Source: Desulfobacterales bacterium (GTDB taxonomy: Bacteria > Desulfobacterota > Desulfobacteria > Desulfobacterales > JANQIE01). Taken from it: DNA of 64,000 bases. The notes beneath the pieces were generated by a model, which made no database searches, was not told the origin of the DNA, and was given only the letters and a program-made list of their open reading frames with translations. A program made the position numbers and the translations under genes. The stretch covers positions 1-64,000 of the forward strand of contig JANQIE010000081.1 in assembly GCA_028282295.1 (NCBI GenBank). Reading direction: 5' to 3'. Positions 1-64,000 of the stretch are shown piece after piece. Each line of letters opens with the position of its first letter. Within the stretch, counting starts at the first letter, position 1.

Positions 1-24
1 CCGGCGACTAAATATGTAAGCCTT

Positions 25-53
25 CGTCATGCCGGACTTGATCCGGCATCCAG
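25..53. repeat. Palindromic dispersed-type repeat (CGTCATGCCGGACTTGATCCGGCATCCAG)
   Basis: GCCGGA-CTTGA-TCCGGC hairpin read directly; resembles a REP-like unit common in proteobacterial intergenic DNA. Confidence 0.5.
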
Positions 54-115
54 AATAGAATTGACGCTCTCCTAATTCCCAAATGCGGTTATTCTGAAAT
101 TCCCTTTCATCGGTC

Positions 116-145
116 TTGACAAGGGGTTGAAATAGGCGTTATACA
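116..145 (+). promoter_or_regulatory. Putative sigma70-type promoter of peptide ABC operon
   Basis: TTGACA-N17-TTATAC upstream of the substrate-binding protein gene. Confidence 0.5.
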
Positions 146-302
146 AAGTGAACGCTGTTTGCACGGCGATCTCCCCTCCCGGCGTGCGTTTACCTCCTGT
201 GCTCGCATTCAAAGCCGGTGCAAATTATCTTCGCCCGTCTTTTCATGTAAACGTTTCACCATTTACAAATTGTTTCCCAAACACCAAAGGAGGTGTCCGG
301 CT

Positions 303-2045
303 ATGCGTAAATCGATTTGCCTTTTGATTGTTCTATTTGCGGTGGCCAGCAGTTTACATGCGGCTCCGAAAAATCCGCACACATTTATCTTCGAAGACTA
401 CGGCACGGTGCGCACCCTTGACCCATCCGTGGCATACGACAATGTTTCCCAGCAGCGGATTCTGAACCTCTACGAAACGTTGATCTTCTTCGACGGCTCG
501 GCCACGGATAAATTTATTCCGGTCCTGGCCACGCAAGTGCCCTCGGTCGCCAACGGCGGCATCTCGGCCGACGGTAAAACCTACAGGGTGTCGATCCGCA
601 AAGGCGTCAAATTTCACCACGGCAGTACGTTGACCGCCGAGGATGTGGCCTATTCATTCAAGCGTCACATGATCGCCGACCCGGACGGCGGCCCCATGTG
701 GATGATGCTTGAAGCCTTGACCGGCGAGGGGTCCACGCGTGGCAAGGACGGCAACATCGTCACCGGGGTTTTTGAGAAGATCGACAAGTCGGTCGCCGTA
801 AAGGCAGATCAGGTCGTTTTCAACCTGCCGCGTCCGTTCCCCCCCTTCCTGACGCTGTTGGCCAACTCTTACGGCGGTATCGTGGTCGACAAGGAATGGG
901 CCGTTCAAAACGGCTGTTGGGACGGCAATATCGCCAATGCCGCCAAATACAACAATCCCAAGCCCGGACACGAACCCCTGCAAAATAAGGCCAGCGGCAC
1001 CGGCGCCTTTAAAATGCTCTCCTGGGAACCGTCCAAGCAGTTTATCTTCGAGCGCTTTGAAGACTATTGGGGCCCCAAACCGGTCCTGAAAAAAGCGATT
1101 ATCAAACACGTCTCCGAGTGGTCTTCCCGCAAGCTGGCGCTTCAAAACGGCGACGCCGACAAAGTGACTGTCGATGCGCAGTTCTTACCCGAAGCGCAGG
1201 CCATGCAAGGGGTTAAAATCTACAAGGTGCCCCAACTGTCGGTCACCGGCGCGCTTTTTTGCCAAAAGGTCAACCCCACGGGCAATCCGAATATCGGCTC
1301 GGGTAAACTGGACGGTGACGGGATTCCACCCGATTTCTTCTCCGACATCCATGTCCGCCGGGCGTTCCTGCATGCCTTTGACCGCGAGACCTATAAGGCC
1401 GATGTCTGGAACGGCGAAGTATTGCTGCCCCCCACCCCCAACCCGGTCGGGCTGGCTTATTTCAAGGAAGACGTACCGGTCTACGCTTTTGACCTTGAAA
1501 AAGCGGCCGCCGAGATGAAAAAGGCCTGGGACGGGCAAGTCTGGAAAAAGGGATTTAAAATGGCCATCACGCACAACACCGGCAACTCGCAGCGTGAAGC
1601 CGCGGCCCACATGCTGGCCGAAAACATCATGAGCCTGAATCCCAAATTTCGCATCGAAGTGCAAAATGTAGCCTGGAAAGACTATCTGGTCAAATACCGC
1701 AACTACCAGTATCCTATTTTTATCATCGGCTGGGGCGCCGACTATCCTGACCCCGACAACTTTTTGTTCACCTTCATGGGCTCCACCGGTGTCTACGGAA
1801 GATACATGGCCTACCAAAACGAAGAGGTCGACCGGCTTTGCAAAGACGGCCGTCAACTGGTCGAGCCGGCCAGGCGCAAAGCAGTTTACCATCGCCTGCA
1901 GGACCTATGGTATCAGGAAGCCCTGGGGGCCGTGATCTACCAGCAAATCGCCTTTTTAACCTACCGGGACTGGGTACAAGGATTTGTACCTCATCCCATG
2001 TTCAACGATCCGTTTGATCTGTTAAAACGACTGTCGAAGAAGTAA
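303..2045 (+). CDS. Peptide/oligopeptide ABC transporter substrate-binding protein (SBP family 5)
   Basis: Signal peptide MRKSICLLIVLFAVASSLHA preceded by aaaggaggtg RBS; SBP_bac_5-like sequence; followed by two permeases and two ATPases. Confidence 0.9.
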   Translation: MRKSICLLIVLFAVASSLHAAPKNPHTFIFEDYGTVRTLDPSVAYDNVSQQRILNLYETLIFFDGSATDKFIPVLATQVPSVANGGISADGKTYRVSIRKGVKFHHGSTLTAEDVAYSFKRHMIADPDGGPMWMMLEALTGEGSTRGKDGNIVTGVFEKIDKSVAVKADQVVFNLPRPFPPFLTLLANSYGGIVVDKEWAVQNGCWDGNIANAAKYNNPKPGHEPLQNKASGTGAFKMLSWEPSKQFIFERFEDYWGPKPVLKKAIIKHVSEWSSRKLALQNGDADKVTVDAQFLPEAQAMQGVKIYKVPQLSVTGALFCQKVNPTGNPNIGSGKLDGDGIPPDFFSDIHVRRAFLHAFDRETYKADVWNGEVLLPPTPNPVGLAYFKEDVPVYAFDLEKAAAEMKKAWDGQVWKKGFKMAITHNTGNSQREAAAHMLAENIMSLNPKFRIEVQNVAWKDYLVKYRNYQYPIFIIGWGADYPDPDNFLFTFMGSTGVYGRYMAYQNEEVDRLCKDGRQLVEPARRKAVYHRLQDLWYQEALGAVIYQQIAFLTYRDWVQGFVPHPMFNDPFDLLKRLSKK

Positions 2046-2048
2046 TCA

Positions 2049-3080
2049 ATGGCGGCTTACATCATTCGCCGGCTGTTTTTTCTACTGTTCGTGCTGTTCG
2101 GCGTCTCGGTCCTGATCTTCGGATTGATGATGACGTTCAGCCCTGAACGCCGTGCGGCAGCCTATATCACCTCGCCACAGCAGGCCAAGGACATCCCCAG
2201 GATCGTCGAGCAGTTGGGCCTCGACGATCCGGTCTACCTGCAGTACTTGCGGTGGGTCGGCCGTGTCGCTCAGGGCAATCTGGGCTGGTCGCTGGTCGCC
2301 TCCAGTACGGTATGGGATGCATTTTGGCGCTACTTTCCCACAACCCTTGAACTTAATCTGTTCGCCGCTCCGCTGGTGATCCTGGTGGGTATCTGGCTGG
2401 GGACTCTGGCCGGTGTCAACCGGGATACCTGGCTCGATCATGCCACGCGCATTTTTGCCATTGTTGGCTGGTCCCTGCCGACCTTTCTGTTCGCCCTGGT
2501 GCTGTTGATGGTCTTTTACGGCTATTTCAATATCTTCAGTCCGGGCATCATTTCCGATTCCGTGCAACTGTGGCTGGCCGACCATCCGGATCAGTTTACG
2601 CGTTACACCGGCATGTACACCATCGATGGCCTTCTGAACGGCAATCTGCGGGTATTTGCGGACGCCCTGGCGCATTTGGTGCTACCGGTGATCACCCAGG
2701 TGATCGTGGTGGTCGCGCTGTTGATGCGGGTCATGCGCTCGGGCATGATTGAAGAGATGGGCAAAGACTATGTCATTACCGCCCGGGCCAAGGGGGCCGA
2801 TTTTCGCACCATTTACCACAAGCATGCCCGCAAAAACGCGCTGATCCCGGTGATCACTGTGGCCGGTCAACTGGTGGCCCTTTCAATGGAAGGTTCCATC
2901 GCAGTGGAAGTAATCTTCAATCGTCAGGGGATGGGGTGGTGGCTGGCCGGCTCGGCCACCCAGCTCGACATGCCGGTGCTGATGAGTGTCTGCCTGTTTA
3001 TCGGCGTGGTCTTTGTGGTTGCCAACCTTATTATCGACTTGATGTATGCGGCCATCGATCCGCGCATCCGACTAGAATAA
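2049..3080 (+). CDS. Peptide ABC transporter permease (DppB/OppB-like)
   Basis: Membrane protein MAAYIIRRLFFLLFVLFGVSVLIF; EAA-loop-like segment; operon context. Confidence 0.9.
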   Translation: MAAYIIRRLFFLLFVLFGVSVLIFGLMMTFSPERRAAAYITSPQQAKDIPRIVEQLGLDDPVYLQYLRWVGRVAQGNLGWSLVASSTVWDAFWRYFPTTLELNLFAAPLVILVGIWLGTLAGVNRDTWLDHATRIFAIVGWSLPTFLFALVLLMVFYGYFNIFSPGIISDSVQLWLADHPDQFTRYTGMYTIDGLLNGNLRVFADALAHLVLPVITQVIVVVALLMRVMRSGMIEEMGKDYVITARAKGADFRTIYHKHARKNALIPVITVAGQLVALSMEGSIAVEVIFNRQGMGWWLAGSATQLDMPVLMSVCLFIGVVFVVANLIIDLMYAAIDPRIRLE

Positions 3081-3131
3081 ATGCAATTAATAATTAAGAG
3101 TTGAGGTTGACGTCATTTTAAGCGAAACATT

Positions 3132-4037
3132 ATGAAAACCGAGCATCCCAAACTGCGAGAATTCAAGTTCACCCTTTATCGCATTTTCAAAAATCCGGCG
3201 GCCATCATCGGTTTCAGCCTGCTGATCTTTTTTACCGTGGTGGCCCTGGCCGCACCCTACCTGGCGCCGCCCAAATATGCGCATGCGCCGTATCGCATGC
3301 CGCATAAAGGCTTTTCGCCTACCCCGAAAGCCCCCAGTGAGAAGAATATCTTCGGCACAACTTCCGGGCAGTACGACATCTACTACGGAGTGGTGTGGGG
3401 CACCCGCACGGCCTTTAAAATCGGTTTGTGGGTGGTGTGCGTGGCCGGCGTGATCGGGATCGCCCTTGGAGTGATCGCCGGATATTATGGCGGCTGGTTC
3501 GATGAGATCTTGATGCGTCTGGTCGATATCATGTGGTCGGTGCCGCTTTTGGTGATGGCCATGACCATTGTGGTGGCCTTTGGCCGGGGCTTGAACAATA
3601 TCATCATCGCGCTGATTCTTGTGGAGTGGCGTTGGTATGTGCGCGTGATTCGCAGCGAAGTGCTCAAGCTGCGCGATCAGGATTTCGTGCAGGCCGCGCG
3701 GCTGATGGGGGTCTCCGATTTCAAAATCATGTGGCGTCACATCCTGCCCAATTCCATCTATCCGGTGCTGATCATGGCCTCGATGGACATGGGCTCGATG
3801 GTGATCACGGCTTCGTTTATGAGTTTTGTCGGCTTGGGTGCGCCCAAAGGTTTTGCTGACTGGGGGCAGATGGTCGCCCTGGCGCGCAACTACATTGTCG
3901 GGCCGCCCGACGACCCGTTGCGCTATTGGTACACCGTGGTCATTCCGGGCGGCTGCATCATTTTGTTTGTTCTGGCTTGGAACCTGATCGGCGACGCCTT
4001 GCGTGACGCCTTTGATCCCAAGTTGCGTCGGAGGTAA
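3132..4037 (+). CDS. Peptide ABC transporter permease (DppC/OppC-like)
   Basis: DppC-like N-terminus and TM pattern; operon context. Confidence 0.9.
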   Translation: MKTEHPKLREFKFTLYRIFKNPAAIIGFSLLIFFTVVALAAPYLAPPKYAHAPYRMPHKGFSPTPKAPSEKNIFGTTSGQYDIYYGVVWGTRTAFKIGLWVVCVAGVIGIALGVIAGYYGGWFDEILMRLVDIMWSVPLLVMAMTIVVAFGRGLNNIIIALILVEWRWYVRVIRSEVLKLRDQDFVQAARLMGVSDFKIMWRHILPNSIYPVLIMASMDMGSMVITASFMSFVGLGAPKGFADWGQMVALARNYIVGPPDDPLRYWYTVVIPGGCIILFVLAWNLIGDALRDAFDPKLRRR

Positions 4038-4040
4038 CCC

Positions 4041-5189
4041 GTGTCGGCGATTTTGCAAACCAGAAACCTGATCACCAATTTCTACACCTACGAAGGGGTA
4101 GTCAAGGCGCTCAACAACGTGAGCATAACAGTCCGGCGCGGTGAAACCTTTGGCTTGGTAGGGGAGTCCGGCTGCGGCAAATCAGTAACCGTGCGCTCCA
4201 TCATGCGGGTCATCTCGGCACCCGGTAAAATTGAAGGCGGCCAAGTCCTTTTTTTTCGCGACGAAGCCAAGCCGGATGAAGCTGAAGACCTGTTGCAAAA
4301 AAACGAAGCCGACATGCAGGCCCTTCGCGGCGATACCATATCGATGATTTTCCAGGAGCCGAACGCCGCCCTGAATCCGGTGATGACCGTTGGTGAACAG
4401 GTGGCCGAAAGCTTTCTGTTTCACCGGACCGCCTCCCTGGCCCGTGATGCCGTCGCCAGGATGCAGGACGAACCAGGAGCTTATGGCCTGTCGGGAAGGT
4501 TATTTAAATCCTTCCTGCAAAAGGCCGCCGGGCAGGACCCGCGGCTTCCGATGCTGAAAATCGCCGACCGCTTGCCCCTGCTGCGACGCTGGCGCAAACC
4601 GCTGCTGGCCGAAGCACTCAAGCGGAGCGTCAAAATCATCGGCCAATTGGGGATTGCCAACCCCGAAGAGATTATCGGCCGCTATCCGCATCAGTTGTCC
4701 GGCGGCATGAAACAGCGCATCGTCATCGCCATTGCCTTGGCCTGTCAGCCGGATTTGCTGATCGCCGATGAAGCGACCTCCAACCTGGATGTCACCATCC
4801 AGGCGCAAATCCTCGATCTGCTGCACCAATTAAAAAAAACAACCATTCAATCCATCCTGTTGATCACGCACGACTTGGGCGTGGTGGCGGAAACCTGCGA
4901 CCGGGTAGGGGTGATGTACGCCGGCACGGTTTGCGAGGTTGCCCCGGTGAGGGCGTTGTTTGAAAAGCCGCTGCATCCTTACTCGGCAGCCCTGTTGAAT
5001 TCCGTGCCCAAATTACATCAAAAAGGCGAACTGGCCGCCATCGAGGGGAGCGTGCCCAACCTGGTCACGCCTCCCACCGGTTGCCGTTTTCACCCCCGGT
5101 GCGACAAGGCGCTGGAAATCTGTTTGCAGAAAAATCCCGAACTGAAACGCATGGCGCAGGATCACTTTGTGGCGTGTCATTTGTACTGA
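4041..5189 (+). CDS. Peptide ABC transporter ATP-binding protein (OppD/DppD-like)
   Basis: Walker A GESGCGKS, signature LSGGMKQR, Walker B LLIADEATSNLD, C-terminal CRFHPRC motif. Confidence 0.92.
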   Translation: MSAILQTRNLITNFYTYEGVVKALNNVSITVRRGETFGLVGESGCGKSVTVRSIMRVISAPGKIEGGQVLFFRDEAKPDEAEDLLQKNEADMQALRGDTISMIFQEPNAALNPVMTVGEQVAESFLFHRTASLARDAVARMQDEPGAYGLSGRLFKSFLQKAAGQDPRLPMLKIADRLPLLRRWRKPLLAEALKRSVKIIGQLGIANPEEIIGRYPHQLSGGMKQRIVIAIALACQPDLLIADEATSNLDVTIQAQILDLLHQLKKTTIQSILLITHDLGVVAETCDRVGVMYAGTVCEVAPVRALFEKPLHPYSAALLNSVPKLHQKGELAAIEGSVPNLVTPPTGCRFHPRCDKALEICLQKNPELKRMAQDHFVACHLY

Positions 5190-5254
5190 GATGGTTTGGG
5201 CGTTGGAAGTTGAAACTTGAAATTCGGCAAAGGGTAGAAAAACACAAAATCGAC

Positions 5255-6274
5255 ATGGACACCATTTTAGAACTGAAAAAACTGCAGAAGCACTACTCGA
5301 TCCGTGGCGGCGTGCTGCGGCGCCAAGTGAACACGGTCAGAGCCCTGGATGGTATCGATCTGGACATCTACCGGGGAGAATGCCTGGGGCTGGTGGGAGA
5401 ATCGGGGTGCGGCAAAACGACCACCGGTAAAGCCATTGTACGGCTGCATGCTGCCACGGCCGGTAGTATTCACTTTCATCCGGCCAACGGGGATGCCGAT
5501 ATGGATATCGCCCGGGTGCCGCGCCGACGGTTGAAGAAAATGGGTTTGCGCAGTAAATTACAGATGGTGTTTCAAGATCCGACAACGTCGCTCAATCCCC
5601 GCATGCTGGTTAAAAATATCATTGCCGAACCGATTCGCGAACGCGAGCGCCTGACCGCCCGACAGCTTGAAGACCGGGTGCTGGAATTGCTGGTGATGGT
5701 CGGGTTGACCCGTGATCATTTGTTGCGGTATCCGCACGAGTTTTCGGGCGGCCAACGCCAACGCATCGCCGTGGCCCGCGCCATTGCGGCGAGTCCTGAA
5801 TTCATCGTGCTGGATGAACCGACCTCAGCCCTCGATGTGTCGGTCCAGGCTCAAATCCTGAATCTGCTGCAGCAGTTGCGCAGGAAACTGAATTTAACCT
5901 ACCTGTTTGTCTCACATCATTTGCTGGTCGTAAAATATATCGCCACCCGGATCGCGGTTATGTATCTGGGTAAAATCGTCGAGCTGGCACCCACGGACCA
6001 ATTGTTTGCCGACCCGCGCCACCCCTACACCTGTGCGCTTTTATCCGGCATACCAATCCCCGAGGTCGGCCCGCGCCCGGCCCGCATGGTGCTGACCGGC
6101 GACGTGCCCAGCCCCTTGAATCCGCCCGACGCCTGCCGTTTCCACACGCGCTGCCCGTTTTGTATCGCGATTTGCCGCGAACAGGAACCGCCATTGGAAA
6201 AGAACGGCCGGGGCTATGCGGCCTGCCACCGTAAAAACGAGGTGCCCGGTCTGGTTGCCACGCAGTACGGCTAG
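5255..6274 (+). CDS. Peptide ABC transporter ATP-binding protein (OppF/DppF-like)
   Basis: Walker A GESGCGKT, FSGGQRQR, IVLDEPTSALD; ORF track start (5081) is too far upstream, MDTILELKK at 5255 is likelier. Confidence 0.9.
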   Translation: MDTILELKKLQKHYSIRGGVLRRQVNTVRALDGIDLDIYRGECLGLVGESGCGKTTTGKAIVRLHAATAGSIHFHPANGDADMDIARVPRRRLKKMGLRSKLQMVFQDPTTSLNPRMLVKNIIAEPIRERERLTARQLEDRVLELLVMVGLTRDHLLRYPHEFSGGQRQRIAVARAIAASPEFIVLDEPTSALDVSVQAQILNLLQQLRRKLNLTYLFVSHHLLVVKYIATRIAVMYLGKIVELAPTDQLFADPRHPYTCALLSGIPIPEVGPRPARMVLTGDVPSPLNPPDACRFHTRCPFCIAICREQEPPLEKNGRGYAACHRKNEVPGLVATQYG

Positions 6275-6535
6275 GCCTCATACTCCATTTGCAACGTATG
6301 CTGGATGTCGATGCAGCCGATCACGCTCCGGGCCGCCGACCAGATAATCGGCCAACGCCTTTTGGGCGGCTTCCTGCTTTTCCTCCGGTAGCTGCGAAAG
6401 GCACGTGACCGCAATCTTGAAAATGCCGCCAACCGCTTCGATGTCGCCATGTACCTCGGCTTTTTAGCGGTTACGGCGCTAACGATACGATCCAGGGTTG
6501 TGGCATATTCTTCATCGGGACCAATTTGCGCGAGC
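6275..6535 (-). pseudogene. Decayed coding remnant (unidentified family)
   Basis: Minus strand reads IGPDEEYATTLDRIVSAVTAKK.. / EVHGDIEAVGGIFKIAVTCLSQLPEEKQEAAQKALADYLVGGPERDR / SVIGCIDIQHTLQMEYEA in two frames, as after frameshifts. Confidence 0.35.
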
Positions 6536-6537
6536 CC

Positions 6538-7407
6538 TTAAATACTGATTCGATCCTTGCCTTGCTTTTTGGACAAATAAAGCTTCTTGTCGGCCAAACT
6601 GATAAATTCGGAAATGGATACAATGGAAGGTTCAAGCGCCTGGATACCGGCACTGAAGGTTACCTTGATTTGCTGGTCGCTGTAAGTGTAGACGGCCCGC
6701 CCAAGCAGGGTTCTGAGTTTCGCCATGACCGTCAACGCCATTTGGATGTTGGTATCCGGCAGCATGAAAATGAATTCTTCGCCGCCGTACCGCGCCAGTA
6801 CATCTTCGGAGCGAATATTTTTTTTAAACAGTTTGGCAATGTTGGCCAAAAGATAATCGCCGGCCTGGTGACCGAAAGTGTCGTTGATCTGTTTGAAGTT
6901 ATCGATATCAACCAGGCTCAAACTCAACGGTGTCTTTTGCCGGTGCGCCCGGCTCATCTCAACCTTGAGCAACTCGGTAAAGTGCTTTTTATTGTAGACT
7001 TGGGTTAAACCGTCGAGAACGGCCAATTTATAGATTTCATCATGAAAGTTAACTTCAACCGAGTCGGCGTATAAAAACTTCAATACGGTTGTGCCGATAA
7101 GGATGCGGTCGCCGTTTTTTAACACTGCCGTGTCGACCTTGGTCAAGTTCAGGTAGGTGCCGTTAGTGCTGCTTTGATCGATCAAATGGATTTGATCATT
7201 TTTTTTGAGAATGACGGCATGATTGCGCGAGGCGGCCGGATCGTCCAACGGGATATCGGCAGACTCGTCACGGCCTAGTTTGATTTTGGCTTTGCTGATG
7301 CTCAGGGTTTTGCCCATGTCCTTGCCTGATAGAACTACCAGGCAAAATTCACGTTTACTGTTGTGCTTGGGCGTTTGGCCCAATACCGCCGTCCGATCGC
7401 CGTCCAT
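6538..7407 (-). CDS. FHA domain - GGDEF diguanylate cyclase
   Basis: FHA core (LGRDESADIPLDDPAASRNHAVI..STNGTYLN) plus GGDEF variant RYGGEEFIFMLP. Confidence 0.9.
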   Translation of the reverse strand: MDGDRTAVLGQTPKHNSKREFCLVVLSGKDMGKTLSISKAKIKLGRDESADIPLDDPAASRNHAVILKKNDQIHLIDQSSTNGTYLNLTKVDTAVLKNGDRILIGTTVLKFLYADSVEVNFHDEIYKLAVLDGLTQVYNKKHFTELLKVEMSRAHRQKTPLSLSLVDIDNFKQINDTFGHQAGDYLLANIAKLFKKNIRSEDVLARYGGEEFIFMLPDTNIQMALTVMAKLRTLLGRAVYTYSDQQIKVTFSAGIQALEPSIVSISEFISLADKKLYLSKKQGKDRISI

Positions 7408-7767
7408 ATCTATCCGGCTCCTCTCGATTAGTGCCTCACATTATATCTACCATAAGACATATCGATAATTTATGCCACTTTTTAAGAATTGGGATCGGGA
7501 ATTCGCCGTAAAACTTGAGTTTGCAAGCCATACAGGCCTTCGGGAATGGAAAAGGGAGCGCACAAGGCGCTCCCTTTAGAGGGACCCAACACGCTATGAT
7601 TAGCGTGTTTTTACATGTCGAGTCTCAAAAGCAAATATGAGGCCATGTCGCCGTTTATTTTTATCTATCTGTTTTTATGGGTAATTTATTTTTGGCAATG
7701 TGACTTGGGAGTGAAATAGGGGCTGAAGGTTGTGAAATAAAATTCACAATTGAGAGGTGGATACCAT

Positions 7768-7803
7768 AAAAAAAGGGAGATGCCGCACGGCATCTCCCCT
7801 TTG
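7768..7803 (-). terminator. Intrinsic terminator downstream of sat
   Basis: AAAGGGAGATGCCG-CA-CGGCATCTCCCCTTT hairpin; T-tract on minus strand. Confidence 0.8.
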
Positions 7804-7823
7804 GATTTTAAATATGATGTGCT

Positions 7824-9098
7824 TTATTCGCCGGTAGCGGCGGAGTGTGTTTTGATTTCGACTTTTTCGGTCAAGCCGGAATAGTACTCGCGCAGGATAT
7901 CCAATACTTCATCACGACCGAAGTGATCGGGCAGGTCGGTGCCTTCGGACAGGCCCTTACGCAGCATGGTGCCGGACAACAGGACGCGGTCTTCCTTGGT
8001 ATGCGGGCAGGTGCGCAGGGACGCCATGCCGTCACATTTGTAGCAGTAGAAGGTCCAGTCGATTTTCAACGGTGTGCAGAGCAGGGCTTTGCCTTCCCCG
8101 GCCGGGGCCGGGATTTTGTCGAAGATGGTTTGCGCTTCGAACATACCGTAGAAGTCACCCACACCGGCGTGATCGCGGCCGATGATCATGCGCGAGCAAC
8201 CGTAGTTCTGGCGGAAAGCGGCGTGCAGCAGGCCTTCACGCGGACCGGCATAGCGCATGTCCAGCGGATACCCGCCCTGAACCACCTTGTCTTCCACAAA
8301 GTAGTTTTTCACCAGCACGTCGATGCATTTGACACGCACTTCCGCGGGAATGTCGCCCGGTTTCAGGTTGCCCACCAGTGAATGGATGAAAGCACCATCG
8401 CAAACCTCGATGGCAATCTTGGCCAGATATTCATGGCTGCGGTGCATCGGATTTCTGAGTTGCAGGGCGGCAACTTCTTTCCAGCCACGCTCTTCAAAAA
8501 TTTTACGGGATTCGGCCGGTCTTTGATAAATACCGGCATACTTGGTGGGATACTCGCCTTCGCTCAGCACCTTCACGGGGCCGGCCAGGCAGAATGCGCC
8601 CTGGTTCATAACCATCTGGACGCCCGGATGATCGTCCTTGGCGATTTTCCAGAATTCTTCGGCGGTCGGGGTGCCTTCGCCCATGTAAACTTTTTCGCAC
8701 TCCCATTTTTTGTCGGCCTCGGTCATTTCGAATTTTTCGGTGACCTTCATGGTAGCCATGATTTCATCGCCTTCCGAATCGTACAGAGCGATTTCATCGC
8801 CTTCCTTGACGGCGCCCGCCTCATCGGCGGTTACATCCAGCATAACCGGCACCGGCCAGAAAGTGCCGTCAGCCGTCAGGAAATTTTCACAGACCCCTTT
8901 CCAGTCGGCTTTGGTCATGAAACCGGTCAGCGGGCTGAAACCGCCGATGCCGATCATGATCAAATCACCTTTTACACGCGGTGAAATTGAGACCTTTTGA
9001 AAGCCCTCGGCTTTTTTCTTTTCGGCGTCCAGGTCGGCGCCCTCAAGCAGACATACGGTCAACCCTTTGCCGCCATGCGGAGGAATAAGTTGTGACAT
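7824..9098 (-). CDS. sat: Sulfate adenylyltransferase (ATP sulfurylase)
   Basis: Conserved ATP sulfurylase motifs [34 protein letters not shown]. Confidence 0.95.
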
Positions 9099-9344
9099 TG
9101 ATACCTTCTCCTTTCCCTATTTTTATAGTTTAACGTTTTTGCAACGTTCCGATCGTTAGGCTGCATACAAAAGATATTTGATTAGTCGTTATAGACAGGT
9201 TTGTCAAGCCTATTCAAATACGCAGGGATAACTGGAAAGCCTGCCGGACAAGCATTTGGTGGCTTTTACAGGCCGGCCTTGATTGGAAACGGCATCAATG
9301 CTTACTATGTCACAAAATTTCAAACCGTTGCGAAAGGAGCCAAG

Positions 9345-10145
9345 ATGACGCAGTCTTTTGAAAAGTACCAAGCCTTTGATCAACCGCAAATTCTGCAGGT
9401 GTTGTTTCATCCCCGGCCGGAAACGGGACGGTCGGCCGGCCGGGGCACGTTTGAGGACCTGTCGATTGAAGTTGCGCCTGGTATCCATGTCGGCGGTTGC
9501 TTTCATCCGTCGGCTAAAACGGCTCCCACCCTGTTGTTTTTTCACGGTAACGGGGAGATCGTAGCCGATTATGATGAGATGGCGCCGTTATTCGTGCGCC
9601 AGGGAATTAATTTTCTGGTGGTTGATTACCGTGGTTATGGGCGCTCGCAGGGACGACCGACGGTGGCGGCAATGATGCAGGATGCACACACAATTTTTGA
9701 TTTTGTCTCAAATTGGCTGGTCGCGAAAAGCTACACAGGGCCGCTGGCGGTCATGGGGCGTTCCTTGGGCAGCGCCTCGGCGATAGAATTGGCCGCGTCC
9801 TACCCGGAGCGCATCAGGGCGCTGGTTGTTGAAAGTGGCTTTGCCGATCCGGCGCCCTTGCTGCAGCTTTTGGGGGTCGATGCTCAGAGCCTGGGGATCG
9901 ACACGGGCGGTTTGCGCAATGTGGATAAGATCCTTCGTTATCCCGGCCCCACGTTGATTATTCACGGCGAGTTCGATCAAATTATCGCCTGCGACGAGGG
10001 CCGGGCGTTATTTGAGGCCAGTCCGTCGCCGGACAAAACATTTTTAAAAATCGACGGCGCGAATCATAACGATCTGTTTTTTCGCGGCATGACCGAATAT
10101 TTAGACCGAATCAAGCAAATGACGCACAAACTAGCAACAGCTTGA
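9345..10145 (+). CDS. Alpha/beta hydrolase
   Basis: LLFFHGNGE oxyanion-hole region, nucleophile motif GRSLGSASAIEL, HGEFDQI and NHNDLF; RBS aaaggag upstream of 9345. Confidence 0.85.
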   Translation: MTQSFEKYQAFDQPQILQVLFHPRPETGRSAGRGTFEDLSIEVAPGIHVGGCFHPSAKTAPTLLFFHGNGEIVADYDEMAPLFVRQGINFLVVDYRGYGRSQGRPTVAAMMQDAHTIFDFVSNWLVAKSYTGPLAVMGRSLGSASAIELAASYPERIRALVVESGFADPAPLLQLLGVDAQSLGIDTGGLRNVDKILRYPGPTLIIHGEFDQIIACDEGRALFEASPSPDKTFLKIDGANHNDLFFRGMTEYLDRIKQMTHKLATA

Positions 10146-10164
10146 CCACGGTCGTCCTCCAATT

Positions 10165-10551
10165 TCAACTGCGAAACCGCCGATTCCAGTCGTACTCTTT
10201 ACTTGTGACCACATCCTCCATGCGGCGGATGCGGCGCTCCAAGTTTTTAAAGCGGCGATACAGGCTGTGCAGGGTCCCGGTGCGTGAATGAACATAGCCT
10301 TCGTAAAAGGCCTGTTCTTCATCCGAGTGCAACGGTATCACCGGTTCGGGTTTCATGATCAATGCGGCGATCAGGTAAAGGCCGATCACCGGCCACAGCC
10401 CGCTGACAAAAAAGATGAAAACGGCGAGCAAGCGTATCCAGGTCGTCGATATGTCGAAATAGTCGGCCAGACCGCGACAGACCCCCAAGATGACGCCGTC
10501 ACGGGAGCGATATAAGCTGCGTCGATAGCTGTTTTGGCTTTGGGTGCGCAT
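10165..10551 (-). CDS. pspC: PspC-domain stress protein
   Basis: SRDGVILGVCRGLADYFDISTTWIRL PspC motif; next to pspB/pspA. Confidence 0.85.
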   Translation of the reverse strand: MRTQSQNSYRRSLYRSRDGVILGVCRGLADYFDISTTWIRLLAVFIFFVSGLWPVIGLYLIAALIMKPEPVIPLHSDEEQAFYEGYVHSRTGTLHSLYRRFKNLERRIRRMEDVVTSKEYDWNRRFRS

Positions 10552-10553
10552 TA

Positions 10554-10793
10554 TTATTTTTCCTTTTGTTCGCGCTCCATCAGCAGGGTTTCCAAGGCAT
10601 CCACACGTTCTTCCATCTGTTGCAAGCCTTGGAAAATCTCCTGGATCATTTGTGTTTCTTTTTCCTGTTGCTGGGTGCTTTGGGAGGCGGACCCTTTGAT
10701 CATGCGAATGGCTATCAAAATGGTGCCGCCGATTACCCCAAGCGCCAGCAGGCTGCATCCGAAAACGATGGCAACGATAGAAACAACGTTCAT
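10554..10793 (-). CDS. pspB: Phage shock protein B-like membrane protein
   Basis: Short TM protein plus coiled coil (MNVVSIVAIVFGCSLLALGVIGG...QMEERVDALETLL), between pspA and pspC. Confidence 0.7.
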   Translation of the reverse strand: MNVVSIVAIVFGCSLLALGVIGGTILIAIRMIKGSASQSTQQQEKETQMIQEIFQGLQQMEERVDALETLLMEREQKEK

Positions 10794-10877
10794 GGTTAAA
10801 ACCCCGCCGGAAGGCAATTTAAGAATTAATGACTAAGGTTTGGTCGCAAACTAAGGCGCGGTGGTCAATTACACCAC

Positions 10878-11561
10878 CTAATCGTTGTCGCTTGAGTCGC
10901 CTTTGTTTTCAGTTCGCTTCTTAATGGCTTGTAGTTCCTTTTCAATTTCATCGTCAACCATAAGTTTGTCGAATGCTTCGTCGAGGTCCGGTTTGCGGCC
11001 CAGGTTGACCAGATCGGCTTCAGCCTCCATGCGTTCGATACGATTTTCAAGTTCCTCGAATTTGACAATGGCGTCCGAATTTTCCCAGCGCCGCATGTCT
11101 TCACGCGCCTTTTTCGATTTCTGGGCCCGCAAATGCCGTTGAACCAGCAGACGTTGTTTTTCCCTAGCCGAGCGTAATTTATCCTCCAGTTGCCGGATGT
11201 CGTCCTGATATTGTGCGACCAGCGAGTTGTTTTCCAGGTGCTCGGTGTCGAGTTGGTCGGCTCGTTGTGAAAAGCGCCGTTTTTCCAGCAGCGCTTCGCG
11301 GGCCAGATCGTCACGCCCCTTCGTGACCGCCAGGGCGGCCCGCTCTTCCCAGTAGGTTTCGCGGGAGCGAATTTCCTCCAGATCCCGTTGCAGCTTTTTG
11401 CCCTGGGCCATGACGCCGGCGCAGGCGGCCTTCATTTCCACCAACGTATCTTCCATTTCCCGAATCATAAGTTTGATCATTTTTTCCGGGTCTTCAGCTT
11501 TATCCAGCATGGAGTTGATATTGGCACTGACGATATCGCGAAAACGTGTGAAAATTCCCAT
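10878..11561 (-). CDS. pspA: Phage shock protein A (PspA/Vipp1 family)
   Basis: MGIFTRFRDIVSANINSMLDKAEDPEKMIKLMIREMEDTLVEMK is PspA-like; start inferred at 11561. Confidence 0.92.
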   Translation of the reverse strand: MGIFTRFRDIVSANINSMLDKAEDPEKMIKLMIREMEDTLVEMKAACAGVMAQGKKLQRDLEEIRSRETYWEERAALAVTKGRDDLAREALLEKRRFSQRADQLDTEHLENNSLVAQYQDDIRQLEDKLRSAREKQRLLVQRHLRAQKSKKAREDMRRWENSDAIVKFEELENRIERMEAEADLVNLGRKPDLDEAFDKLMVDDEIEKELQAIKKRTENKGDSSDND

Positions 11562-11623
11562 GATTTGACTCCTTAGAAAAATGGTTTGTCGTTTGTTTTG
11601 CACAGTGACTGGTCATCTGGCAT

Positions 11624-11640
11624 AGCACTGCACGTGCCAA
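11624..11640 (-). promoter_or_regulatory. Putative sigma54 (-24/-12) promoter of psp operon
   Basis: Minus strand TTGGCACGTGCAGTGCT: GG-N10-GC spacing with TGGCAC; lies between pspA and divergent pspF. Confidence 0.75.
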
Positions 11641-11759
11641 AAAAAATTTTTACAATAAATACAGATATTTGCACAATTTGGGATTGACAGGGAGGTATTT
11701 GGCGCACAATAATTTAACTTAATTATGGTAAAAACAACCAAAAGTAGGCAATAAAAACC

Positions 11760-12809
11760 ATGAACACCGCATCAATGTCAACGGGTCCGGTCGAATCGCC
11801 CTGCGTGAGTATGCAGGAGGCTCTGGGGCAATCAGACGCTTTTTTGTTATTTCAGGAGCGTCTGTCGCGGGTGGCGCCCATCAATCGGTCGGTGTTGTTG
11901 ATCGGCGAGCGTGGCAGCGGTAAGGAGTTGGCGGCCGGCCGCCTGCATTATTTGTCGCATCGTTGGCAAGGGCCCCTGATTGCCCTGAACTGCAGCGCTT
12001 TGCCGGCAACGTTAATTGAATCGGAGTTGTTCGGTTATGAAAAAGGGGCCTTCACGGGTGCCACGGTTCAGCGTAAAGGCCGGTTTGAAACCGCTTCCGG
12101 GGGAACCCTGTTTTTGGATGAAATCGGTACGATACCTCTGGAAGCCCAGGAGAAAATCCTGCGCGTGGTGGAGTACGGCACCTTTGAGCGGGTCGGCGGC
12201 ACCCAAAGCATTGAGGTTGATGTCCGCATTGTCGCGGCCACCAATGCCGACCTGCCGGCATTGGCGGCCCAGGGCCGCTTCAAGCAGGATTTGCTGGATC
12301 GACTCTCTTTCGAGGTGTTGATGGTGCCCCCTTTGCGGGTGCGCCGGGAGGACATCCTTTTTCTGGCCGACCATTTTGCCCGGCGCATGGCCTTTGAATT
12401 GGGACGTAGCGAGTTACCCACCTTCGGCGCCACGGCGCAACTGGCCCTGCTCGATCACCCCTGGCCCGGCAATGTGCGCGAATTGAAAAATGTGGTGGAG
12501 CGGGCCGTTTACCGCAATGATTCCGCGCTTATCAAACAGATCGATTTCGATCCCTTTCGATCTCCTTACGCGGCTCAGCCGCCGACGGCAACACAAAGCA
12601 CGCCCGCAGCATCCGGTCCGACACCGGCGGTCACAAGGGCCGAACCCGAAGAGGAGAACTATCATGCTGCACTGCAGCGTTTTAAACTTGATTTTATGCG
12701 GCGCGCTCTGAAACACTGTCGTTACAATCAGAAGAAGGCCGCCGCGCGCATGGGATTGACCTACCATCAGTTCAGGGGGCTTTACCGCAACCTGAAAGAC
12801 GCCCTGTAG
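11760..12809 (+). CDS. pspF: Sigma54-dependent activator PspF-like
   Basis: AAA+ Walker A GERGSGKE, GAFTGA loop, GGTLFLDEIG, C-terminal HTH; divergent from psp operon. Confidence 0.9.
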   Translation: MNTASMSTGPVESPCVSMQEALGQSDAFLLFQERLSRVAPINRSVLLIGERGSGKELAAGRLHYLSHRWQGPLIALNCSALPATLIESELFGYEKGAFTGATVQRKGRFETASGGTLFLDEIGTIPLEAQEKILRVVEYGTFERVGGTQSIEVDVRIVAATNADLPALAAQGRFKQDLLDRLSFEVLMVPPLRVRREDILFLADHFARRMAFELGRSELPTFGATAQLALLDHPWPGNVRELKNVVERAVYRNDSALIKQIDFDPFRSPYAAQPPTATQSTPAASGPTPAVTRAEPEEENYHAALQRFKLDFMRRALKHCRYNQKKAAARMGLTYHQFRGLYRNLKDAL

Positions 12810-12978
12810 TTTCGCGCGATATGATTCGTGTTTAACTTGTATCCATCCGCAGGAGGTATTGATAATTGGCTTGACGCCGCGTAAAAACCTTAGTACCGAT
12901 TTCACGAAACACGACGGCCAAGGTTAAGTCGCAAAAAACATTGCAAATTTCCGATTTACAGGATCGTATTCGCAAACC

Positions 12979-14046
12979 ATGATGATGCCGCTGAAAAAAC
13001 TGTTCCAGCAACCGTCCCTGACGGGTCTGTCCAAAACCTGCGGCTGAGCGGCGAAATTAAGCCCGGTCGGGCTTGATCAGCTTTTGCGCTCACTACCGCG
13101 AAACAAGGACCCGAATCTGCTCGTCGGTTTTGAAACCAACGATGACGCCGGGGTGTATCGTCTGACCGCGGACCTGGCTTTGGTGACCACGGCCGATATC
13201 ATCACACCACCGGTGGATGATCCGTATCTGTTCGGCCAGATCGCCGCCGCCAACGCCATCAGCGATATTTACGCCATGGGCGGCCGTCCGGTGACCTGCA
13301 TCAACCTGGCGGCGTTTCCTTCGGGCAAATTGCCGGCAAAGGATCTGCATCAAATTGTTGCCGGGGCGCTGAGTAAAATAACCGAAGCCGGGGCGGTGCT
13401 GGCCGGGGGCCACACCATCGAGGACGATGAACCCAAATTCGGCTTGGCCGTCACGGGCGTGGTCCATCCGGACAAAATCTGGCGCAATGCCGGTGCACAA
13501 CCGGGTGACGCCTTGATACTCACCAAACCGATCGGCAGCGGGGTGCTTTTTAATGCCAACTTAAAGGGCTGGGTTTCGCCGGACAGCCTGCAAGCCTGCC
13601 TGGCTGCGCTGACAGAACTCAATCGGGGCGCGGTCGAGGCGCTTGAGCGCTTTGACGTGCATGCCGGCACCGACGTAACCGGCTTCGGCTTGGCCGGGCA
13701 TGCTTTTGAGATGGCGCGCGGATCGGCGGTGACCCTGGAGATCACGTTCGATCAAATCCCAACCATGACGGATGCGCTCAAGATGTACCGCAAAGGGATG
13801 TCCACCGGTGTGAACAAGCACAATCGCGCCCTGGTTGAAGCGCAGTCTCGATTCGATCCGGCGATGTCGACCCGGCGCCGGGAGATCGTTTTTGATCCCC
13901 AAACAAGCGGCGGCCTGCTTGTGGCGCTGCCGCAAAGCCAAGCGGACGCAGCCCTTAAGGCACTGCACGCCCAGGGACTCGGGGCTGCCCGGATGATCGG
14001 GACCGTGACCGCGGTTGCCGGGGACGATCTGTTGGTGTTCAAATAA
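12979..14046 (+). CDS. selD: Selenide, water dikinase (SelD), selenocysteine-containing
   Basis: In-frame TGA 13045-13047 gives GLSKTCGUAAKLSP..., the SelD active-site motif; ORF track starts downstream of it; downstream SelD sequence DLALVTTADIITPPVDDPYLFGQIAAANAISDIYAMGG. Confidence 0.93.
13053..13077 (+). promoter_or_regulatory. Bacterial SECIS-like hairpin in selD
   Basis: ATTAAGCCC-GGTC-GGGCTTGAT stem (one G.U) with GG in loop at +18 after UGA. Confidence 0.8.
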
Positions 14047-14430
14047 GACGATGCAGGTTTCTACTATTTCCGGATGGGCACTATCTAATACCGGCGCATC
14101 AATGCTTGCTTGCTATTTCCAATCTAAATTGATACTTTTTTTAAAATAATACAATAATCCGTGATGGGATCGTTGATTTAACCTGATACAAAGGTCTTTC
14201 TCAATATGGGAGTTATACCCATTAGCCCAGTTGGGGAACGTTGTTTTTTGTACTGCCTCCTATCTTACTGTAATTTCAACCCCTTCCACTTCGCCGCATT
14301 TCGTGAAAGTCCTTAAAACCTGCCGGGATTATCAACCATTGAGCGGGAAGCTCTAAATTTCAGATTCGCCGGACACGGCCCACTCGCATCATTTTAGTCG
14401 GCAACCTTTTACCAAAAGGGAGGTGACATC

Positions 14431-15660
14431 ATGATCAACCGTCGAAATTTTTTGCGTCTTGCCAAAACGTTTGGCTGGAGTTCAACGCTGTTGGCCGCAA
14501 CCGCCATGACCGGCACGGTTTCGGTAGCACGTTTGGCGCAAGCCGCGCAAGCCGTCCAAACCAAACGGGAAAAGCAAAAGCCCAGGCTGCGCATGACTTA
14601 TGTCGTGCCGGTGCTCGGCGACGCACCGTTTCGCATCGGCAAATTCGGCCCGCCCGAATTTGTCCGGGATCTGGAAGAACGCACCAACGGCGAAATCCGC
14701 GTTGAGTTGATTACCGGAATGGAAATCTGCAACCAGCTCGAATGTGTCAAACGGGCGCAGCAGGGCATCGTCGAACTGTTCATGTCCGGCACCCAGAATT
14801 CGGCTACGGCCGCCCCCTACTATAATGTGCTCGATTTTCCCTATCTGTTTCCCAGCCGGGCGGCACAGAACTATTTTATCTATCATCCCAAAAGTGAAAA
14901 AATACTGCGCGAACCCTTGCGCAAGCACCACGGCATCCATTTTCTGTTCACCAGTTGCCGCCTGAGGGGCTTGATGATGGGCAAAAAATGGGAAAAGCGC
15001 GCGGATATCAGTCGAATCAGCGAGCTGGAGGGCTTGACGATTCGGGTAACGGCCAGCCAACTCGGCAAACTGGCACTGCAATTGTTAAAAACCAACGCCG
15101 TGCCGATGCCTTGGAACGAAACCGCCAATGCCCTTCAATACGGCCTGATCGACGGGATGGAAAGCTGGGAGTCGGCTGTTGCCGCAGCCATGCCGCAAGT
15201 CATCAGCCAGGTCGTGGATCTGCGCCTGTTTTCCGGTTTCGGTCATACGGCCATGAACGCGGCTGTATTCGACAAACTGCCGCCTGATTTGCAAGCCGCC
15301 GTCATGGAATCGGCTTATGTCACCCAGATGTTTTGCCAACTGGCCAGCGAGGCCTCACTGGTCAATACCGTCGGGGCATCGAATCCCCAGAAAGCGGACA
15401 CAATTTTCGGCCGCAACAAGGTCCGTTTCGTGGAATTGTCGCCTGCGCAATTGCGCCAAGCCGAACAGCTTTGTGCGCCGAAATACAACCCGGCCCCCTG
15501 GACGCAATGGCGCACTAAACTCGATCGCATGGCCGGCGGTATTGACACCTATCAAGCCATTTACGATATCGCCCGTGAAATTCCGGTCGGCACCCTGGCG
15601 GAAAATGTCATGCCGCGCCGCTGGTGGAAAGCCGGCGAAGAAAACGGGGTGCCGTCATGA
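14431..15660 (+). CDS. TRAP-type (DctP family) substrate-binding protein, Tat-type signal
   Basis: RRNFLRLAK Tat-like motif; DctP-like sequence (RTNGEIRVEL..., GLTIRVTAS..., NALQYGLIDGMESW). Confidence 0.85.
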   Translation: MINRRNFLRLAKTFGWSSTLLAATAMTGTVSVARLAQAAQAVQTKREKQKPRLRMTYVVPVLGDAPFRIGKFGPPEFVRDLEERTNGEIRVELITGMEICNQLECVKRAQQGIVELFMSGTQNSATAAPYYNVLDFPYLFPSRAAQNYFIYHPKSEKILREPLRKHHGIHFLFTSCRLRGLMMGKKWEKRADISRISELEGLTIRVTASQLGKLALQLLKTNAVPMPWNETANALQYGLIDGMESWESAVAAAMPQVISQVVDLRLFSGFGHTAMNAAVFDKLPPDLQAAVMESAYVTQMFCQLASEASLVNTVGASNPQKADTIFGRNKVRFVELSPAQLRQAEQLCAPKYNPAPWTQWRTKLDRMAGGIDTYQAIYDIAREIPVGTLAENVMPRRWWKAGEENGVPS

Positions 15661-16883
15661 GCCGATTACATGTTTCACGGCTGGCGCGTCGAGACTTGTT
15701 TCGTCTGGCAAAAGTTTACGGTTGGAGTTCGATATTTCTCGCCGCGGGCGTGCTGGCCGGGCCATTCACCTTTGCCCGTCTGGCCGCGGCAACCCAACGC
15801 ACACATGCCCGCCGCACCGCCGGCAAACCCCGTATAATACTTAACTACGGCGTTGCATCCGTGGGTGGGAATGTGTATCAGGTCGAAATGAGCGGTTGTC
15901 CCCAGTTTGTGCGGGACCTGGAAGAACGCACCAATGGCGAAATACGCGTGGAGATGATCGACAGATTTCGTGTCTGCAATCAGCTTGACTGTGTCAAGCG
16001 CGTCCAGCAAGGGATCATCGACCTTTATTTTTCATCGACCCAAAACTCAGCCGGAGCAGCCCCCTATTTTAACGTGCTTGACTTTCCCTATCTGTTCCCC
16101 TCGCGTGCCAGTCAATACTACTTTTTCTATCACCCCAAGAGTGAAGCACTATTGCGGGCCCCCTTACGTAAACATCACGGCATCCATTTTCTTTTTACCA
16201 GTTGCCGGTTGCGCGGATTGATGATGGGGCGTAAATGGGCCGCCCGGCCGCCCATCCGCCGGCTCAAGGCCCTGACCGGTCTCAAAATCCGCGTGACGGC
16301 CAGCGACCTGGGCAAACTTGCCCTGGAGCAATTCGGCGTCAAACCGTTGCCCCTTGCCTGGAGCGAGACCGCCGGCGCTCTGAAACACGGCCTGGTCGAC
16401 GGCATGGAAACCTGGGCGTCGGCCGCCGCCGCGGTCATGCCGGAGGTCTTGTCCCAGGTGATCGACCTGCGGTTGTACAGTGGCAACGGACACACCGCCA
16501 TCAGCGCCAAGGTATTTGACACCCTGCCGGGGCATTTGCAAGATGCAGTGATGGAATCGGCCTATCATACCCAGATATTCTGCCAGTTGGCCGGCGAGGC
16601 GTCCATGGTGAACACCATCGGCGCTTCCAAGCCCCAGAAACCGGGAACGATATTGGCGAGCCACAATGTTCGGTTTATCCGGTTGACGCCACAAGAGCTG
16701 AAAAAGGCGGAGCAATTGTGCGCTCCCAATGCCAACCCCGCACCCTGGGAAGAGTGGCGCACGAAATTAAATGCTATGGCCGGTAACTTCGATGTTTACA
16801 GTACGATCTATGAAACGGCCCGTGAAATTCCCGGCGACACGATGGCCGAGGATGTCGTTGCACGACGCTGGTGGCTGAATTGA
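15657..16883 (+). CDS. TRAP-type (DctP family) substrate-binding protein, paralog of preceding gene
   Basis: High similarity to 14431-15660 throughout; ATGA overlap with it; RRDLFRLAK signal. Confidence 0.85.
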   Translation: MSRLHVSRLARRDLFRLAKVYGWSSIFLAAGVLAGPFTFARLAAATQRTHARRTAGKPRIILNYGVASVGGNVYQVEMSGCPQFVRDLEERTNGEIRVEMIDRFRVCNQLDCVKRVQQGIIDLYFSSTQNSAGAAPYFNVLDFPYLFPSRASQYYFFYHPKSEALLRAPLRKHHGIHFLFTSCRLRGLMMGRKWAARPPIRRLKALTGLKIRVTASDLGKLALEQFGVKPLPLAWSETAGALKHGLVDGMETWASAAAAVMPEVLSQVIDLRLYSGNGHTAISAKVFDTLPGHLQDAVMESAYHTQIFCQLAGEASMVNTIGASKPQKPGTILASHNVRFIRLTPQELKKAEQLCAPNANPAPWEEWRTKLNAMAGNFDVYSTIYETAREIPGDTMAEDVVARRWWLN

Positions 16884-16960
16884 AGCCGGTTTGAAAAATT
16901 TGTGTTTATCCGGCAATACAAACTCCTTGATCGCGGACAACCCCCATGCCGTTTATTGCG

Positions 16961-19726
16961 ATGCGAAGTGTCAAGGCCAAACTGGCCCTTTCATTTATGA
17001 CCGCCACTGTGATGGTGGTGGCGACCAGTGCCTTGGCACTGTATGCTTTTTTTTATTTCAATCAAGCGCTGGACCGTATCACCGGTAAAGACGTGCCGGC
17101 CATGGTACTGGCCCAGCAACTGGCGGTTCGGAGTGAACGGTTGATCGCCGGTGCGCCGGCCTTGATCGCATCGGAAAGTGATGACCGGCGCAACGCAATT
17201 GCGGCGGAACTTGAAGCCGATGCTGCTGAATTGTCCACCCTGATTTCCGGTCTTGGCGCGGCACCGGTGGCGCAGCCCATAATTGCGGCCTTGGACACTA
17301 ACTGGCGACAGATTGTGCACAATATCCACGCCATCGACGAAAACGTGAAAAAAAAACTGGCGCTGGTTGCCGAGATGAACAACCGTCGCCGGATGCTACT
17401 GGCGGTTTACGCCGATTTTAAGGCGATCATCAAACCACACATCTCACTGTCCCTGGCACCGCTTGCCGAACTTCAGGCACGACCACAGGACAACGCGAAC
17501 CGCGCCCGCTCAACGTCAGCCGGTCAACGTGTCATAGCGCGCGTGCCCCAAGTGATCGATCTGATGGAAATCCGCCGCTTGGGCGATATTCTCACGAACA
17601 ATCTGCTTTCCATTCTGTTTGAACATGCGCCGAGGACGCTTAAGATTCTCGAACTTAAATCCAAGGCCAATCTGGTCGATATGCGTGAAAAAGGCGGCAG
17701 CTTTTCACCGGCGATGGCGCAAACCTACACGGATATATTGGAACGCTTCGATTCGCTGAATCAGGGCCGCCAGTCGCTTATCCATTTGCGACGTCGCGAA
17801 CTTGAAAATGCTGCCCGGACCCAGGCGTTGCTCACCTCGATCCGCTCGCTCGCCCAGCGCCTGGACAGCGAAGTGCGCAGGCTTGTCGCGCAAACCCGTG
17901 CCGATATTGACCGGAAAAACGCCGCCGTGCGCCAACAGCGAACGGCAATCTCTTTTATCCTTATCGTGGTGGCATTGTTTAGCGTGTTTTTTTCAATTTT
18001 GATGGGCTTGGTTTATGTGAGGCGTCAAATCGTGCGCCCCATCGACGACCTGGCCCGCGTGGCCCGTCACATCGAAAGCGGTGACCTGGCACAACAGGCC
18101 GATGAAGGCCGCGACGACGAAATCGGTGATCTGGCCAAAGCCTTCAATCAGATGGTCACCCACCAGCGTCAAGCCGAGGCTGCCTTGCGCCGGTCGCAAC
18201 TGGAGCTTGAAAAACGGGTTGCGGAACGCACGACCGAATTGTCCCGCATGAACCGTGAGCTGACCCAAGCCAAGGAAGTTGCGGAAACCACCACCAGAGC
18301 GAAAACCGCTTTTCTGGCCAACATGAGCCATGAACTGCGCACGCCCCTGAACGCGATTTTAGGCTATTCCCAGTTGCTGGCCCGTGATCCGGGTATATCC
18401 GCCGACCAGCGGCGGCATCTGCAAACCATCAATCTGGCCGGTGATCACTTGTTGAATCAGATCAATGATGTCCTGGAGATGTCCAAAATCGAGGCCGGGC
18501 ACATGACCCTGAATCCGGTGAACATCGATTTGGAGCACACCTTGCCCGCCATCGGCGAGATGATCAGTTGGCGTGCAAAGAGCAAGGGGGTGCGGTTTGC
18601 AATTGATCGTGATCCGCAGGTCCCACGTTACATCAAGACCGATGCACACAAGCTGCGGCAGGCGCTTATCAATCTTCTGAGCAATGCGGTCAAATTCACG
18701 CACAAGGGCCGCATCGATCTGAAAGTTGAAACTGTGCCACCCGACGACAAATCCGATGATGCGGTGGATCGGGCCCAACCTCAAAACACGACGCAGACCT
18801 TGCGTTTCATTGTGCGTGACACCGGTATCGGAATCGCCGCAGACCGTATCAACACTGTTTTCGATGCGTTTGTGCAGGTTGACAGAGGCAACCGCAGCCA
18901 TGAGGGGACGGGGTTGGGGCTGACCATCAGCCGGCAGTGCGCCCGGCTCATGGGTGGTGATCTAACCGTTACGAGCGAGGAAGGCAAGGGATCGGAATTT
19001 ATTCTTCAAATTCAGGCCGAAATCATTTCCGCCATGGAGGTGGTGGCCGCGACACCGGCCTGCGGCGTTGAAGATTTAAAAAATGAGGCGTCATGCTATC
19101 GCATCCTGGTTGCGGATGATCATGCCGATAGCCGTACCCTGCTCGGCACCCTCATGCGTTCGGCCGGGTTCAAGGTTCGTGAAGCCCGCAACGGGCAGGA
19201 GGCGATTGAACTACATGCGCAGTGGCACCCCCATTTTATCTGGATGGATATCCGCATGCCCGATGTGGACGGGTGTGAGGCGACACGAACCATCCGCGCC
19301 AAGGAAGCAGAGGCATCCCGTGTGCCGATTGTGGCGCTCACGGCCCACGCCTTGGAGCAGGAACAGGAGGCCATTTTGGAAGCCGGTTGTGACGCCATTG
19401 TTCACAAGCCGTATCATGAGCAGGATTTGTTTGACATTCTGCAAAAACATCTGAACGTGAGGCGCAGTTATACCATGGGCAAGGCCCGGATGGGGCAAGG
19501 GGACGGACCGCTCGACAACATCGACCCCGGCCTTGTGGCAAAGCTGCCCGCGGATCAGCGGCAGGCCTTGCACCGCGCAGCGGTGACGCTTGATATCGAT
19601 CATACCGCCGCACTTATCGCAGACATGCCGCCCGACCTGGATCACTTGGCCGCGGGTTTCAGACAACTTTTAGATCGTTTCGATTTCGGGCGCATGATTG
19701 AATTGCTGCAAAAGCCGGTCAATTGA
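16961..19726 (+). CDS. Hybrid sensor histidine kinase (TorS-like periplasmic domain, HAMP, HisKA, HATPase, REC)
   Basis: HAMP, H-box FLANMSHELRTPLNAILGY, N/G boxes, REC domain HFIWMDIRMPDVDG. Confidence 0.88.
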   Translation: MRSVKAKLALSFMTATVMVVATSALALYAFFYFNQALDRITGKDVPAMVLAQQLAVRSERLIAGAPALIASESDDRRNAIAAELEADAAELSTLISGLGAAPVAQPIIAALDTNWRQIVHNIHAIDENVKKKLALVAEMNNRRRMLLAVYADFKAIIKPHISLSLAPLAELQARPQDNANRARSTSAGQRVIARVPQVIDLMEIRRLGDILTNNLLSILFEHAPRTLKILELKSKANLVDMREKGGSFSPAMAQTYTDILERFDSLNQGRQSLIHLRRRELENAARTQALLTSIRSLAQRLDSEVRRLVAQTRADIDRKNAAVRQQRTAISFILIVVALFSVFFSILMGLVYVRRQIVRPIDDLARVARHIESGDLAQQADEGRDDEIGDLAKAFNQMVTHQRQAEAALRRSQLELEKRVAERTTELSRMNRELTQAKEVAETTTRAKTAFLANMSHELRTPLNAILGYSQLLARDPGISADQRRHLQTINLAGDHLLNQINDVLEMSKIEAGHMTLNPVNIDLEHTLPAIGEMISWRAKSKGVRFAIDRDPQVPRYIKTDAHKLRQALINLLSNAVKFTHKGRIDLKVETVPPDDKSDDAVDRAQPQNTTQTLRFIVRDTGIGIAADRINTVFDAFVQVDRGNRSHEGTGLGLTISRQCARLMGGDLTVTSEEGKGSEFILQIQAEIISAMEVVAATPACGVEDLKNEASCYRILVADDHADSRTLLGTLMRSAGFKVREARNGQEAIELHAQWHPHFIWMDIRMPDVDGCEATRTIRAKEAEASRVPIVALTAHALEQEQEAILEAGCDAIVHKPYHEQDLFDILQKHLNVRRSYTMGKARMGQGDGPLDNIDPGLVAKLPADQRQALHRAAVTLDIDHTAALIADMPPDLDHLAAGFRQLLDRFDFGRMIELLQKPVN

Positions 19727-19783
19727 AAGCGGGCCGCCCGGAGAGTTTGGCGACATTTTTTTATTTGTTCCAAAAGGCACGCA

Positions 19784-21856
19784 ATGAAAGATTTAAATGA
19801 TCAACAGGATGAAATTTCGGAAATTCTGGTAGTCGACGATACGCTCGACAGCCTGAAGTTGCTGGTCGCGGCGTTGAGTAGTCAGGGATATAAGATCAGG
19901 CCGGCCACCAGCGGCCGCTTGGCCCTTGAATCGGTTGCCAACAAGGTGCCCGATCTGATTCTGCTGGATGTAAAGATGCCGGATATGGACGGCTATGAAG
20001 TCTGCCGACGCTTAAAAACCCGTGACGCCGTGCGGTCGATCCCGGTAATTTTCCTCAGTGCCATGGGCCAGGCGATTGACAAGGTCAAAGCCTTTGAAGT
20101 GGGTGGGGTCGACTATGTCACCAAACCGTTTCAGGTTGAGGAAGTGCTGGTGCGCGTTAAAACCCACTTGAGTTTGAAACGCATGCAGATCGCCCTGAAA
20201 CGGTCCCATGATGCACTGGAAGAGCGTGTGCGTCAGCGTACCTTGGAACTGGAAACCGCCAACGAAAAGCTGAAGCAGGAGGTTGCCCACCGCAAAAAGG
20301 CGCAAAAAGCGTTGCAAAAGGAAAGGGAACGCTTGAACGTGACGCTGCGTTCCATTGGCGACGGGGTCATCACAACGGATATCGACGGCCGGGTTGTCCT
20401 GATCAATGAAGTGGCCGAGATGCTGACCGGCTGGTCGCAATCAGAGGCCGCCGGATGCATGCTGGATGAGGTGTTCCACATTATAAACGAGCACACCGGT
20501 CGACGCTGCGCAAATCCCGCCACCAAGGTTCTGGAAACCGATGGGATTGTCGGCCTGGCCAACGATACGGTTTTGGTGGCGCGGGATGGGACCAGGAAAA
20601 TCATTGCCGACAGTGGGGCGCCCATACGGGATATCAACGGCACGACCATCGGCGTTGTCATCGTTTTCAGGGATATCACCGAAAAAATCAAACTGGAAAC
20701 CGAACTGCAACACGCCCACAAAATGGAGGCCATCGGGAATCTGGCCGGCGGCATAGCACACGAATTCAACAATGTGCTCGGGATCATCATCGGCAACGTA
20801 GAGCTGGCGATTGAAGATCTGGAGCAATGGCATCCGGTCACTGAGAATCTGAGTGAAATCAAACTGGCCAGTCTGCGAGCCAAGGATGTGGTCAAACAGT
20901 TACTCAGCTTCAGCCGCAAGATGGATATCAAACGTGAACCGGTCGATATCCGGATTATTGTCAAGGAAACGCTCAAACTGCTGAAAGCATCCCTGCCTTC
21001 CAGTATTCAGGTGCGGGAAAATTTACCCGAGGCTGTCGATACGGTTGTGGCCGATCCCACCCAGATTCATCAACTGTTGATCAACCTGTGCACCAATGCC
21101 GCCCATGCCATGGGTGAAAACGGCGGTAGCTTGACGATTGAATTGAGCAATGTGACCCTCGATTTTACCGCCGCGTCCAAACACCCTGATTTAAAGCCGG
21201 GAGATTACGTCCGCTTCAGTGTCAGCGACACCGGGCACGGCATTCCCGTGAATCTGTTGGATAAAATATTCGACCCGTATTTTACCACCAAAGATGTGAC
21301 CCAGGGCACCGGCATGGGGCTGGCGGTGGTGCATGGTATCGTAAAAACGCACAACGGCGCCATCGACGTTGCCAGTAACGTCGGTATGGGCACGGCGTTT
21401 CACATTTACTTTCCGGCCAGCAAGGAAAAGGCGCGCCTTGAAGTGCGCACCGCTAAAAAAGGTCCCACCGGTTCTGAAAAAATACTACTGGTCGATGATG
21501 AAATCTCAATCGTCAATGTTTGCCGCCGGAATCTGGAACGATTGGGCTACACGGTATCGTCGGAAACCGATCCGGTTCGAATCATCGAGCGGTTTCGCTC
21601 AACGCCCTATGCGTACGACCTGGTCATTTTGGATATGACGATGCCGCGATTGACCGGAGACCGGTTGGCTCAGGAACTTTTGAAAATACGTCCCGACATA
21701 CCGATTGTTATCTGCACAGGGTTCAGTGAAAAGCTTACACCGGAAAAAGTCAGACAATTGGGAATCAAAGGGCTGATGACCAAGCCGATCGAAAGGGACG
21801 ATCTTGCCGACACCGTGCGCAAGGTTCTCGATGACACCAAGGTTGCGATCCATTGA
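19784..21856 (+). CDS. REC-PAS-histidine kinase-REC hybrid regulator
   Basis: N-terminal REC (DLILLDVKMPDMDGYE), PAS, H-box GGIAHEFNNVLGII, HATPase, C-terminal REC (LVILDMTMPRLTG). Confidence 0.88.
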   Translation: MKDLNDQQDEISEILVVDDTLDSLKLLVAALSSQGYKIRPATSGRLALESVANKVPDLILLDVKMPDMDGYEVCRRLKTRDAVRSIPVIFLSAMGQAIDKVKAFEVGGVDYVTKPFQVEEVLVRVKTHLSLKRMQIALKRSHDALEERVRQRTLELETANEKLKQEVAHRKKAQKALQKERERLNVTLRSIGDGVITTDIDGRVVLINEVAEMLTGWSQSEAAGCMLDEVFHIINEHTGRRCANPATKVLETDGIVGLANDTVLVARDGTRKIIADSGAPIRDINGTTIGVVIVFRDITEKIKLETELQHAHKMEAIGNLAGGIAHEFNNVLGIIIGNVELAIEDLEQWHPVTENLSEIKLASLRAKDVVKQLLSFSRKMDIKREPVDIRIIVKETLKLLKASLPSSIQVRENLPEAVDTVVADPTQIHQLLINLCTNAAHAMGENGGSLTIELSNVTLDFTAASKHPDLKPGDYVRFSVSDTGHGIPVNLLDKIFDPYFTTKDVTQGTGMGLAVVHGIVKTHNGAIDVASNVGMGTAFHIYFPASKEKARLEVRTAKKGPTGSEKILLVDDEISIVNVCRRNLERLGYTVSSETDPVRIIERFRSTPYAYDLVILDMTMPRLTGDRLAQELLKIRPDIPIVICTGFSEKLTPEKVRQLGIKGLMTKPIERDDLADTVRKVLDDTKVAIH

Positions 21857-21891
21857 ACGGCGCCTGGCGGTGTTGCGGTCGTACTGATGCC

Positions 21892-21920
21892 AAAAAAAAA
21901 GCCCATCCGAAGATGGGCTG
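21892..21920 (-). terminator. Intrinsic terminator downstream of tRNA-Ser genes
   Basis: GCCCATC-CGAA-GATGGGC hairpin followed on minus strand by T9. Confidence 0.75.
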
Positions 21921-21931
21921 CGAAACCGGAA

Positions 21932-22024
21932 TGGCGGAGAGAGAGGGATTCGAACCCTCGGTGGAAGTTTCCCCCCACACTCGCTTAGCAGGCGAGCGCC
22001 TTCAGCCGACTCGGCCATCTCTCC
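21932..22024 (-). tRNA. tRNA-Ser (anticodon GCT)
   Basis: Cloverleaf GGAGAGATGGCCGAGTCGGCTGAAGGCGCTCGCCTGCTAAGCGAG...GGTTCGAATCCCTCTCTCTCCGCCA with long variable arm and encoded CCA. Confidence 0.93.
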
Positions 22025-22076
22025 GTATTTGAAATTGAAATTTACTGCTCGTTGCTTGCCCTCAAGCAATAAAGGG

Positions 22077-22162
22077 TGGCGGAGGGAGTAGGATTCGAAC
22101 CCACGGAGCTTTCGCTCAACGGTTTTCAAGACCGCCGCCTTCAACCACTCGGCCATCCCTCC
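22077..22162 (-). tRNA. tRNA-Ser (anticodon TGA)
   Basis: GGAGGGATGGCCGAGTGGTTGAAGGCGGCGGTCTTGAAAACCG...GGGTTCGAATCCTACTCCCTCCGCCA. Confidence 0.93.
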
Positions 22163-22333
22163 CTCAAAAATAAAATTTGTCCATATCACCGTCCCGGTGA
22201 CAGGTCAATATTTTTATCAAATCCGGCTTGGTTGGTGTCCACCCGGCATTGGTTATTGACACGAACGGCCATTTATGGTTACCCATCATGAACATTTCAG
22301 CCGACCCGACCGGTCGATCAAGGAGAATGCCGA

Positions 22334-22804
22334 ATGAAGCAAAAATACCAGATCATCAAAGATAAATCCAAGAACTCTCTAGTTGTTAAAGAATTCGCCG
22401 AGCTAGACAAGGATGTCCTGTCGTTATTGTGTGCGGAGAAGTATGCGCTGGATGCCATTGAAACAGCCTGCGCATTGGGCCGGGAAAAGCTTATCACGGC
22501 GCTGCGAACGGCCAATATGTATCCCTCCACTTACTACGCAAATCAAATAGCGGCGGCCGTTGCGAATCTTTGTCAGGATGAGGGCATGGATATGACGGAA
22601 TTTTTTTGCAATGATATGGATTTTTTGTCGCACGAGCGCGATCAAGCCGCCCTGGCCGAAGCGACCGAATCCGATGATGAAACCCCGGACATTGATGACA
22701 TGCTGGAAGACGACCTCGAAAAAAATGCCGACCAGCCGGATGAGGCGAGTAAGGTGAAGACTGCTGGCGACGATGCCAAACGAACCGATAAAGACGCGGA
22801 TTGA
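22334..22804 (+). CDS. Hypothetical protein with acidic C-terminus
   Basis: Open frame with RBS-like aaggagaatgccga; no family recognised. Confidence 0.6.
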   Translation: MKQKYQIIKDKSKNSLVVKEFAELDKDVLSLLCAEKYALDAIETACALGREKLITALRTANMYPSTYYANQIAAAVANLCQDEGMDMTEFFCNDMDFLSHERDQAALAEATESDDETPDIDDMLEDDLEKNADQPDEASKVKTAGDDAKRTDKDAD

Positions 22805-22966
22805 GCGTTGTCAATCCGATTTCATACCATCCTGATCCACCCACCCTGTGTCGTAATTTGACCCTATCCATAATTTGGGGTACGCTATAAACCGAATACT
22901 GGCGATGTCGTGCCTTGGCGTCGCCGGTCTGATTCGAAATGTCATGGATGTGACCGGCCCTGTCTT

Positions 22967-23021
22967 GTGTCCATCCGGCAATAGCATCTCCGGGCCCGTG
23001 ACGGCATTTACGGATGGGCAC
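22967..23021. repeat. Short copy of TGTCCATCCGG-type inverted repeat element
   Basis: TGTCCATCCGGCAATAG ... TTTACGGATGGGCAC terminal inverted repeats. Confidence 0.5.
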
Positions 23022-23077
23022 GCCCTAACATTGGGGGTTGCCCTTTGCCGATCGGCTCGCATTGTGATTATGCGACA

Positions 23078-26000
23078 ATGACGCTGTCTATCAATCCAGC
23101 CAAATTTTATCCTCCCGGCTTGCCCGCGATTATAGAGCGCCGACATCTGTTGGATCGCCTGGGTGACAATCGCGACAAACAACTAGTATTTGTTATCGGC
23201 CAGGCGGCCCAGGGCAAATCGACCCTGGTTGCATCGCATTTGGCGAACTGCCGTACGTCGGTGGCTTGGCTTCATTTGGATGCCACCGACGGCGATGCGG
23301 TGAATTTTTACTATTTGATGATTCACGCCATCCAGCACGCCGCCAGCCTTAACGATTTAACCGCCTTTTTGAATTATCCTTCCATGACACTGGGGCCGCG
23401 TGAGGAGATTTTACGCTACCACGAATGGCTCCAGACGGTGTTTGCATTGGTTCCGGACACACTGGATATTGTTTTGGACGGCATCGACCAATTGACTTCG
23501 AATTGCTCGGCCATGACATTTGTGCGAAGAATCATCGCCGAATTGCCGGCCCATGTCCGGGTCATCATCCTGGGGCGCGAAGCTCCGCCTTTGGGGGTGC
23601 AGCAATTGAAAATGCGCCGGGCGGCGCTGGTCATTGAAAATAATGAGTTGGCGTTTTCACCTGGTGAAGTGCGCGCTTTTTTTCAAAAAATACACGGCCT
23701 GGCTTTGACGGAAGCCCGCTTAAAGTGCATTTGCCGCCTCACCGACGGCTGGGTCGGCGGAGTGGTGTTGCTGGCCGAAGCGCTCCATCGTCTGCCGTCA
23801 GAGGAGCGGGCACGCTATTTCGACGAGTTGCCCGAAAAACTATCCCAGGAAGTATTTGCCTATTTTTCGGAAGAAATTTTAGCAGCACAACCCGACCGGA
23901 TCCAAAACTTACTGATCAAGGCCTCCGTTTTTGAAACCATCGATCCGGCGTTTATGCGACAGTTGGCGCCCGATGAAAATCCGGCGCGGATATTCAGCGA
24001 ACTGGTCCGCCGCAATCTATTCATTCAGACGGTGCATGACACCGCCAAAGGGCGCATGTTTCGGTTCAATCAACTGTTTCGTGATTTTTTGACCCAAAAA
24101 CGCAACAGCACGATGGACGTTGACGCGCAACGCAGTTTGTTGTTGGCAGCAGCGCAGCTTTACGAGCAGTATGATCAGAAGCATGACAGTGTCCGGTTTT
24201 ACCTGCAGGCGCGTGAGTTTCGCCATGCGGCCGCCTTGATAGCCCAGGTCGGTTCGGCGATGCTCAAACAAGGACGCCTGGCCGAATTGGGCCGCTGGGT
24301 CGAGGCCCTGCCGGCCGAAGTAGTGGCGTCCGATCCCTGGTTGCTGTTCTATCGGGCCATGGCGCAACGCATTTCCGGTGGCCGGCAAAACATCGTTACC
24401 TTGCAACAGGCCCTCGAATTGTTCAAATTACAAGGCGATCGGTGCGGGCACATATTGGCGCTGGCCTATTTGATCGAGGCTTCGATTTTTTTGGGCCATC
24501 ATCCGGTGCCGTTGCGCCAATGGCTTGAAGAAGCCGAAACCATGCTGCAATCGTTAAAAACCGATCAGGCTGAATGCCCCGAAAGTGTGGTGTTGTCCTT
24601 GCAAATCGGATTCGGCCACATCGCCGGTGACGGGGATCTGCAAAAAGGCATCGCGGCCTGTCGGAGTGCTTCCTGGATGGCCGCCCAACAGAAAGATACG
24701 GGGCTGCAGATAAACGCCACGATCGTTTCGATACTAGGGTTGGTGTCGGCCGGCGAGTTTTCCAAAGCGAACAAAGCCCTGGCCCAAATCGGCCGCTTGA
24801 TCGGCAAGCGGGGTTATCCCGAATTCCGGGCGCTGCAAAATCTGGTCAAACTTAAGTTGGCCATGGTTACGGGCGACATCGACGCCGGTGAGCGCTACCT
24901 GGCGCTGTCGCAAACAGATGTTGAAACCTACGGTTTGCTCTTTTTGTATCCCATGTGGGTCGATGCCGCGGCCATGTTGAGAATTTACCAGGGCCGGCAT
25001 AATGCGGCCGAACAAATGGCAACCCATTTGTCGGATCTGGCGATCCTGTCCAACAGTCTCTATTACGAGGGCCTGTCCAAACGGATAGTAGGAAAAAGCG
25101 CCTATTTCCAGGGACGCTTTGAAGAGGCCCGGGAGCACACCCGTTCGGCCCTGACCGCATTGCGTGAAGCCGGACGCCGCAATATGAATTACTACCGGAT
25201 CCGCAATTTGTTGGGGCTGATTTACCTGCATGCCGGTGACTATCAACCGGCTGAGCGTGAACTGCTGGCGGTTCAGGACTACTATACCAACTCCGGTAGC
25301 CTGGTGTCGAAAACCGGCGCGCATCTTGCGCTGGGCTTGCTGTATCGCCAAATGGGCAACGACCGGCAAGCAGCCGGTCATTTGCAGGAAGGGCTGACCA
25401 TCGCCAGACAAAAAGGATACGGCCACCTGCCGGTGATGCAACCGGAAGACTTTGCCCGCTGTTGCCTGGCGGCGGTGGAGATGGCACTGCCCGACGTGTG
25501 CGGATTCGCCCTGCACCTGTTGGCCACCCGTCTGGCCGATGCGGTGGCAGCGGAATTAAAAGCCCGAAGTGACAGCACCGATGTGCCCCGTCGTCAGGTT
25601 GCAAGACAGGTCAGCCAAGCCATTTACCGGGCCAATTTGCCTTTTTTTCGAATTCAAACCCTGGGCGCCTTTAGTGTCCGGCGGTCCACCGAACCCGATG
25701 ATGAGTTCAACTGGGAAGGCCACCGCCCCCGGGCTTTATTGAAGGCGATCCTGGTCCAGGGCGGCCGCGACGTGCCCAAGGAAAACCTGCTCGCCGCCCT
25801 GTGGCCGGACAGCTCTGTGCGGGCGGCGGAAAAAACCTTTAAAGTCAATCTGCACCGCTTGCGCAAACTGCTGGAGCCGCAATTGAATGCCGCCTATGGT
25901 TCGGCCTACCTCCATTTGAGAGACAATTGCGTTTCCCTGGACCCCGAGCTTGTCCGTGTTGACATGATCGATTATCTGACGTTGTTTAGCACCGGCAGGC

Positions 26001-26419
26001 AAGCGGACAATCGGGGCGACCATAAAGGCGCGCTGACATGTTTTCAACAAGCGGCCGATCTTTATCAAGGTGATTTTTTACCGGATGAGCCGTCTGCAAA
26101 AGACTGTGATTTGAAACGCTCCCTGCTCAAGGAAAAACAGATCGTTTTGCTCAGCCGCATGGGTGAACTGTATGAAAGTCGCGGCGCGATACGCAAAGCC
26201 ACGGCGTGTTATAAAAAAATGGCGCTTATCGATCCGCTGCTGGAAAACGCCTATCAAAAACAGATGACCATCTACCTGAACCGGGGAATGCCGAACGCCG
26301 GATTAAAAGTTTTTGAACAGTGCCGCAATGTGTTGATCGCTGAAATCGGTGCCCCACCGGGATTGGTGACCATGGCCATTTACAAAAAACTTTGCGATGC
26401 CGCCCGGCGGGTGGAATAA
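23078..26419 (+). CDS. Large MalT-like STAND ATPase/TPR regulator with C-terminal SARP-type wHTH and BTAD domain
   Basis: P-loop GQAAQGKS, TPR-like middle, C-terminal FRIQTLGAFSVRR...WEGHRPRALLKAIL...AAEKTFKVNLHRLRKLLE and BTAD; start within 23045-23078 uncertain. Confidence 0.8.
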   Translation: MTLSINPAKFYPPGLPAIIERRHLLDRLGDNRDKQLVFVIGQAAQGKSTLVASHLANCRTSVAWLHLDATDGDAVNFYYLMIHAIQHAASLNDLTAFLNYPSMTLGPREEILRYHEWLQTVFALVPDTLDIVLDGIDQLTSNCSAMTFVRRIIAELPAHVRVIILGREAPPLGVQQLKMRRAALVIENNELAFSPGEVRAFFQKIHGLALTEARLKCICRLTDGWVGGVVLLAEALHRLPSEERARYFDELPEKLSQEVFAYFSEEILAAQPDRIQNLLIKASVFETIDPAFMRQLAPDENPARIFSELVRRNLFIQTVHDTAKGRMFRFNQLFRDFLTQKRNSTMDVDAQRSLLLAAAQLYEQYDQKHDSVRFYLQAREFRHAAALIAQVGSAMLKQGRLAELGRWVEALPAEVVASDPWLLFYRAMAQRISGGRQNIVTLQQALELFKLQGDRCGHILALAYLIEASIFLGHHPVPLRQWLEEAETMLQSLKTDQAECPESVVLSLQIGFGHIAGDGDLQKGIAACRSASWMAAQQKDTGLQINATIVSILGLVSAGEFSKANKALAQIGRLIGKRGYPEFRALQNLVKLKLAMVTGDIDAGERYLALSQTDVETYGLLFLYPMWVDAAAMLRIYQGRHNAAEQMATHLSDLAILSNSLYYEGLSKRIVGKSAYFQGRFEEAREHTRSALTALREAGRRNMNYYRIRNLLGLIYLHAGDYQPAERELLAVQDYYTNSGSLVSKTGAHLALGLLYRQMGNDRQAAGHLQEGLTIARQKGYGHLPVMQPEDFARCCLAAVEMALPDVCGFALHLLATRLADAVAAELKARSDSTDVPRRQVARQVSQAIYRANLPFFRIQTLGAFSVRRSTEPDDEFNWEGHRPRALLKAILVQGGRDVPKENLLAALWPDSSVRAAEKTFKVNLHRLRKLLEPQLNAAYGSAYLHLRDNCVSLDPELVRVDMIDYLTLFSTGRQADNRGDHKGALTCFQQAADLYQGDFLPDEPSAKDCDLKRSLLKEKQIVLLSRMGELYESRGAIRKATACYKKMALIDPLLENAYQKQMTIYLNRGMPNAGLKVFEQCRNVLIAEIGAPPGLVTMAIYKKLCDAARRVE

Positions 26420-26764
26420 ATTTGTAACGTAAGCCCCATGTTCGGGTTACAAAATGATATATTGGATCCCCTAATTTTGAGGGCCTATTTTTATTTATTT
26501 GATACTACTGGTTAAATCCATATTTAAGCCCTTCTTGTAACCCCTTGGTTTTGTAACCCTCATGTAACCCCGCCTGTGATATAAGCTTTGAGTAACAGCT
26601 CTTCGCGATACTGTCCGTGCTTGGGCGCTTTTTCAGTTGACCGTGTTTCCCAACCGCCGATTGGCACCCGTGACAAGCACAAGGTCTTGGCAGTCTGCTT
26701 CCCCGGTTTCGGCCGGATTGAAGGAGGGCATGATGATCCATCATTTACCAAGGAGGTGGCCTGT

Positions 26765-29700
26765 ATGGAATTAACACGTCGGGGTTTTATCAAAATTTCC
26801 GGTGCCACGGCGGCAGGTCTTGCGGTCAGCGGGCTGGGCGTTGATTTAAAGCCGGTCAAGTCCCATGCGCAAATGCTCAAGACCAAGTACGCCAAGGAGA
26901 CCACGACCATCTGTCCGTATTGCGCGGTCGGTTGCGGCGCGATTGTGCATACCAGCAAGCGGGGCGATGGCCGGGTGATGAACATCGAGGGCGACCCGGA
27001 TCATGTGATCAACAGGGGCAGCCTTTGCGCCAAAGGGGCCGGGCTCAAGCAACTGGTGGAAAACGAAAACCGGTTGACCGTGCCGATGTATCGCGCTCCC
27101 TATTCGGACAAATGGCAGACCGTATCCTGGGATTGGGCCTTGGAAAAAATAGCCAAACGCGTCAAGGCGACCCGCGATCAAACATTCAGTGCCCAAAACG
27201 CCGCCGGGCAGCAGGTCAACCGTTGCGAGGGGATCGCCTCGGTAGGCAGCGCAGCGCTGGACAACGAAGAGTGCTGGCTTTACCAAACGTTGTTGCGCGC
27301 CCTGGGCCTGGTGTACATCGAACACCAGGCGCGTATCTGACACAGCGCTACGGTTGCGGCTCTGGCAGAGTCGTTCGGACGCGGCGCGATGACCAATCAC
27401 TGGATCGATATCAAGAACAGCGACTGCATTTTAGTCATGGGCAGCAACGCTGCCGAAAACCACCCCATTTCTTTTAAATACGTCAATGAGGCCATGGCCC
27501 ACGGCGCCACGCTGATCAGCGTCGATCCGCGTTTTACGCGCACATCGGCACGCGCCGACATTTATGCCCCCCTGCGTAGCGGCACCGATATCGCTTTTTT
27601 GGGCGGCATGATCAAATATATTCTCGACAACGACCTTTACCACGCCGAATATGTGGCCGACTACACCAATGCCTCTTTTATCGTCGGCAAAGCCTACAAG
27701 TTCAAAAACGGACTTTTTGCCGGTTACGACGCCAAAAAGCGCAAGTACGACAAATCCAGGTGGGCTTTTGCCAAGGACGGCACCGGTGTGCCCCAAATGG
27801 ACCGCAGCCTGAAACACAAACGCAGTGTGTTTCAGCTCATGAAAAAACACTACCGTCGCTACAACATCAAACTGGTCTCGCAGATCACCGGTACCCCGGA
27901 AGCCGATCTGCGCAAAATTTACAAAACCTACGCCGCCACCGGCAAACGCGGCAAGGCGGCCACCATCATGTACGCCATGGGCTGGACTCAGCATACCACC
28001 GGGGTGCAGAACATTCGTGCCATGGCGATCATCCAGCTTTTACTGGGCAACATGGGTGTGGCCGGCGGCGGCGTGAACGCGTTGCGCGGCGAATCGAACG
28101 TGCAAGGCTCCACGGACCATTGTCTGCTGTGGCACATCTGGCCCGGCTACCTGGCCACCCCCAGCACCAAGTGGCCCAAGCTGCAGGACTACCTCAAGCG
28201 CCGTCCGCAGAGCAAGGATCCCCTGTCGGCCAACTGGTGGCAGAACGAACCCAAATACATGGTCAGCATCCTCAAGTCGCTTTTCGGCGACAATGCCTCG
28301 GCAGCCAACGACTTTGGTTACGACTGGGTACCCAAGGTCGATGCCGGCACCCACTACTCCTGGCTCGACCTGTTCGACGAAATGTACAAAGGGACCTTCA
28401 AAGGCTTTTTTGCCTGGGGCCAAAACCCGGCTTGCAGCGGCGCCAATGCGGGGAAAAACCGCAAGGCTTTTGAAAAACTCGACTGGATGGTCAACGTCAA
28501 CCTGTTCGGGAACGAAACCGGCTCGTTCTGGAAAGCGCCGGGAGTTGATCCGGCCAAAATCAAAACCGAGGTCTTCATGCTGCCGGCGGCGGTGTCGGTG
28601 GAAAAAGAAGGCAGTATCACTAACAGCGGCCGTTGGATGCAATGGCGCTACCAGGGACCCAAACCGATGGGCGACAGCCGTCCCGACGGCGACATTATCA
28701 TGGAATTGGGTCACAAGATCATCGAACTTTATAAAAAGGAGGGCGGCACCTTCACCCAGCCGTTGACCAACCTGAAGTGGGACTATCTCACGGCCGGGCA
28801 GTATGATCCGCACAAGGTAGCCAAACAGATCAACGGCTATTTTCTCAAGGACGTCACCCTCAAGGGCAAAACGTACCGCAAGGGCAGCCTGGTGCCCAGC
28901 TTCGCTTTCTTGCAGGCGGACGGCTCCACCAGTTCCGGCAACTGGCTGTATTGCAACAGCTACACGGAAAAGGGCAACATGGCCGCCCGGCGCAGCCACA
29001 AGGACGCGGTCAACGGCATCGGTCTGTATCCCCAGTTTGCCTGGTGCTGGCCGGTCAACCGGCGCATCATTTACAACCGCGCCTCGGTCGATGTGACCGG
29101 ACAACCCTGGGATCACAAAGACTGGGTGATCCGCTTTGTCGGCGAAGCCAAGGCAGGCAAATATGTGTCCAAAAAATGGATCGGCGATGTGCCCGACGGC
29201 GGCTGGTACCCGTTGCGCAACCCGGACGGATCGGCCCGCGCGGACGCCAAGCACCCGTTTATCATGCGGCCCCATGGTCATGCCCAGATCTTCGGACCGG
29301 GACGCGCCGACGGGCCCTTACCCGAGCACTACGAGCCCCTGGAATGCCCGGTGGAGCGTAATTTCATGAATCCTCAGTACATCAACCCGACCGCGCCGGT
29401 ATACAAAGCCGACACTGATGCCTTTGCCACGTGTGATCCGCGCTTCCCCTACGTAGCCACCACCTACCGGGTGGTCGAACACTGGCAGACCGGCGTCATG
29501 ACCCGGCCGCAATCCTGGCTCATGGAGGCTCAGCCCCAGGTGTTTGTCGAAATGAGCGAACAACTGGCCAAGCTGCGGGGCATCAAAAACGGACAGCGCG
29601 TGAAGGTGTCTTCGGCCCGTGGCGCGTTGGAGGCCACGGCCATTGTCACCAAACGTCTGCAGCCGTTCAGGATATCCGGCACAACGGTCCATCAGGTCGG

Positions 29701-29839
29701 CATTCCCTGGCATTTTGGCTGGCGCTGGCCGCAATCCGGCGCCGAAGAAAGTGCGAATCTGCTGACACCGGCGGTTGGTGACCCGAATACACGGATTCCT
29801 GAAACCAAGGCCTTTATGGTCAATGTAACCCGGACATAA
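26765..29839 (+). CDS. fdhA: Selenocysteine-containing formate dehydrogenase alpha subunit, Tat-exported
   Basis: MELTRRGFIKISGATAAG Tat signal; CPYCAVGCG Fe-S motif; in-frame TGA 27338-27340 gives VYIEHQARIUHSATVAALAESFGRGAMTNHW. Confidence 0.95.
27358..27372 (+). promoter_or_regulatory. Bacterial SECIS-like hairpin in fdhA
   Basis: GGCTCT-GGC-AGAGTC hairpin (one G.U) with GG in loop at +24/25 after UGA. Confidence 0.65.
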
Positions 29840-29854
29840 AGGAGGTGGGCTAAA

Positions 29855-30580
29855 ATGGATACGACAATTTTTATCGATACCACCCTGTGCACCGCCTGTC
29901 GGGGTTGCCAGGTCGCCTGCAAACAATGGCACGATCTGCCGGCGGAAAAAACCGTCAACCGCGGTACCTACCAGAATCCCGCCGACCTGTCCTTCAACAC
30001 CTACAAGCTCGTGCGGATGAGTGAACAGATGGTCGACGGCAAGTTGCACTGGCTCTTTTTTCCGGATCAATGCCGCCATTGTCTCGAACCGCCGTGCCGG
30101 GACACGGCCGATGACGCACGCGCCATTTTCACCGACGACGCCACCGGAGCGGTGATTTATACCGCCAACACCCGGAATCTGGACGCCGCCGAGGTCATTG
30201 AATCATGCCCCTATGACGTGCCGCGGCGCTCTGCCGACGGTACGTTGGCAAAATGCGACTTATGCTATGATCGTGTACAAAATGGTCTGGCCCCGGCCTG
30301 CGTCAAGGTCTGCGGAACAGGTGCCATGAATTTCGGGGCCCGTAAAGATATGCTCAGCCTGGCTGAAAAACGGCTGAAAACCGTGCAGGCGAAATTTCCA
30401 AACGCAGCGCTGCTCGATCCCGGCGACGTCCGGGTGATTTATCTGGTTGCCCATGATCCGGGCCTTTACCATAAGAACGCCGTCGCGGCGGTTCGCTCTC
30501 CGGTTCATATGACACGCAAAATGGCGTTGCGTCAAATGCTGCGGCCATTTAACCGCAAAGCCGTTCGGTTTCCGGTTTAA
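29855..30580 (+). CDS. fdhB: Formate dehydrogenase iron-sulfur (beta) subunit
   Basis: 4Fe-4S Cys motifs CTACRGCQVACKQW, CRHCLEPPC, CDLCYDRV; directly follows fdhA. Confidence 0.9.
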   Translation: MDTTIFIDTTLCTACRGCQVACKQWHDLPAEKTVNRGTYQNPADLSFNTYKLVRMSEQMVDGKLHWLFFPDQCRHCLEPPCRDTADDARAIFTDDATGAVIYTANTRNLDAAEVIESCPYDVPRRSADGTLAKCDLCYDRVQNGLAPACVKVCGTGAMNFGARKDMLSLAEKRLKTVQAKFPNAALLDPGDVRVIYLVAHDPGLYHKNAVAAVRSPVHMTRKMALRQMLRPFNRKAVRFPV

Positions 30581-30623
30581 ATTTGATTCATGATTTGCGT
30601 GGCCTTTGAGGCTGCGCAATCCC

Positions 30624-30661
30624 AGGGGAGAAGATGGGGCGGTCTTCTCCCCTTTTTTTTT
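30624..30661 (+). terminator. Intrinsic terminator after fdhAB
   Basis: AGGGGAGAAGA-tggggcgg-TCTTCTCCCCT followed by T-tract. Confidence 0.8.
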
Positions 30662-30745
30662 GCGCGAGCCCTTGGCTCAGACAAACGATTCGGAATAGAC
30701 TGCAATGAGTCTTGCCCCCAAAAGAATGTACGGAGGAAAAAACCG

Positions 30746-31627
30746 ATGACCTTTGATGCGAACGCGATCACCACAATCCAGACCGTTTTGCAAATCCTGA
30801 AAAAGCGCTGGCCGGACTACACGGCCCTGTTGTCGTTGTATGGTTCGATTTTTGAGGCCCAAGCAAAAACACGTGCTCATGTCAATGTGCCGTTGTCGAA
30901 GATACCGGCGGAGATATTGAAAATTAAGCAATCTGAGCAGTTACCGCTGATCACTGCCGCGGATTTCAAGTACGACCTTTATCAGACAGGTCGTTTGTTC
31001 GAAGAGTTGTGCCGGTTGACCAGTGCTTGCGATCCGCCGCTCGGGGCCGCCGCCCGAAATACCTTGGCGCAATGTCGCACCGGCCGGATCGAACCGGCAG
31101 CCTTGTTTGAACGGATGATGGATGATGATGACGACTATTTCGATGCCTTGCAAACCAAATACGGGATCGACAAAGCGGCCCTGGCGTTTTTGACCTATAA
31201 CAGCTTGCTACCGTCCATCGAGGCGGGCGTCGGGCAGTTGGCCGGTTACTTTGAGTCGCCGGACGATTGGACCAAAGGGTATTGTCCGGTTTGCGGCAGT
31301 CTGCCGTGCATGGCGGTTCTGGAGGGTGAAGGACAGCGTAGTCTGATATGCGGTTTTTGCCGCCATCGCTATCCGGGACGACGGCTGTTTTGTCCATTTT
31401 GTGAAACCACCGACACGGACCAACTTGACTATTTTTATGCCGAGGAAGAAAACGAATACCGGGTCAACACCTGCCGCAAGTGCCGGCGCTACCTGAAAAC
31501 CATCGATGCCCGCAAGCTGACAAGGCCGCTCTTTACACCCCTGGAGCAAATCGCCACCTTGCATCTGGACGTCAAAGCCCGTGAGTCGGGCTTTACCGGT
31601 GCGATGATGTTCGACCCGCTTGCTTAG
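30746..31627 (+). CDS. fdhE: Formate dehydrogenase accessory protein FdhE-like
   Basis: CPVCGSLPC, CGFCRHRY, CPFCE and CRKCRRYLKTID Cys motifs typical of FdhE; next to fdhAB. Confidence 0.85.
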   Translation: MTFDANAITTIQTVLQILKKRWPDYTALLSLYGSIFEAQAKTRAHVNVPLSKIPAEILKIKQSEQLPLITAADFKYDLYQTGRLFEELCRLTSACDPPLGAAARNTLAQCRTGRIEPAALFERMMDDDDDYFDALQTKYGIDKAALAFLTYNSLLPSIEAGVGQLAGYFESPDDWTKGYCPVCGSLPCMAVLEGEGQRSLICGFCRHRYPGRRLFCPFCETTDTDQLDYFYAEEENEYRVNTCRKCRRYLKTIDARKLTRPLFTPLEQIATLHLDVKARESGFTGAMMFDPLA

Positions 31628-31633
31628 GACTTG

Positions 31634-31782
31634 CTAGTGTCCATCAGGAAATAGCATCTTTTGGTCCAGGACGGCGTTCTCGCCCAATTGCGATCCTCGA
31701 CGTAGCCTGGCTACGCCTGCGGTCGCAATTGGGCTGCGGCCTTGTCCTGAACCAAAAACTACTATTTTCGAATGGACACTCG
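31634..31782 (+). repeat. About 149 bp palindromic MITE-like repeat, copy A
   Basis: Near-identical to the reverse complement of 53481-53628; ends CTAGTGTCCATC.../...AATGGACACTCG. Confidence 0.85.
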
Positions 31783-31790
31783 CGAAATAG

Positions 31791-32498
31791 TCACTCTTCA
31801 ATAAAATCCGCGAGCCCAACCTGCTCGAAGAGATTTTTGAAATTCTCCTGCAAACCGGTGATAACGAATTGGCGTCCCTGGGCCTTGCCGGTTTCCAGTA
31901 TATGGGACAGAATATCGAGTCCGGCACCACTGATCGACGCATTGTCATCGAAATCCAGAACCACCTTGGGTTTGTCCCGGGCCAGGGCGCTGTCGCACGC
32001 GTTTTTCAAAAGCGTCTCATGTTGGGTGGTCACACTACCACGAATTTTGATCACCACGGCATCGTCCTGTGTGTCGACCGAGACGACGCGTGCCCGATCG
32101 GCGGCCAGTTGACGGCGGATTTCGGCCCGCTTCAAGGCATGATCCAAAGTCTGACGCTGAATCGGTTTATTGATGAAGTCGGTGGCATCCAGGTTCAGGG
32201 CCTTGACGGCCAGATCCATGTCGCCATGCCCGGTGATGACGATAACCTGGGTTTCCGGATCGAGTTTCTTGATCCGCTTTAGAACTTCAATGCCGTCGAT
32301 CCCCGGCATCTTGATGTCGGTCAGGACCAGTGTCGGTTTTTCCTTTTCAAAAATTGCAAGCCCCTCTTTACCGTTTTGCGCAGTAAACACCGTGTAGCCA
32401 TAGGCGCCCAATATCAGCCGGAACATGGTCAGCGTCGGTGCTTCGTCGTCGATGATCAGAATTTTGTCCATAGCATCCCACCCACCTTGAAAGGGCAA
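31791..32498 (-). CDS. Response regulator with C-terminal STAS domain
   Basis: REC motif PTLVLTDIKMPGIDG; C-terminal STAS-like VVIKIRGSVTTQHETLL...VVLDFDDNASISGAGLDIL. Confidence 0.85.
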   Translation of the reverse strand: MPFQGGWDAMDKILIIDDEAPTLTMFRLILGAYGYTVFTAQNGKEGLAIFEKEKPTLVLTDIKMPGIDGIEVLKRIKKLDPETQVIVITGHGDMDLAVKALNLDATDFINKPIQRQTLDHALKRAEIRRQLAADRARVVSVDTQDDAVVIKIRGSVTTQHETLLKNACDSALARDKPKVVLDFDDNASISGAGLDILSHILETGKAQGRQFVITGLQENFKNLFEQVGLADFIEE

Positions 32499-32517
32499 TT
32501 ACGCAGTTTGAATAAAA

Positions 32518-34509
32518 TCAGTTCACGGCGTCAAAGCTCAGTGTGAAAACAGTTCCTTGACCCATTTTACTGTCGATTTGAATATCACCGCCATAATCTT
32601 TGATGATACCATAAGTGATAGCCAGGCCCAAGCCCATTCCCTTGCCGATCTCCTTGGTAGTAAAAAAGGGTTCGAATATTTTTTGCTGAACCGTTTCGTC
32701 GATACCGACACCGGTGTCGCTGATTTGCGCAAAAACGCGTCCATTGGCGGCGTAGGTTCGAATGTTGATGTTGCCGCCCTGTTTTTCGGGATCATGCGGC
32801 TTTTCTTTGATGGCATCGCGCGCGTTGGTCACAAGATTGAAAAAAACCTGTTGCACGCGATTCTCGTGGGCCATGATCGCCGGCAGGTTGTCGGTCAATG
32901 CCAACTCAATCTTGATGTTATCCAGCTCGAATTGACCACTGACCGTGGCAAAAACACCTTTGACCGGTCGATTGATGTCCATTTTTTCCTTGACCAGGGA
33001 CGATTTGCGGCCGAACGAGCGCAGAGTGCTGATAATATCGGCCGCCCGGTCGACCTGGGTGCTGATGGTGGCGGCCGCTTCAACCGTCTGCTGCCGGGGG
33101 ACATCATAATTTCCGGCGACGACCATTTCCAGAAAATCACTGCCCATTTTTATTGCATTGAGCGGCTGATTAAGTTCATGGGCAATGCCGGCCGACATTT
33201 CGCCCAGCGATTTCATCTTGCTGGCTTGAATGAGTTGAATGTCTTTTTCGATCATATCAGTGACATCAGTGGCGGCAATAATGACCGCCGGCCGGCTTTT
33301 GAAACTGATCGCACAACTGCGCAGATTCACATAAAATTCATCCCGGTTCTTTTTGAAACTGCGTAATTTGGGATAGAACATGCACCCGTGATCAGCAGTG
33401 TTTTTTTCAAGATCTTCGGGTGTAACCTTGGCGTAGTCCGGGCCGAAGTGTTCAAATGACCGGCCGATCAATTCCGTCACCGTGTAGCCGTATAGCTCCA
33501 CGGTGCGCGGATTGGCGTCGATGATGCGCATGGTCTCGGCATCCAGGACGAATATCGGATCCGGTCCGCTGTCGAACAGACTGCGGTATTTTTCTTCGCT
33601 TTCACTCAGGCGTTGGCGGTACAATTTGATGCTCCAGACCATATTATGAAAGGAATCGGCCAACTGGGCCACCTCGTCTCCCTGGGACTGCCGGTAGAAG
33701 AGACAGGCGTCGCATCGGGGCGTGTTCTGGCCGGTGCTTTTGGCCTGGGCTTGCCAGACCATCGGGTCGCCGAAATGCCAGCACGGCAGGCCGGTCTCCT
33801 TGTGGGCGGGGCAATTCGGCGGTTGCCTGCCTTCGGGTTGCTCACCCATGTTCAGTGGAATATCCAATCCACCGCGACTGATGGCAAGGGCCGTCCGGGT
33901 CAGTTCGGTAATCGGCATGGTGATATATTTGGACAGCTTCAGGCAGATGATAAAAGTAATGATGATCACCAGCGAGATGAACCCCAGGAACATGAAACGC
34001 AGTTTTGAAATCAGTTTGTCGATGTGGGTTTTGCTCAGGCCCACATGCACCGTGCCGATGCGGTAGATACCCTCTTTGATCGGCGTGGCGATGTCATAGA
34101 TCGGCAGCCGGTCGATATTGATCAGTTTGACACTTTTGTCCTGCGCCGGCGGCACCCGATTGATGCTACGCAGGTCTTTGGGAAACGGGCGTACAAAAGT
34201 ATGACTCAACAATTTGTTATCCGGATCGACAATATAAATGTAAACGATCAGATCCTTGCGTTCGCTAAGCTGCACCTCGTCGTAAATGAAACTAAGCAGT
34301 TTGGGGTAGTCTTTGTCGAGGATGTAGCCGCTGCTGCTCTCAGCGATGCTGCGGGCCAGGGCAATGCCCCGCAGTTCGAGTTCCGACGTCAAACTGCTGA
34401 TCAATATCCAGCGGGCCAGAAAAGCAATGGCCACACTGATGGTCAGGATAACCGCCAGGATGGAGAAGAAGATTTTGTTTTTCAGACTGATGGCGCGAAA
34501 ATGCTTCAT
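32518..34509 (-). CDS. Sensor histidine kinase with Cys-rich insert in HAMP, PAS, HisKA, HATPase
   Basis: Two TM segments, HAMP split by CPAHKETGLPCWHF...CDACLFYRQ, PAS, H-box [15 protein letters not shown]. Confidence 0.88.
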   Translation of the reverse strand: MKHFRAISLKNKIFFSILAVILTISVAIAFLARWILISSLTSELELRGIALARSIAESSSGYILDKDYPKLLSFIYDEVQLSERKDLIVYIYIVDPDNKLLSHTFVRPFPKDLRSINRVPPAQDKSVKLINIDRLPIYDIATPIKEGIYRIGTVHVGLSKTHIDKLISKLRFMFLGFISLVIIITFIICLKLSKYITMPITELTRTALAISRGGLDIPLNMGEQPEGRQPPNCPAHKETGLPCWHFGDPMVWQAQAKSTGQNTPRCDACLFYRQSQGDEVAQLADSFHNMVWSIKLYRQRLSESEEKYRSLFDSGPDPIFVLDAETMRIIDANPRTVELYGYTVTELIGRSFEHFGPDYAKVTPEDLEKNTADHGCMFYPKLRSFKKNRDEFYVNLRSCAISFKSRPAVIIAATDVTDMIEKDIQLIQASKMKSLGEMSAGIAHELNQPLNAIKMGSDFLEMVVAGNYDVPRQQTVEAAATISTQVDRAADIISTLRSFGRKSSLVKEKMDINRPVKGVFATVSGQFELDNIKIELALTDNLPAIMAHENRVQQVFFNLVTNARDAIKEKPHDPEKQGGNINIRTYAANGRVFAQISDTGVGIDETVQQKIFEPFFTTKEIGKGMGLGLAITYGIIKDYGGDIQIDSKMGQGTVFTLSFDAVN

Positions 34510-34512
34510 GAA

Positions 34513-35904
34513 TCATTGCTCAGGCGACTGCCGGTTGCGGCGGTCCAACTCCGCCTTGACCATCTGCCAGTCATCGATCAATTTGAATTTACCCTGCGTG
34601 AGCCGGGTAAAATAGACCCGCTCCATGCCCTGATGATCCGAGGAATTAAAGGAAATATCGACATCCAGACCCGGGGAAAAGTTGCGGATCGACTCAATCC
34701 CCCGGATGAACTTGTCCCGGGTCAACTCTCTGCCGGCCCGCCGGAGCCCTTCCACCAGGACCCTGGCGTTGATGTAGCCTTCAAAGCTGACGAAGTTGGG
34801 TTTGTCTTCCGGAAAAGACGCTTGCAGCAGACGAATATATTCTTCGGCCTCATCGTCACGGTAACCGTCACGGAGTCCTTCAGGCGGGGGCACGACTTGC
34901 GACATGATCACCGCGACCTGCCTCAAATCGGCCAGCCGCCGGGCCAATTCCTCAGCCCCGACAAACGAGACATTATAAAACAGCGGGTTGAAGCCCTTTT
35001 GCAGCGCAAGCTTGATAAATTTGGCACAAGGATCGTACGTGCCGATCATGACCACTGCGTCGGCCCCTGACGTGATAATCCGGTTCAAGCCGTCCTCCAC
35101 GTCCAAAGTGCCGCGAATATAGGAGCCGCGCGCCACCGGGGCCAGGCCGAATTCCTTTAATGCCAGCTCCGTGCCGGTCAATCCGTCGAAACCGTAAGCA
35201 TCGTACTGATAGAACACCGCGATTCTGCGCAGCTTGAGATTTTCCAGAAAAAACCGGACCGCCGCCCGGGTCTCCTGGTAGTAGGATGAACGCACATTGA
35301 TCACCCAGCGATTGAACGGCTCGCGCAGAGCATTGGCGCCGGTGAACATGCCCAGCAACGGAATCCCGGCTTCTTCGACCATGGGAAGTATTTTTACCGT
35401 GGTGGGCGTCCCCACGTAACTGAACAGGGCAAAAACATTGTCTTCGACAATCAAGCGTTGGGTATTGGCAAGGCACCGGGGCGGATCATAACCATCGTCG
35501 TAGGCCGTGACGTTGATTTTGCGACCGTGCACACCACCTTGGGCGTTTATCGAGTTAATATAGGCCATGGCGCCATGCAGGGTCTGGGTGCCCAGATAAC
35601 CGGCGTGTCCCTTCAACGCCAAGGACGAGCCCAACCGGACTTGCGTGTCGCTGACCCCCGGCACCCCGGTTTGGGGTTGCGCCGGTGACGGGCTTGGCCG
35701 GCACCCGGCTACATTGCACAGCAGGCATAAAACCAAACCGATAAACAGCAGCCGTCGCTTCGTGGACGGCGAACGCCTGGAAGTATTTTGGGGGAAGATC
35801 GGACGGATGGTCTCCCGGAAACCTGAAGCAGTCATGTCAATACGACGATCCCTCGCAACGGTTCGAAACAATTTGCGAAAAACAAGCTGACGCATGCGTA
35901 TCAT
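34513..35904 (-). CDS. Leu/Ile/Val-type periplasmic binding lipoprotein
   Basis: Lipobox NVAGC; Peripla_BP_6-like sequence; overlaps the redoxin stop by 4 nt. Confidence 0.85.
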   Translation of the reverse strand: MIRMRQLVFRKLFRTVARDRRIDMTASGFRETIRPIFPQNTSRRSPSTKRRLLFIGLVLCLLCNVAGCRPSPSPAQPQTGVPGVSDTQVRLGSSLALKGHAGYLGTQTLHGAMAYINSINAQGGVHGRKINVTAYDDGYDPPRCLANTQRLIVEDNVFALFSYVGTPTTVKILPMVEEAGIPLLGMFTGANALREPFNRWVINVRSSYYQETRAAVRFFLENLKLRRIAVFYQYDAYGFDGLTGTELALKEFGLAPVARGSYIRGTLDVEDGLNRIITSGADAVVMIGTYDPCAKFIKLALQKGFNPLFYNVSFVGAEELARRLADLRQVAVIMSQVVPPPEGLRDGYRDDEAEEYIRLLQASFPEDKPNFVSFEGYINARVLVEGLRRAGRELTRDKFIRGIESIRNFSPGLDVDISFNSSDHQGMERVYFTRLTQGKFKLIDDWQMVKAELDRRNRQSPEQ

Positions 35905-36503
35905 TTTTTATTCAGTTTTTCCAGCTCCGTGGCACATACCCGCAGGTCCGGCCGGACATTAATGTCCGACACTTCGATAAACGAGATGAGCCCCTTTTTA
36001 TCGATGATGATCAACGCCCGTTCGCTGACGCCGTCCGAACGCAGAACACCGTATTTTTCAGCCACCGCGCCGTGCGGCCAGAAATCACTCAGGACATGGA
36101 ACCACAACCCGCCCATCTGCCGGGTCCAGGCATGCAGGGTCGGGATGTTGTCCACCGTGATGCCCAGCAATACCGCGTCGTTTTTATCGAACAACCCCTT
36201 GGCGATATTGTAACCGGGCCATTGATCCGAACAAACCGGAGTCCAGGCCGCCGGCACGAACGAAAGCACCACGTTCTTGCGCCCCTTGAATTGACTGAGC
36301 GTAATTGTCTCTCCGCGCGTGGACGGCAAGGAGAAGTCCGGAGCCGGATCGCCGGCCTTTACCTTTAATCGGCTGTCGATCGGTTTTAATTGACCCGGAT
36401 TGTAAATTTTATCGCCATAGATATCCGAAAATGCCAGGACCGGGGGCAGGCTCCAAAGTAGACCGGCGGCCGTGATGACCAGGATTTGCGTAAAAATTCG
36501 CAT
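35901..36503 (-). CDS. Peroxiredoxin/redoxin-family protein, exported
   Basis: Signal peptide; PDFSLPSTRGETITLSQFKGRKNVVLSFVPAAWTPVCSDQ. Confidence 0.85.
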   Translation of the reverse strand: MRIFTQILVITAAGLLWSLPPVLAFSDIYGDKIYNPGQLKPIDSRLKVKAGDPAPDFSLPSTRGETITLSQFKGRKNVVLSFVPAAWTPVCSDQWPGYNIAKGLFDKNDAVLLGITVDNIPTLHAWTRQMGGLWFHVLSDFWPHGAVAEKYGVLRSDGVSERALIIIDKKGLISFIEVSDINVRPDLRVCATELEKLNKK

Positions 36504-36550
36504 GACATCCTCCTAAAACAAATTACTGCAACGAGCGGCCTTTTTCGGAT

Positions 36551-37117
36551 TCACAGACCGGACAAATGCAACAGCTTGGTTAAAAATTGCTCGGCGTTCC
36601 CGAAACCGCCCCGTTTGGCGTAAATCGTCTCCCGGTTGCCGTCGGGGTCGATTTTGATGCCGATAAAAAAAGGTGTGCGCACCTGCCCGAGTTGTTTGTG
36701 GATGGCGAACGAGCCGTCGGCAAACAAGGGGAACGGAATGTTGTAGACCTGTCGAAAATAGCCGACTTCAAAATCGCTGTTGCCGACACCGATGCCGATC
36801 AGCTTGACCCGATCCCTGCTTTTGGGGTTCAACTCAATTTGACGGTACAGTTGGTTGACCAAGGGAGCCTCCCTTTGACAAAACGGTCAGTACATGCTGA
36901 AAATTTCGATGATCACCAACTGCGCTTTAATATTGCCGATACCGAACTGGCCGGTGGCCGGCAATCCCAGATAAGCCTGGTGGTCCGGGTTTGACGGCAC
37001 CGGCAGGCTAAAATGCGGCAACGGCCGGCCAGCTTGGGGCCGCGGATGGGATGAGTCCGCCCCAACCGTACCGGTGACCAGGCCAATCATTAAAATAACA
37101 CCGGTCAAAAAACGCAT
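36551..37117 (-). CDS. Thioredoxin/TlpA-like selenoprotein with UxxC active site
   Basis: ORFs 36887-37183 and 36551-36862 are in one frame joined through TGA (36887-36889): [26 protein letters not shown]; signal peptide MRFLTGVILMIGLVTGTVGA. Confidence 0.88.
36861..36875 (-). promoter_or_regulatory. Bacterial SECIS-like hairpin in UxxC redoxin gene
   Basis: Minus strand AAGGGA-GGC-TCCCTT, perfect 6 bp stem with GG in loop at +18/19 after UGA. Confidence 0.7.
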
Positions 37118-37349
37118 GTTTGTTCTCCTTGTCCGTGTAATCGGGGCGGGGATAATTTGAAAGTAAACGTGTTTGGATGGCAACTACAAAAAATAGTAAC
37201 GCAATGCGCGCTGTCCGTCAATTGTCGGGGCAACGGCCGTGGCGGCGCTGAGAATTATGAATTAAAAATTAAGAATTCCGGATGGACACCGGGGGCCAGG
37301 ATCAAAACGAGAATAACCTCGGCCTGAAGCGGCCTCATTTCGAATTTGC

Positions 37350-37378
37350 TTGACGGTAGCTAGCATATAGCTATATGA
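37350..37378 (+). promoter_or_regulatory. Putative sigma70-like promoter with overlapping 14-bp palindrome
   Basis: TTGACG-N17-TATATG; perfect palindrome CATATAGCTATATG at 37364-37377. Confidence 0.5.
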
Positions 37379-37485
37379 TTAGATATTATTTTTATGAATG
37401 GTGTTCATATTTTAAAAGGAAATCCAATTCATGGGTATTATGCGTGTTCATACCCGCGAGAATTTTTAATATGATCGAACGAATA

Positions 37486-37514
37486 GCGGAGAGCGTCCAT
37501 CTCCGCTTTTTTTT
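37486..37514 (+). terminator. Intrinsic terminator upstream of hydrogenase operon
   Basis: GCGGAGA-GCGTCCA-TCTCCGC followed by T8. Confidence 0.75.
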
Positions 37515-37678
37515 GTCACTGCTCAACGGTACCGGCTTCTGTCTCCACTTGCATTCCCGATCGAAAATTTTGCGCATGCCGCGCCGGCGTTTTCCCTATG
37601 GATAATCCGGTGTATCGGCGGATTGATACAAGTTTGACGTAACGGTTTTTTTACAGACCTATTTCATCAGGAGGTGCC

Positions 37679-38620
37679 ATGGAAAAGGAAAAACAGTTTA
37701 TGGACAGGTTGGAGGAAAAGGGGGTATCGCGCCGGGGCTTTATGAAATATTGTACCGCCCTGACCGCGACCATGGGATTGTCGTCGTCCTTTGTACCCAA
37801 GGTCGCCGAGGTCCTGGCCGCTCCCAAACAGCGCCCGCCGGTCATATGGCTGCATTTGGGCGAGTGCACCGGCTGTAGCGAGGCCCTGTTGCGCTCCCAG
37901 TATCCCTACCCCGACGACCTGGTGCTGGAAACCTTGTCGGTGGAGTACCATGAAACCATCATGGCCGCCGCCGGACATCAGGCCGAAGAAAATCTGCACA
38001 TGGCCATGAAGAAATACGCCGGCAAGTTCATCTGCGTGGTGGAAGGGGCCGTGGCCACCAAGTACAATGGCGGTTACGGCAAAGTGGCCGGCAAGTCGTT
38101 CGAACAGATCGCCAAGGAAGTAATCCCCAAGGCCGCCGGGGTGATCTGCATCGGTTCCTGTTCCTGCTTTGGCAACATCCCGGCGGCGGCGCCCAATCCC
38201 GGCGGCTATAAGGGGGTGGGTGAAGTTCTAGGCATCAAAACCGTCAATATCGCCGGGTGTCCGCCCAATCCGGTCAATTTTGTCGGCACCGTGGTCAATT
38301 ATCTCCTTTTGGGCAAACTACCCGCTCTGGATAATCTGGGGCGTCCCTTGTTCGCCTACGGCAAAACGGTTCATGATCAATGCCCGCGCCGCTCCCACTT
38401 TGAAAACGAGGAATTTGTCGAGGAGTTCGGCTCCGAAGAGGCGGCGGCCGGTTACTGCCTTTACAAGCTCGGCTGCCGCGGGCCGGAAACCTTCAACAAC
38501 TGCCCGGTGGCCAAATTCAATGACGGCACCAGTTGGCCCATTGAAGCCGGTCATCCATGCATCGGCTGCAGTGAGCCCGGTTTCTGGGATAAAATGACGC
38601 CGTTTTACGAGGAACTGTAA
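37679..38620 (+). CDS. Periplasmic [NiFe] hydrogenase small subunit
   Basis: Tat signal SRRGFMKYC; proximal cluster motif GECTGCSEALL; GSCSCFGNIPAA, GCPPNPVNF, LGCRGPETFNNCP, CIGCSEPGF. Confidence 0.93.
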   Translation: MEKEKQFMDRLEEKGVSRRGFMKYCTALTATMGLSSSFVPKVAEVLAAPKQRPPVIWLHLGECTGCSEALLRSQYPYPDDLVLETLSVEYHETIMAAAGHQAEENLHMAMKKYAGKFICVVEGAVATKYNGGYGKVAGKSFEQIAKEVIPKAAGVICIGSCSCFGNIPAAAPNPGGYKGVGEVLGIKTVNIAGCPPNPVNFVGTVVNYLLLGKLPALDNLGRPLFAYGKTVHDQCPRRSHFENEEFVEEFGSEEAAAGYCLYKLGCRGPETFNNCPVAKFNDGTSWPIEAGHPCIGCSEPGFWDKMTPFYEEL

Positions 38621-38658
38621 TTCCTAGCCAAACCGCTTTTGAATAAGGAGATAAATAT

Positions 38659-40308
38659 ATGGGTAAAAGAATAGTCGTCGATCCGATTACCAGAATCGAA
38701 GGCCACATGCGCGTCGAAGTGGAGATCGCCGGTGGCAAGGTCGTCAACGCCTGGAGTTCCGGGCAGATGTTCCGGGGCATTGAAATGATTTTACTGGGGC
38801 GCGATCCGCGTGACGCGCAGCATTTTGTGCAGCGCTCCTGCGGGGTCTGAACGTACATCCATGCTCTGTCCTCGGTGAGGGCAGTCGAAGACGCCGTTGG
38901 TGTCAAAGTCCCCCCAAACGCCCGCCTGATTCGCAATCTGCTCCATGGTGCCCAGGTCCAACACGATCATCTGGTCCATTTTTATCATCTCCATGCCCTG
39001 GACTGGGTCGATATCATCAGCGCTTTAAAAGCCGACCCGGCCAAAACCGCCAAGCTGGCCGACAACGTCAGCAACGCCAAAGTCGGCGGCACTGCCTACT
39101 ACAAACAGGTGGCCCAACGCCTGCAAACCTTTGTCGACAGCGGTCAGCTCGGCCCGTTCGCCAATGCCTACTGGGGCCACCCGGCCTACAAGCTGCCGCC
39201 CGAGGCCAACCTGATGGCGGCGGCCCACTACATCGAAGCAATCCGCCTGCAAGCCCGCACCGCACGGCTACACGCCATCTTCGGCGGCAAGAACCCGCAT
39301 CCGCAGTCGTTGGTGGTCGGCGGTATGACCTGTATCCGGGATCTGCGCCCCGACCGGCTGGCCGAATTTCTCTTCATCACCAAGGAAGCCCAGGATTTCA
39401 TCAAAAACGTCTACATCCCGGATCTATTGGCCGTGGCCTCGTTCTACAAGGACTGGGGCGGTATCGGCGGCACCACCAACTTTCTGGCCTACGGCGAGTT
39501 TCCCCAGACCGACCAGGAACCGGACAGCCTCTACATGCCGCGCGGCATGATCAAAAAGCGCAACCTGGGCGGCGTGGGCATGGTCGATCCAAAGAAAATC
39601 ACCGAAGACGTGACCCGCGCCTGGTACGAGGACGGTTCGCCCAAGCACCCCTATGACGGTGAAACCAAGCCGCTCAAGGAAGATCCCAAATACCGGCCGG
39701 GCGACGGCAAATACTCCTGGCTCAAGGCGCCGCGCTATGACGGCAACGCCTGTGAAGTCGGCCCGCTGGCCCGCGTGCTGGTGGCCTACGGCAAGGGCCA
39801 CAAGGACATCAAGCCGCTGGTGGACGGCACGCTCACCAAGCTCGGCATTCCGGCCGGCGCCCTGTTTTCAACCCTGGGCCGCACCGCGGCCCGCGCCCTG
39901 GAAACCGTGGCCGTGGGCGACGCCATGCAAGGATGGCTGAACGAGCTGGTCGGCAACATCAAAAGCGGCGACACCAAGGTCTACCAATCCTATGAAATGC
40001 CGGACGAAGCCCAGGGCTTTGGCCTGAACGACGTGCCGCGCGGCTCGCTGGGCCACTGGATCAAAATCAAGAACAAAAAGATCGCCAACTACCAGTACGT
40101 GGTACCGTCCACCTGGAACCTGGGCCCGCGCGACGGCCAGGGCAACATCAGCCCGGTGGAGGAAGCACTGATCGGCACCCCGGTCGCCGACCCCAAGCAA
40201 CCGCTTGAGATCCTGCGGACGGTCCACTCCTTTGACCCGTGCATCGCCTGCGCCGTGCACGTGATCGACCCGGACAGCAATGAGGTGTACAAAATCAGAG
40301 TCATTTAA
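38659..40308 (+). CDS. Periplasmic [NiFe] hydrogenase large subunit with predicted selenocysteine in N-terminal L1 motif (RSCGVU)
   Basis: In-frame TGA 38848-38850 joins ORFs 38659-38850 and 38875-40308: [29 protein letters not shown]-terminal DPCIACAVH followed by a 15-aa extension. Confidence 0.92.
38866..38884 (+). promoter_or_regulatory. Bacterial SECIS-like hairpin in hydrogenase large subunit gene
   Basis: CTGTCCT-CGGTG-AGGGCAG 7-bp stem (one G.U) with GG in loop at +24/25 after UGA. Confidence 0.75.
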
Positions 40309-40616
40309 AATGACAATTAAGAATTTTTAATTAAGAATTAAGAATTGAGGTTGGGGGTCATTATAGAAAGACTGAAAACCTTTATTCTTAATTCCCCATT
40401 TTTAATTATTAATTGCCGTCCAACGTCCCCGGCTTCCCGAATGCATCGGGAGGCCGGGGATTGTCTCTTTGACACGCACCTTGGGTCCTGCTAAAGAAAC
40501 AGGATTGCAAATGTCAAAGCCTGAAAACGCACGGCGTAACGGTAATTTGGCATTGGTGCCTTTGACATTTCGACTTTTAATTTTGAAATTTCACTTTAAG
40601 AAGCAGAATCAAAATT

Positions 40617-41156
40617 ATGCAGCAGCAACAGATCACAATCCTTGGTGTCGGCAACCTGTTGTTTCGTGACGAAGGCATCGGCGTCCGGGTGGCCGAACTG
40701 CTCGAACAACGGTACGACTTTCCCGACCATGTCGTGGTGGTGGACGGCGGGGTATTGGGCGTCAATCTGCTCGGCGTGATCGCCAACGCCGACAAACTGA
40801 TCGTCATCGACGCCATCCGCAACAAAAGTAAGCCGGGAACGTTGCACCGGCTGGCAGGTGACGAGATTCCCAAGCGGATTCTGGCTAAAAATTCGCTGCA
40901 TCAGGTCGATTTGCTGGAAGCCCTTACGCTTTGCAACGCCATCGACAAGCATCCCGAGACGGTGATTGTCGGCGTGGAGCCCGAAGATATTCGAACCTTG
41001 CAAGATGAACTGACACCCACGATTCAAGCCCGGGTCGAAGACCTGATCGCCATGGTCCTTACGGAACTCGATCGTTTGGACGTGTCCTACAGCCCCAGGA
41101 GTGCGACGGATGTGCCTTGCGATTCCATCCAAAATTGTGCAGATCGACGCGAATAA
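40617..41156 (+). CDS. Hydrogenase maturation endopeptidase
   Basis: ILGVGNLLFRDEGIGVRVAELLE and VVDGGVLGVNLL motifs of the HyaD/HybD family; follows large subunit. Confidence 0.9.
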   Translation: MQQQQITILGVGNLLFRDEGIGVRVAELLEQRYDFPDHVVVVDGGVLGVNLLGVIANADKLIVIDAIRNKSKPGTLHRLAGDEIPKRILAKNSLHQVDLLEALTLCNAIDKHPETVIVGVEPEDIRTLQDELTPTIQARVEDLIAMVLTELDRLDVSYSPRSATDVPCDSIQNCADRRE

Positions 41157-41346
41157 CATGGCGGTCATCGACGTGGAAGGTATCCGGCGTCAGGCCAGCC
41201 TTTTACTGCTCGAAGACGCCCAAGTCGGCGACTATGTGATCGTGCACGCCGGCTTTGCCATCAAAAAAATCGACGAGGCGGCCGCCAGGGAAACCATCGC
41301 TTACCTGCGCGAAGCGGTCTCCCGGGTCGACGATGAGTCCGCCTGA
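41110..41346 (+). CDS. hypC: Hydrogenase maturation chaperone HypC
   Basis: MCLAIPSKIV N-terminus and GDYVIVHAGFAI. Confidence 0.92.
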   Translation: MCLAIPSKIVQIDANNMAVIDVEGIRRQASLLLLEDAQVGDYVIVHAGFAIKKIDEAAARETIAYLREAVSRVDDESA

Positions 41347-44317
41347 TCACGTCATCAGCCGTTTCTCGCCTCAACGGATCTTCCGTCGCGTTCCCAATTT
41401 AATCCTGCGCCGCCCACTGGTGGTGTTGCTCATCATCCTGGCGGTGACCCTCGGGTTTATCTACCCCCTGCCACGCCTGGCATTCAAAACCACAGTCTAC
41501 GACCTGGTCATCGAAGACCTGCCGGAAACCCGCCGCTACGAAGCCTTTAAAAAAATCTTCGGGTCCGATGAAATCATCCGCATTGTTGTCAAGGCGCAAA
41601 ATGTCTTCGAGCCGGCCACCTTTGCCGCGATCACCGCGCTGGCCGACCAGGCAGCGCGCATTGAAGGGGTGCGGCGCATCATCAGCCTGCCGGGCATCAA
41701 GGCCACGGTCGATACCGGCGGCGCGCACGACCTGAAATCCTTTGCCGCCCTGATTGCGCCGGTCCAACTCTTTGAACGAAATCTTATCGCCAAAGATCAC
41801 AAATCGACCGTCATCACACTGGTTTTGAAGACCGGCGCCAACAATGCCGCGGTCCTTGCCGCCGTGCGGGCGTTGATCGACACCACGCCGGCATCGCTCG
41901 CCATCTACCAGATCGGCATGCCGCTGGTGTCCGAAGCGCTGGCGGAGTTTTCCGAAACCGACTTTCTGCGCATCCCGCCGGTCACTACCGTCATCATCGC
42001 CCTGTTGTTGATTCTGCTGTTTCGCAACCTCACCTGCCTGGTGGTGCCCCTGGCCACGGTCACCGTCGCCCAGATCTGGACCTTCGGCCTGATGGCCTGG
42101 CTGGGGGTGCCCCTGACCATGCTGACCATGATCGTGCCGGTGTTCCTGATCGCCGTGGGCACCGCCTACTGCCTGCACATCTGCTCCGAGTATCTGCACG
42201 TGAGCCCCACGGCGGCCGACTCGCGCGAGGCCGTGTCGCTCACCTTCGGCAAGCTGGCCTTTCCCACGGTGCTGGCCGTGGTGACCACCATGATCGGCCT
42301 GGGTACCCTGCTGATCAATGACATCAGCGCCATCCGGGAATTTGCCGTGTTTTCCGTGTTCGGCGCGTTCAGCCTGCTGGTGGTGATTTTAACCTTGTTT
42401 CCGGCGGTGCTGGTTCTGCTGCCGACCCCGGCCGGACGCAACCATGACGGCAACCCGGTTGAACGACGGATCAATGCACTGCTGCAACAGATTATCCGCA
42501 TCACCCTCGAACATCGCAAAATCGGTTTGAGCATCATCGGCGTTTTCGTGCTGGTGTGCCTGATCGGCATCACACGGGTGCGGGTGGAGACCAACCCGGT
42601 GGGCTATTTCAAGGCCGATGTGCCGGTGAGCCGTCATTTTCACGATATCTACCAGGATCTGTCCGGCAGCTTTCCCATCAACGTCATGATGCAGGGCCGC
42701 ACCGAGTACTTCTTCGAAGATCTGGCCAACGTGCGTCAGATCGAAAGGTTGCAACGCTACCTGCAAACCCTGCCGGATGTCGACAAGACCGTCTCCTTTG
42801 TCGACTACCTCAAACTGGTCAATTACACCCTGAACCGCTACGACCCCAAATTCTACAGCCTGCCCGAAGAAGCATTTGAACTGCGCATGCTGATCAACAA
42901 CTTCAAAAGCCTGTTGGGCCGCGACATGCTGCGCCGATTCATGGACGACGATTTCACCCGCGCCAATGTGCTGCTGCTCACCCACATCTCAAGCTCGCGC
43001 CGGTTCCTGGACACCCAAAGTGCCATTTTGGACCATGTGGCAAAAAACTTTAATGAATCGCTCCAATGGGATGTGACCGGCCTGGGATTGGTGATCTCCG
43101 CCAGCAGTCATCTGCTGGTCAGCGGGCAGGTCAAAAGCCTGTCGCTGACCCTGATCCTGATTTTCGCCATCATGGTGGCGCTGTTTCTGTCGAGCAAGGT
43201 CGGCTGCATCGCCCTGGTGCCGAACCTGTTTCCCATCGTGGTCAACTTCGGCCTGATGGGCTGGCTGGGGGTCCAGTTGTCGGTGGCCACCAGCCTGATC
43301 GCCAGTATCGCCATCGGCTTGGCCGTGGACGATACGATCCATTTTCTGGTGCGCTACAACGAGGAATTCAAAAAGGACCTGGACAAGGACCGGGCCCTGA
43401 AGGATACTATCCTGCAGGTCGGCCAGCCGATTATTTTCACCACCATCACCATCAGCCTCGGGTTTGCAGTCTTGATTTTCTCTCACTTCGAGCCGACCGC
43501 TCTGTTCGGCGTCATGATGGTGGTGACCATGCTGTCGGCCCTGGTTGGTGATTTAATTTTACTGCCGTCGCTGATGCTGCATGTCGAGCTGGTGACCGCC
43601 TGGGACCTGCTGAAACTGATTCCCACCCTGGGCGGCATGCCGCCGGGGCTGGCCCACGAAATCAACCAGCCGCTCAATGCCATCAAGGTGGGCAGTGAAT
43701 TTTTAAAACGGATGCTCAAACAGGGCGCTGCCATCAAAGAAGACCAACTGGCGCAGGTGGTTCACGCCATCAGCGCCCAGGTGGACCGGGCCTCGGAATT
43801 GATCAACCGGTTGCGCGATTTCGGCTACAAACCCGATCTGGCCAAAGGGCAGGTTGGTGTCAACGATGCCGTGCGGGCGATTTTGTCTTTGATGGAAGGA
43901 CAATTGGCGGTGGAGAATATCGAACTTGAACTAACCCTGGATGAAACCCTGCCGCCCATCATGGGCCACGACAACCGGCTGGCGCAGGTCTTTTTCAACC
44001 TGATCACCAATGCCGGCGAGGCGATCAACGCGGATGCCTCCGGCCGTAACCCGCGCCGCATCACCATCAGCACCCGGACCGAGCAGACCCGTGTCACGGC
44101 GTTGGTGGCCGACACCGGCATCGGCATGCCCGCGCACGTCAGGGACCGTATCTTCGAACCCTTCTTCACCACCAAGGCGGTGGGCACGGGCAAAGGGCTG
44201 GGGCTGACCATCACCAAGGAGATCGTGCGGGATTATGACGGCCGGATCGTTGTTGAAAGCAGTGTCGGGCAAGGAACCATCGTGAAATTGATTTTTCCGG
44301 CAACGGAAGAAAAGTAG
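41333..44317 (+). CDS. RND-superfamily (MMPL-like) membrane protein fused to histidine kinase
   Basis: Two RND repeats (IGLAVDDTIHFLVRYNEEF) then H-box [20 protein letters not shown]-box VFFNLITNAGEAI, G-boxes VADTGIGM and GTGKGLGLTI in one frame. Confidence 0.9.
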   Translation: MSPPDHVISRFSPQRIFRRVPNLILRRPLVVLLIILAVTLGFIYPLPRLAFKTTVYDLVIEDLPETRRYEAFKKIFGSDEIIRIVVKAQNVFEPATFAAITALADQAARIEGVRRIISLPGIKATVDTGGAHDLKSFAALIAPVQLFERNLIAKDHKSTVITLVLKTGANNAAVLAAVRALIDTTPASLAIYQIGMPLVSEALAEFSETDFLRIPPVTTVIIALLLILLFRNLTCLVVPLATVTVAQIWTFGLMAWLGVPLTMLTMIVPVFLIAVGTAYCLHICSEYLHVSPTAADSREAVSLTFGKLAFPTVLAVVTTMIGLGTLLINDISAIREFAVFSVFGAFSLLVVILTLFPAVLVLLPTPAGRNHDGNPVERRINALLQQIIRITLEHRKIGLSIIGVFVLVCLIGITRVRVETNPVGYFKADVPVSRHFHDIYQDLSGSFPINVMMQGRTEYFFEDLANVRQIERLQRYLQTLPDVDKTVSFVDYLKLVNYTLNRYDPKFYSLPEEAFELRMLINNFKSLLGRDMLRRFMDDDFTRANVLLLTHISSSRRFLDTQSAILDHVAKNFNESLQWDVTGLGLVISASSHLLVSGQVKSLSLTLILIFAIMVALFLSSKVGCIALVPNLFPIVVNFGLMGWLGVQLSVATSLIASIAIGLAVDDTIHFLVRYNEEFKKDLDKDRALKDTILQVGQPIIFTTITISLGFAVLIFSHFEPTALFGVMMVVTMLSALVGDLILLPSLMLHVELVTAWDLLKLIPTLGGMPPGLAHEINQPLNAIKVGSEFLKRMLKQGAAIKEDQLAQVVHAISAQVDRASELINRLRDFGYKPDLAKGQVGVNDAVRAILSLMEGQLAVENIELELTLDETLPPIMGHDNRLAQVFFNLITNAGEAINADASGRNPRRITISTRTEQTRVTALVADTGIGMPAHVRDRIFEPFFTTKAVGTGKGLGLTITKEIVRDYDGRIVVESSVGQGTIVKLIFPATEEK

Positions 44318-45265
44318 ATGAAAATTATGACAACAACACTCTACTGGCTCCAGGCCGGCGGTTGCGGTGGTGACACCTGGTCTTTTCTCAGCGCTGAATC
44401 GCCGGATGTCAGCGAATTGGTCGACATGTTGGCGGTCGATGTCCTGTGGCATCCGTCTTTTTCCCGTTTGCGGCCGGCCGAACTGGCAACCTTGCACCAC
44501 CAAATTGAGACCGGCGACCAAACCCTGGATATTTTATGCGTGGAGGGTGCGATCTTGCAGGGACCCGAGGGCACCGGCATGTGCGACACCCTGGCCGGCC
44601 GGCCCAAAATGGATCTGATCCGGGCCCTGGCCGCAAAAGCCCACCACGTGGTCGCCGTGGGCACCTGTGCCTGCTTCGGCGGCATCGGCGGCGATGCCAC
44701 CGCCCAGGCCACCGGGTTGCAGTATGACAAGTGGACCGGCGGCGGTTTGCTGGACGCCGGTTTTACCACCGGCAGCGGCCGGCCGGTGATCAACCTGCCG
44801 GGGTGTCCCTGCCACTGTGACGCCCTCACCGGCACTCTTACGGCGCTGGTCAACGGCACCCCCCTTGAACTGGACCACTACAACGCGCCGGCGGACTGGT
44901 ACGGCATCATGGTGCACCAGGGCTGCACGCGCAACGAATACCACGAGTACCGGGTGGAAGAAAAACGGTTCGGGGAAAAAGGCTGCCTGTTTTTCTACAT
45001 GGGCTGCCACGGCCCTCTGGTTTACGGCCCCTGCAACAAGAGTCTGTGGAACCGGCGGTCTTCCAAAACCCGCGTGGGCGTGCCCTGTTTCGGCTGCACG
45101 CGGCCGGATTTTCCCCAGAAGTATCCGTTCTTTCAAACGCGCAACATCGAAGGCATTCCCATCGATTTGCCCGACGGGGTCAGCCGGGCGCATTACCTGG
45201 CCTACAAAGGGATGGCTGCCGCCGCGGCCCCCAGACGCTTGATCAAACGCAAAACCGGAATTTAA
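44318..45265 (+). CDS. Cytosolic sensor-type [NiFe] hydrogenase small subunit (HupU/HoxB-like)
   Basis: No signal peptide; LYWLQAGGCGGDTWSF, GTCACFGGIGG, GCPCHCDAL, CFGCTRPDFP motifs; starts right at preceding stop. Confidence 0.8.
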   Translation: MKIMTTTLYWLQAGGCGGDTWSFLSAESPDVSELVDMLAVDVLWHPSFSRLRPAELATLHHQIETGDQTLDILCVEGAILQGPEGTGMCDTLAGRPKMDLIRALAAKAHHVVAVGTCACFGGIGGDATAQATGLQYDKWTGGGLLDAGFTTGSGRPVINLPGCPCHCDALTGTLTALVNGTPLELDHYNAPADWYGIMVHQGCTRNEYHEYRVEEKRFGEKGCLFFYMGCHGPLVYGPCNKSLWNRRSSKTRVGVPCFGCTRPDFPQKYPFFQTRNIEGIPIDLPDGVSRAHYLAYKGMAAAAAPRRLIKRKTGI

Positions 45266-45278
45266 AGGGCCTGCTGCC

Positions 45279-46787
45279 ATGAGTGCCAAAAAAATCCAGA
45301 TCCTGCCGCTCAACCGGGTAGAAGGCGACCTGGAACTGCACCTCGAACTGCGCGACGGCGCGGTTTACGAGGTGCGCAGTGTGGGCACCATGTACCGCGG
45401 GATAGAAAACATCCTGAAGGGCCGCGCGCCCCTGGACAGCCTTGTAATTACACCGCGAATTTGCGGAATCTGCAGCACCGCCCATCTGAAAGCCGCGGCC
45501 AAAGCCCTGGACATGGTGTTCGGCGTTGACGTGCCCGACAATGCCCGCCGGGTGCGCAATGTCACCCTGATGGCGGAGCAGCTTCAAAACGATCTGCGCC
45601 ACAGCTTTTTACTTTTCTGTCCGGATTTTACCCATGCGGCCCATGCCCGCCAACCCCTGCATGCCGAGGCCGTGCAGCGGTACCTGCCGCTCAAGGGGAC
45701 CACGGCGCGGCAGGTCATCCAGCAGACCAAAACGCTGCTGGAAATCGTGGCGGTCCTGGGCGGTCAGTGGCCTCATTCTTCCTTCATGGTGCCGGGCGGT
45801 GTGGTGTCGGTGGCCGGTGTCAACGAAATCAACCAATGCCGCAGTCTGCTGCGCAATTTTCGCCGCTGGTATGAACACCGCATTTTAGGCTGCCCCCTGG
45901 AGCGCTGGCTGGACGTCAAAAACCGGACCAACCTGTTTCGCTGGCTGGAAGAAAAACCGGCCCACCACGACAGCGACCTCGGTTTTTTTATCCGCTTTTG
46001 CGCTGCCGCCGGCTTGATCCGGCCGACCGGCGGCTACCGTAATTTCCTATCCTACGGCGCCTTTGAAATGCCGCGGCAAACAGCCGTAAAACGCATCAAC
46101 GGCGGCAAAACCCTGCTTCCGGGCGGATTTGTCAACGATGGGGTGCCGGCAACATTCAACCAGGAGAAAATCGGCGAAGATATTGCCTGCGCCCGTTTTA
46201 CCGGTTACACGGGCAGCCGGCACCCGTTCAACGGCCTGACCCGGCCACTGGCCGCAACGGAAGATGACGTCAAATACAGTTGGGCCAAGGCCCCGCGCTA
46301 TCACAACCTGCCGGCGGAGACCGGACCGCTGGCCGAACGGGTGGTTGCCGCCGATCCGCTGTTTATCGATCTGGTCACGCCCGACGGACCCAGCGTGTTC
46401 AGCCGGCAGTTGGCCCGTCTGGTCCGGCCGGCGCAAATTCTACCGGTCATGGATACCTGGTTGCAGGAAATCGGCCACTCGCCGGAAGGTTTTTTTACCA
46501 ACTACGCCAAGGTGACCGACGGGCAGGGCTTCGGCCTGGTGCAGGCCCACCGGGGCGCCCTGGGCCACTGGCTGCAAATCGAAAACGGCAGGATCGCCCA
46601 CTATCAAATCATTACCCCCACCGCCTGGAACGCCTCACCGCGCGATGGGGCCGGACGGCGCGGCCCCTGGGAGCAGGCCCTGGTCGGCACCCACATCGAC
46701 AACCCCGCACAGCCCATCGAGGCCGAGCATATCGTGCGCAGTTTCGACCCCTGCCTGGTGTGTGCGGTTCACACGGTCGCAACATAA
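45279..46787 (+). CDS. Sensor-type [NiFe] hydrogenase large subunit (HupV/HoxC-like)
   Basis: RICGICSTAHL L1 motif; ends SFDPCLVCAVHTVAT with no cleavable C-terminal extension. Confidence 0.85.
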   Translation: MSAKKIQILPLNRVEGDLELHLELRDGAVYEVRSVGTMYRGIENILKGRAPLDSLVITPRICGICSTAHLKAAAKALDMVFGVDVPDNARRVRNVTLMAEQLQNDLRHSFLLFCPDFTHAAHARQPLHAEAVQRYLPLKGTTARQVIQQTKTLLEIVAVLGGQWPHSSFMVPGGVVSVAGVNEINQCRSLLRNFRRWYEHRILGCPLERWLDVKNRTNLFRWLEEKPAHHDSDLGFFIRFCAAAGLIRPTGGYRNFLSYGAFEMPRQTAVKRINGGKTLLPGGFVNDGVPATFNQEKIGEDIACARFTGYTGSRHPFNGLTRPLAATEDDVKYSWAKAPRYHNLPAETGPLAERVVAADPLFIDLVTPDGPSVFSRQLARLVRPAQILPVMDTWLQEIGHSPEGFFTNYAKVTDGQGFGLVQAHRGALGHWLQIENGRIAHYQIITPTAWNASPRDGAGRRGPWEQALVGTHIDNPAQPIEAEHIVRSFDPCLVCAVHTVAT

Positions 46788-46793
46788 CACGCT

Positions 46794-48887
46794 ATGACGA
46801 CCCCGCAATCTCTTCCCCAGGCCACCGTTACCGCCGAACAACTGCAGGCGTTGCTGCGGGAAAATAGACGCCTGCGCAAGGAAATCCAGGTGGCGCGCGA
46901 GGCCGCAGAGATCACGGCCAACCTGGTAGTCAAACAATTCGAGGAGACCGAGCGGGTTTTAAAACGCTTTCAGGACGCCAACGCCCAGCGTAAAGCCGTG
47001 CTCGACTCAGCCACCCAGATCGCCATTATCGCCACCGACATCGACGGCCTCGTCACAGTGTTCAACTCCGGGGCGCAAAACCTGCTCGGGTACCGGGCGG
47101 CCGACATCATCGGGCTTAAAACGCCGGTGGCCTTTCACGTGCCGGAAGAACTTCGGCGCCATGCCGCAAAACTAGCGCAGCAGTACAACCAGTCCATCCA
47201 GGCGGGGATTGATGTGCTGCTGACCTATGCCCGCCAGGGATACAGCGAGCAGACCGAATGGATCTACCGGCGTAAAACCGGCGAGCATTTTCCGGTGAGC
47301 ATGTCGATCAATGCGTTGTTGGACCCGCTGGGCGAATTCAACGGCCTGTTGTGCATCGCCATGGACATCACCGAAAAAAAGCGTTCAGATAAGGCCCTCA
47401 AGGAGAGTGAACGCAACTACCGGTTGCTGATGGCCAACATCCCCAACATCGTCTTCAAGGGCTACAAAGACGGCAGCATCGATTTTTTCGACGACAAGAT
47501 CGAAGCGCTGACCGGTTACAAACGCGAAGCGTTTATGTCGCGCAAGGTGAACTGGCCCGACCTGGTGCTGGAAGCCGACCAACCCGGTGTGCGCGCCGCG
47601 CTTATCCAGGCGTTGAAAGGCGACAAGCAGTATATCCGCGAGTACCGCATCCGCAAAAAAAACGGCGAGGTCATCTGGGTGGAGGCCGGCAACCAGATTA
47701 TTTGCGACGCCGCCGGTGAAATCGAGTTTATCACCGGCGCCTTTCTGGACATCACCGAACGCAAGGCCGCCGAAAAGGCCCTGCACCAGTCCGAGGAAAA
47801 ATACCGGTCGCTGTTTGCCGGCGGGCCGAACCCGATTTTTGTCCTCGACCGCCAAACCCTGGAAATCCTGGACGCCAACCCGAGTGCCGAACAGACCTAC
47901 GGCTACGCCAAGGCGGAATTGATCGGCCGCTGTTTCACCGACCTGGGCCGGTTTGAATACGAACACAAAACCTTTGCCGAAATGGGCGACAGCGACTGGT
48001 CCCAGGGGTGCGTGGTCAGCCAGAAGATCCGTCACTACAAAAAAGGGCACCAGCCGTTTTACACCAAGGTCAAGGCCTGCCCGGCCCAATACAAGAATCG
48101 CCACGCGATCATCCTGGCGGCCACCGACATCACCGAGACGGTGGAAAAAGACGCCCAGCTTTTCCAGGCCGGCAAAATGACCACCCTGGGAGAAATGTCG
48201 GCCGGAATCGCCCATGAGTTGAACCAGCCGCTCAACGCCATCAAAATCGGCAATGAATACCTGAAGAAGATGGTCCAGAAGGGCCGGGCAGTATCCGAAA
48301 AAGATCTTTTGGCCGTGACCACGGCGGTGACCGGTCAGGTGGAACGGGCCTCGGACATTATCAACCGCTTGCGGGAATTCGGCCGCAAACCGGATTTCAA
48401 AAAAGAGCTTGTCAATATCAACGATACGCTTAAATATGTGCACAGCATCATCGGTCAACAATTGATCCTGCAAAATATCAATGTCGGTTTCGACCTGGCG
48501 CCCGATCTGCCGCCGATCCTGGCCAATAAAAACCGGCTCGAACAGGTGGTGTTCAATCTGGTGACCAATGCCCGCGACGCCATTGAGCAGGCGTCCGGTG
48601 ATGATTCGTTGGCCGCGGTGCGCGAAATCCGCTTCACCAGTTTTCGTGAAAACCGGCAGGTGGTCTTCACTGTGGCCGACACCGGTGTCGGCATTGCGCG
48701 GGAAATGAGCGAGAAGATCTTTGAGCCGTTTTTCACCACCAAGGAGGTCGGCAAGGGGATGGGCCTGGGGCTTGCAATCTCCTACGGCATTGTGCGCGAT
48801 TTCGGCGGCAGCATCAAGGTGGAAAGCCATCAAGGGCAGGGCACTGTTTTTATCCTGAGTTTTCCCGGTGTCAAAGAAACGAAGTAA
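46794..48887 (+). CDS. Multi-PAS sensor histidine kinase, probable partner of sensor hydrogenase
   Basis: Three PAS/PAC-like segments, H-box [15 protein letters not shown], HATPase; no TM segments. Confidence 0.88.
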
Positions 48888-48918
48888 CCGGGTGGACACC
48901 CGAAACAAAGGTTTTAGC

Positions 48919-49287
48919 ATGAAGAAAATCCTGGTTATCGACGACGAAGCGCCCACGTTGGAGATGTTGCAGCTTTTTTTGGGAGCCTTGGACTACACTG
49001 TTTTGACGGCTGAAAACATGTCCGACGGGTTGGCCCTGTTTGAGCAGGAGCGGCCGCCCATTGTGCTGACCGATATCAAGATGCCGGGCAAGGACGGGTT
49101 TGAAGTGGTGCGGCAAATCAAGGCCGTCGCGCCGGCCACCGAAGTGATCGTTATCACCGGCCATGGCGACAGCGCGCTGGCCCGGCAGGCATTTGACCTG
49201 GCGGCGAGCGCGTTTATCCATAAGCCGCTGGATACCGACGCTTTGGAAGCGGCGTTGCAAGAGGCCGAAAAGAAGTTGGGACTGTAA
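48919..49287 (+). CDS. Single-domain response regulator
   Basis: KKILVIDDEAPTLEML, PPIVLTDIKMPGKDG; ends after REC domain. Confidence 0.88.
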   Translation: MKKILVIDDEAPTLEMLQLFLGALDYTVLTAENMSDGLALFEQERPPIVLTDIKMPGKDGFEVVRQIKAVAPATEVIVITGHGDSALARQAFDLAASAFIHKPLDTDALEAALQEAEKKLGL

Positions 49288-49295
49288 GGTTGACA

Positions 49296-50384
49296 ATGAC
49301 CGTGGAATTTCTCAAAGCCTTCAGCGAACCGGAACTGGCGCAGCAACTGATTCAACAGATCAAAGCAAAAAGCCGCACCCCGATCCGGCTGATGGAGGTG
49401 TGCGGCACCCACACGGTGGCCCTGTTTCGCAGCGGTATCCGTTCCGTCCTGCCGGAAACCATCAGTCTGCTGTCCGGGCCGGGGTGCCCGGTGTGCGTCA
49501 CCGCTCAGCAGGAGATCGACGCATTTATCGCCCTGGCCCGGCAAGAAGATGTAATCATCACCACCTTCGGCGACCTGATCCGCGTGCCCGGCACCTGCTC
49601 TTCCCTGCAACAACAGCGGGCCGGCGGCCGGGATATCCGCATGGTGTACGCCACCACCGACGCCCTGGCCATTGCCCGTGAAAATCCGGCCAGACAGGTC
49701 GTGTTCCTGGGGGTCGGGTTCGAAACCACTGCCCCTACCGTGGCTGCCGCCGTGATGGCCGCCAGGGCCGAAGGATTGAAGAACTTTTCCGTGATCAGCG
49801 CCCACAAGCTGGTGCCGCCGGCCCTGGCCGCCTTGATCCAAACCGCCAACATCCGGCTGGACGGGTTTATCCTGCCGGGCCATGCGTCGGTGATCATCGG
49901 CCTGAACGCCTACCGGCCGGTGTTTGCCGAACACCCCATGGCCGCGGTGGTGACCGGTTTCGAGCCGATCGACATACTTCAGGGGCTTGCCCTGCTAGTG
50001 GCGCAGATTGAAGCCGGGGAGAAGCAATTGGCCAACGCCTATCCCCGCGCGGTGACGGCCGAAGGCAACCAGCCGGCCCAAAAGATTTTAGCCGACGTTT
50101 TTAGACCGGTGGATGCGCTCTGGCGGGGGCTCAGCGTGATCCCCCGAAGCGGTCTGGCCCTGGCGGAAGCCTATGGCGAATTTGACGCGACCCGGCGGTT
50201 TCAGATTGAAGTTGAAGATGTGCCCGAACCCAAAGGCTGCGCCTGCGGCGAAATCCTGACCGGTTTAAAAACACCGCCCGAATGTGCGCTTTACCAAAAA
50301 AAGTGTACCCCGGCCGCGCCGGTGGGACCGTGCATGGTGTCGAGCGAGGGGACGTGTGCGGCCTACTACAGATATCAGGGGTGA
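49296..50384 (+). CDS. hypD: Hydrogenase maturation protein HypD
   Basis: MEVCGTHTVALFRSGIRSVLP, GPGCPVCVT, FETTAPTVA. Confidence 0.95.
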   Translation: MTVEFLKAFSEPELAQQLIQQIKAKSRTPIRLMEVCGTHTVALFRSGIRSVLPETISLLSGPGCPVCVTAQQEIDAFIALARQEDVIITTFGDLIRVPGTCSSLQQQRAGGRDIRMVYATTDALAIARENPARQVVFLGVGFETTAPTVAAAVMAARAEGLKNFSVISAHKLVPPALAALIQTANIRLDGFILPGHASVIIGLNAYRPVFAEHPMAAVVTGFEPIDILQGLALLVAQIEAGEKQLANAYPRAVTAEGNQPAQKILADVFRPVDALWRGLSVIPRSGLALAEAYGEFDATRRFQIEVEDVPEPKGCACGEILTGLKTPPECALYQKKCTPAAPVGPCMVSSEGTCAAYYRYQG

Positions 50385-50392
50385 TTCTGCTT

Positions 50393-51403
50393 ATGACTAA
50401 AACCAAAATACTTCTCGATCACGGCAGCGGCGGCAAGATGGCGCAGGACTTGATCGCCGATCTGATGCTGCCGGGCTTTGACAACCCGATGCTGGCCAAG
50501 CTGGACGACGGCGCCGTGCTGGAGCTGAACGGGCAGCGGCTGGCCTTTTCAACGGACAGTTATGTGGTCGATCCGATCTTCTTCCCCGGCGGCTGCATCG
50601 GCGACCTGGCCATCAACGGCACCGTGAACGATATCGCCATGTGCGGGGCCCGGCCGCTTTTTTTAAGTGTCGGGTTGATTATCGAAGAAGGCTTTGACCA
50701 GGACGATCTCAAGCGCATCCTGGCCGCCATGTCGGCTGCCGCCCGGCAGGCCGGGGTGCTGGTGGTGACCGGCGACACCAAGGTCGTGCCCCGGGGTGCG
50801 GCCGACAAAGTCTTTATCAACACCACCGGGATCGGCGTGATTCCCGCTGGCGTTGCCGTCGGCGGCGATAATGCCCGGATCGGTGATCAGGTAATTGTCA
50901 GCGGCACCCTGGCCGATCACGGTATGACGATCCTGAGTCAACGCGAAGGGTTGTCTTTCGATAGCACGCTTGAGAGCGATTCGGCACCGCTGAATCACCT
51001 GGTCGACGCCATGCTCCAGGACGGTCGCGCGGTGCACGTGCTGCGGGACCCGACCCGCGGTGGCGTCGCCACCACCCTTAATGAAATTGCCCAGAGTTCA
51101 ACGGTCGGCATCCGGTTGATCGAAGATCAAATTCCGGTCAAGCCCGACGTGGCCGGCGTATGCGACCTGTTGGGCTTTGATCCGCTTTACGTAGCCAACG
51201 AAGGTAAACTGCTGGCCGTGGTGGCGCCCGAAGATGCCGCTGCCGTGCTGGCGGTCATGCAGGCCGACCCGCATGGCGCCGATGCCTGCATCATCGGCGA
51301 AGTAATCGCGGATCATCCGGGCAAAGTCTTCATGCAAACCCGCATCGGCGGCCACCGCATCGTCGATATGTTAACCGGCGAACAACTGCCACGAATTTGT
51401 TAG
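50393..51403 (+). CDS. hypE: Hydrogenase maturation protein HypE
   Basis: LLDHGSGGKMAQDLI N-terminus and C-terminal PRIC. Confidence 0.95.
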   Translation: MTKTKILLDHGSGGKMAQDLIADLMLPGFDNPMLAKLDDGAVLELNGQRLAFSTDSYVVDPIFFPGGCIGDLAINGTVNDIAMCGARPLFLSVGLIIEEGFDQDDLKRILAAMSAAARQAGVLVVTGDTKVVPRGAADKVFINTTGIGVIPAGVAVGGDNARIGDQVIVSGTLADHGMTILSQREGLSFDSTLESDSAPLNHLVDAMLQDGRAVHVLRDPTRGGVATTLNEIAQSSTVGIRLIEDQIPVKPDVAGVCDLLGFDPLYVANEGKLLAVVAPEDAAAVLAVMQADPHGADACIIGEVIADHPGKVFMQTRIGGHRIVDMLTGEQLPRIC

Positions 51404-51472
51404 ATCATGTCCATCCGGCAAATAGATCATGTTGGTGGGCACGGCCCACCGTTGACTAATCAGGAATACTTG

Positions 51473-52486
51473 ATGAAACGTTTATTACTGCTCGGGTGCA
51501 TCCTGTTTGTGGCTGTTGGTTGCAACCTGAAAAAGGAGATTCTGTTTACCGGCCGAACCATGGGCACGATCTATCATATCAAGGTGATCGCCTGGTTCCA
51601 CAAGGATTTATCTTCGCTGGAAGAAGCAATTGCCGGACGTTTGCAAACGATCAACCAGAGCATGTCGACGTATCTGCCCGACAGTGAAATCAGCCGGTTC
51701 AACGCCCTTGAGCGTACCGGCGAGAAGTTCGCGGTTTCCGAGGACTTTTACCATGTCATGGCGGTGGCCCAAAACCTTCATGAATTAACCGGCGGCGCCT
51801 GGGACGGGACGGTCAAGCCGCTGGTCGATTTGTGGGGGTTCGGCAACAAGGGCGAACCGCCGGATCGATTGCCGCCGGCGCAAACCATCAAGGCGCTGTT
51901 GGCGCGGACCGGGTTTGGTCATATCGATGTTTCCCAGCCGGGGTATTTGATTAAAAACTCGGGCGGCGTGACCCTGAACCTGGCGTCCATCGCCAAAGGT
52001 TACGGCGTTGATGAAGTGGCCCGTGTGGTGCACCGGGCCGGCTTTGAAGATTTTCTGGTGGAGATCGGCGGCGAGGTCTATGCCGCCGGTGTGCGGCTGG
52101 ACGGCAACCCCTGGCGCGTCGGCATCAACCGGCCGGAACGGGGCGCGCCCGTGAATGCCGTGCATAAAGTGGTTGCGTTAAAAAACAGGGCCTTTGCCAC
52201 CAGCGGCGATTACCGCAATTATTTTGAATTGGACGGCCGTTTTTATTCCCACATCCTCGACCCGCGCACCGGTTATCCGGTCCAAAACGGCGTGGTCAGC
52301 GTGTCGGTGCTGGCGGACAACTGCACCCTGGCCGATGGTCTGGCAACAGCCGTGATGGTGTTGGGACCCGAGCAGGGCGTGGCCGTCATGCGCCGGCTGG
52401 AACACGTGGAAGGGCTGGTAATCGTCAGAGGCGCGCACGGCGACTATCGCGAATACGTCACCCCCGGTTTTCGTGCGAACATGTAG
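51473..52486 (+). CDS. apbE: ApbE-family FAD:protein FMN transferase (lipoprotein)
   Basis: Lipobox VAVGC; MGTIYHIKV, NLASIAKGYGVDEVARV, HILDPRTGYPV motifs. Confidence 0.9.
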   Translation: MKRLLLLGCILFVAVGCNLKKEILFTGRTMGTIYHIKVIAWFHKDLSSLEEAIAGRLQTINQSMSTYLPDSEISRFNALERTGEKFAVSEDFYHVMAVAQNLHELTGGAWDGTVKPLVDLWGFGNKGEPPDRLPPAQTIKALLARTGFGHIDVSQPGYLIKNSGGVTLNLASIAKGYGVDEVARVVHRAGFEDFLVEIGGEVYAAGVRLDGNPWRVGINRPERGAPVNAVHKVVALKNRAFATSGDYRNYFELDGRFYSHILDPRTGYPVQNGVVSVSVLADNCTLADGLATAVMVLGPEQGVAVMRRLEHVEGLVIVRGAHGDYREYVTPGFRANM

Positions 52487-52679
52487 CTAGTGCCCACCAA
52501 CCGAATGGTTTCCAAACGCGGGAACCTTGCACCCTGCGGACAAATGGGTTGACAAAACCGGGGGTGTATTGTAGAAACACCGGTTAGTAAAAAAATTTAG
52601 CATACATTTTAAATAGTTATATCATTTTTGACTTGCTCGAGCGTGAATTTGAGCTAGTAAACAAGTAAAGGGTGAAATT

Positions 52680-53462
52680 ATGGATATTGTTGTTTTGTTG
52701 AAACAGGTCCCTTCCACCGAATCGATGGTGCGGGTAGCCGATGACGGGCTCACCATTAAAACCGACGATGTTAAATGGGTCATGAATCCGTATGATGAAT
52801 TTGCCGTGGAAGAGGCGCTGCGCATCAAAGATGCCCAGGGGGGCACGGTGACCATTTTGTCCGTGGGGGGCGACAAGGTCGTGGAAGCCATTCGTACCGG
52901 ATTGGCCATGGGCGCAGACAAGGGCGTGTTGATCAATGACCCGGCGGCGCTGGCCACCGACAGCATGGGAATCGCAACGGTGCTGGCCGCGGCCTTGAAG
53001 GAGATGAATTGTGATTTGATCATCGCCGGCCAGCGGGCCGTGGATGACGATAATTACCTGGTCGGGACCGCGGTGGCCGAGAAACTGAGCCTGCCGAATA
53101 TCTCCATGGTCGTCAAGGCCGAGATCACCGACGGCAAGATCAAATGCCGCCGCACCATCGAGGGGGGCACGCTTGTGCTGGAAGCACCGCTACCGGCCCT
53201 GTTTACTACTCAGCGCGGATTGAACGAACCGCGTTACGCGTCGTTGCCCGGCATTATGAAGGCGAAGAAAAAACCGCTGGAGACAAAAACCCTGGCCGAT
53301 ATCGGTTTGAGCGCGGATGACCTGGGCAACGCCAAAACCAAAATCATCGCCCTGCAGCCGCCCCCGGAAAGAAGCGGCGGCCGCATGATCGAAGGCGACG
53401 ATGCCGCCGCCAAAGCCGCGGCCCTGGTGCAGGCGTTGCGTGAAGAAGCCAAAGCGATTTAA
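52680..53462 (+). CDS. etfB: Electron transfer flavoprotein beta subunit
   Basis: MDIVVLLKQVPSTESMVRV; VMNPYDEFAVEEALRIK; GQRAVDDDNYLVG. Confidence 0.93.
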   Translation: MDIVVLLKQVPSTESMVRVADDGLTIKTDDVKWVMNPYDEFAVEEALRIKDAQGGTVTILSVGGDKVVEAIRTGLAMGADKGVLINDPAALATDSMGIATVLAAALKEMNCDLIIAGQRAVDDDNYLVGTAVAEKLSLPNISMVVKAEITDGKIKCRRTIEGGTLVLEAPLPALFTTQRGLNEPRYASLPGIMKAKKKPLETKTLADIGLSADDLGNAKTKIIALQPPPERSGGRMIEGDDAAAKAAALVQALREEAKAI

Positions 53463-53480
53463 GCAAAACAGTTAATCGAG

Positions 53481-53628
53481 CTAGTGTCCATCCGGAAATA
53501 GTAGCTTTTGGTTCAGGACAAGGCCGCAGCCCAGTTGCGACCGCAGGCGTAGCAGGCTACGTCGAGGATCGCAACTGGGCGAGAACGCCGTCCTGGGCCA
53601 AAAGATGCTGCTTCCGGATGGGCACGAG
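53481..53628 (-). repeat. About 148 bp palindromic MITE-like repeat, copy B
   Basis: Reverse complement nearly identical to 31634-31782; terminal inverted repeats TGTCCATCCGGAAATAGTAGC/GCTGCTTCCGGATGGGCA. Confidence 0.85.
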
Positions 53629-53677
53629 TTAATTGCATGACTGTTATTACCCGGTTGTGCTTGATAAGGAGAAGAAA

Positions 53678-54643
53678 ATGTCACAAGGCGTACTTGCGAT
53701 AGCAGAACAGATCGACGGCGTGTTTCGCAAAGTGACCTTCGAAGCGATCAGCGAAGGTAAACGGTTGGCCGAGTCCCTGGGCGGCCCCTTGACCGTGGTG
53801 GTCATGGGAGCGGGCATAGAGGCGGCCGCCGGCGAATTGGCCGTTTATGGACCCGATAAAATCATTGTGGCCGACGATGCCGCGTTGGCCGACTATTTAA
53901 CCGATGCATACACCAATGTTGTTGCCGATGTGGTGGCTCAGCAGTCGCCGGCTGCCATCGTATTGGGCGCTTCGTCCATTGGCAAGGATTTGGCCGCGCG
54001 ACTGGCGGCACGGCTGGATGCGCCGGTGGCGATGGATTGCACGGCCCTGCGCGTTGACAATGGCGCGATTGTGGCGACCCGTCCTGTCTACGGCGGCAAG
54101 CTGCTGGCGGAGGTGGCGTTGAACGGCACACCGCAAATTGTGGCCATTCGGCCCAACGCCATGGCGATTAGCGAAACAACGGGCGCCGGGGTGGTTGAAA
54201 AGGTGGCGGTCAATGTGGGCGATGTCAAGTTGACGTTTGTTGAAAAAGCCCTTGAGACCGGCAAGATTGAATTGACCGAAGCGGACGTGATTGTTTCGGG
54301 CGGCCGGGGCATGGGCGGCTCGGACTACACGGTGGTCGAAGAATTGGCGGCGGCATTGAACGCGGCTGTGGGGGCATCGCGCTCGGCGGTCGACGAAGGC
54401 TGGCGTCCGCATGCCGACCAGGTGGGGCAAACCGGCAAGACGGTTGCGCCCAATTTGTACATCGCCTGCGGTATTTCCGGTGCAATTCAGCATCTGGCGG
54501 GCATGTCTTCTTCTAAAACCATCGTTGCGATCAACAAGGATGAGGATGCGCCCATCTTTGCAAAGGCCGATTACGGCATTGTCGGCGACCTGTTTGAAAT
54601 CATACCGCAAATAACCGCCGAGGTGAAAAAATTAAAAGGTTAA
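53678..54643 (+). CDS. etfA: Electron transfer flavoprotein alpha subunit
   Basis: SGGRGMGG, GASRSAVDEGW, QVGQTGKTVAPNLYIACGISGAIQHLAGM. Confidence 0.95.
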   Translation: MSQGVLAIAEQIDGVFRKVTFEAISEGKRLAESLGGPLTVVVMGAGIEAAAGELAVYGPDKIIVADDAALADYLTDAYTNVVADVVAQQSPAAIVLGASSIGKDLAARLAARLDAPVAMDCTALRVDNGAIVATRPVYGGKLLAEVALNGTPQIVAIRPNAMAISETTGAGVVEKVAVNVGDVKLTFVEKALETGKIELTEADVIVSGGRGMGGSDYTVVEELAAALNAAVGASRSAVDEGWRPHADQVGQTGKTVAPNLYIACGISGAIQHLAGMSSSKTIVAINKDEDAPIFAKADYGIVGDLFEIIPQITAEVKKLKG

Positions 54644-54680
54644 TCCGTTTCACAGGCCGGCGACTACACGATCAGGAACC

Positions 54681-56003
54681 ATGTACCTTTATTTTGAAAG
54701 TCTGGGGTGTGCCCGCAACCAGGTTGACAGCGACGTCATGCAAGGCCACCTGGCCAGGGCCGGCTGGCGGTTGACGGATGAGCCCGCGCTGGCCGATGCG
54801 ATTGTAGTCAACACGTGCAGCTTTATCGAGCCGGCGGTCAACGAGTCGATCGATACGATCCTGGAACTGGCCCGTCAGAAAAAAGAGGGCCGCTGCCGGC
54901 GTCTGGTGGTGGTGGGATGCCTTCCCGAGCGCTATGGCCGCGATATTGTCACGGCCATGCCGGAAGTTGATTTTTTTCTGGGGACCGGTGCGTTCGACCG
55001 GATTGTGGCCACTTTGAACGAGTCGTTAAGTCCCGCCAAATGTGAGCTGCCCGACCCGGACAAGGCGGTGTTGCAGCAGGCCGGCGAGCCTTGCATTGCT
55101 GCGCCAGCCCCCATGGCGTACGTCAAGATCGCCGAGGGGTGCAGCCGCCATTGTACCTACTGCATCATTCCCAAATTAAGGGGCCGCCAGCGCAGCCACA
55201 CGATTGACGCCATCGAGGCGCAAGCGCGCAAGTTCATTGAAAGCGGGGTCAAGGAACTGGTGCTGGTGGCCCAGGACAGCACCGGTTACGGCCGGGATTT
55301 GCAACCGGCCACCGACCTGGCAACCCTTTTGCGGCGATTGGCCGCCATCGACGACGCCTATTGGCTTCGCTTTCTATACGGCCATCCGGAAAGCATGCAT
55401 CCGGGGCTCTTGTCCACCGTGGCCGGTCACACCAACATTTGCGCCTATTTCGATATCCCGGTTCAGCATGCTGCGTCATCGGTTTTAAAACGCATGGGGC
55501 GCCGTTATTCCCGTGATGAATTACTGCGTTTGTTCGACCGTATTCGTGCCAAGGTTCCGGATGTCGCGTTGCGCACCACCGTGATTGTCGGGTTTCCGGG
55601 TGAAACCGACGAGGATTTCCGGCAACTGGTGGCGCTTGCCGAAACGGTGCGATTTGACCATTTGGGCGTTTTTCAATATTCAGATGCCGAAGATCTGCCG
55701 TCGCACCGGCTGGCCGATCATGTGCCGCCCGAGGTGGCTCAGGCTCGGTATGACGAATTGATGGCTTGCCAGCAAGTCATTGCCGAACAGAACAACCAAC
55801 GGTATCTGGATCGTACTTTGGCGGTGCTGGTGGAAGAGGGGCCCCGGGACGGTGTTTTTCTGGGACGAACGGCTTTCCAGGCGCCGGAAGTCGATGGGGT
55901 GGTTTATATCCATCCGGCTGAGCAGGCCGTGCGGCCCGGCACATTTGTCCAGGTCAAGGTGACCGATACGCTGGAGTATGATCTGATTGGAAATGCGCAA
56001 TGA
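54681..56003 (+). CDS. rimO: Ribosomal protein S12 methylthiotransferase RimO
   Basis: SLGCARNQVDSDVM, radical SAM CSRHCTYCIIPKLRG, C-terminal TRAM-like region. Confidence 0.93.
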   Translation: MYLYFESLGCARNQVDSDVMQGHLARAGWRLTDEPALADAIVVNTCSFIEPAVNESIDTILELARQKKEGRCRRLVVVGCLPERYGRDIVTAMPEVDFFLGTGAFDRIVATLNESLSPAKCELPDPDKAVLQQAGEPCIAAPAPMAYVKIAEGCSRHCTYCIIPKLRGRQRSHTIDAIEAQARKFIESGVKELVLVAQDSTGYGRDLQPATDLATLLRRLAAIDDAYWLRFLYGHPESMHPGLLSTVAGHTNICAYFDIPVQHAASSVLKRMGRRYSRDELLRLFDRIRAKVPDVALRTTVIVGFPGETDEDFRQLVALAETVRFDHLGVFQYSDAEDLPSHRLADHVPPEVAQARYDELMACQQVIAEQNNQRYLDRTLAVLVEEGPRDGVFLGRTAFQAPEVDGVVYIHPAEQAVRPGTFVQVKVTDTLEYDLIGNAQ

Positions 56004-56980
56004 AAGAGTTGAAGTCCCGCATCCTCGCTGCCGCCGCCGGTGATCTGGCCGCCATCGAAATTGCCTTGAAGCGCAATCTGACGCCTTACTACGATTTGGT
56101 GGCCCGGACTGCCGAGCATATTTTGTTCAGCGGCGGCAAGCGCCTGCGCCCCTTGTTGATGGTGCTCAGTGCACGTCTGTGCGGGTATAACGGCAACGAA
56201 GACAAGGACTATGCCGTCATCTTCGAGTACCTGCATGCGGCCACGCTGCTGCATGACGATCTGGTTGACGGCGGTGAAATGCGGCGCGGCCAGACGGCCG
56301 CCCATCATATTTACGGCAATGCCACGGCGGTTCTGACCGGCGACTTTTTGTTGGCCCGTTCCCTTTCCCTGGCCGCGCGCACCCGGCGTCCGGCGGTTAT
56401 CGACGTCATCGCTCAAATCACGGAAAGCATGTCGCAGGGCGAGATCCACCAGATGGACAAAAAGGGGGATGTCGGTCTGAACGAAGCCGAATATCTGGAA
56501 GTCATTCGGCGCAAAACCGCGGTGCTGATCCAAGGGGCCTGCCACGTGGGGGCGCTGATCTGTGATGCCGCCGCCGAGCAGACCGAAGCACTCAAGTCTT
56601 ATGGCCGGCATCTTGGATTCGCCTTTCAAATGGTGGACGACTTACTCGATTATACCGCCGACACCCAGGAACTGGGCAAAGTGGTGGGTGCGGATTTGCG
56701 GGAAGGCAAATTGACGCTGCCGGTGATTCATGCGCTGGCAAAGGCCGCCGGCCGTGATCGCGAGGCCATAATCGCGGCCGTCCGGGACCCCGATTTTTCC
56801 ATGGATCGCTTTGGCGCCCTGGTTGCCTTGCTGACAAAATACGACGGCCTGGCGTATACAGCCCAATCTGCCGAGACGCATGTGGCGGCGGCCCAAAGAG
56901 CCCTGAACGACTTTGCGCCCAGCGATGCCAAGGCATTGATGACCGATATCGCCGATTATGCCCTTTTGCGCAAAGCGTAG
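56000..56980 (+). CDS. Polyprenyl synthetase (octaprenyl diphosphate synthase-like)
   Basis: GGKRLRPLL, HDDLVDGGEMRRG, second DDLLDY motif. Confidence 0.92.
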   Translation: MKELKSRILAAAAGDLAAIEIALKRNLTPYYDLVARTAEHILFSGGKRLRPLLMVLSARLCGYNGNEDKDYAVIFEYLHAATLLHDDLVDGGEMRRGQTAAHHIYGNATAVLTGDFLLARSLSLAARTRRPAVIDVIAQITESMSQGEIHQMDKKGDVGLNEAEYLEVIRRKTAVLIQGACHVGALICDAAAEQTEALKSYGRHLGFAFQMVDDLLDYTADTQELGKVVGADLREGKLTLPVIHALAKAAGRDREAIIAAVRDPDFSMDRFGALVALLTKYDGLAYTAQSAETHVAAAQRALNDFAPSDAKALMTDIADYALLRKA

Positions 56981-57047
56981 CGATGTGCTATGGGACACTC
57001 ATTCAATGCATCGCATACAAATTTAACTCACCAAAACGAGGTGCCCC

Positions 57048-58259
57048 ATGCGCACGACCGCTATTGTTCGCACCATACTCCTGACGCTGATTCTATCGGC
57101 AGTGACTGCCGGCGGCAGTGTCGCACAAACCGGCGCAGGCCAGGACGCCACCACCAAAACCCTGCAGGTTATCGGCAGCGCCCTGGTCGTGAAAAACGAT
57201 GTGGCGGCCGCCAAGGAGCAAGCGCTTGCCAACAGCTTCGTTGCCGCGGTTAACCGGGTCGCCGCCGAACTGGTGACCGACGAGGCGGTGGTCAACCATT
57301 TCACTTTGCTCAACGAAAAAATTTTCGGGCAGACCGATCAGTATATCGAGACCTATCAGGTACTCACCGAGGCCGTATCCGGCAAGTCCTATCGCGTGCT
57401 CGTGCAGGCCACTGTGGCTGTAGACAAGATGAGCCGCCGGTTGAAGTACTACAAAATTTTGCAGGAAAGCCGGGTGCAACTGCCCAAAGTCCTTTTCCTG
57501 ATTGCCGAGAAGAATGTCTACGATTTTGCCATGCAATACTGGTGGGGCGGCACCGGGTATTTTAGTTTCCCGATCTCCGAAAGCATCATGGCCGAGGAGT
57601 TGAGCAAACAAGGCCTGCGGGTCATCGACCACCGCATGGGAGCTGATATGAACCTGGCGGGTATTGGGGCCGATACGGCCGAGCTGACCGACGAACAGGC
57701 CCTGGCGCTGGCCGCACAGTTCAAGGCCCAGGTGGTGGTGGTGGGATTGGCCACGGCGCAACTGGCGCCCAATATCATGGGCGAAGAGATGCGCTCGTTT
57801 AAGGGAACGGTGGCCGCACGCGTGCTGCGGGTCGACACGGGCGAGCAAATCGCGGCGCTGTTTGAAACCAAGGTGACCGCCAGCGGAGACGATTTTACCG
57901 GTAGTCGTGACGCCATGACCGGCGCGGCTGTTGCCGCCGGGCAGGATGCCGCCGCGCAAATCACGGATGCGTGGCAGCGCGCCGCACAGCAAACGGCGAT
58001 GATCGAAATCGTTGTCCAAGGCACCAGTGCCCTGATTCATTTTGTTAAACTGCGCCGGGCGGTTGACGAGATTTCCGGGGTCAAGGATTTGCAAACCCGT
58101 GAAATGAAGTCGAACGTAACCACCCTGGTGGCTGAATACAAGGGGTCGCCGCGCGAGCTGGCCAACGCCTTGATGTTGAAATCGTTCGACGGCTTTGGCA
58201 TCAACATTCAGGAAGTAACCCCCGACCGGCTGACCATCGGCTTGATTCCCAATCCCTGA
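57048..58259 (+). CDS. Exported hypothetical protein (possible FlgT-like N-terminal region)
   Basis: Signal peptide; VVKNDVAAAKEQALANSFVAAVNRVAAEL; weak resemblance only. Confidence 0.6.
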   Translation: MRTTAIVRTILLTLILSAVTAGGSVAQTGAGQDATTKTLQVIGSALVVKNDVAAAKEQALANSFVAAVNRVAAELVTDEAVVNHFTLLNEKIFGQTDQYIETYQVLTEAVSGKSYRVLVQATVAVDKMSRRLKYYKILQESRVQLPKVLFLIAEKNVYDFAMQYWWGGTGYFSFPISESIMAEELSKQGLRVIDHRMGADMNLAGIGADTAELTDEQALALAAQFKAQVVVVGLATAQLAPNIMGEEMRSFKGTVAARVLRVDTGEQIAALFETKVTASGDDFTGSRDAMTGAAVAAGQDAAAQITDAWQRAAQQTAMIEIVVQGTSALIHFVKLRRAVDEISGVKDLQTREMKSNVTTLVAEYKGSPRELANALMLKSFDGFGINIQEVTPDRLTIGLIPNP

Positions 58260-58295
58260 AGGTTGTGATCCACGATTAATTCTCAGCAACGTAAC

Positions 58296-58883
58296 GTGCG
58301 TGCGGACTTGGAAAGATCTCATACCAAAATAAACCTGCCCAATATCTTAACGGTCGTAAGGATTTTGTTGACGCCGCTGTTCGTTATTTTCCTGCTGAAA
58401 AAATATAATGGACTGGCACTGATGGTGTTTGTGGTGGCCGGTGTCAGCGACGGGCTGGACGGATTTATCGCCCGTTATTTCAACCAGCGCACGGTTCTGG
58501 GGGCCTATCTGGACCCGATCGCCGACAAACTGCTGCTCATGGCGGCTTATATCAGTCTGGCGGTTCTGAGTCTCTTGCCTGCATCGCTGGCGGTGGTGGT
58601 CATCAGCCGGGACGTTGTCATTGTCCTCGGGATCGTGGTGTTGTCGATTTTGAACATTCGCATCGAAATAAAACCGACCATTGTCAGCAAATTTACAACC
58701 TTTAGCCAGCTCACGACCATCTTCTGGGCACTGTTGGACCCGCAGTTGATTCGGTTACAATTTATCGGTCAGGTCCTGTATTGGTCCACGGCGGCCCTGA
58801 CGACATTATCCGGTCTGCACTATATGTATATCGGGCTGAATATCATGCAAAACGCCTTGGGAAACGGCTCCGCCAAAAAATGA
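58296..58883 (+). CDS. pgsA: CDP-alcohol phosphatidyltransferase (PgsA-like)
   Basis: NLPNILTVVRI and DGLDGFIARYFNQRTVLGAYLDPIADK motif. Confidence 0.88.
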   Translation: MRADLERSHTKINLPNILTVVRILLTPLFVIFLLKKYNGLALMVFVVAGVSDGLDGFIARYFNQRTVLGAYLDPIADKLLLMAAYISLAVLSLLPASLAVVVISRDVVIVLGIVVLSILNIRIEIKPTIVSKFTTFSQLTTIFWALLDPQLIRLQFIGQVLYWSTAALTTLSGLHYMYIGLNIMQNALGNGSAKK

Positions 58884-58956
58884 GGTCAAGCGGCGGCGGA
58901 CGTGCATTTTCCTTGACAGGCCGCCTGATCCGGTGTTATCAGAGACCCCATCATTC

Positions 58957-59031
58957 AGGCACGTAGCTCAGGGGGAGAGCGCTACCTTGACACGGTAGAG
59001 GTCGGCGGTTCAAAACCGCCCGTGCCTACCA
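58957..59031 (+). tRNA. tRNA-Val (anticodon GAC)
   Basis: AGGCACGTAGCTCAGGGGGAGAGCGCTACCTTGACACGGTAGAGGTCGGCGGTTCAAAACCGCCCGTGCCTACCA. Confidence 0.95.
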
Positions 59032-59044
59032 TCAAGTCTATCCA

Positions 59045-59082
59045 TTAAGGGCTGGTCATTATCGACCGGCCCTTAGTTTTTG
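59045..59082 (+). terminator. Terminator after tRNA-Val
   Basis: TAAGGGCTGGTC-attat-CGACCGGCCCTTA followed by GTTTTT. Confidence 0.7.
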
Positions 59083-59382
59083 TGGCGTTTGGAAGGCAAT
59101 TAACAATAGTGTGTAGTTACTACCACATTGTTACTCGAAGTACATAGCTGAGGAGGGGACTATTTATAATTCCAACGCGTCCCGAGAGACGCATAACTTA
59201 TTGGGATTAAATACTAAAATAGGAAACCAACAACATTGCGGCAGTTTTGTACGGATATTGCAAAATCCAGTCTCCACAATCATTTACGTAAGGCCCGAAG
59301 ATCACTGCAAGGTTGACGCCCGACCCTGCCGATTGACAGTCAGGCAATTTGCCTTAACCAATTTACAAAGGAGTGATCGCCA

Positions 59383-59796
59383 TTGAAAAAAGATCAAGTT
59401 ACAAAGCGGTTGATGGAACTGATCAATAACCTGCCCGACGATCAGCAACTCAAACTTCTCCAAGTGTTGGAAAACAAACAGCGCCTGGCCCCAAAAAGCG
59501 GGACCGCGGAAAAGCGCGCGTTTCAGCGCAAGGTTTGCACAATCGACACGGTTTACGCCAACAAGGAACGGGTTTTCTGGGATGTGATCAACAATCTGAG
59601 CGCCGGTGGGGCGTACATTCAAACCGACACACCGTTGGATGTCGGCGAGGAGGTCTCCCTGGCATTTTCGCCCTATGCCTTTGATGAAACCGTCCGTGTT
59701 ACCGGTACGATTACCCGCTCCTCACAGGACGGATTCAGTGTGAAATTCGATTCCAGCATCAGGGATTTTATACACAAATACGAGCGTAGCGCCTGA
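59383..59796 (+). CDS. PilZ-domain protein
   Basis: AFQRKVCTIDTVYANKERVFWDVINNLSAGGAYIQTDTPLDVGEEVSLAF. Confidence 0.8.
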   Translation: MKKDQVTKRLMELINNLPDDQQLKLLQVLENKQRLAPKSGTAEKRAFQRKVCTIDTVYANKERVFWDVINNLSAGGAYIQTDTPLDVGEEVSLAFSPYAFDETVRVTGTITRSSQDGFSVKFDSSIRDFIHKYERSA

Positions 59797-59949
59797 TTAA
59801 GGCTTCAATCCGCATATGTTTTTCTTCGCTTGCATGTAAATCCTTGCATCAAGGATAACGATTCCACTCCTTTCCTGCGGATATCTTTTGCGAATTTCTC
59901 CAATATCTAAGTCGTACTTGTAAATTTCACAGGTAGAACAAGAACACGT

Positions 59950-60690
59950 CTATCCCGGCGTCTTGTCGTGTTCGTGGGGGGTATGGCCGTGAGCATGGGC
60001 ATGGCGGTGCGAATGGACTCGGGTGCCGGTATCGGTGACAATTCGGCCCCGCTCCATGGAATAGATCGCGTCGGTGGTTTCGACTAGAAAATCGATTTCA
60101 TGCGATATCAGCACAAATGACAGTTCCAGCCGGTTGAGAATGTCAATCAGGCTTGCTTTTGTCTTCCGGTCAAGTCCGGTTGTTGGTTCGTCCAACAAAA
60201 GCACTTCCGGTTCCATGGCCAGCACCGTAGCCAGCGCCACCAGGCGTTTTTCGCCCCCGGACAACTGAAACGTAACGCGGTTTTCGAACCCTTCCAGGTT
60301 CAGCATCTGCAAGGTTCGGCGCGCGATGGCCAGTGCTTCGGTTTTGGTGTGACCCAGGTTCAAGGGACCGAAGGCCACGTCTTCGATTACCGTGGGGCTG
60401 AAAAGCTGATCATCCGCGTCTTGAAACAACAACCCGATCCGGCCACGGATGGCGGCGAACGCCTTCTCGGTTTCAACCGTTTCGCCGAAGAGGGTGATTC
60501 GGCCGCTGGCGGGTTTCACCAACCCCATGATCAGGTGAAACAGGGTGGTTTTGCCGCTGCCGTTGGGCGCGATAAGGCCGAGGCGTTCCTTGGCTTGCAG
60601 ACTGAAGTCGAGCTGTTCCAGCACCGGCCGGCGGCCCGGATAAGCAAAGTTGATGTTTTCCAATTGGATGATCGGTTGGGTGGCGGTCAT
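59950..60690 (-). CDS. ECF nickel/cobalt transporter ATPase (NikO/CbiO)
   Basis: Walker A APNGSGKTT, LSGGEKRLVALA, VLLLDEPTTGLD; His-rich C-terminus HSHRHAHAHGHTPHEH. Confidence 0.9.
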   Translation of the reverse strand: MTATQPIIQLENINFAYPGRRPVLEQLDFSLQAKERLGLIAPNGSGKTTLFHLIMGLVKPASGRITLFGETVETEKAFAAIRGRIGLLFQDADDQLFSPTVIEDVAFGPLNLGHTKTEALAIARRTLQMLNLEGFENRVTFQLSGGEKRLVALATVLAMEPEVLLLDEPTTGLDRKTKASLIDILNRLELSFVLISHEIDFLVETTDAIYSMERGRIVTDTGTRVHSHRHAHAHGHTPHEHDKTPG

Positions 60691-60697
60691 TTTCGAA

Positions 60698-61447
60698 TCA
60701 ACTCCATTCCAAGGCGGCCAGGACGCACAGGCCGGCAGCCATAACCGCCAGCATGGACTTGGTTAACGAATACGTCGACAGGTCGCTCAGGCAGTAAAAC
60801 TTGCCGTGAAACCCCCTGCATTTCATGGCCCGCGTCACCTGCTCAGCCCGCTCGGAGGCACGCAGAAACAACATCCCGGCAAAATAGGCATAGGTCCTAT
60901 AGGTATGCAGGTTGGTGCCGGGCCTAAATCCTCGTATCTTGGCCGCGCGCACCAGCCGCCGGTATTCTTGTTCGACGACAAAAATATACCGGTAGGTCAT
61001 CAACAGTAAAAAGACAAGTTTCGCCGGCACACGCAGACGCTCCAACGCATGCCCCAGGGTTGCCGCGGGCATGGTGGCGACCAGGGCCATGAACACCGTC
61101 ACGATGGTGTATGATTTCAGAGTAACATGGGCCGCCAGCACAATTGCAGGTTGGGCCAAAGTAAACGGTCCCAAGCGAACCGCTGGTGTCCCTTTGTAAG
61201 TAAGTGGCAGGATGAGCCAGATCAGCAGCAAAAAACCGCTGACAATGATCAGCCGCCTTAAAACCAGCCGGATGCTGAGCCGGGCCGCCAGGACGAAAAT
61301 GACGGCCAGAACCAATGCGACGATCAGGGTTGCCGATTGCTGCGCCACAGCCGTTACAATTGAAAAGAGCGTGGCGAAAACAATTTTCAGGCGCGGGTCG
61401 GTTTTGTGGATTGCAGAGTCGCCGGAGGCAAAGGGTTCAACGATCAT
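60698..61447 (-). CDS. ECF transporter transmembrane protein (NikQ/CbiQ)
   Basis: HKTDPRLKIVFATLFSIVTA; RAAKIRGF and RAMKCRGF coupling motifs. Confidence 0.9.
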   Translation of the reverse strand: MIVEPFASGDSAIHKTDPRLKIVFATLFSIVTAVAQQSATLIVALVLAVIFVLAARLSIRLVLRRLIIVSGFLLLIWLILPLTYKGTPAVRLGPFTLAQPAIVLAAHVTLKSYTIVTVFMALVATMPAATLGHALERLRVPAKLVFLLLMTYRYIFVVEQEYRRLVRAAKIRGFRPGTNLHTYRTYAYFAGMLFLRASERAEQVTRAMKCRGFHGKFYCLSDLSTYSLTKSMLAVMAAGLCVLAALEWS

Positions 61448-62099
61448 GGGATTCCGGTTTGAGTTTTGCTTCGGTTTTACGGTACCGCATGTAAGCGGCC
61501 AGACCGACCAGGCCGAAGATATATCCCAAGCCGCCCAGAACATCGGCGATTCGGGGGCCGCGATCGTGTTGGTTAACCAGCATGGTGATGATCGGCCTTA
61601 ATTTGCGCTCCATAACGTTTTCAATCAGGGTCTCGATCTGTGATGCCGTCAGTGGCGCGCCCACTTCAGGGGCGGTCTTTACTTCGGGCAAATCAGGGGC
61701 GGGGGGGGCAGATGGCCTGATGGTCGTTGAGGCGCCGCTGTGCTCAAATTCCGCCGCCTTTACCTGCCATTCGGCCTGATGTCCCATGCCGGCACTGAGC
61801 ACAATTTTCATGGCGATTTTTGCCGGCGCCTTGAACACAAAGGCACCGTTTGAATCGGTAGTACCCTCCAGAAGTTTGTGCCCGTCCAAATCATATATCG
61901 TGATGGGGGCGGATACCGGTTTGCGACCGCCGCTGAATTTACTCTCAACGTGGACCCGGTCTCCTTCCACCCAGGCGAACAACACTATTTTGTGCCCGCG
62001 AACCGGGGCTGCTAAAGCCACGCACAGCAAGCAGATCAAGCAGCGTAAACACTTCGTGGCCACACCGGTGCCGACATGATAACTTTGAATCCATCTCAT
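61437..62099 (-). CDS. Nickel transport accessory component (NikL/CbiL-like)
   Basis: Signal peptide ending VRGHKIVLFAWVEGDRVHVESKFSGGR, C-terminal TM; between CbiQ- and CbiM-like genes. Confidence 0.8.
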   Translation of the reverse strand: MRWIQSYHVGTGVATKCLRCLICLLCVALAAPVRGHKIVLFAWVEGDRVHVESKFSGGRKPVSAPITIYDLDGHKLLEGTTDSNGAFVFKAPAKIAMKIVLSAGMGHQAEWQVKAAEFEHSGASTTIRPSAPPAPDLPEVKTAPEVGAPLTASQIETLIENVMERKLRPIITMLVNQHDRGPRIADVLGGLGYIFGLVGLAAYMRYRKTEAKLKPESHDR

Positions 62100-62728
62100 G
62101 GCTTGTCTTCCCAGGTTGTTCTATCGCCTGTATAACCGGGCAGCAAGGAAGGCTGTACTTTTTTTAGAAAAGCGACACAGAACGCTGCCATCAGCCCTTC
62201 GATGATCATCACCGGAAGATTGGCAACGACCACCAATTCGGCAATCCTCAAAAAGTTCTCTTCGGTAAAAACCAAGGCCAGGGCCACCAGCAACGCGCCC
62301 GCCAAAACCGACCCAAAACCACAGATAAACGCGGCCACTATGGGCCAAGGGTTCTTTTTATGCAGCCACGGCGCGCAAACATAAAACCAGAACACCGCCG
62401 GCAGCGCCATAATAACGGTATTGACGCCCAGCGTGGTGATGCCGCCGAACTGGAAAAAAAAAGCCTGCAGCACCAGGGCCGTCAAAATAGCGGGGAACGC
62501 CGGCCAGCCCAAAAGCAGACCGACGATGCCGTTCATAATCAGATGGATGTTGGTGGGCCCCAACGGCACATGGATCAAGGACGCGACAAAAAACGCCGCC
62601 GCCAGCAACCCTGTGCGGGCAACGTGATCGTAATCGAGCCGCTTGAGCCCGATGGCGGTGCCGGTTGCCGCTAAGACGCCGCCGGTAATCAACACCGGTG
62701 CGGACAAAATCCCTTCTGTAATATGCAT
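62096..62728 (-). CDS. ECF nickel/cobalt substrate-binding protein (NikM/CbiM)
   Basis: MHITEGILSAPVLITGG N-terminus (metal-binding His2), multiple TM. Confidence 0.9.
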   Translation of the reverse strand: MHITEGILSAPVLITGGVLAATGTAIGLKRLDYDHVARTGLLAAAFFVASLIHVPLGPTNIHLIMNGIVGLLLGWPAFPAILTALVLQAFFFQFGGITTLGVNTVIMALPAVFWFYVCAPWLHKKNPWPIVAAFICGFGSVLAGALLVALALVFTEENFLRIAELVVVANLPVMIIEGLMAAFCVAFLKKVQPSLLPGYTGDRTTWEDKP

Positions 62729-62946
62729 AAGCCGATCGCGTGAACGTCTTTGGGTATCGCTTGAAAACAGGCAAAAAAAAACCACAGCCACAGCGCATCT
62801 TCTGATACGGCGGTTCGGCGTGGTAAACCTATTTTAGGTGAAATGTGACTATGGGATCGGGGCTTCTGCCTTTTGGTTAATCTATCCTTATTAAAGCCGG
62901 TTCGGTTTGTCAATCCCGTGATCAACAACGACTTTTCAAATTCCCT

Positions 62947-62969
62947 TTTAAAATGTTGAACATTTTAAA
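62947..62969. promoter_or_regulatory. Perfect 23-bp operator-like palindrome
   Basis: TTTAAAATGTT-G-AACATTTTAAA between nikM-like gene and divergent methyltransferase gene. Confidence 0.45.
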
Positions 62970-63081
62970 TGTAACTTGTTATAAAATCACGTCGCTTCAA
63001 GTTGATGGCGCCGCTTTAACTGAATCTAGTTTTACGCGAACGCATCAGCCCTTTTCCAGTTGGACATAAAGGAAATACCAA

Positions 63082-64000
63082 ATGGTAAAAATAACCGAAC
63101 CCGAATCCAGATATCGTGAAAAACGCCGGGCGCATTGGGACCGGATTGCCGCCACAAACGCCAAGGCGACTTCCTGGGGCGGTTGTTATCATGATCGCCT
63201 GCTGGTGGTTTACAGGGCGTTGATTCCACGCGGCAAGCGTGTTTTGGAGATCGGCTGCAGCACCGGTGACCTTTTGGCCGGGGTCCGGCCGTCGGTCGGC
63301 GTCGGCGTCGATTTTTCGCTGCCTATGCTTCAGGAGGGCGCCCGGCGGCATCCTGAGTTGTTGTTGATTCACGCGGATGCCCATCAACTATATCTTCGGG
63401 ATTCGTTTGATTACATTATCTTGTCGGACCTCGTAAACGACCTGTGGGACGTACAGACCGTGTTGACACAGATCGCCTCGATCGCCACGAGCCAGACGAG
63501 GATCATCATCAACACATACAGCCGGTTGTGGGAACTACCGCTGAAACTCGCGCAACGGCTGGGGGTCAAGACCGCCAACCTGGAGCAAAACTGGTTGACG
63601 GTGCAGGACCTGGACGGTTTGTTGCGGTTGACCAATTTCGAAACGATCCGCCATTGGAGCGAGGTTTTGTGGCCGGTGAAAACACGGGCCGTCGCCGGTT
63701 TCTTCAATCGCTATTTAGTAAAACTGTGGCCGCTGTATTATTTCGCCTTGACCAATGTGATTCTTGCCCGCCCCCAACAATTCCGTTTGGGTGCCAACCG
63801 GCGGCCAAAGGTTTCGGTCGTCATTCCGGCACGCAACGAGGCCGGCAATATCGACCGTATCATTGCACGAACACCGGAAATGGGAGCGGGCACCGAATTG
63901 CTGTTTGTCGAAGGCGGGTCGCATGACGATACCTACAAGGTGATCAAAAATGCGATTGAAGCGAATCCCCACCGGCGATGCCGGCTTTTGCGACAAAACG
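63082..64000 (+). CDS. SAM methyltransferase fused to family 2 glycosyltransferase (truncated by window end)
   Basis: Frame open to window end: VLEIGCSTGDLL...HADAHQLYLRDSFDYIILSD, then RRPKVSVVIPARNEAGNIDRII; absent from ORF track because no stop. Confidence 0.85.
   Translation, partial: MVKITEPESRYREKRRAHWDRIAATNAKATSWGGCYHDRLLVVYRALIPRGKRVLEIGCSTGDLLAGVRPSVGVGVDFSLPMLQEGARRHPELLLIHADAHQLYLRDSFDYIILSDLVNDLWDVQTVLTQIASIATSQTRIIINTYSRLWELPLKLAQRLGVKTANLEQNWLTVQDLDGLLRLTNFETIRHWSEVLWPVKTRAVAGFFNRYLVKLWPLYYFALTNVILARPQQFRLGANRRPKVSVVIPARNEAGNIDRIIARTPEMGAGTELLFVEGGSHDDTYKVIKNAIEANPHRRCRLLRQN

Follow-up and report, generated by a model that had tools for sequence, protein, structure and literature searches.

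How might a gene cluster for an uptake hydrogenase put a second, sensor-type [NiFe] hydrogenase, two histidine kinases and a single receiver to use? This question is raised by a 64,000-nt stretch of a Desulfobacterales genome (the window), which is part of contig C192 in a 5.46-Mb genome of 326 contigs. The original prediction described a run from hypC to hypE; its genes all lie on the plus strand, the ends, overlaps and gaps that it gave are correct, and profiles confirm each gene.

The gene string and its conserved core

The string is wider than first described, with the uptake hydrogenase small (SU) and large subunit (LSU) genes and HupD upstream and an ApbE gene 3 nt downstream of hypE (gene ends are from open frames):

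37679..38620, plus strand: uptake [NiFe] hydrogenase SU (TIGR00391, 2.5e-121; TAT signal)
38659..40308, plus strand: uptake hydrogenase LSU (PF00374, 7.6e-220; one in-frame TGA, 38848-38850)
40617..41156, plus strand: HupD maturation protease, overlapping hypC (TIGR00140, 1.2e-48)
41110..41346, plus strand: HypC chaperone, overlapping HupD and RND-HK (PF01455, 9.6e-27)
41333..44317, plus strand: membrane protein of the RND/MMPL fold with a fused histidine kinase, RND-HK (Pfam, alignments, model, fold search)
44318..45265, plus strand: putative sensor hydrogenase SU (Pfam, alignments)
45279..46787, plus strand: putative sensor hydrogenase LSU (RICGIC and DPCLVC intact)
46794..48887, plus strand: PAS histidine kinase, PAS-HK (Pfam: three PAS matches, HisKA, HATPase_c)
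46794..47018, plus strand: predicted coupling coiled coil, the N-terminal ~75 codons of PAS-HK (profile matches almost only beside LSU)
48919..49287, plus strand: single-domain receiver with Asp52, REC (PF00072, 7.5e-27)
49296..50384, plus strand: HypD maturation protein (TIGR00075, 5e-136)
50393..51403, plus strand: HypE maturation protein (TIGR02124, 7e-140)
51407..52486, plus strand: ApbE-type FMN transferase (PF02424, 1e-88)

The RND-HK frame begins with an ATG at 41333 and overlaps hypC by 14 nt, its stop codon directly adjoins the SU start (TAG/ATG, 44315-44320), and gaps of 13 and 6 nt separate the sensor SU from LSU and LSU from PAS-HK. hypD starts at about 49296 (a TTG at 49290 is possible) and hypE at about 50393. 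Scanning of the hypC-to-hypE run for terminators revealed no convincing one, and the count of sigma-54 sites was below chance expectation. Between the uptake LSU and HupD lies a hairpin (40425-40461; 16 bp, weak T tail), a possible attenuator or processing site that may divide the uptake structural genes from HupD and the genes behind it. The HypF gene is located outside the run, on contig C106.

Orthologues of the sensor LSU were detected in 45 of the 390 genomes searched (about 45-63% identity), and 40 neighbourhoods were then fetched around LSU matches; the relatives are nearly all metagenome-assembled, and one of the 40, L073, contains a distant relative only. In almost all 40 neighbourhoods, the gene downstream of SU-LSU was a signalling gene, with or without PAS domains. 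Many genera share the core [RND-HK]-[REC]-SU-LSU-PAS-HK-[REC], around which hyp genes come and go, at LSU identities of 48-63%, and this recurrence indicates that the order is more than chance. Gene content and core order support the predicted partnership of a sensor-type hydrogenase with a PAS kinase and single-domain regulator. In contrast, the eight-gene order with hypC, hypD and hypE, which had been proposed as a conserved unit, did not hold up: only the core was conserved in the neighbourhood search, as hypD and hypE follow REC only in the window and in L038, there 2.4 kb away. The RND-HK fusion was found near SU-LSU in 14 of the 40 neighbourhoods, with two more cases from L108 and L109; in L040 it is encoded on the other strand, accompanied by a PAS-HK and a REC of its own, and L061 is frameshifted. 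Public examples are the MAGs DS_bin_10 (L126, Desulfobacteraceae), CSMAG_771 (L127, Desulfobacterales) and PIR-30 (L128, Desulfobacteraceae).

Two genes of the window carry an in-frame TGA. In the uptake LSU, TGA 38848-38850 stands where the N-terminal nickel-site (L1) motif has its second Cys (RSCGV-U), and is a probable selenocysteine codon in an uncommon place: [NiFeSe] enzymes usually carry Sec in the C-terminal motif, in which every Cys is retained here, and UxxC is the sole Sec form listed for hydrogenase alpha subunits in a review (PMC13188914). Just past the TGA, the hairpin CUGUCCUC-GGU-GAGGGCAG is near-invariant in the TGA orthologues of the fetched loci (20/20) and absent from 25 Cys rows, a few of which are sensor LSUs. 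Among the matches listed across the 390 genomes, 55 have one TGA, and tRNA-Sec is present. The other gene (26588-29839, plus strand) is formate dehydrogenase-like, and the TGA that splits it (27338-27340, context EHQARI-U-H) is the usual Sec site of FDH.

Two kinases, one receiver and an RND module

As had been noted, the regulator has no output domain, and this is a conserved property in the lineage: the RECs are all single-domain and retain DDE, Asp and Thr, and also Lys except in the frameshifted L060. Exactly one stand-alone REC was present in each of the 12 relatives with both kinases that we compared, either after PAS-HK or between RND-HK and SU. In addition, RND-HK accompanied 18 of 19 non-hybrid sensor kinases but only 2 of 23 hybrid ones (counted by genome; Fisher 1e-8, with two partial RND-HK copies counted as present and phylogeny ignored, as in all our co-occurrence tests). 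This suggests, short of proof, that both kinases feed one REC, and the second, membrane RND kinase of the original prediction probably acts on that same regulator.

Alternatively, PAS-HK and RND-HK might serve two parallel pathways with separate partners, their linkage reflecting the shared hydrogenase context only. Same-locus co-variation of the DHp regions of both kinases was indeed weak, as 406 of 5,000 shuffles reached the observed value, and we set it aside as proof of a shared partner. Separate partners would also fit the related sCache/PAS kinase and REC-STAS nearby (31791-34509) and the occurrence of RND-HK without the sensor hydrogenase. However, the lone REC in 12 of 12 loci, its position at times beside RND-HK, the core motif common to PAS-HK and RND-HK (ending -x-G), and the tracking of the non-hybrid kinase by RND-HK all point to convergence and make parallel pathways unlikely.

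RND-HK is encoded in a single frame with MMPL repeats (6e-33) followed by HisKA and HATPase_c. The TM12-kinase linker (vELvTAWDl) is largely conserved in 14-17 aligned homologues. The AlphaFold model (pLDDT 79) has a 12-TM RND fold, as in MmpL4/MmpL5, HpnN and Patched/NPC1, with two periplasmic porter-like domains; the nearest solved structures are MmpL4/MmpL5 for the RND part (TMt 0.7-0.8) and ZraS and FixL for the kinase part. A degenerate kinase was ruled out: the in-frame kinase is 43-53% identical to its relatives, and its boxes (H775, N889, D927, GLGL) are invariant in 17 sequences. About 20 full fusions were found in the 390 genomes, spread over about 20 genomes of the order, plus three elsewhere in the phylum; two of these three represent another family, in which a PAS-HK/RND-HK/REC set is divergent from the uptake hydrogenase and a sensor hydrogenase is lacking. 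RND-HK can do without the H2 sensor: in L105-L107, L264 and L265 it occurs and the sensor hydrogenase is absent. In the open-access literature, we found nothing relevant on RND or MMPL proteins fused to a histidine kinase, which is no proof of absence. CbrA is a transporter-fused sensor kinase with an SLC5 fold as its input half; both it and RND-HK have a transporter-fold input, that of RND-HK being an RND fold in a hydrogenase context.

In several loci (L111-L119, L122-L124), the RND module instead has cNMP-binding and GGDEF domains fused to it, the GGDEF domain having lost its catalytic motif. The RND modules of the closest of these proteins are 48-63% identical, and many of the genes lie inside uptake-hydrogenase operons with HupD, HypC, HypD, HypE and ApbE (the order HypE-ApbE-RND recurs in L106-L119). 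Among the loci listed, from fragmented assemblies, an RND module was found within 20 kb of the uptake hydrogenase in 24 of 49. Judging by operon membership and this proximity, the RND module is a companion of the periplasmic uptake hydrogenase, and some lineages combine this module with the sensor hydrogenase.

The RND half could also be mainly a working exporter for the uptake hydrogenase, for example of lipid-like compounds, with the kinase or cNMP/GGDEF domains gating transport. Its nearest structures, HpnN/MmpL-like profile scores and the retained Asp666-Asp667 pair in TM10 are in line with export. The TM4 motif VGTAYC/A, by contrast, is invariant, with Ala where a carboxylate would be expected in a proton-driven RND pump; its absence also sets the family apart from RND/MMPL transporters, although the relay layout differs between RND branches. 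Moreover, exchange of an intact kinase for a degenerate GGDEF domain behind one and the same RND module is a receptor-like arrangement. We regard a mainly exporting role as improbable, and favour the RND half as the sensory input of a kinase.

On the minus strand of the window, 31791-36503 encode a thioredoxin-fold peroxiredoxin-like protein, a Peripla_BP_6 binding protein, an sCache/HAMP/PAS kinase and a REC-STAS protein, a second, related signalling set. A similar binding protein/PAS-HK/REC set adjoins RND-HK in L106 and L107.

The putative sensor hydrogenase and its proposed coupling helix

The second SU-LSU pair has neither a signal peptide nor a C-terminal LSU extension and is linked to a kinase; on these grounds we take it to be a putative sensor. 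Its LSU retains the two Cys pairs, and four residues follow the last motif His, so no processing should be needed, as for HoxC. HydDB distinguishes group 2b, 'histidine kinase-linked', from group 2c, 'diguanylate cyclase-linked (putative)' (PMC5037454). An LSU tree of 81 rows placed the window sequence in a 62-row clade (support 99) with LSUs from Methylobacter and Ideonella, which have DGC/PDE genes downstream. HoxC and HupV formed their own fully supported group apart from the window family; forcing the family together with 2b cost 49 log units (AU p 0.014). The SU signatures read GGCGGD in the window, ACGGD or SCGGD in 2c, GGCGGC in HoxB/HupU and ACSGN in Huc-type 2a, and the window shares GGD and SSKTRxGVPCFGCT with 2c. 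The window SU has a short AAAAPxRLxKRKTGI end in place of the HoxB-type C-terminal tail. At position 19, where the HoxB motif has its second Cys, Asp is found throughout the window family and in 2c, and Asn in Huc-type 2a; this residue may mark an altered proximal cluster.

Tree and SU signature thus place the window hydrogenase on the 2c side, where a signalling gene likewise adjoins LSU. It differs from 2c in its output, a PAS histidine kinase with REC, in an LSU that has neither a C-terminal extension nor a dedicated protease gene, and in the coupling coiled coil of its kinase. The neighbouring diguanylate cyclase of 2c is missing from the window, whereas many relatives have REC-GGDEF or GGDEF proteins. 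With HoxBC-HoxJ-HoxA and HupUV-HupT-HupR it shares a cytoplasmic [NiFe] hydrogenase, an LSU without extension and an adjacent PAS histidine kinase, but the architecture of the kinase is unlike that of HoxJ, a second RND kinase is present, and the NtrC-type regulator (HoxA/HupR) is absent from the window and its relatives, which have a single-domain REC. The window hydrogenase would accordingly act like 2b without being a member of it.

The most conserved part of the signalling proteins downstream of LSU is their first ~60 residues, a predicted coiled coil judging from the heptad-like sequence. It precedes simple histidine kinases as in the window, hybrid kinases with REC-GGDEF partners, and plain GGDEF proteins (L147, L150). 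A profile of this helix (A3) matched in 47 of the 390 genomes, nearly always once and adjoining LSU: LSU and helix occurred together in 43 genomes, LSU alone in two (at or near contig ends) and the helix alone in four (three near contig ends). HoxJ, the Methylobacter and Ideonella DGC proteins and the remaining kinases of the window all lacked the helix. This almost exclusive link of the helix to the sensor hydrogenase is a new observation of our analysis, and suggests that the helix docks to the hydrogenase or transmits from it.

The helix also bears on whether SU-LSU might be a metabolic hydrogenase, Huc-like and with a group 2a role, rather than a sensor. Its catalytic cysteines are intact, and among solved structures the energy-conserving Huc comes closest; however, nearly all loci pair SU-LSU with a helix-bearing signalling protein and have no conserved electron-transfer partner, so that we consider a metabolic role quite unlikely. 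Least likely of all is an ordinary HupUV/HoxBC (2b) system minus its NtrC-type regulator, next to an unrelated RND gene: the LSU without extension as in HoxC, the adjacent PAS kinase and the overall logic match, but the separate HoxC/HupV clade with the AU rejection, the Asp for Cys and missing tail in SU, and the recurring RND-HK linkage argue against it, and tree, AU test and SU signature reject the HupUV/HoxBC kinship originally proposed.

A branched model for H2 signalling

Overall, we consider it fairly probable that the locus encodes a branched H2-signalling system wired into the uptake-hydrogenase gene cluster, with both kinases acting on one receiver. In this model, the cytoplasmic 2c-side hydrogenase would detect H2, and its state would pass to the N-terminal coiled coil of the adjacent kinase and on through the PAS array to the kinase core, so that PAS-HK sets the phosphorylation of REC at Asp52. 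RND-HK, with its 12-TM RND/MMPL-fold sensory half, would act on the same receiver and report a condition of the membrane or periplasm that is connected with the uptake hydrogenase. Phosphorylated REC may signal onward through a phosphorelay or through contact with a protein, and would most likely tune hydrogenase expression.

A broader reading, which we put forward tentatively and just short of probable, is that the RND/Patched-like input module, whether on a histidine kinase or on a cNMP-binding and dead GGDEF protein, defines a new receptor class that works with the sensor hydrogenase; histidine kinase, hybrid kinase and GGDEF outputs would all dock through one helix, and the kinases would converge on one receiver.

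Even for HoxBC/HoxJ, it is not yet settled how the state of the hydrogenase reaches its kinase (PMC6978683). As the short helix accompanies the hydrogenase in many genera and with several output types, docking becomes amenable to a simple test. With the RND-kinase fusion, a transporter fold would join the known sensor inputs, and a membrane signal would be tied to H2 metabolism. The window family would also provide a histidine-kinase branch for HydDB group 2c, which has been no more than 'putative' so far.

Follow-up and report, generated by a model that had tools for sequence, protein, structure and literature searches.

The window, a 64,000-nucleotide stretch of a Desulfobacterales contig (JANQIE010000081.1), encodes a [NiFe] hydrogenase surrounded by signaling and maturation genes. 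The locus is composed of the following features.

41255..44317 (+), MMPL/RND-type transporter domains fused to a histidine kinase module
44318..45265 (+), hydrogenase small subunit, 315 aa, without a Tat signal
45279..46787 (+), hydrogenase large subunit, 502 aa
46794..48887 (+), soluble histidine kinase, 697 aa, with an N-terminal helix, three PAS domains, HisKA and HATPase
46848..46973 (+), predicted N-terminal amphipathic helix of the kinase, ~43 aa, a proposed hydrogenase-docking element
48920..49287 (+), single-domain receiver (CheY-like); a longer ORF from GTG 48868 overlaps the kinase
49290..50384 (+), HypD, a hydrogenase maturation factor
50282..51403 (+), AIR-synthase-type protein, probably HypE, named from its fold family and position

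The small subunit has the N-terminus MKIMTTTLYWLQAGGCGGD and a proximal-cluster motif of C16-GG-D19, and the ligands for the medial and distal clusters are present. The large subunit possesses four of the four nickel-binding cysteines, found in the L1 (RICGICSTAH) and L2 (DPCLVCAVH) motifs. It matches PF00374 far above chance (E=5.7e-81), and the best PDB match is Huc (E=1.5e-115). The initial annotation had described a small subunit lacking a Tat signal and a large subunit lacking the C-terminal peptide that is removed during maturation. The observation is confirmed in that the 315 amino acids contain no Tat motif and the large subunit ends DPCLVCAVH-TVAT, with a tail of only 4 residues (TVAT) past the final His of the last active-site motif. 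No protease gene adjoins this hydrogenase, and the protease of the other hydrogenase in the window, Hyd-1, could conceivably process the TVAT tail.

The next two genes had been read as a soluble PAS kinase and a response regulator. The kinase is indeed soluble, a histidine kinase bearing three PAS domains. The regulator is a receiver domain alone, without a DNA-binding or other output domain, and no NtrC-type HoxA adjoins the kinase at the locus. For the receiver, a start at ATG 48920 is more likely than one at GTG 48868. The MMPL/RND-kinase fusion lies directly upstream of the hydrogenase (44318-46787) and is also found at L037, L046, L048, L049, L051, L196, and L197. A readthrough fusion of the large subunit to the kinase was considered and dropped; the C terminus of the large subunit is buried. 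The genome holds one further clear [NiFe] large subunit, Hyd-1, together with a weak match that stays below the threshold; nothing in it matched an [FeFe] hydrogenase. A search of viral contigs returned no relatives.

Phylogeny and group assignment

An alignment of close relatives was used to scan named genomes, which yielded 80 loci. A wide tree was built from 98 rows, including six group 2a and four group 2b references, and a more careful tree from 36 rows. In the 98-row tree, the window large subunit falls in an 82-row clade (SH-aLRT 99) that contains Methylobacter tundripaludum (L117), and the 2a and 2b references form groups apart from it. In the 36-row tree, the clade is supported at 100/99 and joins 2a as its sister (98/93), with 2b outside. 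Forcing the window sequence together with 2b was rejected (p-AU 0.0013). The initial annotation had invoked the HoxC/HupV regulatory enzymes, which implied group 2b, and had set phylogenetic placement against that and other [NiFe] groups as a check. The large subunit lies in a separate clade, the 2b-specific residues tested are absent, and the implied family is wrong.

The M. tundripaludum hydrogenase has been cited as group 2c (PMC4853749), and Methylobacter genomes have been classed as 2c (PMC12810054). With Methylobacter in its clade and these two classifications in print, the window hydrogenase is filed here as group 2c by phylogeny, a label that depends on the placement of published members and takes L117 to be the cited one. 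Its L2 motif, SFDPCLVCAVH, differs from the published 2c consensus SFDxCLVCTVH at one position (T to A), a change common to many members of the clade. Like group 2c, the enzyme shares one clade with M. tundripaludum, is predicted to be cytosolic, and has a signaling gene adjacent to it. In HydDB, the descriptor of 2b is histidine kinase-linked and that of 2c is diguanylate cyclase-linked, the latter marked as putative (PMC5037454). The window enzyme differs from that label and from the diguanylate cyclase/phosphodiesterase partner expected for 2c in that its partners are a PAS histidine kinase (HisKA/HATPase without GGDEF) and a lone receiver. The HydDB label is a putative link and no phylogenetic criterion, and the clade is mostly kinase-linked. 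The window enzyme also differs from the group 2c entry in having no adjacent protease and a tail of only 4 aa.

The absence of a Tat signal had been taken as a hallmark of a regulatory enzyme. No Tat-like motif was found in 79/80 of the 2c small subunits, in 6/6 from group 2a, or in 4/4 from group 2b. Since the uptake enzymes of group 2a lack it too, Tat absence cannot separate sensors from uptake enzymes. The lack of a C-terminal extension is not diagnostic among the clade members either, whose tails past the last His span 0-24 residues; HoxC has a tail of 0 and ends exactly at His. A protease gene is adjacent at 44 of the 56 loci with tails of at least 10 residues versus 7 of 24 (Fisher p=8e-5, uncorrected for shared ancestry).

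Residues at the clusters and active site set the clade apart. Position 19 of the proximal motif is Asp in 79/80 members and Glu in 1/80 (a CxxD motif), Cys in 2b, and Asn in 2a. In group 2b enzymes, the proximal and the medial cluster each have four Cys (three [4Fe-4S]), and the window enzyme has D19 and K250 where all four 2b references have Cys. The narrow gas channel of 2b is formed by Ile62 and Phe110. At these positions, Ile64 of the window enzyme agrees with 2b, and the equivalent of Phe110 is Leu. Replacement of the conserved L1 His by Gln is a 2b feature (PMC5665086); the window retains His69 where 4/4 of the 2b references have Gln.

Signaling partners and their N-terminal segment

The gene that follows the large subunit, or its protease, encodes a kinase, a hybrid kinase, or a diguanylate cyclase. 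The partner could be read at 75 clade loci, 66 of the main branch and nine of the Methylobacter/Ideonella type; seven loci ended before it. No non-signaling partner gene was seen among the loci with a readable partner. The main-branch partners are 61 kinases and 5 diguanylate cyclases (GGDEF), and all 66 share an N-terminal segment of ~43 residues (E<=1.4e-16; ten of these were outside the profile), with the consensus ENxxLRxExRVARxAAEITAxLVVEQFExTExxLxRL. With a hydrophobic periodicity that is strongest at 100 degrees and a combined Pro and Gly content of 0.6%, it has the character of an amphipathic alpha helix. Three of the five GGDEF partners contain almost nothing beyond this helix and the GGDEF domain. 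At L039, L110, L112, and L114, the helix leads directly into a kinase or GGDEF domain without PAS; PAS is therefore not required.

The segment was then sought in whole genomes. A profile built from 25 segments was searched first against 297 genomes of the phylum and next against 58 closer relatives, which together make 348 distinct genomes. In 14/14 genomes with this hydrogenase, the helix was matched in the gene after it, and seven of the 14 came from the second search only. Among the remaining genomes, the helix occurred in 1/334 (G399). There, an 8.3-kb contig without a hydrogenase (L203, G399:C277) encodes a helix-bearing hybrid kinase and a REC-GGDEF regulator. The hydrogenase of L203 may lie elsewhere, be unassembled, or have been lost.

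HoxJ and three of four other 2b or 2b-like partners carry a different segment, WxxVIxxMDxxYxxL, and the fourth, a Rhizobium kinase, gave no match. This HoxJ-type helix is absent from the window kinase. The hydrogenases of L041 and L013 have ~40% identity, and their partners bear a helix of the HoxJ type. In the tree, L041 falls with 2b, although its proximal motif has Asp.

Unlike in the window, no N-terminal helix could be detected by the profile in the partners of the Methylobacter/Ideonella branch (9 rows), which is the 2c of the literature. The Methylobacter partners (L117:9938-12613 and others) instead have an N-terminal Rieske [2Fe-2S] domain before PAS-GGDEF-EAL. This domain hints at electron transfer from the hydrogenase to the c-di-GMP enzyme in that branch.

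Proposed role in H2 sensing

The region 44318-49287 is, with good probability, an H2-sensing module composed of a group 2c hydrogenase, a histidine kinase proposed to dock on it through a helix, and a receiver. Of the readings considered for the hydrogenase, a sensory role has the best support, and the sensing function named in the initial annotation is likely right. This reading stems from the adjacent kinase and receiver, from the pairing of relatives with kinases or diguanylate cyclases, and from a partner-specific helix that tracks the hydrogenase. At the level of sequence, the components in place are all of the nickel ligands, an iron-sulfur relay, the lack of an export signal, a clade distinct from both 2a and 2b, and a partner helix retained as the output modules vary.

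In the proposed mechanism, H2, the presumed signal, would be bound and oxidized at the active site of the cytosolic group 2c hydrogenase, and the electrons would charge its cluster chain. The kinase would read the changed state of the hydrogenase through its N-terminal helix, which may form the docking surface on the hydrogenase. The signal would pass either as a flow of electrons or through a coupled change in conformation, and the kinase would then alter phosphorylation of the adjoining receiver. To our knowledge, the route of the H2 signal from a sensor hydrogenase to its kinase is unclear even in the Cupriavidus necator model. If the helix is a docking element that precedes unrelated output domains, it would offer a defined target for mutation, swapping, and structure determination. 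HoxJ of C. necator phosphorylates without H2 (PMC10073562), and H2 may switch the window kinase either on or off.

A broader proposal is somewhat favored: that H2 sensing is modular, with one hydrogenase lineage marked by an Asp-ligand proximal cluster and interchangeable outputs (PAS kinase, hybrid kinase, diguanylate cyclase) connected through one conserved docking helix that occurs almost nowhere but in hydrogenase partners. If true, group 2c, labeled "diguanylate cyclase-linked," would widen into a family across many bacterial phyla in which most members are linked to kinases, and the docking helix could serve in H2-responsive circuits.

That the sister group 2a is metabolic counts against a sensing module, as do the lack of a detected helix in the Methylobacter/Ideonella branch, the helix-bearing kinase of L203 on a contig without a hydrogenase, and the seven loci cut off ahead of the partner. 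The window enzyme could be a metabolic uptake hydrogenase related to 2a that lies beside signaling genes by chance, and the 98/93 sister grouping in the 36-row tree fits this. Among solved structures, Huc of Mycobacterium smegmatis (PDB 7utd, 7uur) is also the nearest to both subunits, and it shares the lack of Tat, and the catalytic residues of the window enzyme are all intact. Yet this reading is improbable, given a signaling partner at every readable locus, in many phyla, and a helix specific to such partners. The 2a loci have no kinase partners and carry NifU, NHL-repeat, or TPR proteins instead. Unlike the window enzyme, 2a enzymes have a long tail and an adjacent protease, and the proximal motif has Asn where the window clade has Asp.

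Slightly less probable again is a redox sensor, in which the kinase senses some other signal via PAS, with the hydrogenase acting only by setting the redox state of PAS or of a shared electron pool. The three PAS domains of the kinase are compatible with this, and the Rieske [2Fe-2S] domain of the Methylobacter partners fits electron transfer to the partner, but the partners at L039, L110, L112, and L114 have no PAS. A regulatory hydrogenase of the HoxBC/HupUV type (group 2b), signaling in the manner of C. necator, is very improbable: a cytosolic hydrogenase with little or no tail and no Tat, next to a soluble histidine kinase with PAS domains and with Ile64 at the gas-channel position, resembles HoxBC-HoxJ-HoxA and HupUV, but the tree and the AU test exclude it, His69 replaces Gln, Leu replaces Phe110, D19 and K250 stand in place of the proximal and extra medial Cys, the kinase helix is not of the HoxJ type, and the regulator is receiver-only where 2b has the NtrC-type HoxA.

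Hyd-1 and selenocysteine candidates

The other hydrogenase of the window, Hyd-1, lies upstream of the locus.

38659-40308, Hyd-1 large subunit, with an in-frame TGA at 38848-38850 and a hairpin at 38866-38884

Hyd-1 has a Tat signal on its small subunit, a 15-aa tail on its large subunit, and a HupD/HybD-type protease gene at 40617-41156. The extension and the neighboring protease had been noted in the initial annotation and were found again; the TGA was absent from it. Because of this TGA, the large-subunit frame is not open. The TGA occupies the second Cys of L1 (RSCGV-U-TYIH), and a SECIS-like hairpin, CTGTCCTCGGTGAGGGCAG, with a GGU loop begins 18 nt downstream of it. The same TGA and hairpin occur in seven related loci, L049 together with L152, L153, L154, L157, L159, and L161, the latter six from the phylum search. 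The hairpin core is exact in six of the seven and has one changed base in the other; the hairpin is absent from the one Cys homologue compared. The genome encodes tRNA-Sec and SelB.

These features suggest that Hyd-1 carries a selenocysteine at an L1 nickel ligand, which is unusual compared to the known L2 position. Classical [NiFeSe] enzymes have Sec at the L2 position (PMC11212049). UxxC motifs for hydrogenase alpha subunits are given in a 2026 selenoproteome review (PMC13188914).

The window also encodes an FdhE-like gene (30590-31627) and a formate dehydrogenase catalytic subunit (26588-29839). The latter has an in-frame TGA at 27338 (ARI-U-HSATVA), which is probably read as selenocysteine.
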